A stretch of DNA of 64,000 nucleotides from Taiwanofungus camphoratus. Lineage: Eukaryota > Basidiomycota > Agaricomycetes > Polyporales > Taiwanofungaceae. Below, in pieces: positions 1-64,000 of this stretch; position 1 is the stretch's first letter; every line of letters begins with the position of its first letter. Under the pieces are notes generated by a model. The model ran no database searches. It was not told the origin of the DNA and was given only the letters and a program-made list of their open reading frames with translations. Made by a program: the position numbers and the translations under genes. The stretch is from positions 1,364,001-1,428,000 of the forward strand of contig CP021228.1 in assembly GCA_003999685.1 (NCBI GenBank), read 5' to 3'.

Positions 1-662
1 AGGTCTTGTCTTAGTATATTTCATGTATGTTCCTTTGTTTCAGCCTTTCTAGTGACGACAAGTAGCCACTCCCTCTACAGGCCACTCCGTAGTTCGTAGT
101 ACGCAAGTAGTTAGGATGCCACTTGTACTATGCCACTCCCGATGCGCCTTACATTATAGTACAGTAGTATAAATGCGATGTATGGTGTCTCGGAACAACA
201 GAGAAGTTCACCCCCATCCTGCAGAGCTCAAGAAGAGCACCTTCGATTCAGTCTCCTACTGCATTCTACTGCATCCTTCCATCTTCGATTACGTTCGAAG
301 AGTTGCGTCTACCATCCACCTTCTACAGTATCTTGAAGGGTTGTGTCTCATCCATCTTCGACATTCATCGAAGGGTTGCGTTCAGTCTTATATCCGCCTT
401 CGAGCCACATCGAAGGGTTGCATATCAGCTAAGTCCTCACGTCTTGCCTCTCCTTAGTACAGTACAGCATAGTAGCACATCGAAGCTACGTCGAACAGTC
501 ACAACACACGTCGTAGGTCACTGAAGGTCTTTGTAGACATCTCTCGACCCATTTGAAACTGGGAACCCTTTGCTGCTGACTCTCCCCTCCACACTAGTTC
601 TATAGCCTTCCAGCTTCTCTAGGTCGTACCCAGTAGGGGTTGGAGTGTTATAGTGCGCATCA
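1..662 (+). repeat. Partial LTR (family of Gypsy-2), cut by the window edge
   Basis: The segment is highly similar to 47493-48159, the 3' LTR of Gypsy-2; about the first 310 bp of the LTR lie outside the window. It carries the family's hallmark, a run of short cgaagggttgcgt-type repeats, and ends in gcgcatca, directly against KDZ transposase coding sequence. It is therefore an LTR (solo, or the 3' LTR of an element to the left) inserted into the KDZ gene. It lacks the roughly 55-bp segment that 47494-48159 has near its middle, so it is a separate insertion, not the partner of that LTR. Confidence 0.85.
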
Positions 663-2893
663 CTGCTTCAGCAGATACTGACCATACTGGCAGTTGATGT
701 CATAAAGCAGGAGCATTCTGCCAATGTCCTTTGTGTTGTATCCAATGGCATTGAACAGGGAGTAGTCCATGTTCATCTGTCTCTCCCCCTTTTGAAAGTC
801 CACGACAGAGTGTGGCACAAAGCAGCCATGCTGAGGACAGGCAGTGGCTCCGATCCCGGTGGACTCCAGCTTGTGCTGGTCAGCATTGGCCAGGTCGACG
901 GCCTTGTGGTTGTGACAGATGCCCAGCTGTGCAATGGGAAAAAAGACACATGAGATCATGGGCATGGGGACCAGTGAGATGGGAATCTACCCCCTTGAGC
1001 TCCTTGGCCACCTGGAGATGGGCCTTGTACCTGCCATCGGCCACAAAGAAGCCAGTGCCGTCAGTGATCTCCACATTGTTCCTGGGCCTCCTCATCTTGA
1101 GATGCTCTGCAGAGAAGTTGCCATCCATCATGAACCCTTGGGTGTACACCAATCTGGACATGGTCAGACCGGGCACAGCCAGACTGGGCTCAGATCACTT
1201 ACTGGTCAGAATGTTCCTTCCAATCTGGGTCCAAATTGACTCCAGGTTGTGGGCAGGCAGCACAGAAAAAGGAAAGGTCACCATCTCCAGGCTGCTGTCT
1301 GGATGGGTATCCAAACCCATGTCACATGAGGTCCTTGAGATGAGACCACTGTCTGGTGACCCTGAGGAATTGCTGATACCGGTCCTTGATGATGGGGTAC
1401 CCCATGAGCATTGGCAACCTCCTGATGGGTGGCCACGGAATCACTCACCAGCACGGCTTGAGAGAGAATGGGATTGGTCACCCTTCTGAGCTGGCTGTAG
1501 AAGTTGAGGGTGGAGGTCTTGCATTTGAGGTTCTCCAGCAGGAAGTCATCAAGGACCTTGAAAGTGAAACAAGTTTTGATGTGCCTGTGGCTGGCAGAGT
1601 AGAGGCCCATGTCCAGCAGCTGGTCTTCATGACTGGGGGCATTCACACACCCACACCAGTGAATGGGAAGTTGGTGAATGCCAGAGGTATTGACCATGAC
1701 CATCATTTGATGGATGCTTCTGGTGTCAAATGCCACAAGGGCATGATGCCTGTCAATACTCTGAAGGCAGTCCCAATGTTGCATGAGGTATGCCCTGTGT
1801 CTCACTGATGGCACTGCTATCTTTACTGGTGGCACCAAGACCATACCGATGGCACCACACTTATCACTGCCAGCACTGCACCCATAGCCAACAGTGCCAT
1901 GACTATTCCTGTCAGTGCTGCAATCATTGCTGTCAGCACTGCAACCATTGCTGCCAGCACCACAACCATTGCTGCTGGTGCTGTGACTATTCCTGACAGT
2001 ACTGTGTTCATTCCTGACAGCACTGTTGATATCATTTTGTGGTAATTTCCAATTATCTGAGCTTGGAATGAGCACACACAAGATCCTGTCCTTGAGCACA
2101 TCCCTGAGGGCACCACTCACCCAGCACATCATCTGGCTCTGGGTTTGTGAAGACTGGAATGTCATCTGGCACCCTCTTCCAATACCCAGTCATCCTCAGC
2201 CTCTTCCTCATCAGAGAACATCCCATCCTGTCCATCCAGGGTCATAAGGCAGGCACTCCCCTTGTGGCCAAGCTGGATACATGCTCCCACATCCCATAAT
2301 CAAGCCAGGGTGAAGAAGGTGTTATGGGTCCATTTCTGGATCCTGTGGAATAGTAGCCTGGCATGTTCCAGTTTGCAGCACTCCATACAAAACATGGGTT
2401 TGGCCAGGCAGTCCAGACAGCGCCAGAGCGCCCCCTTCATGCTGCACCAGATGCAAGAATGACTGGAAGAAGAGTGTGATCATGGAGAGGGTTCTGTGTG
2501 GTGGGGGGCACCCTCATACATGTACAGTCTATTTAAATAATGCTCTTTGCTCTCTAGCCACTCCCTCATGAGATCAGGTTGAGACTGTATGAAAAATGTG
2601 AGCTGTGATGCCATTCCAGTCCCATTGGCTCAGACGATGCCCACCTGAGTGGATGGAAACACAGGCTGAGAAATATGATCCTCATAGACAGGTAGATCAT
2701 ATCCTGCATTGGCATGCCTGCTTGTTCTTGGAGTTTGGAGAGGGGTGCTCCTGGTAGGAGTGCTGGGCAAGGATGAGCCAGGCTTATCTTTGATCTGCAC
2801 CAACTGAGAAATCATGCCTCTGGAAGTCTTTTTCTGCTTCCATTTGGCCTCCTGGATGATGGAGGAGCTCAATCTTCTTTTTCTTTTTCCCAT
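663..2893 (-). pseudogene. KDZ-superfamily transposase remnant, N-terminal part
   Basis: Read on the minus strand from an ATG at 2891-2893, this resembles basidiomycete KDZ (Kyakuja-Dileera-Zisupton) transposases. A basic N-terminus (MGKRKRRLSSS) is followed by a PVFPSTQV-type segment. Near 2455-2290 there is a cysteine-rich CxC2-like block (CIWCSMKGALWRC, FCMECC, FHRIQKW, IQLGHKG). Near 1720-1450 comes NTSGIHQLPIHWCGC and FKVLDDFLLENLKCKTS, and near 860-740 the KDZ core HGCFVPHSVVDFQKGERQMN, then YDINCQYGQYLL. The frame is broken by several stops and shifts, expanded by a minisatellite (1806-2031), and ends at the LTR at 662, so the C-terminal part is missing. The family assignment is from motif memory. 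The gene is divergent from gene A, with 218 bp between their ATGs. Confidence 0.85.
1806..2031. repeat. 21-bp minisatellite inside the KDZ transposase remnant
   Basis: About ten degenerate units of the type gcagtgctggcagcaatggtt are visible (minus-strand reading). Because 21 is a multiple of three, the array adds a Ser/Asn/Gly/Cys repeat without shifting frame. The same unit recurs in genes A and C, after gene A, and in the 3.7-kb TIR element. Confidence 0.8.
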
Positions 2894-3111
2894 CAGGTTC
2901 ACCTGTTTTGTGGTGAAGAGTGGAAACACAGGAAAGGCACTCAAATATGTGTATTGAAGCTTGAGTGCAGATGCGTGCGAGTGCACATTTGTGTGACAAC
3001 AGGTGTGACCCATTGGGTTGGAGCGACTTTAGCAAAAGTGCGCAACAGCTGAAGTGCATCAAACTAGGGATCTGCCTTGCCTCACTGCTCTGCTGCTCAC
3101 TCACTTAAGCC
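2894..3111. promoter_or_regulatory. Short bidirectional intergenic region between the KDZ gene and gene A
   Basis: The ATG of the KDZ remnant (2893, minus) and that of gene A (3112, plus) are 218 bp apart and divergent, so this interval must hold both promoters if both genes were ever transcribed. I see no clear TATA box. The placement supports the two genes belonging to one element but is not proof. Confidence 0.45.
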
Positions 3112-5773
3112 ATGCCTGGGAACTCTATCCCTCAGACTCACAAGGATGCCATCAATGCTCTGTTCTCTGAGTGGAACCAGGCAGACAGAGCAGCCCGAGT
3201 GCAGTTCTTGCAGGATGTGTACGAGGATCTGGAGGAATTGGAGAACAGGAAGCTGACAGATGAGGAGAAAGAGGTGAGAGGTTCTGCTCTACATGACAGA
3301 GGACGTGCTCATGATCATCTCTATGCAGGCATTGAAGAAGTATGCCAGGAACAAGCAGGAGAAAAAGGCAGAGAGGAAAGAGTTTGATCCCAAATCATCA
3401 TACACCTGGAGGAGTGTGGTGGTGACCCATTGCAAGGAGGAACTGATGCACAGGATGGCCATTCCGACTGAGGGTGCCAAACCAGGCAGCCCTCAGTGGA
3501 TCACCCATTACCAGACCGTGAAAGCACAGTTGTGTGCTGCTGTGTCAGAAGAGCAGAAGGCTGCCTATGTGAGGGAAGCTGAGATATGGAACACAGAGGG
3601 AGCTCCAGCAGATGTCCAGATGGCCAGGGTGGAGAAGCATGGGGAGAAGGCAGTCAAGGAGTTTGCCCAGTATGTCTTCAAGATGATGGGCATGAGGGTG
3701 TATGTGCTGGGCGCGTACAGGGGAAAGAATGCCAAGATCTACACCACAGAGTGAGTGTGCAGTCCCCAATCATCCTCTCCTCTCTCACCTCCAAGCCCCA
3801 GTTTTGATTTCAATGACCAGTTGGATGGTGGGGACAAGGTGGAGGACAAGGTGGTGAACTGGAACTCAGAGGAGTATCTGAGGTTGTTCAAGAGATATGC
3901 AAACACCCAGTTTGGTGAGTGCCAGAGCCCATGTTGTTCACCATCCTGGTAGCCATTGACACCAGGACAGCACTGGAGCAAGAGGTTGATGGGGAGGAGG
4001 AGCCAAAGAAGAGGAAGAGGAATATGGAGCCAGCACTGGAGCTGGACACCACAGAGGATGGGGAGCCCCTTCTTCCATCTCAGGAGGTCATCTCAGCAGT
4101 GAGCCTGAATCAAAAGAAGCAGTTGATAGCACAGTTTGTGCACATGCATTATGGTACGTCCCCCATCCCTGTGGCCAAGCCACCAGGCTGACTGGCTGAT
4201 TGTCTGGGATGTCCCATAGTCAAGTGCTGTGGGATGCTGGAGGCGAAGGTGCCTTGGGGGGTGTTGCAGTCTGAGCAGGACAAATACATCTCAGCAGTGT
4301 ATATGCCAGAGGACATCACTCTGAAGGACTGCATCAAGATGATCCAGGCAGATGTGGACCGGCTTCTGAATTTTTGGTCTGACTGGCAGGATGACCCAGA
4401 GGTGGACCACACCTTCAAATTCAAGGCATGGAAGGGCAGGGACAAGGAACCTCAGCCACCGGTGAAGAGGGTCCCATCTTGGCCTAATCATCCCAAGCGG
4501 GCAGGCCGCAAGAACAAGGGCAAGGGAAAGGCGGTAACGCCACCTCACCCTGAAGATGAGGAGAACACCACTGAATCAGACAAAGACAGTAGCCATCACG
4601 ATGAGTCAAGTGACATAGAGAATGGGAATGAGCCGGGGCCTAGTGAACCACATCGGTCAGGTCACACACAAAGACCCAGAGTGGTGGGCAGAGGTAGAGC
4701 ACCACTCACAGGAGGTGCAGCAGCGGCAGGGCCAACGGGTGCAAGTGCAGCGCCGGCGGGTGCAAGTTCGGTGCCGGCAGGTGCAAGTTCGGTGCTGGCA
4801 GGCAGAGGTCGGCCCACTAGTAACCCTTTATCTCAACATACCCAATCACCATCACTGGCACATGCTGGAGGACAGCCAGTGGCCGGTCATGTGGAGGATG
4901 AAGGAAGCACATCAAGGACTCCTGCACCGGCCATACCCAGGAGCAAGTTCGAGTCACCGGCAACAGTCCAAGACAGTCCTGAGGCAAGACAGACCTATCT
5001 GCTCAGTCTGTCCCGACAGATGCCATATCGCAACTTCATCAAGACCATCCCCAAATTGGTGTGTGGTTGCTCTTTTCATATTCATCATGGCAGCCTAAAC
5101 ATTCCTTGCCCAGGCTCACATTATTGTTTCTGGCAATCGGTCTCATCAATGGGCCTGGGGGGAGTGGAAGTACACCTCCCCCCACTGTACTAGAGCCATC
5201 CACAGCAATATGGCCACAGGCTCCAAGTTCACTCAGTGGCTATCCTCAAAGCCCTATTACACCAGCAGGGGGGACAACTTTAAGCTGGACATGGTGAAGA
5301 CCCAGAACATGGCACTGGTGATTGGGCTCATGCTCAGGGACTTGGAGGAGGCCCAGGTGGCCAATGAAATGGAGGGTGAGCCCACTGACCTGCCTGACTA
5401 TGTTCTCAACTCAGTGCTCAGTGAGGACATGGTGGAAAATGTCCTGCTGCCTGCATGCAATGAGATGAGGGCAGGCACAGAGGCAGTGACAGAAGACACT
5501 GAGGTGATGGGGGACAGTTCCAGACTGACCAGATCAGGTTCAAAGCATCCCCAAGCACAGCCCAGTAAGTCTGGTGGACCTGATGTGCTACCTGTGCCAA
5601 AGAAGCATGTTGCTGGTCCAAAGGAGGGGAGCCAGAAGAGGAAAAAGAATGAGTTGGAGCCTGTGGAGGAGGAGGAGGAAATGGAATCATCATCTAGGAA
5701 GAAGGGGAAGGGGGTGCCTGGAAGACCCAAACCCAGGCCGGCCAACAGGGGTGGGAGGAGGACTGCGGCTTAG
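3112..5773 (+). CDS. Gene A: unknown nuclear-type protein with AT-hook-like tail, KDZ neighbour
   Basis: Six exons keep one open frame through five GT-AG introns: 3112-3273, 3329-3750, 3802-3914, 3953-4153, 4220-5058 and 5114-5773 (798 aa). Residues ~60-190 carry a helical block with VSEEQKAAYVREAEIWNTEG followed by a KHGEKAVKEFAQYVFK segment, which resembles an HMG-box-like pattern (inference). The middle is low-complexity, rich in Ala, Pro and Ser, with a short 21-bp minisatellite (4709-4805). The end is acidic then basic (KRKKNE, GRPKPRPANRGGRR, an AT-hook-like motif), suggesting nuclear DNA binding. I recognise the type as common hypothetical proteins of Agaricomycete repeats, but no function is known to me. 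The exon phases all agree, so the gene looks intact, unlike the transposase beside it. Confidence 0.75.
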
Positions 5774-5800
5774 GTTGCATTGAGAGGAGGAAGACCAGGG

Positions 5801-5936
5801 TTGCAGTACCGGCAGCAATGGGTGCAGTGCTGGTGGTGAGGGGTGCAGTGCCAGCGGCAAGGGGTGCGGCGCCGGCGGCGATGACTACGGTGCCGGCAGC
5901 GATGAGTGTGGCACCGGCAGCGATGGGTGCAGTGCT
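5801..5936. repeat. 21-bp minisatellite just after gene A
   Basis: About six tandem units of the form ggtgcagtgccggcagcgat begin 28 bp after the gene A stop. They match the arrays in gene C and in the KDZ remnant. Confidence 0.8.
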
Positions 5937-6079
5937 GAACCTGAGTGTTGTGGCACCAGTGGTGTTTCTGCCTTATTGTTTTCTGTTTTATGTTCACCCT
6001 GAGATAGCCTAGATGGAAATATATACACATAAAATTACTTGAAACCACTATGTAGAATGCTTGTACATGCAATGGTACA

Positions 6080-6946
6080 CTACTGTTCAAAGTCCATGAC
6101 ATCATCCTCATCATCCTCATCCCCATATCCACTCAACATTGCACTGACATCATCCCCTCCCTTCTCAGTGGACACCTCCATCACCTGTGACTGAGGCTGG
6201 GCACAAGCAGAGGTGGCAGCAGGAGTTTGACCGGGTCCTTGTACCTCAGGATATATCACCAGCACCCTATCGCCACTGACCGGTGCCGGATAGTAGATGA
6301 CCGGCGCTGCAAATGGGTGGACCGGTGCCGGATCCTGCAACAGTGGCACCGGGGCATCAGGAAGGGAGACCGGTGAGGCAGGGGATGGTGTGGGCGACAC
6401 GGAGGGTGCTGGATTGATGACAGGAGGTGAGTAGACCCTGCTTACCCTTCTCTCCATGTCTGGCAGGGAGAACCAGACCACTGGCTCCTGTTCCCGGTCA
6501 CTCAGACCGGTATTCATGTGAACCATTGCCGGATCACTTGCATCTGGTGCTGTGATGTACAGAGCCAGAGCCGGGGTCTCCTGAGGCAGAGCCAGGTCAT
6601 CCTGAGGCAGAGCCAGGTTGTCCTGGGGTGGAGCCGGATCATCCTGTGAAGGTGCCAGGTCGCCTCCGCTGATCTCCCAGTCCATCAGACCAGAATTGTG
6701 GTCCATTGGAACCTCTTCCTGAGGCCCGGTAGATGGCCCTATGAGTAAATGGGGATCAAGGTCAGACAGGGTGTGAATAAAGGAACAGGACCTACCTGGC
6801 AGGTTCAAGATGCCTGGTCCCACCAAGCCCTCCACTGCTGCCCTCAAAGTCTCCACCATGAGCTCCGTTGTGGCCAGTCGGCGGCGCAGGGCCAGATTCT
6901 CGTACTCGAGCAGCTCCACCCACCCTCCCAGATCCTCTGCAGGCAT
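6080..6946 (-). CDS. Gene B tail: coiled-coil plus Pro-rich acidic region (3' exons of gene B or a separate gene)
   Basis: Two exons (6946-6796 and 6738-6080) join in phase across a 57-nt intron to give 269 aa from MPAEDLGG. Residues 10-50 form a likely coiled coil (ELLEYENLALRRRLATTELM), followed by a Pro/Ala/Asp-rich region with repeated (L)ALPQDD units and an acidic end (DEDDEDDVMDFEQ). It lies 137 bp after the stop of gene B on the same strand. Zn-cluster proteins often carry a coiled coil behind the cysteines, so it may be the C-terminal part of gene B, but I could not find an in-phase splice joining them. Confidence 0.55.
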   Translation of the reverse strand: MPAEDLGGWVELLEYENLALRRRLATTELMVETLRAAVEGLVGPGILNLPGRSCSFIHTLSDLDPHLLIGPSTGPQEEVPMDHNSGLMDWEISGGDLAPSQDDPAPPQDNLALPQDDLALPQETPALALYITAPDASDPAMVHMNTGLSDREQEPVVWFSLPDMERRVSRVYSPPVINPAPSVSPTPSPASPVSLPDAPVPLLQDPAPVHPFAAPVIYYPAPVSGDRVLVIYPEVQGPGQTPAATSACAQPQSQVMEVSTEKGGDDVSAMLSGYGDEDDEDDVMDFEQ

Positions 6947-7083
6947 GTCCCACGGTCACACAAGTGTGTCGCCGAGCCGTGGCACATGAAGCGTCCGTGC
7001 CAGCGGGACCACAATGTCTACGTATGCCATATCTGGCCGTCAATGAGGAAGGATTGAAAACAATAAACAAAAAACGTACTACG

Positions 7084-8478
7084 TCACTTTGGTGGCATAG
7101 ATGCCACCGTCCCCTCTCCACCCGACCCAGATGGCTCATCAGTAGGAGGAGAAGGTGATCTCCTCCTTGAGACTGCTGTCTTCCCCGTCTTCGGCGCCAG
7201 AGTGCACTGCCCTGCCAGCTCCACAGCCTGTGCCCTCCTGGTCTTCTTGCCTGTTGAGGGCCGGCTGGAGGAGGCAGTGGCATTGGCCACTTTGGCAGTG
7301 ACTTGGCAGTGGCGTGTGGTGGGAGGTGGCTGGGTGCATTTTGCCTTCGCAAAATGGCACCTGTCACAGGCCGTGACCTTGCCTGTGGGCGGCCGGTCGG
7401 GGTGAGTAGAGATGATACATTCACCCGGCTCACACCGGGTGCATGGTGGGTCCTATGCCAACATCAGCTGAAACTGAGAGAAACATGGAGCAGTCACGCA
7501 CCATTGGCTGTGCCCATTCATCAGAGCACATCGCTCCGAGCCTTCGGGACGGCTTCTCCTGCTCGCTCGGCGCTGCAGACACCGACCATGACTGCGATCG
7601 TGCCCAGCTGCTCCTCCTCAGTGGCCGCCCCTGCTCATCCTCCGATGGAACCGGTGTCGTCTGCTTTAGGATCCCCTTCGGCTTGTGGGGTGTCCTGGGC
7701 AATGGGTGTGGCAGCGGGGAGGCAGTTGCTGGTCGCCAGGCCAGTTTCTTCTCCTCACAGCGCCGCCCTCCCTCAACCGGGCTCATCCCCTCCATCTCGA
7801 CGTCTTCCTCAACCATCCCCTCCTCCCAGCTCACATCATCCACCTCCACCCTCTGCGGCACCTCCACGGTTCTGTGGGACTTGTGCAGTGCCACAACCTC
7901 TGGTCCCATCCTCACCTTCTTCCTTCTCTGGGTCTCCTCCTCCACCTCAACCTCCACTGATGTCTCCCGGGTCCTCTTGGCACCTGCAACAGCTGGGGAA
8001 TGAAAAGAAGTCAGTGTAAGTTATGTAATCAACATGCAGCTACTCACCTTCTGCTTGCCACCAAGTGTCCTCCATACTCTCCTCCCCCACCTCTGACACA
8101 GCACCCTCCGGTGGCTTCGAGTACCAGGGGTTGGCCTTGACTTCCAGATCGTCGGCTGACATAACCTCCAATCGCACCGGCACACTGTGCTGAGCGGCAC
8201 ATGCAAACTCGCCTGCACCGCTTAGGATGATGGCAGGCACATACGGCCGCTCACCAGCAGTGGAGGCCATGATGAGGAGGTTCCAAAGGGGACACTGAAA
8301 TGGATGTGATTATAGTTAGCATGTAATTAGATAGTGGAAAACTTACCAGCTCCTGCTCCAACCTCTCCTCAAACCAGGTCCGGCGTGAATGGTTGGGGCC
8401 AGGCAAGTGAGAGAGGGCCAGACGCACCCGGTTTGCCATCAGATAGAGGCTTTCTTTCACGGAAAGAGTAGAGGACAT
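7084..8478 (-). CDS. Gene B: cysteine-cluster protein of unknown function
   Basis: Four exons (8478-8347, 8294-8048, 7992-7502 and 7452-7084) keep phase and give 412 aa. The N-terminus is helical (VKESLYLMANRVRLALSHLP). The middle is basic and acidic with a KRTRE and a RRKKVR nuclear-localisation-like patch. Splicing exon 3 to 4 (donor gtgcgtg after CCAATG) creates a cysteine cluster, CTRCEPGEC and then CDRCHFAKAKC, of the form C-x2-C-x4-C...C-x2-C-x6-C. The second half resembles a fungal Zn-cluster half site. A role in DNA binding is possible (inference). It lies convergent to gene A and divergent from gene C (250 bp apart). Many Agaricomycete repeats carry such genes, and gene D in this window is another cysteine-cluster gene of the same general layout. 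Confidence 0.65.
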
Positions 8479-8728
8479 ATTTAAAGCAGGTTTCGATAAT
8501 GAAATGCAGCTAGAAACGCGTGGAAGGGGAATGTCACAATGGTGATGTCAATGACCAATGGACGAATGACGGTGAAACAGATTGTGGGATGATCACGTGA
8601 TCGGCGCATTCAGACACATCATGTGACCGAAACTTACTGATGCCTGCCTGATTTCTCATGTTCAATCCCAGTTCTGTTTCTGCGCTGATCTTGAGCTTCA
8701 AATTCATCATTTCTGTGACCCATATACA

Positions 8729-11002
8729 ATGTCCAGCACATCCAAGAGTGAGTTTTTTCAATATTCCTCTATTTGTGATACCAATGGCCCTGTTACAGAC
8801 ACTCAATCCAAGGGAAAGGGCATCACCAGGCCTTCTCAGCCTCTGCAGGCACCCACCATCTCTCCCTCCTCATCTGATCGGCCCAGTGAGCACCAGGGGA
8901 CAGGACAGGATCTCTCCATGTGGAATTTGCCTCCACCACCCCCCAGAAGGGTGGCCCCAGAGATGGTCAGAGAAGGGACAGAAGGAGGGAGAGGCCAGGG
9001 AGGAAGGGAAGGGAGTAGGAGGGGCCCCTCACAGTCAGTTAATCCCAGTTCTGTTTCCTCCAGACAGTCCCCCAGGACCTCATCCCGACCTTGGGAGTGG
9101 ACTGTGCTTCCCCCTCCCCCCCCATCACCAGTCACCCGGAATCCATCCCGGGACACATCTGGACCACTGGACTGGACGCAGCTTCCTCCCCCACCTCTCC
9201 CATCAGCAGGCCACTCATCGATGGCACGGGCAGGGCCCTCACTCTCAACATCAGCTGGCCGGTCAGCCCAGCTGCCATCTCAACCACCTGACTGGACGAT
9301 GCTGCCACCACCGCCGGCATCCTCTGCAGGTAGATCCCGGCCTCCTCCATTTGAACAGCCATGGTGGACAACGCTACCACTGTCACCCCCATCCCAGTCA
9401 GGCCCATTGGCCTGGGCTGCATCACAAGTGCCGGAGTGGACCCAGCTGCCTCCCCCCCCTCCGGCATCGGCCAGACCGCCACTGGGTGCGGTGCCTGTGG
9501 GTCGTGCACTGGCGCCATCGAGAAGCAAAGGAGGTGCAGCACCGGCGATGGGTGCAGCGCCGACGGCGATGGGTGCAGCGCTGACGGCGATAGGTGCAGC
9601 GCTGGCGGCGATGGGTGCGGTGCTGGCGGCGATGAGTACAGTGCCAACGGTGAGGGGTGCGGTGCTGGTGGCGATGAGTGTAGTGCCAATGGTGAGGGGT
9701 GCAGTGCCGGCAGCGATGGGTGCGGTGCTGGCGGTGATGAGTACGGTGCCAATGGCGATGAGTACGGCACCGGCAGCGATGACTACAGCGCCGGTGGCAA
9801 GGGGTGCGGCGCCAGTGGTGAGAGGTGTGGTGCCGGTGGTGAGGGGTTCAGTGGTGAGGAATATGGCGCTTGCGGTGATGAATGCAGTGCAGGGGGCAAG
9901 AGGTGTGGGACTGGAGATGGGAGGTGTGGCAGCGGGGGCAAGGGATGCAGTGGCAGGGGCAAGAGGTGCAGCCTCAGGGAGTGGGCAGGATGTCCCTGCA
10001 TTCCTCATTGATGAGGTGGTGGACATTGCCCTGCTCTCAGAAAATGTGCGGAGATATTGTGAGTCCCGTGTCATTCCACCTGGCTGTATGGTATCCAGCA
10101 TCTATGGGACCATCATTGATGTCAGAAGTCCCACCCGGCCTCATTGTGCCCTGTCTGCCTTTGAGAAGCAAAGGCATCAGATCTTTGGGCCACAGCCAAC
10201 ACGCATGGTTGCCCCAGGTGGGAAGGGAGATATGGCTGTGAGAAGAAGGGAGTTTTTGGCTGATGAGAAGTTTGTGGCTGTGGGTATGCATCCCATTGAT
10301 AGGAGACCACGCCGATCAGCTCCTCCCTCTTCTTCCTCTGATGGTGGGTCTTCTGGGGATGGGTCTGGCAGTGGGTATGGCAGTCAGGGGGATAGCAGGG
10401 GAGGGGATGAAAAGGATGACAGTGATGAGGATGAGGATGAGGAGGAGGAGGAGGAGGAGGAGGAGGAGGAGGGGGAAGGGCAGGGGGAGGGGGGGGAGCA
10501 AGGCCAGGGGGAGGGGGAAGAGCAAGGCCAGGAGGATGTCATAGAGTTCAGCTCTGATGATCACCCACAGCAGTGGGCAGAGCAGATGGAGATAGATGAG
10601 GGGCATGGTCAGGTAGGTATGCCTTGCTCTCCTTTTCTTGTGTTTCAAATTGATATGTGGACATGTACAGGCAGATTTCACAGCACAGGCAGCAGAGGGA
10701 CAAGGGGAAGGGGCAGACCCCAGTGATGATGGTGAGTTCTCAATCATGGTTCTCTCATCCAAATCCTGCCTTTGTGTTCACCCATTGTTTATGTAGAATC
10801 TGTTTTTTCTGCAGACTTGTTGAGATGGGCTGATGAGCACACTGAGACTCAAGCTGCTGCTCAGTTGGTATATGCTTATCAGCATCTCAGGGTGGAGCAG
10901 GTCAAATCTGCTGATTCATTGCAAAGGCTGACTGACATGAGGGACTTCAATGCCTTGGAGGTGGATTTTGTAGCACATGTACTAGAAAGGTACAAAATGT
11001 AA
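8729..11002 (+). CDS. Gene C: repetitive protein with W-x-x-L-PPPP repeats and acidic tract
   Basis: Four exons are likely: 8729-8747, 8799-10612, 10671-10731 and 10815-11002 (693 aa). The 51-nt first intron is in frame and could be retained. Residues ~40-250 hold about six copies of a (D/E)WTxLPPPP motif (MWNLPPPPP, WEWTVLPPPPP, LDWTQLPPPP, PDWTMLPPPP, PEWTQLPPPPP). Then follow about 20 units of a 7-residue Ala/Met/Val repeat encoded by the 21-bp minisatellite. A non-repetitive block (VRRYCESRVIPPGCMVSSIYG) comes next, then a Ser/Gly stretch, a Glu tract (10441-10470) and a helical C-terminus (LLRWADEHTETQAAAQL). No domain is recognised. The open frame through all this repeat suggests it was under selection until recently. 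Confidence 0.65.
9530..9985. repeat. 21-bp minisatellite inside gene C
   Basis: More than 20 units of the type ggtgcagcgccgacggcgat, each 21 bp, encode (A/V)MGAAP-like heptapeptides in the gene C frame. This is the longest array of the family in the window. Confidence 0.9.
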
Positions 11003-11120
11003 CCATATCTACATTCCTGTTCTTGGAACTTCATGTATATCTGAACATGGCTGTAATTTATCAAAGCTTTACCCAACAGTGAGGCCTTCATTTAGGCATC
11101 AGACTTGACCTGGCTGCTGC

Positions 11121-11666
11121 TGTTACGGGGGTGTCTATGCCCATAAGCGACTACTAGTGATGGTGAGTCATTAAGTAGTCAAGCGTGTATGCGAGGAATC
11201 AGCCTGGCTGATGACGAGTATACACCTAAGTCTTCAACCACTAGCCCAATGGTCTCGAGAGAGTTGCAGGCTATGTCGCGTCGTCTAGCTCCAAGTGTAG
11301 TCACAAGAGAGTAGATGGTCTGAGAAGACCCGTTGAATAGACGAAGGTATATACAAAGTACAAGGACAATGACGGTGTCCAAGTACATGGTGAGGCTAAG
11401 GCTACCGAAGTGTAACCTATGGTGACTAGTAACGAAGGTAATAAACAAGGTAGGAAACAAGAGGACAAGATTGGGGTACTCCGCAGTGAGTCAACCCCTT
11501 AAGTACTACGGTGGGCTTAGGGCAAGTCGGCCCTCACCCCACAGGTATCAGTACCTACTAAGTGTCCTTGAGTCAGAGGCCCGGATGGCCCCCTCTGAGT
11601 AACGGTCCATAACTAAGCAGGGACGGACAGCCCGTCTGGAATGGTGGTGGTAATCATAAGTGTACA
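11121..11666. repeat. Candidate solo LTR, 546 bp
   Basis: The block starts tgttacgggg and ends gtgtaca, so it has TG...CA ends with a short imperfect inverted repeat; read on the minus strand the end cccccgtaaca is typical of gypsy LTRs. It contains no gene. I could not find a target-site duplication (flanks gctgc and tgacc), so the boundaries and nature are tentative. Confidence 0.35.
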
Positions 11667-11808
11667 TGACCCACTAGTCCGTGAAGTAAGGAGAAAAATG
11701 AAATGTACACCCACACCTGTATCGCCTTGTAACAGCTGCAAGGGCCAGGGGGCATCCCTGGAAATAAGGAATGGCTGGCTGACCCATTGCAACAGGATGG
11801 GTCCATTG
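11667..11808. repeat. Left fragment of the subterminal palindrome array
   Basis: From about 11771 the sequence (ggctggctgacccattgcaa) matches the subterminal arrays at 19831-20123 and in the 3.7-kb TIR element. It was separated from 19831-20123 by insertion of Gypsy-1, whose 5-bp target duplication cattg is at 11804-11808. The preceding 100 bp are unassigned. Confidence 0.7.
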
Positions 11809-12284
11809 TGAAACAATTTCTATTTCTTATCATTACCACGGTCATTGCTTATTCATGGACTATTACTGTACGGGCCCCGGATCGGCCCCGCTTACGCATA
11901 GGACTCTGACTCATATCCGGGCCGCTTACCACATTCCTCATCACTCATACGTATTGCTAATACGCCCGGATCGTACCACTTCGCATTTATCTATAGTCGT
12001 ACCACATTACGGACCTCCTGCCCTAGAGTAGTTCTTGGTCCGTGCTCACGATACGTACTTGTATATATAGCATGTACTTAGTTTAGCTCAGACCTTAAGT
12101 CTGATCTGGTTACCATTATATTCGTGTCTTGTATCCTCTCGCTCACATCTGAGTGATACTCGCTCGAGTCTACGGACTTCACGACACTCGGTCTATATCG
12201 ACCATAAGACCTCGCCACCTTCTATCGTGGTCAGGCCCTCACGTGTGAGGCAACATATAGGATCCGAGATACCAATTTGTATCA
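11809..12284 (+). repeat. Gypsy-1 5' LTR
   Basis: The LTR is 476 bp, starting tgaaacaatt and ending tttgtatca. A TATA box (tatatata, 12062-12069) lies 34 nt before taagtctgatct (12096-12107), the place where transcription would be expected to start. Confidence 0.95.
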
Positions 12285-12286
12285 AA

Positions 12287-12298
12287 AGATCAGACTTA
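12287..12298 (+). promoter_or_regulatory. Gypsy-1 primer-binding site, self-priming type
   Basis: Two bases after the 5' LTR, agatcagactta is the exact reverse complement of taagtctgatct (12096-12107), about 34 nt after the LTR TATA box. In Tf1 the 5' end of the mRNA folds back on the primer-binding site in this way. I see no tRNA 3'-end complement here. Confidence 0.65.
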
Positions 12299-12431
12299 CG
12301 CTAAGCCGCCCCTAGTACCATCTAGCGGGCATACATCCATTACCACGTCTTACCTCAGGACCGTCGATCCTGACTATTGGGGGTTACCTTCAAGGGGAGA
12401 GGAACCACTTCTCTACGACATCGAACAACGA

Positions 12432-13763
12432 GTGTTCGTAGACGTGAACCGGAACCCGATCTATCCGAGTTCACCGCTTACCTGGATTAGAACAACATCC
12501 AGACGACCCATCCAACAAGCACAGGCCAACCTCGCTACTTACTTCCAGCGAAACCCTGTCGACCAAGGAAAGGATATTGCTATCCTATTCACGGGAGGAT
12601 CACAGGAATCCACGCCCATTGAACCAACCACCGGGGACACGTTCACCGCCTCGACTTCTCGAACACCCACACCCACTCCATCCTCTTCCTCATCCACTCC
12701 TATAATATCCGCACCCACACCTCGACGAGTCACGATGGCAACAATTGGGAACATGACACAACAGCAGCTGGAGGCACTCATCGCTCGCCTCCAGACCCAG
12801 CAGCAAGGAGCTCGAGCCCTCAAGCTCGACATTCCTGCGCCGGACCCCTTCACCGGGCAAGGGGAAGATCTGGATCGGTTCATCCAGCGGGTGGAGCATT
12901 ACTTCACCGCCACGAATAACACCAACCTCAGCGACGACGCAAAGATCGCATTCACAGTTGCCCTCATGAAGGGAGGACAGGACGCGCGCATATGGCGCGA
13001 CACGTTCTACGAACGAGCAGCGGGGGGTCAAGCACCTTACAGGACATGGGACCTGTTCAAGGGATCTCTCAAGTTGGCATTCCCCGAACACGAGGGGGTG
13101 CCGCGAGCACATCAGGTGCTCATGGAGTTGCCAGCCAAACAACTCAACAAGAAAACGAGGGCCACTACCAAGATGTATGTGGAGAGATTCCGACTTCTGG
13201 CCGAAAAGGTGAAGTTAAAGGACGCGACCATCGATGCGAACGGACAGCGCACCGAGAACGACTACCCTACCCTCAGGGCGATATTCATCAAGGGGCTGGA
13301 TCGCCAGATCTACGCCACCTTAGCTGGAAGGGCCACATCCGAGAGGCCAGACACCATGGACAAATGGTACAGGGACGTCCTATCCTTGGACGCTATCTAC
13401 AGGGGGATCGACCAAATCTCCAACGTAACCACTTCGGTCGACTATGGCGAACCTATGGACGTAGACGCCGTCGCCACTCGCCCAGCCCGCGCCTCTCCAC
13501 CCTCCTCTAACCGGAAGCAGTGGACGGATGGTTGCCCCTTGAGCGAAAGCGAAAGGAAATACCACCGCAACAATAACCTCTGTTTCTACTGCCATAACAG
13601 GGGACACTCGGCACGCGACTGTCGCAAGAAGGCGGCAGCCGGAACGAGGAGCACGCCCAAGGCGCAGGACTCGCGCCCCACGGACTATCGCTCTTACATC
13701 AAGAGCTTGTCGGCCGACGAAAAGAGAGAGGTCATGGAAGAATTGGCCACGGAGGATTTTTAA
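12432..13763 (+). CDS. gag: Gypsy-1 gag
   Basis: The 443-aa frame has a Ser/Pro/Thr-rich start, a retrotransposon gag region (FTGQGEDLDRFIQRVEHYF; MKGGQDARIWRDTF) and one CCHC zinc knuckle (CFYCHNRGHSARDC) near residue 375. Translation may begin at the internal ATG 12735 (MATIGNMTQQQ), which precedes the conserved part. Confidence 0.9.
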   Translation: MFVDVNRNPIYPSSPLTWIRTTSRRPIQQAQANLATYFQRNPVDQGKDIAILFTGGSQESTPIEPTTGDTFTASTSRTPTPTPSSSSSTPIISAPTPRRVTMATIGNMTQQQLEALIARLQTQQQGARALKLDIPAPDPFTGQGEDLDRFIQRVEHYFTATNNTNLSDDAKIAFTVALMKGGQDARIWRDTFYERAAGGQAPYRTWDLFKGSLKLAFPEHEGVPRAHQVLMELPAKQLNKKTRATTKMYVERFRLLAEKVKLKDATIDANGQRTENDYPTLRAIFIKGLDRQIYATLAGRATSERPDTMDKWYRDVLSLDAIYRGIDQISNVTTSVDYGEPMDVDAVATRPARASPPSSNRKQWTDGCPLSESERKYHRNNNLCFYCHNRGHSARDCRKKAAAGTRSTPKAQDSRPTDYRSYIKSLSADEKREVMEELATEDF

Positions 13764-13807
13764 AGGGGCAGGGTGAGTCGACGCAACCACTGCCCGTTTC
13801 AGTTTCA

Positions 13808-14221
13808 TTGTCCCGTGTTGTACTAGTAGTCAGGAATGAAAGGGCTTTACACATTCCAATTACTGTGGGACGGAAAGACGTCGAAACACGCGCCTTCATC
13901 GACAGCGGCGCCTCAGGGATATTCGTACACCCCAAATTCGTCAAGGAACACAACATTCGCACCGAGGCTCTACCACGCCCCATGCCTGTGTTCAACGTGG
14001 ACGGGACGGCTAACAAACAAGCTGTCATCACAAAGAGGGCCCTTCTTTCGTACAAAGTAGGAGGGGAGCCCCGATTCGTTAAAGCCTATGTAGCCAGCAT
14101 AGGAAAGGAAGATATCATCTTCGGGCATACCTGGCTAAAATTGGAAAATCCGGACATTGACTGGAAGACAGGACGGGTGGAGCTTAAACACCGCATGACC
14201 CTGGAGGAATCTAGGGAATGA
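13808..14221 (+). CDS. Gypsy-1 protease
   Basis: The 137-aa frame contains the aspartic protease site FIDSGASGIFVHPKF and the downstream region IIFGHTWLKLENPDIDW that is typical of gypsy proteases. It sits between gag and the RT frame, as the family requires. Confidence 0.85.
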   Translation: MSRVVLVVRNERALHIPITVGRKDVETRAFIDSGASGIFVHPKFVKEHNIRTEALPRPMPVFNVDGTANKQAVITKRALLSYKVGGEPRFVKAYVASIGKEDIIFGHTWLKLENPDIDWKTGRVELKHRMTLEESRE

Positions 14222-14233
14222 AAGAAGAACCTG

Positions 14234-17200
14234 TTGGAGACCAGAGCCAAACAACTGGAAATCAAGAGATTAACGGCAGAATCCCTCTCCAGGGAAATCA
14301 TTAAAGCCCGTCAACCCTCAGTCGAAGAAGTAGAGGACGAAGGAGATGGGGACGTCATGGACACCATGTCCCCAGTCTTGCCAACTACGGAAACCCATCG
14401 TCAAACGGCTCACCGAGACTCGCCAGTCTCAACCCCGGAAGAAAGCTCGGTAAACGGTATCACACTCGAACAGGCCATGGAAACGATCGACGATGACGAG
14501 CTGGTCATAGCATTCGTCGAAGGAGACGATCGGATCACAACGTACGGGCGGGATTCATACCCCGCGTATCGAGACACCTCGCTCAAGGAAAAGGAGTACC
14601 CTCTCGACGGGGCGTATCGTCGTCTCGAAAATGGTCTTATCTGGCAGGTCAAACATGACATCGGTCGACTCACCACGTCTACGGAACTCGCTATTAAGGA
14701 ACACGCCAAGAAAGAGGAGAAACCGGTCACGGAACTCGTTCCTGAGTACCTCCACGACCTCCTTCCGGTATTTGACAAACAAGCGGCAGCTCGACTCCCT
14801 AAGCACACGGAACACGACCATGAGATCAACCTGAAGGAAGATTTCAAGGAATTCAAGCAGTCCACTTATTCGCTCAACAGAGAGGAAAGAGAGGAGTTGG
14901 ATAAGTTCCTGGAAGAAAACCTCCAGAAAGGCTATATTCGTCCGTCGAAATCACCATTGGCCAGTCCATTCTTCTTTGTAGAAAAGAAAGATGGAGGATA
15001 TCGGCCTTGCCAAGATTATCGAGAACTCAACGAGGGAACTGTCAAAGATCGCTACCCACTCCCTCTTATATCGGAACTCTTGGAACGGCTAAACAAGGCG
15101 ACCATCTTCACCAAGATGGATCTCAGGCAAGGGTACAACAATATACGAATTCGAGAAGGAGACGAATGGAAGGCGGCCTTCGGTGTCCCAGCAGCTGGGG
15201 AAGGACCTCCCTCGTTCTACGAACCCCTGGTAATGTTCTTCGGGATGTGCAACTCACCGGCGACGTTTCAACGGATGATGAACACGGTCTTCGCGGACAT
15301 GCTCAAGGAAGGGTGGTTGGCAATTTACATGGACGACATCCTCATCTACTCAACAGACCCCGAGGAGCATAGGAAACGAACGCGGCGAGTTATCGAAAGG
15401 CTCAAGGATACCGACTTGTATCTCAAACCGGAAAAGTGCAAATTCAACGTACAAGAAGTCGAATTCCTGGGCATGATCATCAGACCCGGACAACTCGCCA
15501 TAGACCCGGTTAAGGTAGCAGGCATCAAAGATTGGCCGACACCCAAGAATCTCAGAGAGGTCAGGTCGTTCGTCGGGTTTGGGAACTTCTACCGTCGATT
15601 CATACATCGATTCTCGCACCTGGCCCAACCACTGGTTTCGCTCACGCGAAAAGATGTCAAATGGCATTGGGACGACGAACAGCAGGAAGCCTTCGAGGCA
15701 CTAAAGAAGGCCTTCCTGGAACAACCGGTATTACAAATGCCTGACCCAGAGAAACCGTTCGCATTGGAAACAGATGCATCGAAGTTTGCCACGGGCGCTG
15801 TCCTAAGACAAAAGGATGACAATGGGGATTGGCATCCATGCGGTTATATCTCTCAGAGCATGACGCCAGCGGAACGAAACTACGACGTCTACGATCGAGA
15901 ACTTATGGCAGTCATGAGGGGACTCAATGAATGGAGCCACCTCCTCATCGGAAGCCCGTACCCGGTCACGATCTACAGCGATCACAAGAACCTGACTTAC
16001 TGGAAGACGGCACGGAATCTAAATCGAAGACAAGCACGATGGGCTCTCCGCCTATCCGAATTCGATTACAAGCTGGTTCACGTCCCGGGAACACAAATGG
16101 TACAAAGCGACGCACTCTCCCGACGCCCCGACCACGATGACGGATCATCAGACAACCAGGGAATAACTATCCTACCTGATAAAGTATGGGTAGCGGCAAT
16201 CGACACGGGCCTAAGAACCTCCATCCGGAAGGCAGGTGTAAATGACCCAGTATATAAAGAAGGCCTAAACAACGCACAAAACGGCTCAGACGATCATTGG
16301 ACAGTCCAAGACGGAGAACTACTCTATGACAACCGAGTGTATATTCCCCTGGATGAGAACCTACGACGGCAAACGGTCTCAAATTACCATGATCTTCCAC
16401 ATGCAGGTCACCCCGGAATTGTCAAAACTCTGGCATCTCTGCGACGAGACTATTGGTGGCCCGGAATGGCCGATTTCGTCGCCCGGTATGTTCACGGCTG
16501 TGGCACGTGTCAACAAATGAAGGTTAACACTCACCCAGACTGCCCCGCCCTTGTCCCTATCCGAGCCGCCGCTCACGCTACACCGTTCAGCACGTTCTGT
16601 TGCGACTTCATTACGGATCTACCCCTTTCCAACGGCTACGATTCAATTTTGGTCGTAGTGGACCACGACCTTAGTAAGGGGGTAATTTTCATTCCATGCA
16701 ACAAAACCATTGACGCACAAGGAACGGCGGAGCTTCTTTACAACGAGGTCTACAAATGGTTTGGACTCCCAGACAAGGTGATCAGTGATCGCGGACCGCA
16801 ATTCGCATCAAAGGTGTTCCAGGAGCTATGCCGTATAACAGGAGTGCAGTCCGCCATGAGCACGGCTTTCCACCCTCAGACGGATGGAGAAACGGAACAG
16901 GTCAATCAAGAACTCGAAGTATACCTTCAGTGTTTCACAAGCAACAATCCGGATAGGTGGTCTTCCTTACTTGGCACGGCACAATTCGCTCACAACTCCA
17001 GGGAACACTCGACGATCAAGGCGTCGCCATTTAAAGTCATAATGGGCTTCGAACCACGAGGAATCCCAGTCGTACACAAGGGATCAGACACACCCGGCGC
17101 AGCTTATCGTCTAAAGAATCTCCAGAAGATAAGGGATCAAGCACACGCGGCAATGGAGCTAGCCCAGGCGGTATTGGCAAAGCGGATCAAACCACGAGGG

Positions 17201-17644
17201 AAAGGTTTTCGCAAAGGACAACAGGTTTGGCTCGACTCTCGGAATCTAAAGCTGCCATACCCCTCTAGGAAGTTGGCACCCAAGAGAGAGGGACCCTTCG
17301 AAATCGTTGAAGTCCTAGGTCCGGTCTCGTACAAGCTAAAGCTTCCGGAGACATGGCGGGTACATCCGGTCTTCCACGCCACCCTTCTATCACCTTACAC
17401 GGAGACGGAGATCCATGGCCAGAACTACACGAGGCCACCCCCGGAGCTTATCGAAGGCGAAGATAACTACGAAGTCGAAGCCATCATCGGACATCGGGAG
17501 AATCGACGGACAAGACGCCGCGAGTACAGGGTCAGGTGGAAAGGATATTCCTCGGCTGATGACTCATGGGAACCGGAAGCGAACTTAGCCGGTACTGCGA
17601 AGGAGCTCCTGGCAGCGTATAAGGAGCGAAAGAACTTGGGCTAA
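14234..17644 (+). CDS. pol: Gypsy-1 pol: RT, RNase H, integrase, chromodomain
   Basis: The 1136-aa frame reads, in order: reverse transcriptase (TKMDLRQGYNNIRI, catalytic YMDDILIYS), RNase H (LETDASKFATGAVLRQ, YDRELMAV), integrase zinc domain (HAGHPGIVKTL, CGTCQQMK), integrase core (CCDFITDLP, ISDRGPQFASKVF, HPQTDGETEQVNQE) and a C-terminal chromodomain (YEVEAIIGHR, YRVRWKGYSSADDSWEP). The chromodomain marks it as a chromovirus. Such domains are thought to steer integration to particular chromatin. Confidence 0.95.
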   Translation: METRAKQLEIKRLTAESLSREIIKARQPSVEEVEDEGDGDVMDTMSPVLPTTETHRQTAHRDSPVSTPEESSVNGITLEQAMETIDDDELVIAFVEGDDRITTYGRDSYPAYRDTSLKEKEYPLDGAYRRLENGLIWQVKHDIGRLTTSTELAIKEHAKKEEKPVTELVPEYLHDLLPVFDKQAAARLPKHTEHDHEINLKEDFKEFKQSTYSLNREEREELDKFLEENLQKGYIRPSKSPLASPFFFVEKKDGGYRPCQDYRELNEGTVKDRYPLPLISELLERLNKATIFTKMDLRQGYNNIRIREGDEWKAAFGVPAAGEGPPSFYEPLVMFFGMCNSPATFQRMMNTVFADMLKEGWLAIYMDDILIYSTDPEEHRKRTRRVIERLKDTDLYLKPEKCKFNVQEVEFLGMIIRPGQLAIDPVKVAGIKDWPTPKNLREVRSFVGFGNFYRRFIHRFSHLAQPLVSLTRKDVKWHWDDEQQEAFEALKKAFLEQPVLQMPDPEKPFALETDASKFATGAVLRQKDDNGDWHPCGYISQSMTPAERNYDVYDRELMAVMRGLNEWSHLLIGSPYPVTIYSDHKNLTYWKTARNLNRRQARWALRLSEFDYKLVHVPGTQMVQSDALSRRPDHDDGSSDNQGITILPDKVWVAAIDTGLRTSIRKAGVNDPVYKEGLNNAQNGSDDHWTVQDGELLYDNRVYIPLDENLRRQTVSNYHDLPHAGHPGIVKTLASLRRDYWWPGMADFVARYVHGCGTCQQMKVNTHPDCPALVPIRAAAHATPFSTFCCDFITDLPLSNGYDSILVVVDHDLSKGVIFIPCNKTIDAQGTAELLYNEVYKWFGLPDKVISDRGPQFASKVFQELCRITGVQSAMSTAFHPQTDGETEQVNQELEVYLQCFTSNNPDRWSSLLGTAQFAHNSREHSTIKASPFKVIMGFEPRGIPVVHKGSDTPGAAYRLKNLQKIRDQAHAAMELAQAVLAKRIKPRGKGFRKGQQVWLDSRNLKLPYPSRKLAPKREGPFEIVEVLGPVSYKLKLPETWRVHPVFHATLLSPYTETEIHGQNYTRPPPELIEGEDNYEVEAIIGHRENRRTRRREYRVRWKGYSSADDSWEPEANLAGTAKELLAAYKERKNLG
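16666..16686 (+). promoter_or_regulatory. Candidate central polypurine tract of Gypsy-1
   Basis: Twenty-one bases inside the integrase core coding sequence (containing ccttagtaagggggtaa) are identical to 19335-19355, which spans the 3' polypurine tract and the first base of the 3' LTR. They encode part of DLSKGVIF. Confidence 0.55.
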
Positions 17645-17689
17645 GACCAGTTCACTCCTTCAGACGAACTACCCCACCCCATTAGCAAC

Positions 17690-18958
17690 ATGCCTCGCCA
17701 GTCTAACACCGCTGCCCAAGCTGCCGCTCGTGGCCGAGCCCGCGCCTTCCTTGCCAGTCGACGTGCTACCCGCACACCTCAAACGACCGCATCCCCTACG
17801 GCAATACCATCCTCGTCATCAGCGTCCTCGGCATCCTCTGGCTATGGCCCCCTCTTTGGACTTCCAACCGCCGCCCAGTTCCGCAACCCCGTACCGGGAG
17901 AAGGCGCTCTACCTCGACAAGCCGACGTCTTATACTACCCTCGTTGGATCTATGACGTAGACCCCATCCTTCTCGACGTCATGACACGACACTCGAGGGA
18001 CTTCGCACAGTTGCTTTGTTCCATGCCAAATACTCGGAACAACCAAGACGAGCAAGAAGCATACGGGGAGTATATCGACGCCAGGTTGCAGTACTTGGGA
18101 GCGGTAGACGACGCTACAGAACAGCTGGCCATATGGAAGAATAAGATCCGGCAGTTGGATTTCAAGGTGGTCCGCACCTTACTCAGGATGGACAACATGT
18201 CCATGGCCCACCACCTGCAAGACATGATCCCCCCACACCGACGAACCGACCATCACCGGTTCATGCGACGCTCCCAACCCGACATCGTCACACGTGGACC
18301 TACTCCACCGCCTGAACCCGTGAACCCCCCTCCAAACCTTTATCGACACCCCAGCCGGATCGACTCTCTCCCTAATTACATGCGCCCAGGACCCAACTGG
18401 AGACCACGAGGGCGCTGTCACGCCTGCGGTAGCATGATGCACTGGGTACGTGACTGCCCAGACTATACCTGTGCCAGGTGCCATCGCACTGCTCCGGGAC
18501 ATCTATCCAGAGAGTGCACGGTAGCACGCCACGCCTCCGCCCCGCCCATCCTGCCCGCCCCAGGAGAGGATCGTCGCCGCGAGTTGGTCGACTCGATACA
18601 TCGCCCCACGCAGGCACCCATCCCCGTCATGTCCGCCACCAACCCCCCCCGCGTCCTTATGTCCAGAAGGGAGCAACCCCTTCCCCCTACCCCATCCCGC
18701 TCTCGAAGCAACGGGCCGCCCGCCCCTCATACCAATGCAACAGCCGGTCCATCGCGGACTGATACGCCTTACCCTCACACGCGCACACCCGGGCCATCAC
18801 TCAACCATTTGTCCGGACCGGGTGTACCGCCCAATCAACACCTCGCAGAACCCGGGTCCACCCGCCTTCCCCATCGAGCTATCACGTCCCCCATGTCGTT
18901 TCTCCACCACCTGTTTATCGCCGCGGGAATTACCACCCGCCCACGAACTCCTACATGA
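17690..18958 (+). CDS. Gypsy-1 third ORF with paired zinc knuckles
   Basis: The 422-aa frame starts 46 bp after the pol stop (MPRQSNTAAQAAARGR). It has a basic Ser/Ala-rich start, a helical middle (DATEQLAIWKNKIRQLDFKV) and, near residues 245-280, two zinc-knuckle-like units (CHACGSMMHWVRDC and CARCHRTAPGHLSREC), then a long Pro-rich tail. A separate nucleic-acid-binding protein 3' of pol is unusual for gypsy elements. Its role is unknown; nucleocapsid-like or RNA-chaperone activity is a guess. Confidence 0.75.
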   Translation: MPRQSNTAAQAAARGRARAFLASRRATRTPQTTASPTAIPSSSSASSASSGYGPLFGLPTAAQFRNPVPGEGALPRQADVLYYPRWIYDVDPILLDVMTRHSRDFAQLLCSMPNTRNNQDEQEAYGEYIDARLQYLGAVDDATEQLAIWKNKIRQLDFKVVRTLLRMDNMSMAHHLQDMIPPHRRTDHHRFMRRSQPDIVTRGPTPPPEPVNPPPNLYRHPSRIDSLPNYMRPGPNWRPRGRCHACGSMMHWVRDCPDYTCARCHRTAPGHLSRECTVARHASAPPILPAPGEDRRRELVDSIHRPTQAPIPVMSATNPPRVLMSRREQPLPPTPSRSRSNGPPAPHTNATAGPSRTDTPYPHTRTPGPSLNHLSGPGVPPNQHLAEPGSTRLPHRAITSPMSFLHHLFIAAGITTRPRTPT

Positions 18959-19334
18959 ATGACAATGAATGGGACGACTACGAGTTCAAATTGTACGGTG
19001 ATGGCGAGCAATGAAAGGGATTGCTTGCCGGAGGCGGCTAGTTGCAACTCGGCGAGAAGTATTAACGCTGAGCCACATGCTAGCAGGGTACAGTGGAGTT
19101 ACACTGTACGGTGATGGTGAACAGTAGGGGTGCTGTTTGCTTGAGGCGGTAGGTTGCAAGCGGTCCTGACCCGGTCGCCCACATGCCTACAGGTATGAGA
19201 TGAAACACTCTCAGGGTTCGAGGTGAAACACCCTCACGGAACGAGGTGAAACACCCTCATGGTACGCAGTGAAACACCCGCACGGCTGATGAACATTTTA
19301 TTTAACGGAAAATAAAGTAGGGTCGTTTGGAGAT
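18959..19334 (+). repeat. Gypsy-1 3' non-coding repeat region
   Basis: There are two diverged copies of a ~58-bp unit starting gtacggtgatgg (about 18994 and 19107), each with a ttgc...ggcgg.tagttgcaa-type core. Then four 23-bp units of gaggtgaaacaccctcacgg type run from 19197 to 19288. There is no gene. The region could be structured RNA or a packaging or termination signal. Confidence 0.7.
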
Positions 19335-19342
19335 CGACCTTA

Positions 19343-19354
19343 GTAAGGGGGTAA
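19343..19354 (+). promoter_or_regulatory. Gypsy-1 3' polypurine tract
   Basis: The tract agtaagggggtaa ends exactly where the 3' LTR begins (tgaaac at 19355), the position required for plus-strand priming. Confidence 0.8.
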
Positions 19355-19830
19355 TGAAACAATTTCTATTTCTTATCATTACCACGGTCATTGCTTATTC
19401 ATGGACTATTACTGTATGGGCCCCGGATCGGCCCCGCTTACGCATAGGACTCTGACTCATATCCGGGCCGCTTATCACATTCCTCATCACTCATACGTAT
19501 TGCTAATACGCCCGGATCGTACCACTTCGCATTTATCTATAGTCGTACCACATTACGGACCTCCTGCCCTAGAGTAGTTCTTGGTCCGTGCTCACGATAC
19601 GTACTTGTATATATAGCATGTACTTAGTTTAGCTCAGACCTTAAGTCTGATCTGGTTACCATTATATTCGTGTCTTGTATCCTCTCGCTCACATCTGAGT
19701 GATACTCGCTCGAGTCTACGGACTTCACGACACTCGGTCTATATCGACCATAAGACCTCGCCACCTTCTATCGTGGTCAGGCCCTCACGTGTGAGGCAAC
19801 ATATAGGATCCGAGATACCAATTTGTATCA
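19355..19830 (+). repeat. Gypsy-1 3' LTR
   Basis: The 476 bp are nearly identical to the 5' LTR and are followed by the target duplication cattg at 19831-19835. Confidence 0.95.
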
Positions 19831-20123
19831 CATTGCTGGCCAACCCGTTACAACGGGTAGGTCCCATTGCCGGCCGACCCGTTACAACGGGTAGGTCCCA
19901 TCACTGGCCAACCCATTACAACGGGTAGGTCCCATCGCCAGCCGACCTGTTGCAATGGGTAGGTCCCATCACCAGCCGACCCGTTGCAATGGGAATACAT
20001 TCACACCTGGCCGACCCATTGCAATGGGGCTTGTTTCAATGGTCGGCCGACGTCAGACAGCCCATTCACAATGGGCCAAACTCAGTGTTTATTGGCCCGT
20101 TGCAACGGGGTTTTTCACTGGAT
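19831..20123. repeat. Subterminal palindrome array and right end of the proposed KDZ element
   Basis: Units of ~30 bp contain the palindrome cccgttgcaacggg and ggccgaccc. They lead to a terminal segment (from about 20030) that closely matches the right end of the 3.7-kb TIR element: cttgtttcaa.ggtcggccga, then actcagtgtttattggccc, then gggttttt.actggat. The terminal actggat at 20117-20123 is the last base shared by the two copies, so I place the element end here. Confidence 0.65.
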
Positions 20124-20147
20124 GGGCTCTGTCTTGAAAGGGCCTGA

Positions 20148-20412
20148 GGGAGTCAGTATGGAAGATATTGATGCTGCATTTGACGAGCTTGCACAGCGCA
20201 CCATTGATCAAAATGTGTTGCCAATTGATCCTCAACTTGAGGGTGAAAACATAGCAGCTGGACACATATATTCATTTGATGAATTAGAGAAGATTGATGC
20301 AGGTGTGGCTCCCACCTCATTCAACAATGAGATTCAACTCGGGGTTGGACAGTCTGCAAATGTGGTGTGGGATGTGGCCTCAGTTCTGATCTCAAAGGGT
20401 ATCTCATCCTAG
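20148..20412 (+). CDS. Unidentified ORF fragment
   Basis: Some 88 codons (from MEDIDAAFDELAQRT to LISKGISS) sit directly beside the right end of the palindrome array. They are acidic and look protein-like in composition, but I do not recognise them. They may be the tail of a gene or transposase into which the KDZ-type element inserted. Low confidence. Confidence 0.3.
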
Positions 20413-21054
20413 GTATCTTACAATTGTCTTCTAGTAATAATACAATGTTGCATTGCTCACTGTCTACCTTAGCTACACGAAAATGCACAGACACTTCTGC
20501 CAAATTCTGCCAGGGGTGGCAATTGCCATTGTGCCGGCAGCAGTTGGCAGAACGTCCAAAACATTTCTGCCCCCGACACTACAAGCAGTGCGAAAGAAAC
20601 CTCGTCAGTCAATGGAGGGAAACAGTCAACGGCATCCTACCTGGCAAGCAGTGCGAAAGAAAATGAGGGGGAAAAAAATCGGAATGTGCCCCTCTTTGTA
20701 TTTTTCTTTGCAGCTCGCCATATCTGGACATCCGCTGTGGTGAAATGTTTGTCGCTGTGCGATGATTGGTGAGCATCAGCAGGTCTCGCTGCGGGATAAC
20801 TGATATTCGTACGCAGGTCTCGCTGCTAATGGCAGGATACGGCATTGTTCGGGGCAATGCGGGGACTCCGGGACACGGCCATCTCGTCGTCGATTAGACT
20901 TATATAAGTTATCCCTTAAACTCGAAAAACCGAGTTGTGGCGAGTTTGCGAACTCGACTCGACTCGCGGCAACACTACATCAAAGCAATGTTTACCGAGT
21001 ATTTAAATAACACGAAAGCAGTGCATAATGGAATCATGCATACAAAGCAAAGGA
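20413..21054. other. Intergenic, nothing recognised
   Basis: Short open frames only; a pair of aggtctcgctgc repeats (about 20780 and 20815) is the only structure noticed. Confidence 0.4.
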
Positions 21055-23858
21055 TCACAATTCATTCTCCACATCCTCACCTTTCAATGGTCTGCCATGC
21101 CGCCTCATCTTAGTCTTCCACCACCTGCGTACCAGCTGTGTGCCCATACGATCAACGATTGAGAGGAGAACTCCTGATGTCGAGCATCACCCCAGTTTTA
21201 GCTCGCTTCGACTGGGGAGTAGGTGATTCGGGTTCTTTCAGGTAGGCGGGCAATGTCGGCGGGGGGGTTGGTGGCTCCTGTGTCTCAGCGGCCGTCTTCT
21301 GTGTCCCAGCGGCCGTCTTCCGCGTTTTAGGCGAAGACAGATCCCAATGTCCTTGCAAGTCCCGATGTCGTCGTGCCTCCTCATGTTCCCTCAATTTCGC
21401 GTACTTTTTCTCAGGTCTCTTTTCCAACTCGTCCTCCATCGTCTGGAATGCATTTATGACGGCCTCGTAGATTTTGATGTCGAAATTGCGTTTCTCATCG
21501 GCGTACGCTGCAGTCAAGATATCATAGAACTTCTCCAAGAGGGATTTTAGGGGGTCACACCAATCCGTAACATGGACTATGACCACCGAATCGAAATCAC
21601 CTCCGTGTTTGAGTACCAACGATTTCATCAAAACCAGCTCACTGTCAGTCCCTTCAAAGAGCTGCTTGAATGTTTCGCAAAACTCATCGTCCTCGGAGTT
21701 TGGGGTTATGAGCTCTTCCCGGCGCTTTGCTGGGCCGCTGCGAGACATGCAAAGCCAGACCAGAACCCAGAAGAAACTCTCTAGGTCATGAATGAAGTCG
21801 TGTTTCGGGTGTAATCGTGGCATTGTCTTAGGACGTTTTCGGCTGTGGTCCCAAAGAGGCTTCCTTCCCAATACTTCGGGGGAGATGAATGGACGTGTGC
21901 CCTGTATAATAATAAAAGTCATTAAACATATGATTGACAGTGTCGTGATTGATATACCGATACGGGATCATCGTGGAGCGGTTCACGACCAGGCTTGAGT
22001 ATAATCGCATTTTCGTAGTCAATCAAAATTCCTCGATAGCCAGGCTCAGGTTTGGAGGCGATCAATATATTCCCTATGCTGATATCTCGATGCAGCACGT
22101 TCCTCTGGAAGGAGTTACGGTGGCCTGCAAGATGAAATCACTAGCATGCTTGTGTCAAGACATCGGTATAGCCAGAGGGGACTCACCGACAATAGCATCC
22201 TTGAACGCCCCTACCATCTCGAGAAGTGACTTTGCAAACTTGATTGGCCAACCATATGTTTTCATCACCAGCCTAGAGTGTGTTTTTCCACGAGGTTGTA
22301 CATCCTCTAGTTTTTTCCCGTCGAGCCGCAATCTCCTTGGCACGTAATCCTGGTCAATGTAATACGTGACTCTTTGCCACTCTTCACCAGGAGAGTGGTT
22401 GGGATGCTGAGGCACTTGCTGCTGCACTGCATCTATGGCGACAGGATTTCCTTCTGGTGCCAAGTCGCGTCGAATTAGGTTCCGAGTCGTATCGAGCTGC
22501 CCGTCTACCATGACTGCACAATACGAGTGCAGTTTCGCAACACCTTCACAGTCGCCAATTTCCGCGTACAGTTTGCCCTCGAGATCGCGCCTGTCATCCC
22601 TCCAAGTATCTTTCACGATATATATCTATCAAGTAAAAGTACGGTGAGTTCGAACATGGATAATCAACAGTTAGATGGCCATACCTCACGTTCACTTTCA
22701 GGCAAGCCCATATCTTTCTCATGCCAAGCTTTCCAAACACGGGTGGCTCGCCCGCGGATCACCTCCGCTCGCGAAAGGCTAATAGATTTCCACAAAATGA
22801 ACGTCTCCATGACGTCTGCCTGCATCTCCACTGGCTTGCCTTCCTTCTGCATTGGCATTTGAACCACCCAATAACATTCAACCGGGTTCCCCTTCGAGTA
22901 CTCATGTTCGTATGAGGGCTTCGAAGCGGAAGCGGAGAACACTGATGGACGCTCGAGTGCATGCTTCGGTATAGCGCGCATGGTAGTGTCCCATCCGAGT
23001 TGGGATGCTGGAAGGGTTGCTATTGCAGCAATGACACGTACGAGCTTGTGAGGCTCCTGCAGGTGAAGCTGTCAGTATCGGAATGGACAATACATATGAT
23101 TGACCTACCGTGTGCATATCAAACACCTCCGAGCCAAGGACTCCAGAACGGTCCGCTAAATAGACATAAAGATTTCTCGCAGCTAGGACCAACCCGTAAA
23201 CAAAGCGTCGATCATGGGATTCATAGAAAATTTGTCGTTGGTATCCCAGGAGTTGAAGAAGAGCTGGTGCATCAGACTGAGCTTTCTTCACTTCCATTGG
23301 AACGTGAATGCGAGACCACGGTGCCTTTGGAGGCGACTTCTTCGACTCTACCTCTGGTCCTGGCTCAGGAAAGTTCAGGACAGCGACTATGTCGGGCTTC
23401 AAGTCCGCAGCCTTTGTGTCTGCGAGGGCGGGAGAACGGTTAGGGTCGGAGAGCCACCGGACTGGGAGTTTGCTAGGTGTGGTGCAAGACTGTGTGATGA
23501 AATTGGCAACATTTACGAATGGTTCATAGAGTGAAGCCTCCTGACGTATTGTCTTCTCTTTAGGAAACCCATTCCAGAGGGTGTCCTCGAGACTATACAC
23601 CGGAGGGTTCATGGAGCAAGCCTTCCTGTAGATTTCCTCAACAAGCGAGGTGCAGACAGGAAAGAATGTGTCCAGAAAGTGGGGGGTGCTCGAGAAAACG
23701 GAATATTGCAGCTCATCGCGAAGTTCAGCATTGACTTGATGAGCAAGGGTCTTATACTCGGCCCGCTGAGATTGAATGGTCTCACTCCTGTTTTTGCCCG
23801 GAGGTGTGTTTTGCCAAATCAGACGGGGAAGACGCTTGATGTCAGGAGTCGACGACAT
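21055..23858 (-). CDS. FunK1-type fungal protein kinase 1
   Basis: Five exons (23858-23109, 23056-22685, 22625-22187, 22124-21964 and 21901-21152) keep phase and give 823 aa. This is the FunK1 family, expanded in Agaricomycetes and of uncertain substrate. The catalytic loop is VLHRDISIGNILI. The magnesium-binding motif reads LIDYENA, with Asp kept but not DFG. GTRPFISPEVL and HDLESFFWVLVWLC follow, as in the family. The C-terminal 100 residues are charged, with a Pro-rich linker (PPTPPPTLP). An alternative last splice (donor gtgatg after ACTGGG, acceptor cacag) would replace the final residues with a basic tail (RRWWKTKMRRHGRPLKG) ending at 21055. An ATG at 23907 (MKRSFDELTETSPG) could be the true start. 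It looks intact. Confidence 0.85.
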
Positions 23859-23907
23859 ACCCGGAACCAGGGGAGGTTTCAGTTAGCTCATCGAAAGAAC
23901 GCTTCAT

Positions 23908-24647
23908 ATTAAGCTACGGACAGCCGCGGTGCCACAACGATATCTTGACCAAAGGAACGGACCGCAGGTCAGAGCAAACGCTCTAGCCGCGTTGCATGTT
24001 CGTATCTCACGGAACGGCCCCGTCACAACAGTTGCCTTTTACATCAATGACTGCGACCCCTGAAAATCCCGGTGGAGCTCCGAGGCACCCCGAAAAGTCG
24101 ACCTTCAAGTGGGCGGCGAGGATAGCAACTCTAGCATCCCTGCGATAGTATATACTACATTTGCAGTACTATGGTCAGGATTCTGAACGTGAAGACACTG
24201 TCACGGTGCGCATTGCTATGTATATGGGAATCAATGAGGGTCAAAGACTTGGTCATGGTTGACGGAATATACACGTTGCCAAGAGACAACGAACAGGACG
24301 GTCAAAAAACTGGGCTACTGGCAGGACAGAGTGCAAACAGCAACCAGTACTCTTAAGTGTATATAAGTCTTCACATCATAACTGGGAACAGTAGGTATAC
24401 CGATAAATTGTGCCATACTCATAAGAATAAATATTAGTCTGCTCGAGGCATACTGAATACAACAGGGTATCTGGATAGCTACATCGTCGATATTACACAA
24501 AAACGAATCCCATAGTAAGTGGATACTAATACGAGTATGATGTCATTAATCTTGGGAAGAAGAACGGCATGATGACAGCAACGCAATGGCATAGCCATCA
24601 GGAGCCCAAAGGGATAGACCCGCAAGCTGTTCTCCTGGAGAGGAGCG
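23908..24647. other. Intergenic, nothing recognised
   Basis: This separates the FunK1 gene start from the Smr gene end. No convincing ORF, repeat or RNA gene was seen. Confidence 0.4.
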
Positions 24648-25364
24648 CTACATCCTCTCAGCCACTTTAGCGTGGACAACTTGCCCGCCATCCCAGGTCC
24701 CTACGGTCCAACCTTCGTCCAACAAAGCGCTCTTCACAGCAAGACCTAACACCCCAATTCCATTTGCAGAATGCATACCACGCCCAGTTATAATTTTCAG
24801 AGGTTTCGCTAAGCATTCGAATGGATCCGGGTCAGGCGGGAAAGGGAGCAACCGGAGGGACCAAGAAAGACTCACAGCCTGAGATACCGCCCTCATGTAG
24901 GATATCTTTGACAATCTGGATGGCTTCGCTTACTGTGGTACTGTGCAGATCAACGGTATCACCGTTTGAAGAGAACATTCTGGGTGGCAGACAGTGAAAA
25001 CACACAAGGGTCCCATTGATTTGTCACTTACCGTTTGGCCTGAACCATCTCACATGCAGCACCTAGTTGCTCCTGTCAAGGTTGTTGCTGTAATTCACGA
25101 GCCTGTCAGAACACATACTCTTTAGCAATCATACAAAAAATTGACTCAGACCCAGAACCTTTCTGCTGCGAAATAAAAGGCAACCTCCCCACCTCTGGTT
25201 TTCGAGTTACCTTTCTGCCAAGCCCTCCCCACCTCCCTCAGTGCCTCTCTGCTTTGTGCCATCAGCTCTCTTGCACAGCCGCAATGATCACCGGCCCCTC
25301 CTGATAGCTCACCGACGTTGCCCTTCTCACCTTTTCCTAACCCATTTCTCCCACCACGTTGCAC
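24648..25364 (-). pseudogene. DUF1771/Smr-domain protein gene, probably decaying
   Basis: The Smr (small MutS-related) domain is clear after joining exons 24979-24888 and 24808-24648: DTVDLHSTTVSEAIQIVKD carries the DLH motif and IITGRGMHSANGIGVLGLAV the TGRGxHS motif. Smr domains are nicking nucleases or RNA-binding domains of quality-control proteins. Upstream, [19 protein letters not shown] and ARELQQQ resemble the DUF1771 helices that precede Smr. An in-frame TGA separates ARELQQQP from QEQLGAACEMVQAKR; a CGA codon would explain it. The exon-1 junction is not resolved and the 5' end runs antisense into the truncated actin copy. It is either a pseudogene or a gene whose 5' structure I have wrong. 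Confidence 0.6.
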
Positions 25365-26071
25365 TGGACTATGAGCAGGAGATGTTCACCGCCATGCAGT
25401 CGTCAGCGCTCGAGAAGAGCTACGAGCTGCCAGACCGCCAGGTTATAACCATCGGGAGTGAGCGGTAGGACTCCTTACCATGCTGGGTCTTCTTGATGCT
25501 TACCTTGAGTACTGTGGTCAGATTCCAGGCCCCGGAGGCGCTCTTCCAGCCCGCCCTCCTAGGCTTGGAGGCCAGTGGCATTCACGAGACCGTGTAAGCA
25601 TTATCTCACATTGCTTAGGGCAGCCTTGGTTGAGCAGAAACATCACCAGATATACCTCGATCACAAAGTGCGACTTGGATGTCCGTCGCGACTTGTACGG
25701 CAACATGGTCCTATCTGGCGGCAGCACCATGTTCCCAGGCATCGCCGATCGCTTGCAGAAGGAGATAATGGCGCTCACGCCACCTAGCATGAAGGTACGC
25801 TGCATTCGCCGTCGTGCTCCTGCATGCAATGTTGGAAGATAACTCTGAGATACCATCGTACAGGTCAAGATCGTTGCTCCGCCAGAGAGGAAGTACTCGG
25901 TCTGGATTGGCGGCTCGATCTTGGCGTCGTTGAGCACGTTCCAGAACATGTGGTGCTCGAAACAAGAATACGACGAGTCGGGACCTGCTATTATTCATCG
26001 CAGTGCGTGCCTTCGTTTGTCGCTCGCATGCTTTTCCACATTGACGCCCCTCCGCCACAGAGTGCTTCTAG
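25358..26071 (+). pseudogene. 5'-truncated actin gene copy (C-terminal 157 residues)
   Basis: Five exons (25358-25464, 25522-25593, 25650-25794, 25864-26002 and 26061-26071) splice in perfect phase to an actin C-terminus. It starts at VALDYEQEM (about actin residue 218), passes [30 protein letters not shown] and [18 protein letters not shown], and ends HRKCF-stop exactly as actin does. There are a few unusual residues ([20 protein letters not shown]). No exons for the N-terminal 58% (nucleotide-binding cleft) exist upstream; that space is taken by the antisense Smr gene. It cannot encode a working actin. All splice sites and the stop remain, so the duplication is fairly recent, or part of the fragment is still used. 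Confidence 0.85.
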
Positions 26072-27364
26072 TGTGAGGAATACCATCGACGGTGCTATGA
26101 GGGCGGCCCTTATCGTAACTGAATATATTGTTTGTGGCTATTGCTCGGTTTCCTCATGTATCCTCGTGGTAATTGTTACATTCCCCACAATGCATGCTAG
26201 ACCTTCACCGATACAGAGACTTACAGTAACATTGAACTATGCCAGGTCTGCGAAATTTGAATCTTGCATTCATATACGCTGGTTTGATTGCAGTCAGCAG
26301 CGTTCGCAACTGATAGACATGCTGTTGTCAGCCCTCCGTCGCTCGGAAAGTCGAGGCACTTGATTTACTTGAGCACGATTCTGATGGTCATAAAGTCTGT
26401 CCTAGAGGGACGACATCCAGTTACTGCAGTCATCGTCCACTCCACATCATTATGCCCCACCAGCATAAGTCCTTGCTTGTAAGCCATGGGCTTGCGCAAA
26501 GCATGTAAAATTCATTTGCTTCGGTTGCAAGGGCCGTTCGGAATCCTGACGTGCTCATCCGATATCACAGACTTACTACACGATTTGAGCCCGGCTCTCT
26601 TCTTGCTCACCTTTTTGACATCGTATTCCATGCCAACACAACGCGCGCTCTGCAATTAATACGGTCAGACAGATCCCCGCTGCGTTTGCAAAGCCCTTGT
26701 ACGGCATGTTACATTACCTTTGCAAGTATCTCCTTTATCACTCGAAAGAAATAGCGGAATCACTATTGTCATTCTAGATGTGAGAACTCGTCGAGTTCGG
26801 CAGGCGTACTTCACTGATAGATCTGATCAAGCAATGGATAGTTCAGCTCGGACAAACACACTATTACCAATGCGATGCGAGACTGCTTGCAGGACGAGCC
26901 ACATTGTTGCTGATTCCCATATTTTGCGGAACCTGAACATGCTGACAATGATGAATTCTAAGAACGCGACTTTGGCATACATTCTGTCCCGAGGCAGTAC
27001 CCACCGCGGGCGTTGAGGGGCACAACCGGGAGAATACCAGGTTCCTCAGATGGTTTCTCGTTGTTACTAAGTCATCGAGTCGTTTTCGATGACTCGCGGG
27101 AATGGATGCCGCGTAGATTCGGCACCATGATCCGAGCTTGACACAACCGTACCAACGGTACACAACCCAAACGACATCTTCATACTGCGTTAGCTCCAGC
27201 AAGCGTGAGAGACGCTCGCCTGCACCGGATTAACCGCCGTCTGAGGAGTCAAATGCAATTGGTACAGCGCTAGCATTACCTGAGATGCCCGTTGCAGAAG
27301 TTTGCCATGCAGAGATTTTGTGTGTAGCACGCTGTGTACGAGGGGAACTGATATCAAGGTGTGC
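26072..27364. other. Intergenic, nothing recognised
   Basis: Several ORFs under 120 codons occur on both strands without introns, domains or repeats I can support. Confidence 0.4.
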
Positions 27365-27679
27365 GATAATGTGAGAAACGCATTCGGTGGGTGGCCAGAG
27401 ATCAACGACAGTATTGCCACTGGGATCGGCTGCAGAAGAAGGAGAAGCATGTGCTTGGAAGGGGGATTTGAGATGGGTAAGAACCTCGGAGGAAGCAATT
27501 GAGTACGGTCAAGGAGGGTTTCTCGGTGCGCGTTTTGGAACAACGTCGCATCGCAACTTGAGTGTATGTACCCTTGCCAAACTTGTATAGGTGTGTGAAA
27601 ATGAGCGCGTAATGGGGCGACGGCGGACATACTCGCAGAGGCTGCGTATCTGCATGACTTTGACCACACATGCTCATGG
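27365..27679. repeat. Direct repeat R1 flanking the second FunK1 gene
   Basis: About 315 bp are clearly similar, in the same orientation, to 30967-31290 (shared stretches such as gagatgggtaagaac, tgtacccttgccaa and tctgcatgact). On the minus strand both copies contain ORFs starting MSMCGQ or MWS with a hydrophobic segment, so the repeat may derive from the 5' part of a small secreted or membrane protein gene. Unidentified. Confidence 0.75.
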
Positions 27680-28056
27680 AAGCGGTAGTAAGAGAGAATG
27701 AACGGCCGTGGCTGCTACTGGTCGGGCGTCTGGTTGGCCTGCCACGTACACGTGACCGACGCGTGTAGGTGAACGGTCAATGGATTGCTCGCGAGTTTCA
27801 AACTTACTGCCAACTCCCAAGATTCTGTAGTGTACTCAATACCAGCAAAAGAAGCACGCTCGGTAGTCGTGCATCTCAACATTAAAATCACAGCCGTTGC
27901 ATGCTTATTTGTTCCCATTGTTCTATTTAACTAGCCACGGGCAGCCACGATCCCATTCTCAAAGCGTGTAGAGCCACAGCTGGCCACAGCAGGCCACCGC
28001 AGCGATTGCATATATAACATGCATACGTTAATGTCAAGCTCCGTAGAGCATCCATC

Positions 28057-30685
28057 ATGGGTGAGCCGCAATCTTCCCCGACTACTCCTCCTACTAAGAA
28101 TATTCCACTACCTGATACTCCTGCCGTGCGTAAGTGTACACAAGACCCATCATATGTGGATGGAGACCTGGAAGAGGGTCGAGTAGCAGTGATACAGGAA
28201 CTTGGAGAATCCATCTTCGAGGTCTCTGTCCAGTTCTTTCTCAACAACATCCTCCCCCCACTTCATCCAGAATTCGACCTTGATAGAGTCATTCAGACGC
28301 TCAAAGACCAAAACGACATTTTACAGAGCGGATGATGGAGATCTTTTCCAGTCAACCCTGCTACGTCAGGGTTCAATGAGAATGTTACCTTTAAGCCTCT
28401 CGAAGACATGGTCAGGCAGATTGCAATGGCCGGCGGATTGGGCGGTAATGGTAGACTGCTTGACTTCGAGAATAATCCAAATCACACACCGAAGTCGGAA
28501 CTCAGAGACTCTACATCTCACCCCGACGGATATCTCATACTGCGTGACAAACAAGATGGTGTTCACTGGACAGACATCGCCCTTTGTGCTGAATACAAGG
28601 AGGGAAAATCTATTAATGACAGGAATGATGTGAGTACAAAGGCTGATGAATGTAAGAGGCTCATAACTGAGACTGGTACAGAACGTTCAGAAGATTGTGT
28701 GGGGAATGCACCATTGCATGCGCGATGATCCACGTCGAAGATTTACGATAGGCCTTACAATTGAGGACACGGATACAAGACTTTGGTTCTGTAGCCGTTC
28801 GGAGACATTAGTGACCGAACTTTTCAACTTTATGACGGTGCGTTGCCATACAATTTTTGTACAGAGTGTCATCTTACGCTGCATACAGGACCACAAGACC
28901 GTTGTTCATATATTCTTGTCGTTGATGTATGCTTCACCACATGAAGTCGGATGGGATCCTATGATTTGTCCCATCATGGATAGCAAAGGCAAGGTACTAT
29001 TGGACAGCGATGGTAAACGCCGGTTCGACATTACTGTGCGATTGGCAGATGGAACCAATGTTGTATATCGCACAATCAAAATTTTAGCCGACTTTGGCGC
29101 AGATGCGCCTCAGGGCAGGGGTACTCGGGTTTGGGAAGCCAAAAAATTGGAGAACGGAGAGGAATGCGGAGAACCCGTCGTGCTCAAAGATTCTTGGATC
29201 GACAGTGATCGTACAAGAGAAGGCGTTCTTTATGGAGAGCTTCGCGACTCAGATACTTCCACAGATTTTCAAAATGCCATGAAGACATTCATTATGACGG
29301 CTATATGCAATGGAGATGTCTACATCAACGGAGAAGTTGATGACACTCAGATGCTCATGACGCGGGGTCAAAGAATTCCAAGAGATTGTTCCAAGTTTAC
29401 GGTCCAACTCACACGGCCTCCCGCAGCCCAATTTAGCCACTCGTCGAGATTGGCCACAGGGTATCATCACAGTCCGGAAGAATACAGGGGAAAGCATTCG
29501 GCCCCTCCCAGAGTCTACCATCCCAAAACACACTACCAGATTGTTTTCAAGGAGGTGTGCAAGCCCATATCTACTGTCACCTCGCTGGCCACGGTTTTCA
29601 AGCTACTCTCACAGGCCATTTTTGGTAAGAGCTTTATTCGTTTTGCGAAAGTATCCCATTATTGGCCCACTCTTGTGTGCTGGCTTGACTAGTGTTGAGA
29701 CTCATGCACTGAAATAAGTGGGTCCATCGTGATATAAGCGCAGGAAACATCCTCGTGGACAAGGCGTCGAATGTCAAGTTAGGTGATTTGGAGTACTTCA
29801 AGAGGATAAATCAAGACGGTACACATGATATATGGACGGTATGCACTTAGTACCATGTTTGCTCCTGACTGATCCTTATTTCTGCATCTCCAGGGCACTG
29901 CTGACTTCATGGCAGTAGAAGTTGATGCACAAGAGTATAAATTTCTCTCAAAAACAGATGGCCCTACAATCTCGCTTCAGAAACCTGTACCTTTCACTGA
30001 AGCACTCATGGCATCTGCTAGGCCATCACACCCCACTGCCAATGTGGGACTCAAGATATTGTGCGCGCCAGTGGAACAGGAGAAACCTGGTGTGAAATAC
30101 AATACTCTGCATGACCTTGAATCCTGCTGGTGGCTTGCAGTATATTTCGTCTTCAATAAGCGTGTCGTCCGCATTGGCGACAGTGCACCATCAAGTGACA
30201 ATGATGATGAGCGGGCTGAACAGCAAATGCGTATCACAAGGGGTCTCTTTTACAGTCACTCAGTGAGAGTTAGTGCGTTGACTGTCGTTCCCAATTTCAT
30301 CAAGGCTGTGGGCTATCTTCATCAGAAAGTTAAAAACATAGGCTTCATGCTCGAAGTTGCGAGGCAGCGGCTCGTAGACTGTTACCGCCAAGCTGAGCAA
30401 GAATTGGCTACGCTCAACCACACAGTTGCATATGAGATTCTTGAAGCGACCGGATGGGAGTTTCTCGGCATATCCCAAGAATTGTCAGAGAAGGAAGATA
30501 TTGAAATTGGGCCATTCAAAGAGGTCGAGAGAAAGGCAACAAGCAAGCGGTGACGAGAGGACGCGAACGGAGATGGCGAAGGTGAAGACGTTCAGGCGGA
30601 GGATGTTGAACCCATCGAGGGTGCTGTCGCACCATCCAAACGTTCGTCCTCGTCGAAGAAACCCAGGCTATCTTCGGATCATTGA
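28057..30685 (+). pseudogene. FunK1-type fungal protein kinase 2, with in-frame TGA codons
   Basis: Exons 28057-28629, 28682-28837 and 28889-29624 splice in phase, then the kinase core continues. Family marks are TIGLTIEDTDTRLWFCSRSE, VLKDSWIDSDRTREG, the catalytic WVHRDISAGNILV, GDLEYFKRI in place of DFG, GTADFMAVEV and YNTLHDLESCWWLAVYF. Two in-frame TGA codons interrupt it. One (28333-28335) lies before WRSFPVNPATSG. The other (30551-30553) lies before a 43-codon acidic then basic tail (REDANGDGEGEDV, SSSSKKPRL) that runs to 30685. The splice joining 29624 to the HRD exon could not be put in phase. It is probably a young pseudogene. It is bracketed by direct repeats R1 and R2. Confidence 0.75.
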
Positions 30686-30966
30686 CGGCCTGACTGCACT
30701 TATGCAAAGATGCATTCTCAAAACAAGGCTGGTGTAGTCGAGGAAGTCGAAGAAACAAGAGGTGTCCATGAACGCAATCTGAGTCCCTGGGCGAGGAAAG
30801 ACTAGGCGAAGATGAAGTATATAATCGTCTGACATCAGGAAAATCCAACTTTTCCTTACAACTTACGACTCTTATTGACTTACAATCCATGTTCTTATGA
30901 TTCCTTAACGTTCTTACTTATCTTAAATAAGGCTATAAGACAGTAAGGAAATTTGGGGTTTTGCTG

Positions 30967-31290
30967 GATAACGTGAGAAATGCTCTCGATGGGTGGCTGG
31001 AGATCAATGACAGTGTTGCCACTTGGATTGACAGTGGAAGAAGATAGACGAAAAGCATATGCTTGGAAGGTGTATTTGAGATGGGTAAGAACATCGAAAG
31101 AAGTGATTGGATACAGCCAAGGAGGGTCCTCAACGCATGGTCTGGATCATCAAGGAAGCGCGAACATTGCGACTTGAGCGTGTACCCTTGCCAACCATAT
31201 ATGTGGGAATGAGCGTGTAATAGGGCGACAGCGAGCAATGACACGCAGAGGCCAACGAGTATCTGCATGACTTCTGACCACACATACTCA
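30967..31290. repeat. Direct repeat R2 flanking the second FunK1 gene
   Basis: This is the second copy of the ~315-bp repeat at 27365-27679. The LINE begins about 190 bp after it. Confidence 0.75.
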
Positions 31291-31479
31291 TCAATATGAT
31301 GGAGGGTGCCATGCCTGGTGAGTCACTGGCCTGCCATTACACGTGGGGGCCGGCGCGTGCAGATGAGTGCGACTTTCTTATTGCCATCTCAAAACCGCTT
31401 CTCTGGTAGCTACCACCAACAGCTGTCATTTTCCCACGCTCAGAAAAAAGCAGAAAAAAGGTGCTACACACATAGAAGC

Positions 31480-33642
31480 ATGCCAAAGGATGAGGCCATT
31501 GGCCAACAAGGTCACAGACCTAACCCATACCCGAAAAAGGGGAACAAGAGTGTAAATAGTGTAATAGAAAAAGGGATAGTGAGAAAGGAAGCTGATAACA
31601 CAGTGACCGCACTGAGCACCTCGAAAAAACAGACAATAACCAAAAGACTGAGAGAGCAACTAATGAAAACACCCACAAAACATAGACAAGAAGGTATCAT
31701 GGAAGGAATAATGCTAACACGAGAGGAGGTGGCTAAGTCTATGCTATCAAACCTTGAAAGAGACAATAGAAGTGTAGTATCATATGACGACCCACCTGAC
31801 TCTGGGTTCAGCACAGATATATTCAATACTAATAGTGAAATGGATCACGAGATGGAGACGATAACAGATAATGATAAGAAGAAAACAAGAAAGGATATGA
31901 TGAGAGATCTAGAAAAGGCGATGGAGGGGGTAACAGAGATATTGAGCCAAATGTCAAATCACGCTGAGTTCACTACAGCTATCCTAGAGGGCGCAAAGAT
32001 CATCACACAGAGACTCACACTAGGCACTGACAAATGCAACCAGACCAGAACCCAAAACGGACAAACCCATGGAGAGAACAAAACAATGAAGAACACTAAA
32101 GACCAAGGAATGGATCACCTTGCACAGATAGCAACATCGCTTGCGAAACTCACAACATGAATGGACCAGATAGAATCGCAACTGGCATACTCAACAAGGG
32201 CAACCAACCAAGGGGACTCAACAAGCAGGAAAAGAGGAGAGAATAGGGACGAGGCAAGAGTAACAGAGATAAGCACATCAATGAGATCACCCCAGACAGA
32301 GACCATACCATTAACCGTAACTAATGTCCAAGCAGTTGTTAGACCAATAGTCCCAAAGGTGTGCAACCCAGCAACAGACACGAAAAAAGGCAAAACCCTA
32401 CTGACTAATCCACTAGCAGCACACCACCCCTCCCGCCTCATTGTAGAAATTCAGGATGGTGCACCCAAGGGAAAATGACCCAAAGAAGCACAGACAGTCC
32501 AAGACATTAATGAACAACTGCAGAAGTATGAAGACAGCAAACACATATGGGTTGTAAATGTAAAGTACAACCCACAAAACAACTGCATTGTGTTTGTACA
32601 GGCTGACCAACAGGCAACCGAGCTGATCCCATTCGCTAATAGATTTACAGAACTAATAGCAGGAGACTGGGCAATGCGAGACCGGGTGGATAGACCATGG
32701 TACAAGATACAGGTTAATGGCGTGAGTACATGGAATGAAAACACCAGTAACATACCAACACCAGAGGAAATTCATCAAGAACTCAAGGACAACAATCCAG
32801 ACAATGTGAAAATGAAAATCCTACAGCTCCCGAGATGGATGTGACACCTGTCAGACCTAAAACAACTTTTCTATTCCTCAGTAGTCATCACTCTGGCAAA
32901 CCAAGAGGATGCAGAACACCTGGTAAAGAGAATCAAGAATCTAGCCATAGCAGGCCGATTTGCGGAGGTAATGAGATATGCAGACCAACCCCCGGTACCC
33001 CAATGCAACAATTGCTGGTCCTTCGACCACTCAGGGAGAAGATGCAAAAACAAAACCATATGCAGGCTATATGCAGGTGAGCATGCAGAGGCTGACCACA
33101 TTTGCCAGAAATGCACAGAAGAGCAGAGAGAAGACCCGATGGACTTAGACAAATGCAAACATGATTATACCTATGCAGCATGCAAAGGCCCGCACATGGC
33201 GAACTTCAGGAACTGCTCAGTCCACTCACACAAGGTAGGCATGCCAAAGACGCAGCCAACCAGACTGCCCATGAACAATGGAATGAACATGGAAGCATGG
33301 AACACAGTTACATGCAACCGACAACAACATGAGCAAAAGGAGAAGGAGAGTGAAAAAGCAACAGGAAGAGAAACAACAAGGTACAGACGCAACAGTAAGA
33401 CCATTACTGATGCACAAATGACACAGAACCAATTCCAAGAACTCGAAGATGAGATCCAAGCCAACACACTACACTTACTAGACTTGAGATTCCCAGAGAT
33501 CAACATGGCAAGGAAGGTGAGCACAATGGATGAGGTGGATGGAGAATTTGCAAAAGCAGTGGCAACGTTGGAGGCGGTCCGACAAACAGAAGCACCACAA
33601 ACCCAACAACTGATGATCACCAATAAGGAGACAATATGTTAG
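31480..33642 (+). pseudogene. LINE ORF1 (gag-like, CCHC)
   Basis: One continuous 720-codon frame is broken only by three TGA codons (32158-32160, 32476-32478 and 32842-32844), with no frameshift. The first third is Lys/Thr-rich with a helical segment (RKDMMRDLEKAMEGVTEI). The middle (KHIWVVNVKYNPQNNCIVF) resembles an RRM-like fold of LINE ORF1 proteins (inference). Near residues 505-560 there is a CCHC knuckle CNNCWSFDHSGRRC, then CRLYAGEHAEADHICQKC and a degenerate knuckle CKGPHMANFRNC. The last codons overlap the ORF2 start as ATGTTAG. Confidence 0.8.
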
Positions 33643-35153
33643 AGACAACAAGCATGAGACCAATACAAATCCTACAGCTTAATGCCAACACCCAGAACCA
33701 GGCAATACACTCTCTTCTCAATGCAGTGGTAGGAGAGGAACATTTTGACTTGATCCTGATAACTGAACTGTGATGGGGGAACATTGGAGGGGGAAACCAC
33801 AGACCAGTATCAGAAGCGGCAGTGGGCTGGACTCCTATAATACCAGTGTCAGCAGCCTGAAGGAAGACGACCAAGAGCCATGGCATATGTGCAAAAACAA
33901 GAGGACTTTACAGTAACACTTCGCTCAGATCTAGCAAATGACCTTGACCTACAGATTCTTGAAGTCCAACAAAACCCACACCCGCCAACAATCATCATCA
34001 ATATATACAACAATGATAAGAAACAAGGTAGGGAATTGGCTGCAAAATGCTTACAAAGAGTCTGCCTCCCACAGGACACACCCATGATCCTATTGGGAGA
34101 CTGGAACCTGCATCATCCTATGTGGTCAAGTCACACAACACCGGCAAATGAATCAATGGAACAAACAGTAGACTGGCTAATGCAAAACAGATACACTATC
34201 AAGAACAAGAAAGGCGAGCTGACATTCTACTCACATGCACACAGCTCCTGGTCAATGATTGACCTAACCTTTCTCAACCCAATGGTGACAACTCTGGATG
34301 CAATGAGGAACTGGACCATCAACAGACTGAAAGCATTTGGATCCAACCACTTTGTGCTGAGGTGGGACCTTGACTATAAAACAAAGGAGATAGACAACCC
34401 CACAGGTAAAAAGTTCAACTTTAAAGCAGCTGACCCGAAGGAATGGAAAGAAGCATTCCAGAGAGCAATCGACAAACAAAGGGAAGGTCTAGAGATACTG
34501 CTGGACCTCAACACTGACCTTACAGCAGAACAACTTGACAATGCTGTCAAGAGTCTGACACTCGCAATGCAAGAGGCCAACAACATAACAGTGCTATTAT
34601 AGAAGCCTAGCGACAAGGCAAGACCATGGTGGAATGAAACACTGGAAGCAGCAAGCAGGCACATCGCAGAACAGCGATCTCTGAATCTGGACCACCAAAG
34701 GCATTGGGATGTGCAGTCACCATCCGTATCGTCGCTGATGAAGAAATTGAAGCAGTACTTCAAGAGGCTATACAAGAAAGCCAGATTGGAGTGGTTTATG
34801 AAGACACTAGAGGAAGCAAAGATGAAAGACATATGGGGCTTCCCAAAGTGGGGAAAAGGGGTATGTACTTATCCATCTCCAGCCATCTCATGAGGACCAG
34901 GCAGGGAACCAGCGGTCCAATGTGTGGACAAATGTGATGCCCTTCATGATGAATTGTTTCAACCCCCACCACCGCTACAAGGGGTACAAGAGCCTGACCT
35001 GACAACAGAAGCAACAACAGACTTTCCACAAGCACAAGTAATGAAGGAAGAGGTGCAAAACGCAATATATGACCAAGGGGCCGACAAGGCACCAGGCATC
35101 TCACAGAACCTCTTTCGGGGAATCAGATGGGCATGGGAGGTAACAAGCGACAC
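33636..35153 (+). pseudogene. LINE ORF2 (endonuclease and start of RT)
   Basis: It begins MLETTSMRPIQILQLNANTQ, the usual start of an apurinic-type endonuclease. Downstream are the endonuclease motifs PMILLGDWNLHHPMWSS and HSSWSMIDLTFLNP, and the start of the reverse transcriptase (YDQGADKAPGISQNLFR). A one-base frameshift lies near 33855-33880. In-frame stops are TGA (after LITEL and VSAA), TAG (34600-34602) and TGA (34891-34893). The RT catalytic part is absent. Confidence 0.8.
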
Positions 35154-36335
35154 AATCACACAATCCAGTAAGAAAACCCCATTGCAATGGGCCAATAAAC
35201 ACTGAGTTTGGCCCGTTGTGAACGGGCCATCCGACGTCGGCTGACCGTTGAAACAAGCCCCGTTGCAACGGGTTGGCCAGGTATGAATATATTCCTGTTG
35301 CAACGGGTCGGCCAGCCATGGCACTATCCCGTTGCAATGGGTCGGCTGGCCATGGCACTATCCCGTTGCAACGGGTCGGCCGACCATAATACTAGCCTGT
35401 TGGTGCTAGTTAGAAACATTTCCTCACTGGTCAGAAAGGGTTCAATGCTGATAAGAAACATTGTGGCACCAGTCAGAAACCCTTCAGTGCTGGTCAGAAA
35501 TATTGCAGTGCCAGTCAGCAACCCTTCAGTGCTGGTCAGCAACTCTTCGGCACCAGTCAAAACATTTTGGTGCCGGTGAGCAACCCATCAGTGCCGGTCA
35601 AAACATTGCGGTGCCGGTGAGCAACCCTTCGGTGCCAGTCAGAAATATTGTGGCACTGGTCAAAACATTTTGGTGCCGGTGAGCAACCCTTCAGTGCCGG
35701 TCAGAAATATTGTGGTGCCGGTCAAAACATTTTGGTGCCAGTCAGCAACCCTTTGGTGCCGGTCAGCAACCCTTTGGCACCGGTCAGCAACCCTTTGGTG
35801 CTGGTCAGAAATATTGCAGCACCGGTCAAAACATTTCAGCACCGGTCAGCAACTCTTCAGTGCTGGTGGAGAACATCCCAGCACCAAGCCTTGAGACCCG
35901 GTCTGATAGATGGTACAGCCCTGGGATCCCATCTTTGTTGGTCCTTTCACAATTTCAGTGACAATGCCCATTTCAATAAATTCAGCACCCCTGGAGGGAT
36001 TCCCACTTTGCCAGGAATTGTGAAGCTGGGACCCTTTGGTGCCGGTGAGAGACCTCACAGCGCCGGGCCCTGTGACCGGGTCTGATAGGTGGTCAAGTCC
36101 TGGAACTCCATCCTCACTGAAAGTTCCACAACTTCAGTGACAATGCCCATTTTAGTGTAATTGGCACCTCTGGAGGGGATTCCCACTTCACCAGGAATTG
36201 TGAAGCCAGGACCCTTCGGTGCCAGTGGGGAACATCCCGGTGCCGTGTTTTGGGACCTGGTCTGATAGATGGTACAGCCCCGGGATCCTATCTTTGTTGG
36301 TCTTTTCACAATTTAAGTCACAATGCCCATTTCAG
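35154..36335 (+). repeat. Left long TIR arm of the 3.7-kb element
   Basis: Palindrome units occupy 35170-35395, the 21-bp minisatellite (ggtgccggtcagcaaccctt type) 35400-35880, and ~190-bp units with gtctgatagatggtacagcc and ttcagtgacaatgcccat follow to 36335. Confidence 0.8.
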
Positions 36336-36339
36336 TCAT

Positions 36340-37545
36340 TATGGCATATTTAGGGAGGACTCTCTTTTCACTATAAATTGTGTGGTGAAGACCCTCTAGC
36401 ACTGACATGTGCTTCACTGACATCAGAGGCTGTGATGGAATCATTCAGGGGTTCCAGCCCTGGATCCCATCTGTCCCATCCTTTCCATGATTGAATCTGC
36501 CTGTGTTTCATAAAAAATTACATAAACACCAGAGATATTGCAGATTTTGCTGTTCTGGACCCTCTTGGTACTGATTTTTTTATCTGTTGACACATGAGTC
36601 CATGCTCTGTCACTGTATTTTTCCCTGTCCAGTCATATATTCTGTATATTAAGAGTGTCACTACTTTCTGTATCAATATGTGACATTATAAAATTGTATC
36701 TTCAGAATAGATTGCAAGGTTCACTCCATTCATATTGCCTGGCACAGTCCTCCAATATTCAATAATGTCAACGATGTTCTATGCTCTTTAGACTACATCT
36801 TGTTCAAATATTGTATCATATATGAGCTCATAACAGGCAAAAAGCACATTAGATGATTGCATATGAGATGCATTTGGCAGATTGCACTTCATGTTTCCTG
36901 AAAAGGAATGTGGCTCAGTCGCACTTGCAGTTACAGCCACATCTGCTTGCACTTCACTTCAGACATGCTCAACTTGAATAAAATGGATCCTCACTCATTA
37001 CATTATGTATCTGTTGAAATCTGTACCATAAAAGTCAAATATATGATTGTGTACATTATTCAAAATGAAGATATTCAACAAGCCAATTCAATATATGTTC
37101 GCAAGCATATAAACTCAATACACAGCTTTCTTGAACACCAATTTCAGAGCCATCTGCATTCAAAGATGTGTATTCAATACAACAGAAGTGAAGTGAAATC
37201 AGGTATATTATACACCATCTGAATCAATAATGGTCTGAAACAATAGGATCTTGTCAGCAGGGTTTAAAACAACCAGCATTCAAATACAATAGAATATTGT
37301 GAGATAGCACAACAACTGAGTTAATGTTTTCTAACAATCATCATGAACATCAACCAAAGGTGGGGAAATTCAGAACAGTATCAGTGCTGAAAACCAGGGA
37401 AGATGCAATCCCAAAATGTGATCACCTATTCATCCCAGTCAGGACACCCAGCACTGAAAAGTACCTCACCAGCATCAGAGGGTCCCAGCCTCACAATTTC
37501 CAGTGACAAGAGCATCCTCAGAGAAAACATCATTTTTACTGAAAC
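36340..37545. other. AT-rich centre of the 3.7-kb element
   Basis: No ORF above ~105 codons, no transposase motif and no tandem repeats were seen. Base composition is clearly more AT-rich than the arms. It may be unrelated filler captured between two arms. Confidence 0.5.
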
Positions 37546-37549
37546 GGGC

Positions 37550-38835
37550 ATGGTGACTTAAATTGTGAAAAGGCCAACAAAGATGGGATTCCGGGGTTGT
37601 ACCACCTATCAGACCCGGTCACAGGGCCCGGTGCTGGGATGTTCCCCACCGGCACCGAAGGGTCCTGGCTTCACAATTCCCAGCAAAGTAGGAATCCCCT
37701 CCAGAGGTGCCAATTACACTAAAATGGGCATTGTCACTGAAGTTGTGGAACTTTCAGTGAGGATGGAGTTCCAGGACTTGACCACCTATCAGACCCGGTC
37801 ACAGGGCCCGGCACCATGAGGTCCCTCACCGGCGCCAAAGGGTCCCGGCTTCGCAATTCCCGGCGAAGTGGGAATCCCCTCCAGAGGTGCCAATTACACT
37901 AAAGAGGGCATTGTCACTGAAATTGTGAAAGGACCAACAAAGATGGGAACCCGGGGTTGTACCACCTATCAGACCGGGTCCCAAGGCACGGTGCTGGGAT
38001 GTTTCCCACCGGTGCCGAAGGGTCCCGGCTTCACAATTCCCAGCGAAGTGGAATCCCTCCAGGGGTGCTGAATTTATTGAAATGGGCATTGTCACTGAAA
38101 TTGTGAAAGGACCAACAAAGATGGGATCTCAGGGCTGTACCATCTATCAGACCAGGTCCCAAGGCTTGGTGCCAGGATGTTTCCCACTGGCATCGAAGAG
38201 TTGCTGACCGGCGCTGAAATGTTTTGACTGGCGCTGAAATGTTTTGACTGGCACCGAAGGGTTGCTGACCGGTGCCAAAATGTTTTGACCAGCGCCGCAA
38301 TATTTCTGACTGGCGCCGAAGGGTTGCTGACCGGTGCCAAAGGGTTGCTGACCGGCGCCGAAATGTTTTGACTGACGCCACAATATTTCTGACCAGCACT
38401 GAAGGGTTTCTGACTAGTGCCACAATGTTTCTTATCAGCATTGAAATCTTTCTGACCAGTGAGGAAATGTTTCTAACTAGCACCAACAGGCTAGTATTAT
38501 GGTCGGCCGACCCATTGCAACGGGATACTCTCATGGCCGGCCGACCCGTTGCAACAGGATAGTGCCATGGTCGGCCAACCCGTTGCAACGGGATACTCTC
38601 ATGGCCAGCCGACCCATTGCAATGGGATAGTCTCATGGCCAGCCGACCCGTTGCAACAGGAATATATTCATGCCCGGCTGACCTGTTGCAACAGGAATAT
38701 ATTCATGCCCGGCTGACCCGTTGCAACGGGGCTTGTTTCAACGGTCGGCCGACGTCAGACGGCCCGTTCACAACGGGCCAAACTCAGTGTTTATTGGCCC
38801 ATTGCAACAGGGTTTTCTTACTGGATTGTGTGATT
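37550..38835 (-). repeat. Right long TIR arm of the 3.7-kb element
   Basis: This is the inverted counterpart of the left arm: ~190-bp units (37550-38150), the 21-bp minisatellite (38190-38490) and palindrome units (38505-38815). It has about one more ~190-bp unit than the left arm. Confidence 0.8.
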
Positions 38836-38843
38836 CGCCGAAG

Positions 38844-40901
38844 ATGTCTCCAGTATTCACCCGCTCACAAGCGTGTGAGGCTGCCAGTTGTAGTGCAAGT
38901 GAAAACCTCGACAACAGTTCTACCACCCTTTCCACAACTCCTGACACCTTCGACCATAAGGAAGAAGACCTCATAGATCATGAGCTAGAGTTTCCTTCGA
39001 CCTCCGATGAACATACTTCATCTCCCGAGCTTCTAGGGCTATCTACACCAGAAGTCAACCTCTCATCCCCCGATCCCTACAAACAGTCCGGTTCATCGCC
39101 TGAGCCAGAGGACCCAGTAGAATCAACATCGCATACCGCTATCCCCACTACTACGACTCTACCCTCGTCCCAGCAGACCGTTACTCCATACATTCTTCCC
39201 AGTTCTTTGAACCACCCCACACCAGCCACCATTAATCCCTCTACTCCTAAACCTACAATGAATCAGAACGCAGCACCTACGCCATTCATGCCCCCTCGAG
39301 GCCATTCGACAGCCCCCATCTTTGACCCGACAGAAGTCCGATTGCTTCGACGTTACTTTCAGGACATCGAAGTCTTTTTCACCCAGTGCAGAATAGTCGA
39401 TGACGCAGAAAAGAAGTCATGGGCCATTCGTTACCCCTCGATTGACATCGCAGACCTATGGGAAACCCTCAAATCCTTTTCTGATCAGATCAAGACATAT
39501 GCACAGTGGAAAGCCGACGTCCTAGCACTCTACCCAGGTACCAATGACACCAGAAAATGGTCCCTTGCAGACATGGACCAGTTGATTGGGGAGCGCACAC
39601 GCATTGGAATCCACAATGCCGCAGACCTCGGAAGCTACTACTGCGACTTCATATCTATTACGAAGCACCTAATCACACAACGACGACTCTCTGACATCGA
39701 ACAGAGTCGAGCGTTCCTACGAGGCTTCCAGCCTTCTCTACTTGTGCGACTCGAGGCCTGACTTCACCTGAAGCATCCTGACCACTATCCCGATGACCCT
39801 TATCCACTTTCCGATATTCACGCAGCGGCCACGTTCATTCTTCACGGTACTTCGAGTATGCCGACAGTCGCAGCACTGCAGACAACAACTTCAACAACTA
39901 CTCCGCCTGGCATGATTAAGACCGAAGACATCTTGACGATCATCAAGAGCCTATCGAAGACCATCGCCACCCTTATTCAGCCCAGTAGTAACAAATCGAA
40001 CGTAGCCGCTAGGCTTCCGTCAACCCAAGGTGGTACAGAACAGACCTGCCACTTTTGCGGCGACCAGGACCATAGTATTCGAAGCTGCCTGCACGTAGAA
40101 GCAGACATAGCCACCAGGAAATGCAAGCATAACACTGAAGGAAAGGTCGTACTCTCAAATGGTCTATTCATCCCGCGTAGTATCCCTGGCATTACGATCT
40201 GCGACCACCTCTACGAGTGGATTTGCCGCAACGTGCCAGCAGCACCTGGCCTGCTCTACAGCATCGATGAACAAGCCGGCGTCCAGACCTTCACGCTCAA
40301 CACGGAAGGAAGAATCAAAGCCCTTGAAAGAGAGCTCCTACAGCTTCGAAAATGTAGGGAGGTCTTCAACGGCATCGAGATTTTACAGCACAAGAAACCT
40401 ACTATGACAGCGCTGCAGACCACAGAGGTTTCTGATATGACCCCCATCTCACGCAGTACCAACAACCCAGCGCCTGACACAGTCAAGTCAGCTGCTCCTA
40501 CCGCAGTCCCGGTCCCAGCAACCCCAGCTAAACCTTCGACGAGTACCTCTGCACCTTCGACGATCCCCGCAGCTATAGTTCCCCCGCTGTCCGTACCTTC
40601 GACACAGCCCGCTACCGTATCTACTCCATCAGCGCCCCCAGTCCATCCCTTTGCAAATGCTCGAGACGCGACCTACGCTCCACCGAACCTTCGAAACTTC
40701 GCTACACCGCCTAAGCCTTCGAACGACAAGGGCAAGGACCCAGCTTACAAGACCATAGTTCCCATCCATCAGCCCAAGATAGCTGACAACATCTTTGCGT
40801 GCTCAATGAGATCTCCTCTTGTCACGCTGACACCAGAAGAACTCCTTTCAATCTCGCCCGACGTACGCAATAGGTATCGAGAAACAGTTACACCCAAGTG
40901 A
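38844..40901 (+). pseudogene. gag: Gypsy-2 gag remnant
   Basis: A Ser/Thr/Pro-rich start (MSPVFTRSQACEAASC) is followed by a gag-like helical region (RLLRRYFQDIEVFFTQC, WKADVLALYPG) and a CCHC knuckle CHFCGDQDHSIRSC near 40050. A long Pro/Ser/Thr tail follows. Broken. Confidence 0.8.
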
Positions 40902-43900
40902 GTATCAGCAGAACCTGTCACTTCGGCACACATCGTAGAGATTACTGATGAAGACGAAGCAAAAGAGGTACACCAACTATCTTGTTCAGGTGCAGCGCTA
41001 CAGCCAGGAGCTACTATTGTCCCCGACCTCTACGAAACCTATCTCAAGCACGTCCCGCATGACAAACATCCCATCGATCTCACAGTTGCCTGCGATTCGA
41101 ACACTATCCATTCGATCTACGCACTCATCGACAATAAAGAGCAGATCGAATGCATCGTAGATCCAGGCTCACAAATTGTAGCAATGTCAGAGGAAGTCTG
41201 TTTAGGCCTGAAGCTTCTCTTCGATTCTATGATACAGTTAAACATGCAGTCCGCCAACGGTGAAGTAGACTGATCTCTAGGGCTCGTACACAATGTACCC
41301 TTCCAGATTGGTGAGGTAGTATTATATCTTCAGGCCCACGTCATTCGAAACGCAGCATACGACATTCTTCTCGGATGACCCTTCGATGTCCTTACACAAA
41401 GCATCGTAAAGAACTTTGCGAACAAAGAACAAACTATCACGATAGTATGTCCCAACTCTGGCAAAACCCTCACAATTCCTATATATCCGTGCGGAAAACC
41501 ACGCTTTCAACCGCAACATCATAGAAGCTGTCCGCATGCGGGTTTTCATGCTTCGAGGATTTGATACCCCATCGTCAAGGAGAAGCAGCCCTAGTCATCG
41601 ACTACGATGGGGCAAAGCCAAGTATTTCTTTTGTCGCTCCGATAAATTCTTTGATCTCCGGCGCAGTCCAGTCTCTTTATCTCTCTGCTTGTTCTTCAGT
41701 CTCCTCACATTTGCAGTCTCTCTATACCGCAGACACAAAAGCATCCAGTACAGCCACGTCGAATGCTTCGATGTGGGCTTCGACACTTCTATTTTCAGCC
41801 CCTTTTGCTTCGCTTTCTAATCCGTCCTCTTCGAACTCTTCGACTCGTGCTTTGACCTCTCAGCTTCTTAATTCCATTCATCCGACATCTTCTACGTTGA
41901 CTCACGAAACCTACACAGCTACTAAAAAGAAATACAAGCCAGTCACACTCAAGACTCATCCCGTTCTAGGAGCGGTCCCCAAACAGTTTCGAATAGTTCG
42001 AGACATTAAGGGGGACCCCCTTTCCATTATGCCAGTACTCTCAACTAATCCCCCGCCCTTCGAACCTACTGGCCGCTATATGCGTGAATGATTTGAAATT
42101 ACGGAGAAGCTTCACGACGGCACCTTCCTGCTCCCCGACGAGCGTCGAGTCCTCCACCACTTCATGTGCTTGCACAACGAAGCCTTCACATGAACCGACG
42201 AAGAAAGGGGATGCTTCAAACCAAAGTACTTCCCTTCTGTAGATTTCCCCATCATACCACATACGCCCTGGGTGCAGAAGAATATCCCAATTCCACCCAG
42301 GATCTACAATCAAGTTTGCGCCATAACCAAGCAAAAGATCAATGCAGGAGTCTACGAGCCTTCGAACTCGTCGTACCGATCACGTTGGTTTTGCGTAGTA
42401 AAGAAGGACGGGAAATCTCTTCGACTCGTACACTCCCTCGAGCCCCTTAACGCAGTTACGATACAGCACTCTGGCGTACCACCTACACCAGAATATCTCG
42501 CAGAACAGTTTGGAGGAAGACCGTGCAGCGGCATGCTCGACCTCTACGTAGGCTACGACGAACGACTCATCGCGGAGTCTTCGAGAGACCTTACGATGTT
42601 CCAAACTCCCTACGGTGCCATGCGACTTGTCACCCTTCTGATGGGTTGGACGAACTCAGTCCCTATATTCCATGACAATGTCACGTACATTCTACAACCC
42701 AAAATCCCGCACTCTACAGTCCCCTATATCGACGATGTTCCAGTCAAAGGCCCCGCATCTGACTACAACAACAAGCGGCTGCCTTCGAACCATGGGATTC
42801 GAAGATTTGTATGAGAACACTTCGAAAACTTGAATCAAATCATTACTCGAATGCGCTACACAGGAGGAACCTTCTCCGGTGTAAAGAGCATTCTAATCTC
42901 ACGCAAAATCATGGTCATAGGACACCGGTGTACTCCAGAAGGACGGTTGCCTGACGATTCTTGAGTCTCAGCAATACGCAACTGGGGCCCCTGCACTACG
43001 CTCTCTGATGTTCAAGCGTTCCTAGGAACCATCAGAGTTGTTCAAATATTCATACGCAACTTCGCCCATCGCATCGATGCCCTCGTACACCTTACGAGGA
43101 AGGACGTAGAGTTCAAATTCGGTCCTGAGCAAATTGTAGCACAAGAAGACCTCAAGGATGCTCTACTCTCCTCCCCCGCACTACGAGCTATCAACTACGA
43201 TTCCCCATCTCCCATAATCCTCACAGTCAACACTTCATTCATTGCAGTTGGGTACCACCTTTGTCAGTGCAATGAAGCCAACACTCGAATCCGCTACTAC
43301 AACCGCTTTGGCTCTATCACGCTGAACGATCGCGAGCGAAGGTTCTCTCAACCTAAACTCGAGATCTACGGTCTATTCTGTGCCCTTCGATCCCTTCGAC
43401 TTTACCTTATCGGCATTCAAAACCTCATCGTAGAAGTTGATGCTCACTACATCAAAGGCATGCTCAAGAACCCAGATATTGCCCCCAGCGCAAGCATCAA
43501 CCACTGGATAGTAGCCATCCTCACATTCCACTTCACGATAGTACATGTTCCTGGTACAATGCATGGCCCCGATGGTCTCTCTTGACGTACACCACAGCCA
43601 GGCGACGCTGTCGTAGAAGAAATTGATGAAGACTTCAACGACTGGATTGATCACATGCACTCCTTTGTACATCAGATACTACCTCCCCCTCATGCCCCTA
43701 CGATGTCCATTCTAACCAATGCAGAAGCCGAGGACGGCTCCAATTTCAAAAAGGAGGAGGATAGCTACGAAATCGTCCCACGTTCAGAGCAAGTGCAGCT
43801 CGCAGATGCAAGACTCGACGAGGTCCTCGAGTTTCATCGAACGCTTTCGAAGCCAGAAGGCATTTTGGACGGCGAATATGAAGGGTTTCTCAAGTACTGC

Positions 43901-45178
43901 GTGCTGTTCTTCCTGGATAACGACACTCTATGGCGAAAAAACAACCACGGCACGCACAAGTTGGTCGTCAAGCCTGGCAATCGACTTCGAATCCTTTGAG
44001 AATGTCACGACCGCACCGCTCATCGGGGTGTCTACGCAACAAAAGTCTTCGTCAACGAATGATTTTGGTGGCCGTTCCACTACGCAGATATAGCATGGTT
44101 CGTTCGAACGTGCCATCTATGCCAGTCTTGTCAAGTTCAGCAAATCCTTATTCCCCCTACCGTTGCAATGCCCGCCCCTATCTTCGCAAAGATACATATC
44201 GATATGATGCATATGCCCGCATCAGGTGGATACAAGTACCTCGTACAAGGAAGATGCTCTCTCACGACGTACCCGGAGTTTCGAATGCTTCGAAAAGAAA
44301 CAGTGTCAGCGCTCACCGACTGGATCTTCGAAGACATCCTCTGTTGATGGGGTGCACTCAGCGAGATTGTTATGGACAATGGTGCAGCGTTTATCAAAGC
44401 GGCAGACTATCTGTCGAAGAAATACCACATCAACCACATTCGAATCAGCGGCTACAACTCTAGAGCGAATGGACTTGTCGAACGACTGCACTTCAGCACG
44501 AGACAAGCCTTGTTCAAAACCGCCGACGGAGACGAGAAGAAGTGGTCTCGCGTGGCGTACTTCGTATTCTGGTCCGAACGCATTACGACTCAACGACACA
44601 TGGGTTGCTCACCGTACTTTGCGGTAACGGGCACCCACCCCCTCATCCCTCTCGACATCGTAGAAGCCACGTACCTTCAGCCCCCTCCCACTTCAATTCT
44701 TTCTACGACAGATCTCATCACACATAGAGCAATCACACTCCAGAAGCGCGTAGAGCAAGTAGCCGAACTCAGCTCGAAGGTCTACGAAGCCCGTCGAACA
44801 GCAGCACTTCGCTTCGAAAAGGAGCACGAGCACTCGATCAAGGACTTTAATTTCAAACGTGGAGACTTAGTGCTCGTACGAAACACGAAGATTGAGAAGT
44901 CCCTGAATAGCAAGATGCACCCCCGCTACTTAGGCCCCCTCATCGTTGTCTCGCGCAACAAGGGCGGCACGTACATCATCTGTGAACTAGATGGCACAGT
45001 CCTCGATCAGCCCATCGCAGCATTTCGAGTCATTCCCTACTTCGCTCGACAATCCATCTCTATCCCGGACAACCTAGAAGACATCTCAACTGAGCATCTT
45101 CAAGAACTTGAACGATCCATTTCGCTCGGCGGCGACGACGATGACATCATCGAAAACGTCAAAGAAAGCAAGCAGTAG
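40902..45178 (+). pseudogene. pol: Gypsy-2 pol remnant (protease, RT, RNase H, integrase)
   Basis: A protease-like DPGSQIVAMSEEVC segment lies near 41160. RT carries SRWFCVVKKDGKSLRLVHS, FQTPYGAMRLVTLLMGWTNS and PYIDDVPVKGP. RNase H and integrase signatures follow (FTIVHVPGTMHGPDGLS region, KYHINHIRISGYNSRANGL). The end near 44850-45178 has the DFNFKRGDLVLVRNTKIE and LGPLIVVSRNKGG features of the integrase C-terminus. Broken in several places. Confidence 0.8.
43747..43759 (+). promoter_or_regulatory. Candidate central polypurine tract of Gypsy-2
   Basis: The tract caaaaaggaggag inside pol, between the RNase H and integrase regions, is identical to the 3' polypurine tract at 47166-47178. The upstream pyrimidine-bearing flank (tccaatttc versus tccaaattcc) is also nearly the same. 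Confidence 0.5.
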
Positions 45179-45574
45179 AAGCCCCTGTCTCTCTACTTAT
45201 ATTACTACGATGCGTACTCTCAATGGTCTCTTTTCTCTTACCATATGCTTGATTTCACCTCTCTTTCTATTTGATCTAGAGACATTTTTATCTGTATCAT
45301 ACTCGATTCAACTTGACTAAGTCGCGATATCGCTTCGACGTTCTACGAACGCTTTGATTCGAACGTTGCGCGAAGGCTCACATTCTACGAGTCCTCCTAG
45401 GCAGTGATGACAAACTGAGCCTACCAACGCTACCATTTTTCTTACCAAGTCATTCGATATGTTCTTCTTCTTTGAACACTTCTATTTCCTTCTATCACAC
45501 TTTTTCACATGGAACGAAGAACTTTTTAATTTTCTACTAATACAAGAAAGCCACGACCCGCCACAAGACAACGA

Positions 45575-46928
45575 CTACTCCTCGTCGCCCGACTCCGGCT
45601 CAACTACGAAACCGCCGCCCGCAATCGCCTCTTGCTCCATCCGAATCAGCTCCAGGTCGAGGTCGTGGAGCATGGCGTGGTGAAACACTAGGTTCACGTG
45701 CTCCGCCCGGATCATGCGGATGGTGGCGTGGGACTGCTCATCGAGGTCGAGCGAGTCCAGGTCGTCCTGTTCAAGACCCAGGCGACTACTGCCATTTAGG
45801 GGTACCTTGACGGCGGGACAAGGCGGCTGCATCACCCGATGACGCTTCGATCCACTGACCTCCCCTGTCGAAGGTCCAGTGGAAGGGGCGAGCGCTGCAA
45901 AAAGAAGTATTAGAAACACGACGTAAAAACTGAGAAGTACTCACCTTGCTTCTTTGCACCGCCGCGCGTCTTCTTCGTCTTCCCCAAGACTGAGACGCCC
46001 TCGAAGTAGCACCCCTGCGCCACCTGCACGCAGTGGTCGCATGCCATAGTGCCCTCCGACCAGGTGCACTCGACGGTCTGGGTACGGGTGCGACATCAAT
46101 CGCACTATGAAAAAAGCGTTAGCCAAGTCGAAGACTTACAAACAAATGCGTACCTTCTCCCCCGTCTGCTGCTTCCACCGCGCAACTTGTGCCCAGTCAA
46201 TCTCGGGCACCATCGAGCCGTCACGGTCACCCTTCGATGCCTTTTCACAAATTAGTAGAAGGATGAGGAGGACCAAGCCACTTACAGCCGCATTTACCCC
46301 CTCATCCTCCCGAGCCTGCTTCTTACCTTTCGAAGGAGCGGTGGCTCCTTCGAAGAGCTCCTCGACACCCTCGGCCGGCTGCGAAGCGTCAGCAGCTTCC
46401 AAGTGCGCCGCCTCCTCTGCCTCCTGCGCAAGACGAACGGCCGCTTCCTCCTCTCTAGCCAATCGCTCGGCCTCCTCCTGTTGGCAATGCTCCTCCTCCA
46501 AGCGACGGACTTCGGCGGTGGCAGCGCGCGCCTCTTCTTCCAAACGCCGTTCCTCCTCCGCATGGCGCACAATGGCAATGTTGATGGCCACGGAAAGTGC
46601 GGGCCACTCGTTGCAAGCCCAGTGGACCCACGACTCAGCTGCACGCTCAGCGAGGTCCTCGACGAGCACAGCGACGCGTCCCTCGACCTCAGGATCTTCG
46701 ATGGCGCCTCGGGCCTTACGATACGTACTCTACAATGAGATCAGCAGTAGTATAACGAGGAAGGACTAAGTCACTTACCAGGAGGTCCACAACCTCCTGA
46801 GCCCACTCCTCCACCTCTCCGACAGAGGCAGATGCATCACAAGGCGCGTCGAGCGTGGCGACGAGGTGGCCGCGAGCGCGTTGTGCACGCAATGAGGCAA
46901 GAACAGGTGTTGCAGAGCGGGCTGACAT
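45575..46928 (-). CDS. Gene D: antisense cysteine-cluster and coiled-coil gene within Gypsy-2
   Basis: Five exons (46928-46779, 46729-46286, 46240-46154, 46077-45945 and 45894-45575) keep phase and give 377 aa. The middle is a long Ala/Glu-rich coiled coil (RHAEEERRLEEEARAATAEV). It is followed by a cysteine cluster CTWSEGTMACDHCVQVAQGC, a basic patch (GKTKKTRGGAKK) and a helical acidic C-terminus (HATIRMIRAEHVNLVFHHAM). It lies antisense between pol and the 3' LTR, so it is carried by the retrotransposon. Cysteine-cluster genes of this type are common in Agaricomycete repeats, but I know no function. Gene B has a similar composition (cysteine cluster, basic patch, coiled coil) without obvious sequence identity. 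Confidence 0.7.
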
Positions 46929-47165
46929 TGCAAAGCAGGAAGAAAATATGGAGCAATTGAGAACGAAGAGGGGGGAGCGTGTCGAATGTGGAACGACGAG
47001 CGAAGAAAAACAGCTAAGTCACACCGGCTTAAATCCTCTTCAACGGCACGTGATCGGCACGAGTCACGAGAAGGTCGGAACCACGCAGGTCTCCATAAAG
47101 CTTCGATCCAGTCACATCCATCAAGCTTCTAGACGTCACGTGTGGACCGAGGATGGTCCAAATTC
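46929..47165. promoter_or_regulatory. Gene D upstream region, Gypsy-2 3' non-coding
   Basis: This short interval lies between the gene D start and the polypurine tract; it must contain the gene D promoter. Purine-rich near 46935-46990; no TATA box recognised. Confidence 0.35.
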
Positions 47166-47179
47166 CAAAAAGGAGGAGA
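47166..47179 (+). promoter_or_regulatory. Gypsy-2 3' polypurine tract
   Basis: The tract caaaaaggaggaga directly precedes tgata, the first bases of the 3' LTR at 47180. Confidence 0.75.
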
Positions 47180-48159
47180 TGATAGGTGCCAGGCACTTCT
47201 ATGCCCCGCGGAGCGCCCTCACTCGACTCTAGGACCTTAGTCATGGCTTCGACACCACTCGACACGTCCAATACAGCCTGAAAAGCCACCACGGGACTCT
47301 CCAATAGCCTCGAATCATGCCACCGCCACTCTGCCAGTTCCGGTCCGATGTTCCAGTGTACCAGTCCCTCTACGCACAATACACCACACGCAGTTGCCAC
47401 TCAATGTCCTCGCACGTGACCGGTCTCGCCACTCCGATATCGCTCGATCTGCTACGACGCGCCACTCGATGTACTTGATAATGCTACGGCCCCAGGTCTT
47501 GGCTTAGTATATTTCATGCCACTCCGTAGTTCGTAGTACGCAAGAAGTTAGGATGCCACTCATACTATGCCACTCCCGATGCGCCTTACATTATAGTACA
47601 GTAGTATAAACGCAAGGTATGGTGTCTCGGAACGACAGAGAAGTTTTCCCCTATCCTGCAGAGCTCAAGAAGAGCACCTTCGATTTAGTCACCTACTGCA
47701 TTCTACTGCGTCCTTCCGTCTTCGATTACGTTTGAAGAGTTGCGTCTACTATCCGCCTTCTACAGTATCTTGAAGGGTTGCGTCTCGTCCGTCTTTGACA
47801 TCCGTCGAAGAAGTTGTGTTCAGTCTCATGTCCGCCTTTGAGCCACATCGAAGGGTTGTGCTAGCATCTCTCTCTAACCCAAGTCCGCCTTCTACAGTAT
47901 TTCGAAGGGCTGCGTATCAGCTAAGTTCTCACGTTTAAGCCTCTCCCTAGTATAGTACAGCATAGTAGCGCATCGAAGCTACGTCGAGCAGTCGCGACAC
48001 ACGTAGAGGGTCATCGAAGACCTTCGTAGACATCTCTCGACCCATTTGAGATCGGGAACCCTTTGCTGCTGACTCTCCCCTCCACACTAACTAGTTCTAT
48101 AGCCTTCCAGCTTCTCTAGGTTGTACCCAGTTGGGGTTGGAGTGTTATAGTGCATATCA
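47180..48159 (+). repeat. Gypsy-2 3' LTR, 980 bp
   Basis: It starts TGATA and ends TATCA, a perfect 5-bp inverted terminus, directly after a polypurine tract. 47493-48159 is highly similar to the partial LTR at 1-662. It contains five or more copies of a cgaagggttgcgt-like motif alternating with ccgtcttcga-type segments (47700-47920). Confidence 0.85.
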
Positions 48160-51100
48160 GCATGGCACCCTTTTCATATATTACTCACCCAGACTGACCA
48201 ACAGGCTGACTGTCCCCACTTATGCCATGGTAGTTATGTACTCTTGAGCCACTGACTCTTCTCATCTTACACTGTCTCTGGGGGACTGCTTAGCTATATC
48301 TGGGGGTTGACAGTAGCAGTATAAAGGGGGATCTTCCACTGGAGGTTTTCTCAGTTGCATTCTCTTTGTTCATCTATTCCAAAGTGTACTACACACACAG
48401 TACCAATACACGCTCTTCTTTACACATCTTCTTGCCCTAGCAAGAAGCCCGTAAAGACTATTGCGACTATATAGGCCTTGTAGTTGAAGACTACTGAGAA
48501 TCGTGACTCGTTGTTACCATCATTTCTCCTCACCCCTTTGCTGCACACTGTGCTAAGTTCCTGCAGCATTACCAGAGTGAACCCCTCAGTAACACTAGGA
48601 TACAACTCCACAAACCCAAACCCCCCCAGGTTCAGAAGCAACAAGAAGATGGTGCCTAAAGACCCATATCGGTCTTGAAAAAGGCAAGGTCAGTGTACTC
48701 ATAGGACTAGTACTGACCATCATGGATTATCAACAACCTTTTGATATCATCTACGAACAAGAGAAGAAGCTGGATCACACAGTGTTTGATCCTACCAGTG
48801 TTTGACCCTACTCTCCCTACTTTAGAAGAAGTTCTGGATTAGGCTGAATGCAACCTCAGAGCCATCCTCCATGCTGATAGCTCCATCAGCTTCCTCCAAG
48901 CTGAACAAAGGGAGCTAATTCACTACACCCACTTCTGTATCTCCAGGGCAAGCGACACTTGACAAGCCATGTTAGAGAATCATGATAGGCTGACAAGTAG
49001 GAAAGGAAGCTGGCCTCTGCCTCTCACTCTCTCTGAAGATTTCAACAAAGTTCTCGACCACTGCATCCTCACAGCACAGAAGGTACTCTTGAACCCACAT
49101 TTCTGATTTCAGTTAGCCATACCCATAATCGTTGATATGACCTAAAGAACCCTGGTATCTAGGGAGTGCTTCGAAACGTGGCTAAGAAGTAGTGGGGTGA
49201 ACTGTGGAGATGTGAGAAGGGGAGCTACAACCTGTATGATACCGGGAGACCTATATGTCTTGTTTTTGTAAGCAAGAGAGTAAGGGTTTAAGGGTCCTGC
49301 ACGACAGGATCTTGTTCCTATGTGCTAGATGATCTCTAAGACCTTGCGAGGTCCTCCGAAGTGTGCAAAGTCCTTCAAAGTTCTGTGAAGTCCTTCGAAG
49401 TTTTGCTAAAATGCACTATCTGGCTTCATAGATGCTCCAAAGTGTGGGGAACCTATAGAAGAGGTCAGATGGTTCGTGGAGTCAGTGCTGGGAGTAGAGA
49501 TGGGAGAACAGGGTTGCTGAATGTTCTGAAGTATCTGTTGGCTTTGGGGCATAGATTGGGGAGTTTGAGGGCATAGCAGATGTACCATGATCTGAAATGG
49601 AGGCTATAGGAGAGTCGTAGTGCTATCGTGGGACATAGGAATGATGCAGTGTGAGCCTTTGGGTATAACTAAGGCAGAGGCCCACCAGATAGGTGCTATA
49701 GGTTGTACTGAAGGGTGTGAAGTCACGTTGACTTCGTGGATCATAGTGCGTAGTTTGAAAGGCGTAGGCATAGTTCATAGATATATCACAAGCGTGGACG
49801 TAGTTTGGAGACACTGAAACTGAGCTAGGGTGGAGACTTTAGGGGCTTAGGACCATTTCTAAGGCTGCACTCACAGCACTTTCTGAGATTGGAGCTACAG
49901 AGGAACTTGTATTCTAAAGAGAGAAGCGTGCACTGAGGGGTCTCTCTCATACATGGTAAACTACCACTGACTAAATATGAGAGAGTGAGGTGAACTATTC
50001 TTGCGTGAAGTGATCCTTACAAGTCCGAAATGTGTACTAAAGTGCATGGGCTCCGAAGTGAACATGAGGAGGATAGGAACTAAATAGGAACTAAAACAGG
50101 GGGAACTATGTATGGTAGAAAGGTGACCAAGATCATCCATGAGGGCGGGATGACTATCTGAGAGTAGCCATGCACTGTGATCAACTGGCCTAGTGGGCTA
50201 AAGACGTACAAAGTTTCTAGCAGCAAGACTTGTCCTAATCAAGGTAGGAGATGTCCTAAATAGGTAGAGGATCATATGGACATGCTGTAGAAGGACCTTA
50301 TGGCAATAGATTGAGACCCAGGGGGTGCACAAGGCTTCCTAAGTCCAGCCTTCAGAACTTTGGACTGTTTTGGAGCCTATCAGAGGTGCCTGCAGTCACA
50401 AGAGACTGGAGAGATCTAGCTAAGCCTTCTTAGCTAAACACAGGATGAATGATGTAGTAGCTGGGGCCTGGACCCAATAGAACAATATGGGAGGGCCGGC
50501 AGTGTTTGCTAATGGACTTAGCAGGAGTTAGAGACTTCATGGCTAGCATTCGAAGCTTCGTAGCACCTTGTGTGACTTTGCAGAACTTTGTAGGGTATTA
50601 GAAGGGTTTAGGAGGCAAAGGAGGTGTTAGGAGCATCATAGAAACCTATCCCACCTGTTGTAGGCTGTAAAAGAGTCATAGGATGGTCTGTGAGGGGATT
50701 AGAAAGCTTTTAGAATTGTGATTCAGAGCCCAGGAGACTACAGGACTCATCAACATGTGCCTATAGGTATAACAAGGGCGAAGGCACGCCAGATAAGGAG
50801 GAGGAGAGGGGCTGGTTACTCAGACTGAAGTTACTCCAACTTTGGGAATGTAGGACATAGGGGACGTAGGACTGCTGTGATATATGATGTAATATGACTG
50901 CTGGCTGATAATATGCATGGATACGATGAAGGGGAACCTTGTCAGACTGTTAGAAAGCCTTAGAGCAGGGGAAACCCAAATCTGAACTCTGGGAGACAAG
51001 TCTGTAGATTCTCTGAGACAAGATGGGAGTGCATATCTTCTCTGCCATCTGGTAGGTACAGGAGACTACATAAGGGGTCCATGGTATCAAAGTATCTTAT

Positions 51101-51811
51101 GCAAAATAAAACCGAAAAAACTGAAAACAAACCAAAAATTGTAAAATCTAGAAACTGATCAGTGTACCATATGGGGAACTAAACTGAAGTAGGACATGAA
51201 ACAGGAACTCTGAATGTGGTAGAAAGGTTACTAGGGAATGGCACAGGAAGGGGGATGCTTATCTAGAGATCATCATATGGAAGATGGGCTATCTAACCAG
51301 ACTTTGAGAGAGACAGAGATCTGGGAGTGCTGAACAGTCAAGCCAATGTGTAGGAGGCCTAGACAATGTGAAGGGACCATATGGACATCATGGACAAGAG
51401 GCTGGGACTCCAGACCGAGGGACTGAAAACCAGAACCGAGGACCAAAGACTGATAACCGAAGGACTGAAGATTGAAAACCGAAAACCGAAAACCAAAGGG
51501 CTTTTGCTCAGTTTCCCTTGGTCAATAAAAGGGACGTGGGGATGCAAGAGAGATGCTAGGATGAGCTGAATGAGTGTATTACAGAGTATGAGAGGCTGCT
51601 CTGTGAGATAGAGGCTTCCAAGATGCACTGTAGAACTTCTGATATCTGAAGTCTGAACAATGCTGTTTTGGTGCATTGACTGAGGTTTGTGTTACAATGC
51701 TTGGACAGTGGGTCCTTGTTCTGATGATCTGTAGAGTAGCCTAGAAGTGCATAAAAACTGAAAATAGATGCTTTGAGGGTGCAGAGGAGTATCAGACCTA
51801 TCATCATCTTT
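48160..51811. other. Decayed repeat sequence, unclassified
   Basis: 48160-49120 has a TATA-like box (tataaag near 48322) and a gag-like or coding-like stretch from MDYQQPFDIIYEQEKK (48723), now broken; it could be the 5' part of an old LTR element. 49140-51800 has no long ORF. Near 51100-51500 it contains gaaaaccgaaaaccgaaa-type simple repeats. I cannot assign a family. Confidence 0.35.
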
Positions 51812-52348
51812 AACTCTGTTGAAGAGTTGCATCTCAGTCCATCTTTGACTTTAAGTCAAAGGGTTGCATTCTTGTACTCTAGTCTTGCATCCACCTTCAA
51901 TATCCATTGAAGGGTTGTGTTGTGTATTTCATCTCTAAACCAGTCTGCCTTTTACAGTCTTTGAAGGGTTGCATCTCAAAGCTACTGTAAGTCCTCACTC
52001 TCAGTCTCTTGTCCAGTATAGTAGCATTTGAAACCTACGTCAAGCAGTTGCAACACACATTATAGGACATTGAACACCTTAGAAGGTGTTTCTCAAGTAG
52101 TTTGATCTCAAGGACCCCTGCTGCTGACTCCCCCTTGCACACAACAGAGTTCTATAGTTCTTCTAGCTTCTCTGGGTCATACCCAGCCATGACAGGCTTG
52201 AGAAATCAGGCAATTCTTCAAGGGTTTTGTGTGGGGTAAATGATGGCCACCAGAAGAGAGTCAAGAGCATGTCAAGCGTCTATTATCGCTGTGTATATAT
52301 TAATTGTGTTTCCAGTAGGGGGTTGAAGTTCAATAGTTCATATTAACA
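51812..52348 (+). repeat. Old, 5'-truncated LTR of the Gypsy-2 family, with an insertion
   Basis: It aligns to the Gypsy-2 LTR from about 47720 onward (gaagagttgc, cgaagggttg-type repeats, tgctgctgactc, cttctctgggtcatacccag) but is far more diverged than the copy at 1-662. About 125 bp (52184-52309) interrupt it before the terminal cagtagggggttg segment. Confidence 0.7.
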
Positions 52349-53491
52349 GAACTACACCAGAACAAGCTAGTACTAGAACATGGTGTTATCCAATAAGTAC
52401 AAATAGTAGACATTACAATGCACCACTAGTCTATCCTATGCCTGGAGAAGTGTCTCTTGTAGACTGAGCTGAGGTGTGATTGACACATTAAACAAAGACC
52501 TTTGTCTGTTTCTTAGAAAGTAACAGTAATACTAACATCCACATTTATCAATTGATTACTATGTTGTCCAGAGGTCACCTGACCCAATGTTCAAGTTGAA
52601 GCTTGACTTTAAATGAACTTTTCTGTTGACACATTGGTGTTGCCCACCATCTGCATCCACCACACTAGCTATTGAATAATGGCTTCTTATCAATTGAACA
52701 AACCAATAAGATCATTTATTGACAAGGTTAGTGTCATTACACCAAGGCCTTTGAATCTTTTTCATGACCAGTAAGCATGGTTGTGCCATCTGGAAAAATC
52801 AGGGTATATCAGGATGACTCAAATCTACCTTGACATGATCTTAACTGTCTTTTCAAGTAGACACTTTGCATTAACTGTCTTATTTGCACTTATTTTACTT
52901 AATTAAGACAATCAAGGCAACTAAGTTAGATTTGAGTTTTGCTGATGTCATGGCAGACATGGGGCAATTGATGAGGGTCAGATAGTCTTAACATACTTAT
53001 TTAAATATGGTCAATGTGTAGATCAAGTTGAAAGGCTCACAAATCCATTCAAAAGTTGGCTTCTAGGCCAATCAGAACACTGAATATGTAAGGCAAATTC
53101 AGCAACATACTGATCATATTTTAATCAATATGTTACAGCCCTTCTACCCTCACTGATTGGGCCATGTCTGCTGTGTGTAGCTCCTGACACTATGGCAACT
53201 ACAACCAAATCTGTAGCACTATATAGTGCTACAGATTGGGGATGTAGCAAATCCAGCTACATAGTTACCTGCATTTTTCCTGATGTGTCAGCTCACGTCC
53301 CGCTGATTGTAGTCAGACTACGTTCAATTCCTCGGACACGTAGCCAAGAATTGGGCTTCAAAAGGTGTTTCGAATAATAGATCCTACTGAATGAAGGAGT
53401 ACACTAGCTCTTAACAATAGCATATAAATGTACAGGTAGAATACGTAGGAGTCACTGATCGTGATGAAAGGCTCGATGTGCTCATGAACAA
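52349..53491. other. Intergenic, AT-rich; contains one MITE
   Basis: No gene seen. The only structure is the MITE copy at 52790-53282. Confidence 0.5.
52790..53282. mobile_element. MITE copy 1, with a ~370-bp insertion
   Basis: The left end tggaaaaatcagggta and right part (53176-53282, gtagctcctgacac ... cctgcatttttcctg) match the compact copy at 62724-62843 on both sides of about 370 extra bases. The core holds a perfect 28-nt palindrome (53209-53236, tctgtagcac...gtgctacaga). Confidence 0.7.
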
Positions 53492-54921
53492 TCAATGATC
53501 GCAATCTGGTGCACATTTCAATTCATGAGCATCCACTGCAGCTTCGGAGGAGAATTTCCGGCGACATGTTCGACATTTAAGGCGGCAGCATCGCTTGTGT
53601 CGTCCCAGCATATCATGCCGGCAAAATTGTCCACATCGGGGACATGGGACGTCTCTGAGCCGCAGATGAACATCTTGAATATGCCGTGGCATGTCGTCCT
53701 TACGTATGATTCCCGCCGGACACCCATCCCATAGGCATTCGAGTTTGTCTTCCTCTGAAAAACCGTGAGCTTTCCGAATATGACCATAAATGGACGCGGG
53801 ATCCATCTCTTCATGACATCCGTGCCAGTGGCACATCCCGGACGTTGTCCCTGGACACGCGCCCCCCCGAACGGGCGCTCCTGCCTTCCTTCGCCGTTGC
53901 TTTTTGCTTGGTTGATGATCCGGCTCGCTTGTAGGGCTTCGCCTCTTCATGGATGCCCGTTCGTTTACTGGAGGGTGCACCTTTATATCCTCCAATTTCA
54001 CTGCCGATGAGGACGAACCATCTGGAGCAATACTATCCACCACAGCAGACATACGTCCAACGGACCGTCAGTTATTCTCATCAGCCTATACTTGGCTCCG
54101 CATTCGATATTTAAATCATAAAACACTGACCTCGGGTCCAGGTCAGATCGGTGTTCGTTTTGCCCATTGGATTTCTTCGTCAATGACGCATCAGAAGAGG
54201 GACTGAGTGTTGCAGAAAGTGCGCGCCGTCTATCCTTTGCGCGTCTTCGACGCCTAACTCTCCGTGATTGTACGTCTATGGTGCCGAACTCCGGCCTATG
54301 AACAACAAAGGGTTAAAACCCACAGCGCCAATCATCAGGATTCGAGCAGTCTTACAAATTCAATTGTTCTGACTCTGAACTAGGCCCGCTCTGGCTCACG
54401 ATCTGCAGGCCATCGTGGTTAGGGAACGATCCATTTTCGGGTTCTTGGGAGCGTGTCAAGGGTCCGCTCGATGGAGGGACCACCGGGCTGAAAGCAGCGA
54501 AAGGAATGATAAGCACGCGTGCAACGCGGAAGGATGTGTGACCTGAGAAACGAACTCATCGACAGAACAAACAGGGATTAGACCACTCTCTCTCATCAGT
54601 ATCCTTGGGTCAATTGTACCACTTTCAATGATTTTTTTCGCGCTGGGAAACGGGGAGAAACCCTTCAGAACAATTCTATTTGTCGCGAAAAAGATCGTCA
54701 TACTCCGGATATCGCTTCATGAGCTCCATGTCTATGAGCTTGAGTATGTTCTGTACGTCATTGAAGGGTGTCATCGAGCACGATGTACCAGAATAGGCGG
54801 GGGTTAGTTTAGAGGAGAAGTTGTCAAAGTCTAGTGAGAGTTGAAGAGGATTGGAATAATGGTCAAGTGGTGAGCAAAGCAGCGGACAAAGAGACAGGTT
54901 CACAGGGGAAAACAAAGACAA
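53492..54921 (-). CDS. C2H2-like zinc-finger protein, putative transcription factor
   Basis: The last exon (54032-53492) is secure. It has a basic nuclear-localisation-like patch (KKQRRRK), then two C2H2 units (CHWHGC...H-x4-H; CLWDGC...H-x4-H), then CPRCGQFC-HDMLGRHKRC and CRTCRRKFSSEAAVDAHELKC. It ends in TGA. Two upstream exons join in phase: one with a Ser/Glu-rich region ending SESEQLN, and one starting PEFGTIDVQ with an Arg-rich stretch (RRVRRRRRAKDRRR). The start is uncertain. An exon beginning MSLFSPVNLSLCPLL (54921) and another frame with SAKKIIESGTIDP (54700-54550) lie upstream, but I could not fix their splicing. It is likely a nuclear DNA-binding regulator of unknown target. Confidence 0.65.
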
Positions 54922-57285
54922 ACGACGCGCCCACTCAACCGCGTCTCGACAACGAGATTTGAAAATAACACGTAAATAAACGGAAACTCAACTATTCGCG
55001 CCACAGACGCGACATCCCCTCGACTCCAAGCTGTGGGCAGCCTGTCGGTGACAACAACAAACCAGTGAGTATTTCATTCTAGCACTCACCAAAGCAATTC
55101 AGAGGTCCGGACCAGCTTTGACAGTGTTCTCAATACGCCAGTGAGAGTCCCGCTTTAACCTCGCTCATCTAGCAGGGTATAAGGGGTTGTCAGCACGGAA
55201 GCCTGAGCCAGATAGAGATCCCATTGACCCATGCCTGCAGTTAGTCTTGCGCCCGAAAAATAAAGAGGTCCCTTGCCTGAAGTCCCGTTGTTCTCTTGTA
55301 GAACCCGATGTTTTACCAGGGGCCGACACAAAACGCAGCGCTTCAGCAGACGCACTGACACACTCCCGAAAGCACTACGCAGATTATCGAGGACCGAGCC
55401 TTGATGCAAAAAAGCTACCTTCAATTAAGCAACATACATATCCTGCAAATTCAGCTTTATCGTACCCCAACCAAAAGAACGTGGAGTCCATACCGTTTAC
55501 TCAAACAGAATGCGCGGACGAGAATCGCGAAATCTGTCAGAATGACGGGATGTAGATACCGAAGGAGAGATCAACCCATGTAGCATAGGCTACATTCGTC
55601 CATGGACTTAGAGGAATTGTCCTTTCATGTGCAGAGAAGGATGTTCTGCCTTCGCGTTCTCTGTACATGAAAGGACAGTTCCTCTAAGTCAGGACAGTTT
55701 GATTCAATCGACAGTACGTCCTACCGTTTGTTAGGTGGGTATATAGCATGATCACGTATTATTTACTTACAGAGTGTTAGAGCCTCCTGGTCAAGCACTC
55801 GCACGCTTCATTTAGGTGCGACTAGAAGTAATACATCCAACAGGAATACAAGCGCTTCAACACATCGGGCGTTTCAATGTTGACGTAGCGACATCTTCAA
55901 TCAGGGACGTGTGTTCAGCTCAATGAAGAGTGAGCATCTGCGACCGGGGCGGCGAAGACCCTAACGCAATCTTGAAAAAGGGATTCGGAGAGGCCGCTTA
56001 GCCATGTAGCTGAATGATTGGTATCTGTAAAGCTGAGTGTATGATATTAGCTTTCCACTCACAATGAAAGTGAATGTCAACTGATGTCATGTCGCCCTGT
56101 TTCCTTACAATGAAGACGGTGATATCTAATTCAGAATGTCTTGCAATTGACGTACGTCACGCAAATCGAACGAACAGCCTTTCTATAAGCTTCATCCACT
56201 ATTGCCTGCCGGGACGTGGAACGAGGATGATAGGCCTAACAGCATTGAAATCTTGTTAATTCCGTAGAACAAGTTCGATAGAAACATATCAACAATCTGT
56301 GCAGCATTCTACTCTACAATTTCTTGAAATTACCAATACTTTCTTTCATTATTGGCTGTACCTATAAGGTGAGCATTGGTAGGAGTAAAATAGCAGTCAG
56401 ACAATCACTGAAAATTGAGACGGTTGAGGGACTGGGACTTACTCCGTTACTATGCAACCATACCAAAAGTCAGCATTCAATCTTGTTAGACGACGTAACG
56501 CGCGATTGAACAGGGGCTGGTTTCACAAGGCGCCGAAGGGCACAACACGGATGGGCGGTCGATCAATAAATTTCATAACTATGCTCACAATTACATACAC
56601 TACGCACCGTGTTTCTATCAAGGCAACGATGAGCAGAATAATGTATAAACCCGTTGTGTTGAGCATGACAGGAAAATGCACATCCGTACGTTTAGGAGGT
56701 ACAGTAAAATATGAATCGACGTTTTGACCTGTCCACTGAAGAACGCAAACACATCAGATTCGTAAGCGTTCTAATGTGCGATGACAGCGTCTTAATGTAT
56801 AGAACATGATGACAGGAGCTTGTACTTTCGGTTGATTGATGTTATTAGTACCTTTTTGAGGGAGCTGAGTAGCATGGTCGAGAATTAATGATGGCCATTG
56901 GACAGGGCACTCTACGAAGGCAGCATCGAAGTCACCAAGTACAAATTAGGTCGAGGAGGCAAGAAACAATGCAATGGCCTCCGCCAGCAACACTTGTAAT
57001 TCTCGATCACGCCGGATTATTTGAGTAATTCCCAGCAGGGACCGACTGCTGGTGAAGATCGCCACACCGACCAACAATTCAGACCTTGAAGCACGTGTGT
57101 ATCTAGCACAAAAGACGAGAGATCATCGGAAAGGAGACACCGAATCTTATTCGACATCTCAGTCCAAAGCTTATGCGCAGAATTCGAGTGAAATCAATTT
57201 TACTTACGTAATGAACAGCGTTAAGAGGAGCTCGCCCGCTCAGTACACTTCGAGTCTGATATCCTTACTCCACAAACATCCCACC
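54922..57285. other. Intergenic; contains a strong hairpin, otherwise nothing recognised
   Basis: Short ORFs only. The inverted repeat at 55605-55690 is listed separately. The last 200 bp before 57286 should hold the UBC13 promoter. Confidence 0.45.
55605..55690. repeat. 86-bp foldback with 34-bp arms
   Basis: The left arm (55605-55638, gacttagagga...cagagaa) and right arm (55657-55690) are inverted with two mismatches in 34 around an 18-nt loop. It could be a tiny foldback transposon, a small-RNA (milRNA-like) precursor or a cruciform. There is no terminator context nearby. Confidence 0.8.
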
Positions 57286-58165
57286 ATGTCTCTTCCTAAG
57301 GCAAGTAGTATCGTTTTATATACATCACCGAGGTATGCTACTCATTCCCAATTCTCCTGCTATCGGATCGTAGCGGATCATCAAGGTGCGCTTTCAATTC
57401 CTCACTGCCCTCCGCGTTGTCGTCCTGCTTCTTCACTGATTGTTTGGGCATACAGGAAACAGAACGTCTTGTTGCTGATCCCGCACCTGGTATTTCTGCT
57501 GCACCACATGAAGATAACCTTCGCTACTTCGACGTGACCATCCAAGGTCCTGATGGCAGCCCGTTCCAAAGTGCGTCTGTTCCATCTACAGACAAACTTC
57601 AGCCTGGCCTGATACAGGCTTATACGTGTGGGTGTGTGATCAAACACGAATTCTTGACCAACAGACGGAGTGTTTCGCTTGGAATTGTTCCTCCCGGAGG
57701 AGTACCCAATGAGCCCGCCGAAGGTACGATTCTTGACAAAGATCTATCATCCTAATATCGGTAAGTCAGTGATTCTTTTCACTTTGTGATCTCTTGGCTC
57801 AAACTTGGTATGTCTTAACAGATAAACTTGGCCGAATCTGTCTGGACATCTTGAAAGGTATGTATGCCCTTTGCCCAAACTGACAGTGGAACTGACGCCT
57901 CACCTTGTGTATCGCCTCTCTCCTTCCCTCTGCTCTACCTCCTGCGTGTTATTGTCACCTCATTCATACACATCACGCTCCTACGATAGACAAGTGGTCC
58001 CCGGCTCTACAAATTCGCACTGTACTCTTATCAATTCAAGCTCTACTAAGCGCCCCCAACCCGGACGATCCCCTTGCGACCGATGTTGCAAAGCACTACA
58101 AGGAGAACGAGCAAGATGCGCAGCGCGTCTCACGAGAATGGACTGAGAAATATGCGGCTGCCTGA
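57286..58165 (+). CDS. UBC13: Ubiquitin-conjugating enzyme E2 Ubc13
   Basis: Six exons (57286-57300, 57374-57385, 57456-57570, 57665-57760, 57822-57857 and 57990-58165) give 149 aa, the normal length. The protein starts [18 protein letters not shown]. It carries the HPN motif (KIYHPNIDKLGR) and the active-site cysteine in GRICLDILK, and ends [20 protein letters not shown] ... KYAAA. Ubc13, with its Mms2/Uev partner, builds K63-linked ubiquitin chains for DNA-damage tolerance and signalling. Intron 1 appears to use a GC donor (AAG|gcaagt), since only that restores KRIIK. Exon 2 is a 12-nt microexon. The gene is tail-to-tail with calcineurin A. Confidence 0.95.
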
Positions 58166-58681
58166 TAGCCCGGTAGTGTGCATGTGTTGGTATAACAGCG
58201 GGCAGAGCGAGTGGCGAGGCCCTCTGCAATGTAAACAGGAGGGCAGAAGTAAGAAAGGACTGTAGTTATAGCGGGTATATGCTGCTAGTGCCATGGTCGA
58301 CCGCTTGACACATACGAGAGAGCACGATACACTGCAATGTTCTATTACCTTTATCTCTGGTTCAGTTCCATTTTCAATCAAGCCGGGCATCTTATCCTTC
58401 ACTTTCGATACTTATCTCGCATTGGATCCTACGAGGAGCATAGACTGACTATCGAAGTTAGAACAAGTGCAACACTTAAGTTCAAAATCAAGTTCGGGAC
58501 TGAGCTTATGCAAAGGCGTCCACTTGATTCGCCAAGCAGAAGATGCGTCTGGTACAGCTAAATTCTCCATTCCATTTGTCCAAGGTTACATATGTATACA
58601 GGCTGTACATGCAGGGTATCATCCAGAACAACAGAAAAATACACTTCCAGATCGCATCATGCAAGTATACCACTATGATGG
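58166..58681. other. Convergent intergenic region between UBC13 and calcineurin A
   Basis: The 516 bp between the two stops must hold both 3' UTRs. No ORF or repeat of note. Confidence 0.5.
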
Positions 58682-61600
58682 CTACGCGGTCTCAAATCGT
58701 TTCAACGCTCTTGGTCGTCCTGTCGGCCGTCTCCCTCGTGCGATCCTTTCAGCAAGCTTCTCCACGAGGCCTCCATCATCCACGCCTTCCTCTTCCAGCG
58801 CCCGCCGTATCAACGCCTCCATACTTATCTGCTCCTCTTCCCCATCCTCACTGCCTGATGCATTACCCTTCAGATTCTGACTACGCATAGACAGACCAGG
58901 AAGACGCATGCTTGGCACGGGCACCGATGGGAGCGCAGATGCAGCGTACGTTGGCAGCCGCTCGTTTGCCATGTCAGAACGACGTGCATCATCAAAGTTG
59001 CGAATGTAACGCCGCATCTCTGTTGTATGCACGCCAAGCGCATTCCGCGCAGGCGCCGGGGTAGCAAATCCACCCGGCCACGCTCCTGGCACGCCAACCG
59101 GCTGGCCAGGCGTAAGCTCTGTAGCATTCTCGGATTCTTCTCTGCAAGACAAAAAATACCAGCACTTGAGCGTTGATATGACTAAGGCAAGACAAGACGA
59201 CTCACCGCAAGAGCTGGAAAACGCGCTGCATTTTTCCGACGGCTAAAATCTTGTTCTTGATTTGCTGCCTCCTCTGCGCGAGGTCGCTTGAATCCAACAT
59301 GTAGTCAGGAACAACTTGCGTTTGACCCGCAAGCCTTGCACCCTCTTGCACTTCTTGCTCTTCCTCGATATCCTCGAGCTCGCGATCTTCATCAGAAGAA
59401 AACGTAGAACCTTCCTCGAGCTCACGATCGGAGCACACAGAGAGGATGGCAAGAAGCATCTCGGTTATCTTCGCGCCGACGAAAGGAAGCGACCATGTGA
59501 ATGCGTCCATGAAGTTCGGAAGCCAATACGGATGCGAGGATGCATTATACTGCCTGCAAATCGATCGAGCACCGTCAGTGAAACATGAAAGCCAGACACG
59601 CATTGAAACATGATCAAATATGAGATCGTACCGAATGGTTATATTCTTATTCTTGTACTTGATCACTGCGCCACGATTGTGATACGCATCGAGGTAATTA
59701 GGGGCGCTGAAGATGGTAATGACCGAAGGGAACTTCTTTGTGGGTGTCTTTCGATGCATGGTATATCTTCGAGAGACATGATAAGTTCGCATGGCTTACG
59801 CAGTAGGCAATCGAGGCGTAGAGGACTGAGACGCGCACCCTGCATCCTGAGCCTCATGTCCTCGGAAGATACCCAGCAGCTGATTGCGTTCCAAAAATTG
59901 ACATGCAGCCTCGTACCTACGGCTTTTAGAAACACGTTTCAGGTCTTAGACGAGCAGGATTGGCTCACGTGAAATAATAACTACATCCGCGGGTGTAGTT
60001 AGGCTCAAATGTATGTCCCAGTGGGATTCCTTGCGGCCGCTCTTGTGTCGCGTCTTGCTATGCGGGGAGGGTCGAAAATAAAAAGTTATCAGCGCAGTCC
60101 AGAAATGAGGGAATCAACAAGGAGCAGTGGTAACGACACGCGAAGGTAGAAGGAAAAAGACGCATACCTCATGTCCGAAGTTGGGTATCGGGTCTGCCCA
60201 GAGTAGGTCACAGAGCAGGCCTACTGACGCAGGCTCAACGAACCGATCAAGCTGCAGCCATGGTTTCAGCTGCCTATTCCCTGACAACCACTTAATTCTG
60301 ACTCGGACAAATGGGTTACGTGCCTTTTCCACATCATCCAATCGCATGAGCTCTGGCGAGATGCCCCCGTGCATGCAAAAGAACTTCCCATCAATGAGCG
60401 CTGTCAGAGGGAGGGCCTGGAACGAACGAATACAGGCCTCGTACACTGTCGCGGAATATTTATGCAGACCTGTGATCATTGAAGCGAACGAAAATATCAG
60501 TGTCCGCGAATCGTTAATCAATTGGAGGGTAAGGGGAGGCAAAGGCGGGGGAGACGAACATTCTCGCTTGAAGGTGAAATATTCTGTGAGATGCCTGCAC
60601 TCGTGATTCCCGCGAAGGAGGAAGAGATGATTTGGGAACCAGAGCTTCAGCGCATAGAGATACAGGAGGCACTAGAGGACACATTCAACACGTAAATTTG
60701 GAAGGAATAGAGATCAAGACGATGAACGCAGACACTGGCACAGCTTCCTCTAAGCTTACGGCAGGGAACCCAACGAGACGTTATCGATCAGTGGTCGATC
60801 ACGTCTAGGCGTCAAAAGCAGCTCGGGCGGCTCTGCCAATTCTCTTACACGCCCGTACCCCAAGTAGCAACCACAACACCTTGGCGTCATTCAGCGGCCC
60901 CACCCATGACCAGACACTGTGCTTGTATGCACTTGGGATACATATATATTAACTCCCAGACACATGGCAATGGGAAGCCAGCAGGTACAAAGAAGGAACA
61001 GGAAGAACGTACCTCAATGCCGAAATACCCACGGTCGACGTAGTCGCCGAGAAAGAGGTAGTTGTTGTCCTGAAATGAACCGCCCACCTCAAATATTTTC
61101 ATCAGGTCGTACTGCATCACTGCGCGTCACGCAACTCCAGCACGGGTAGTATTTAAACCACGCACGTATTGACCATGTATATCTCCACAGACTGTATCCA
61201 CAATCCACCCGTTCATAGAAGACGAGCGAAGCGCAAAACACGTCAGCCTGGCGTATGCGCACCATATTGTGGTTCTAGACACGCACCTGTTACTGGGCTA
61301 TCGACTTGCAGCATATTTGGCTCCCTGCTCATGAGCGCTGTTGCCTGCTCCAAGATAAACAATGCCTGCTCCTCGGTTAGGCGGCCTTCGTTAAGAAAGT
61401 GATGCCTCAGCAGCTCATAGTTTGGGCGATGGGTGCCCGTCTGCGTATCGTGCACATAGAAGTCTTCATCTCGCGGGCACTGGGCGATCGGCGGAGGAAC
61501 CTGAAACGGTGTAAATACAGTAGCTAATCAGCCCGTGGAACCGTCAGGTTGCGCGCATAATAAGGACGCATACGTCCTCGACCTGCCGCTTCTGTACGTT

Positions 61601-61711
61601 CTGCAAGTCTGGCGGCAGGAATTTGGACGGGATAACAGGAGGACGCTCCTGAATTTGATGCAGGGCAGATGAATAGTATGCAGCATCAGAGTCCGCAGAG
61701 GGCATCGACAT
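58682..61711 (-). CDS. CNA1: Calcineurin A (Ca2+/calmodulin-dependent protein phosphatase catalytic subunit)
   Basis: Twelve exons (61711-61574, 61500-61287, 61191-61166, 61111-61013, 60671-60560, 60469-60324, 60251-60168, 60057-59969, 59916-59839, 59766-59632, 59553-59206 and 59141-58682) keep phase and give 642 aa. The metallophosphatase motifs are all present: [42 protein letters not shown] and [13 protein letters not shown] calcineurin B-binding helix follows ([20 protein letters not shown]), then an acidic insert ([19 protein letters not shown]), the calmodulin-binding segment ([20 protein letters not shown]) and an autoinhibitory-like region ([14 protein letters not shown]). It dephosphorylates Crz1-type factors in Ca2+ stress signalling. 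The join at 60324/60251 needs a GC donor (AAG|gcacgt) to give [14 protein letters not shown]. Confidence 0.95.
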
Positions 61712-63569
61712 CAGATCAGAGCGTGGGCGAAGGGAGATAGTGGTAAGGGTGAAAGTAACCAACGCGATAGCGCTCGTGAGTCCATGGGGAGCGGAAGTAC
61801 GGGCACGTGCTGAGGACGGGCGCCAAATAGACACCAGCGCCGTCTTTATGCAATGCATATACTTTGTGACTGCCACCACAAGCTCTTAGATATTGTTCAA
61901 GCGCAAACAATTCCACATTACCCGCAAAAAATGTAGTGGATACGTGAAACAGGATCGTCCGCAAGGTGATGGTTTATCCATCCCGACTTCAGTGACCGCA
62001 TGTCGTGCTATGTACGACCTATGATGACGTTGCATCAGGGGAGTCGGGCCAATGAAAGTCCAAAAGCGACAAAGTTATGAAGCTGAAAGCACCTTAAAAA
62101 TCCTTCATGCAGTCCTTGGTGTGCTAGGCCTAGGTCTATGATAAAGGTCCTGGTCATTATACCCGATTCAATGTTCATCAACGACTTGGACAAAGTCAAA
62201 GTTTGCGATCGTAGATCCCTTCCCGGAATGCATGGATTGAAGAGTGATGGAGAGGAGATGGCTTGATTTTGGCACTAGCGATCCACCTTCGGAAACCGGT
62301 GGTTCGTTGCGGTGACCCCACCGTGGTAATGTTGTTTACACCAACTCAATCTGTCTTACTCCACGCATGGAAATTATCATATATCTAGTCGCTCAAACAA
62401 CGGTCTTTACTTCTCGATCTCGCCAGTGACACGCGAGTAAAGAAGCGCACGGACAATTACGTCTACCGCGCTGCGGTCCGCGCACTGGCAAGACGTCCTT
62501 GTAAACCGTCACAAAGGATTGTATTTGCAGGACATCATATCCAATAAGTTCACATAAAGAGCAACTTCAGGCTGCTTGTATCCTTGACTCAGAGCTTGAT
62601 AAGTATAAGTACGATAAGCAGTGGCTCACGAGACAGGCTGTTGTTGGACCTACTTATGCTAGATAAAGCACTAGCATCGACGGCGGATGGCGCATTGTCA
62701 CTTGCTTACTAGTACTGGAACACCAGGAAAAATCAGGGTAGCTCCTGATGCTACGGCAACTACAGCCAAATCTGTAGCATTATATAGTGCTATAGATTGG
62801 GGATGTAGCAAATCCAGCTACATACTTACCTGCATTTTTCCTGATGAATGACTTGATTGAGAACCGTGACATCTCAATCCATGCGGAAACGGTCTACTGC
62901 CAGATACATATGGGCTCGACAGTTTGAATGTTGAAGACGGAGGCACTCGTGACTGCCAATTCAACGAGTTGATTGGAGGTGGTGGCACGGACAAATTCTA
63001 TGTGACCATGTAAAACAAGTGCCGAATGACAGTGTACTAGCACCTCAACGGTGTTACGACTTGGGAAGGGCTGTCTGCGCCAGCAGAAACCTCGACATTT
63101 GTATCTATGCATATTTCTTACAATATGTACACTCGGCTGTCAGCATCATATTCATTAGTCAAACGTGGTATTGACCATGTTGTTCCAGATCTATCCTGAA
63201 TGGTTTCTGATTTCCTTTTGAAATTTGAAAATTCGTCTTCGAGTATGCAGGTTGGCCTTATGTCCCAGCTTTAATGTGTAGATGGCCTTGCCCAAAGGAA
63301 GCATGAAGCGCTCAGCTGCTGACTTCAAGGGATCGTTCACAGATTCGGACCAGCCTGGCTGTTAAGTACCAGAATTTCATTGGTAGCATCTTTATAAGCC
63401 CCCGACTCAATGATCCCAACTTGCATCTTTTGAGCGCGGTTACGCGGACGAACGTACAGAGCGTAGCTAGAGTTCGAGTCACACATGGATTAAATAGTCG
63501 GCACTCATCTCGCCGAAACCAAGACCGAGAAACCCTAAAAAACAATTAATCCCTATGTCGAATGATGAT
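61712..63569. other. Intergenic between calcineurin A and the LysM gene; contains MITE copy 2
   Basis: Promoter side of calcineurin A. No supported gene; a few ORFs under 80 codons. A MITE is at 62724-62843. Confidence 0.45.
62724..62843. mobile_element. MITE copy 2, compact 120-bp form
   Basis: The ends caggaaaaatcagg and cctgcatttttcctg are inverted with one indel-like difference. The core repeats that of copy 1 (aaatctgtagca..atatagtgct, gggatgtagcaaatccagct). No target duplication is obvious (flanks acac and atga). Confidence 0.75.
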
Positions 63570-64000
63570 TCATTTTGTCGAGGGGCCAGCGACACAATAC
63601 TTGATATCATGAAATAATCAGTTATTATTTCGAACCACGGTAATTCGCTGACGCACCTCGTATCCGGCTTCCAGATTAGAGCCTAGATCAGAAAGGTCAG
63701 TCAATGATGTGCAGAGAGCTTCAAGCCACCCACAATCAGAATTGAGATCCGTGTTCCATGCAAGGAACTCGGCGGACGTGATATTAAATTTGGTCTCAAT
63801 TTCAGAACAATAATCGCCGGACCTGCAAGGCACACCAATCAGTCAGATGCATGGAGGATAGTAGCTCTGAGAGCATACACTACGGTGTAATACTCTGGGA
63901 GTATTTTCGAGTTAGCAATACCTTTAAGGGTCAGAATGAAAACCTCACCTGTGCATCCGGATCTGTGAAGACCATAATCAGGTTAGTCAATACGTTCTAT
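63570..64000 (-). CDS. LysM-domain protein, 3' part (continues beyond the window)
   Basis: A LysM domain, which binds chitin or peptidoglycan-like glycans, is assembled from small exons ending at 63879 (upstream side), then 63822-63734, 63682-63657 and 63599-63570. The spliced protein reads YYTVVSGDYCSEI, FNITSAEFLAWNTDLNSDC, SNLEAGYEYCVAGPSTK and stop. A 51-nt in-frame intron (63733-63683) must be removed to restore the usual NSDCSNLEAGYEYC spacing. Upstream, a likely 14-nt exon near 63952-63965 supplies SGCTG. Secreted fungal LysM proteins remodel chitin or hide it from hosts; the signal peptide would lie outside the window. Confidence 0.8.

Follow-up and report, generated by a model that had tools for sequence, protein, structure and literature searches.

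Does the KDZ-type feature in this stretch of Taiwanofungus camphoratus DNA (the window, 64,000 nucleotides, C9:1364001-1428000 of a 33.2-Mb, 15-contig genome) represent a whole transposon with three cargo genes, or one part of something larger? The first-pass annotation had taken positions 663-20123 as a complete unit. Comparison with other copies in the genome showed that the feature is a left-truncated copy of a larger element, with later insertions. We are highly confident that this larger element is a ~17.7-kb KDZ DNA transposon bearing a TET/JBP dioxygenase gene.

The window copy is bounded on the left by an LTR end (1-662) that lies outside the element, in a KDZ exon, and belongs to a ~11-kb retrotransposon (C9:1353660-1364662). 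It is followed by the 5' part of a KDZ+CxC2 transposase gene (663-2893, minus strand), which has stops and a frameshift relative to a copy on C12; the PF18758 (KDZ) match here, at C9:1364657-1364917 (window 657-917, minus strand), includes one TGA. Gene A (3112-5773, plus strand; exons 3112-3273, 3329-3750, 3802-3914, 3971-4153, 4220-5058 and 5114-5773) gives a 792-aa model that is AT-hook-like by eye only. Gene B (6080-8478, minus strand), for a cysteine-cluster protein, and gene C (8729-11002, plus strand), which contains 21-bp repeats and codes for a proline-rich, repetitive protein with an acidic run, have uncertain exon models. The order and strands of these four genes were as first annotated, and the 21-bp minisatellite said to be common to them was mapped at seven window sites (1905-1974, 4738-4802, 5802-5935, 6277-6333, 6562-6646, 9533-9853 and 9935-9979). 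Further right are a solo LTR (11121-11734; TSD GCTGC), a small part of the right-hand palindrome array (11740-11803, plus strand), an LTR retrotransposon (11809-19830; TSD CATTG; LTRs 99.6% alike) and the terminal array on the right (19836-20128, plus strand), which is built of 34-bp palindromic units and ends in ACTGGATGGGCT. The first-pass annotation had recognized all of these later insertions, the LTR at 1-662 included, but it closed the solo LTR at 11666 instead of 11734, and comparison with other copies moves the right end of the element from 20123 to 20128. With the insertions removed, the remnant (663-11120, 11740-11803 and 19836-20128) comes to ~10.8 kb. This is close to the first estimate of ~10.9 kb, but it is the size of a truncated copy rather than of a whole unit. 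With at most 2 mismatches allowed, the window has 21 occurrences of the palindrome CCCGTTGCAACGGG, compared to 0.13 expected from shuffles; 8 of these are in the feature copy and 13 in a separate element at 35169-38824.

When set against ten regions fetched from elsewhere in the genome, the window copy was found to lack the TET gene, a further gene (D), the left end and the remainder of the transposase. These parts were probably lost by recombination between LTRs, and autonomous movement of this copy would no longer be possible. Next to the ~11-kb retrotransposon lies another LTR fragment of its kind. The two junctions of the retrotransposon have no matching duplication, and the missing left part was not found among the best candidates from a search of the nearby part of C9.

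In the ten fetched regions, the element extends leftward through the rest of the transposase to gene D on the plus strand and a TET/JBP gene. The full order, TET/JBP dioxygenase (+), D (+), KDZ+CxC2 transposase (-), A (+), B (-) and C (+), or its mirror, was found at seven loci in the genome. An eighth locus, on C13, has five of the genes and a weak trace of B (58% identity, E=0.0125). TET adjoins D and KDZ at 8 loci. The copy at C11:843727-870657 is 26.9 kb long and ~17.7 kb after removal of an LTR element and a 1.8-kb insert, a size that includes 2.2 kb (843746-846000) left unread. The span first annotated is short of a left end and two genes, and the main cargo was missed with them: better-preserved copies also carry the dioxygenase and gene D. 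A single truncated copy can conceal such cargo. Stops and frameshifts are common among the copies. Two of the six-gene loci, C9:1186k-1206k and C9:1268k-1289k, form a segmental duplication (98.6-98.7% alike, flank 97.6%); the duplicated segments, C9:1178k-1218k (L015-L018) and C9:1260k-1300k (L011-L014), are ~84 kb apart.

Searches of the same genome at the DNA level gave 17 matches to window 2000-3500 (the 5' part of the transposase and the start of A), 25 to gene A, 18 to gene B and 48 to gene C, many of the last being to minisatellite only. Ten of the 25 A matches, including that of the window itself, covered at least 85% of the probe, and transposase coding sequence lay within ~2 kb of all ten. 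Matches to A, B and C were then clustered with KDZ, Tet_JBP, D and the end signature in a locus table, which has D boundaries set by hand and omits C hits weaker than E=1e-90 as well as a short A hit at C5:1735539. Clusters without KDZ, TET and D made up 7 of the 17 with A, 5 of the 13 with B and 6 of the 15 with C. C7:722k and C7:963k among them keep transposase coding sequence; the remainder are partial copies or fragments. Homologues of A, B or C away from KDZ genes had been named at the outset as evidence against a single unit. In this genome, the long A matches provide no such case, and the places where A, B or C stands without KDZ, TET or D are partial copies or fragments.

The termini of the copies fall into two classes, a left-class end, CACACAATCCAGT, and a right-class end, ACTGGATGGGCT, and inward of both are arrays of a 34-bp unit containing CCCGTTGCAACGGG. 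The end signature had 38 matches in the genome and none in a reversed-pattern control. In inverted order, the left array at C11:1405k is 78% like the right array of the C11:870k copy over 361 bp. The target duplication that the first-pass annotation had suggested seeking was present at all four places that combine a left-class with a right-class end. The octamers next to the two ends agree at 8/8 positions on C12 (TGTCCTTC/TGTCCTTC) and C13 (CAATATCC/CAATATCC), and at 7/8 and 6/8 positions at C5:1860588-1864570 (AGTCAACA/TGTCAACA) and C11:843727 (TAAATAGG/TAAACAGC), while mismatched pairings of octamers (n=12) share at most 4/8. A duplication of 8 bp is the best fit (8/8 at two of the four places). 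All 8 ends having GGGCT continue with a pyrimidine (a ninth end, at C5:2581k, has GGGCC), and this base may belong to the element, so a 7-bp duplication is possible. Where both sides have left-class ends, no target duplication was found; there are three such places, namely window 35169-38824, C3:1365k-1372k and the six-gene copy at C11:1373k-1405k. A left-class end also closes the C9:1267k and C5:1853k copies on the right. The end structure is thus not uniform, with two kinds of right side. Beyond TET, a left-end match was found at 5 of the 8 TET-D-KDZ loci (C11 twice, C12 twice and C13) and none at C5:1679k or at the two C9 copies. At C5:1508060-1521335 (L055, L056) and at C4:2510563 and 2531183 (L035, L036), the sequence flanking one of the paired ends is the reverse complement of that flanking the other; these are inverted duplications, not insertions. 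Overall, the copies were shown to repeat one unit in which the gene order is fixed and the ends are inverted palindrome arrays, with target duplications where the two ends are of different classes. The original proposal of one mobile unit for the transposase, A, B and C is upheld by their collinearity at many loci in this genome, together with the common ends and the duplications.

Genes A, B, C and D were found only on the element in the T. camphoratus genome. When parts of A, D and B were compared with the genome at the protein level, matches lay only where element DNA is present, with a single exception for B at C5:1737809 (E=0.63). An alternative is that A-D are host genes or independent repeats that happen to lie beside KDZ in repeat-rich, perhaps centromeric, regions, and that the unit is only apparent, a segmental duplication of one neighborhood. 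The concentration of copies on few contigs, the duplicated pair on C9 and the end pairs that are inverted duplications would fit this explanation. However, the copies on C5, C9, C11, C12 and C13 share order and ends and differ in their flanks and target octamers, and no separate whole A, B or D was found in the genome. We regard this alternative as very improbable.

The gene models come from a simple program. Gene A matched one database protein (P0001) with 88% identity over 98%. Searches with the whole A protein (7991 most-word-sharing candidates scored) and with residues 95-250 (213 candidates, E<=10) returned two T. camphoratus proteins only and no homologue outside the species at the word-based sensitivity used. 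Missing fungal records are an unlikely cause of this isolation, since a search of that database with the transposase core found 435 matches, and those listed (120) are mostly from Agaricomycetes. A and D had no Pfam hit, nor did gene C over 8729-10723, and no hit above the cut-off came from pieces of the four genes. B has C-x2-C pairs, with Zn_clus below the cut-off only, and D is represented by 366- and 392-aa models with repetitive tails and no domain. The AlphaFold prediction for A, made with two sequences, had a mean pLDDT of 36.3 and was unusable. The best PDB sequence match to a stretch of A (O43_129_+4 component B, 35 residues, E 0.0048) was not regarded as meaningful.

Selection on the genes was examined by comparing pN/pS between copies with 200 neutral simulations having the same substitution and CpG bias, with pairs below 80% identity dropped. 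Raw pN/pS values mislead here because neutral simulation with this bias gives 0.60-0.74. Gene A (0.445 compared to 0.605, sd 0.040, 20 pairs), the transposase (0.438 compared to 0.600, sd 0.043, 25 pairs) and gene D (0.367 compared to 0.638, sd 0.108, 8 pairs) were below 200/200 simulations, although these spreads are too small because the pairs share a reference and are not independent. With the same caution on the spreads, gene B (0.568 compared to 0.650, sd 0.043, 19 pairs), gene C (0.641 compared to 0.738, sd 0.065, 8 pairs) and TET (0.433 compared to 0.640, sd 0.211, 4 pairs) were 1.9, 1.5 and one sd under the mean, respectively, and not under all simulations. A, D and the transposase are, therefore, constrained beyond the neutral simulation, whereas B, C and TET are not clearly so.

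B and C also come in two divergent types. In comparisons with window 6080-9500, a second type of B, 71-73% alike, is at C9:1187k, C9:1271k, C5:1690k and C7:735k, and a second type of the first part of C, 80-81% alike, is at both C9 loci and C7:735k. Both C9 copies with divergent B/C are 93% like the window in A and 98-99% in the transposase start. Two B/C types on otherwise similar elements point to modular exchange between element types. These types, and the lack of clear constraint on B and C among similar copies, would also be expected if the core element were TET, D and the transposase, with A, B and C as passive hitch-hikers or captured cargo that have no role. We consider this rather unlikely, given that A is constrained like the transposase and that the order of A, B and C is kept at all seven six-gene loci. 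Between types, B has a dN/dS of 0.30-0.40 in the long blocks B1 and B2, a value calculated across indels and without a matched simulation, which likewise argues against a passive role.

The transposase model of the C12 copy matched both KDZ (PF18758, 1.3e-44) and CxC2 (PF18803, 6.4e-25), and all 15 PF18758 matches in the genome were over the cut-off. Among the matches listed, its nearest relatives are from Amylocystis lapponica (55-59%), followed by Fomitopsis, Rhodofomes, Suillus and Sparassis. In Sparassis crispa, two predictions (P0014 and P0041) have CxC2, KDZ and Tet_JBP within one gene model, suggesting that KDZ-CxC2 and Tet_JBP genes are neighbors in that species too. In T. camphoratus, 8 of the 11 Tet_JBP matches are within copies having KDZ. 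The three others (C9:1174152, C9:1249997 and C5:1787246) have internal stops and lie beside D fragments or an end. The TET protein aligned with CcTet at 1.5e-19 and keeps the iron-binding H-x-D, the distal H and the R; by alignment reading, it has Asp at the CcTET Asp337 position and Ala at the Gly331 position. The catalytic exon is open in three fetched copies.

Among fungal cargo transposons, the best known is Starship, whose captain is a tyrosine recombinase. KDZ, the transposase type seen here, was reportedly defined by Iyer et al. in 2014. TET-bearing KDZ transposons have already been described (Kojima 2025, PMC12730594), and the element in the window is of this known kind. According to the available text of that paper, TET+ Kyakuja is the sole TET+ lineage reported from Polyporales (section 3.2) and combines a KDZ transposase with a CcTET-related TET/JBP protein, as does our element. 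It is quite possible, if short of probable, that the element represents nothing more than a TET+ Kyakuja family known from the literature, and the kept Asp337 position agrees with this. However, the Laccaria Kyakuja families are given there as having 7-bp TSDs, CA..TG ends and no TIRs, whereas our element has TIR arrays in inverted order, ends of the form CACACAATCC..GGATGGGCT (CA on the left and GGGCT on the right) and an 8-bp best fit. The Gly331 position, Ala here, is Gly or Ser in the same text, which in its available parts makes no mention of four further genes for TET+ Kyakuja. Zisupton and Dileera share a KDZ transposase and 8-bp TSDs with our element, and Zisupton also has TIRs, as does our element. 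These features are not unique to Zisupton; TET+ Zisupton is reported in that text from Auriculariales and Agaricales only, whereas this element is from Polyporales (PMC12730594). The KDZ1-KDZ3 elements of Cryptococcus neoformans, 9-11 kb in length and with demonstrated movement, resemble ours in having TIRs (139-241 bp) and TSDs of 8 bp (4-8 bp in KDZ2 and KDZ3); they carry CxC1 where ours has CxC2, and the accessible portion of the report names no TET or other cargo (PMC12810828). TET+ IS3EU and PHISTA of rust fungi also place TET and an extra gene (an alpha-kinase or an unnamed third protein) beside the transposase, but they belong to other transposase superfamilies and have other TSD lengths, as far as the available text goes (PMC12730594). 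The main text of the T. camphoratus genome paper, as available, has no occurrence of KDZ (PMC8865532). No description of the six-gene form with palindrome-array TIRs and an 8-bp duplication was found in searches of open-licence literature, and the family table of PMC12730594 may list the family. What looks new are the four extra element-only genes, the palindrome-array inverted repeats and the 8-bp duplication (7 possible).

The base composition of the element bears on what its TET gene might do. Between copies, there were 2744 transitions and 635 transversions, and CpG sites differed five times as often as other sites (0.347 compared to 0.067). CpG observed/expected is 0.34 in window 3001-11120 compared to 0.83 in 20125-26000. 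Such decay fits past cytosine methylation, a pressure that a TET gene would counter, and fungal transposon TET genes are thought, in the available text of PMC12730594, to counter methylation silencing. We infer that the transposase would bind the terminal palindrome arrays and move the unit by an 8-bp staggered cut, while TET would oxidize 5-methylcytosine on the element, thereby countering its silencing. A and D, and B and C less surely, may serve the element and not the host. More speculatively, and with considerable doubt, we suggest that the element brings its own multi-protein set for anti-silencing and mobility and manages its own methylation, with A and D, and perhaps B and C, recruiting TET or the transposase to the arrays. 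The copies of this family are numerous within one small genome, their ends can be read, CpG decay has left a strong signature, and two of the four extra element-only genes are constrained like the transposase. Therefore, the idea that a transposon brings along partners of its demethylase can be put to the test.

Two neighbors of the feature in the window were also noted. The separate element at 35169-38824 is a non-autonomous relative of 3.6 kb that has a left-class end at each side, and its 21-bp and 180-bp tandem repeats are mirrored, forming a large inverted repeat. To the right of the window copy, a multi-exon gene lies on the minus strand at 21152-23860 and is, by eye, possibly of protein-kinase type.
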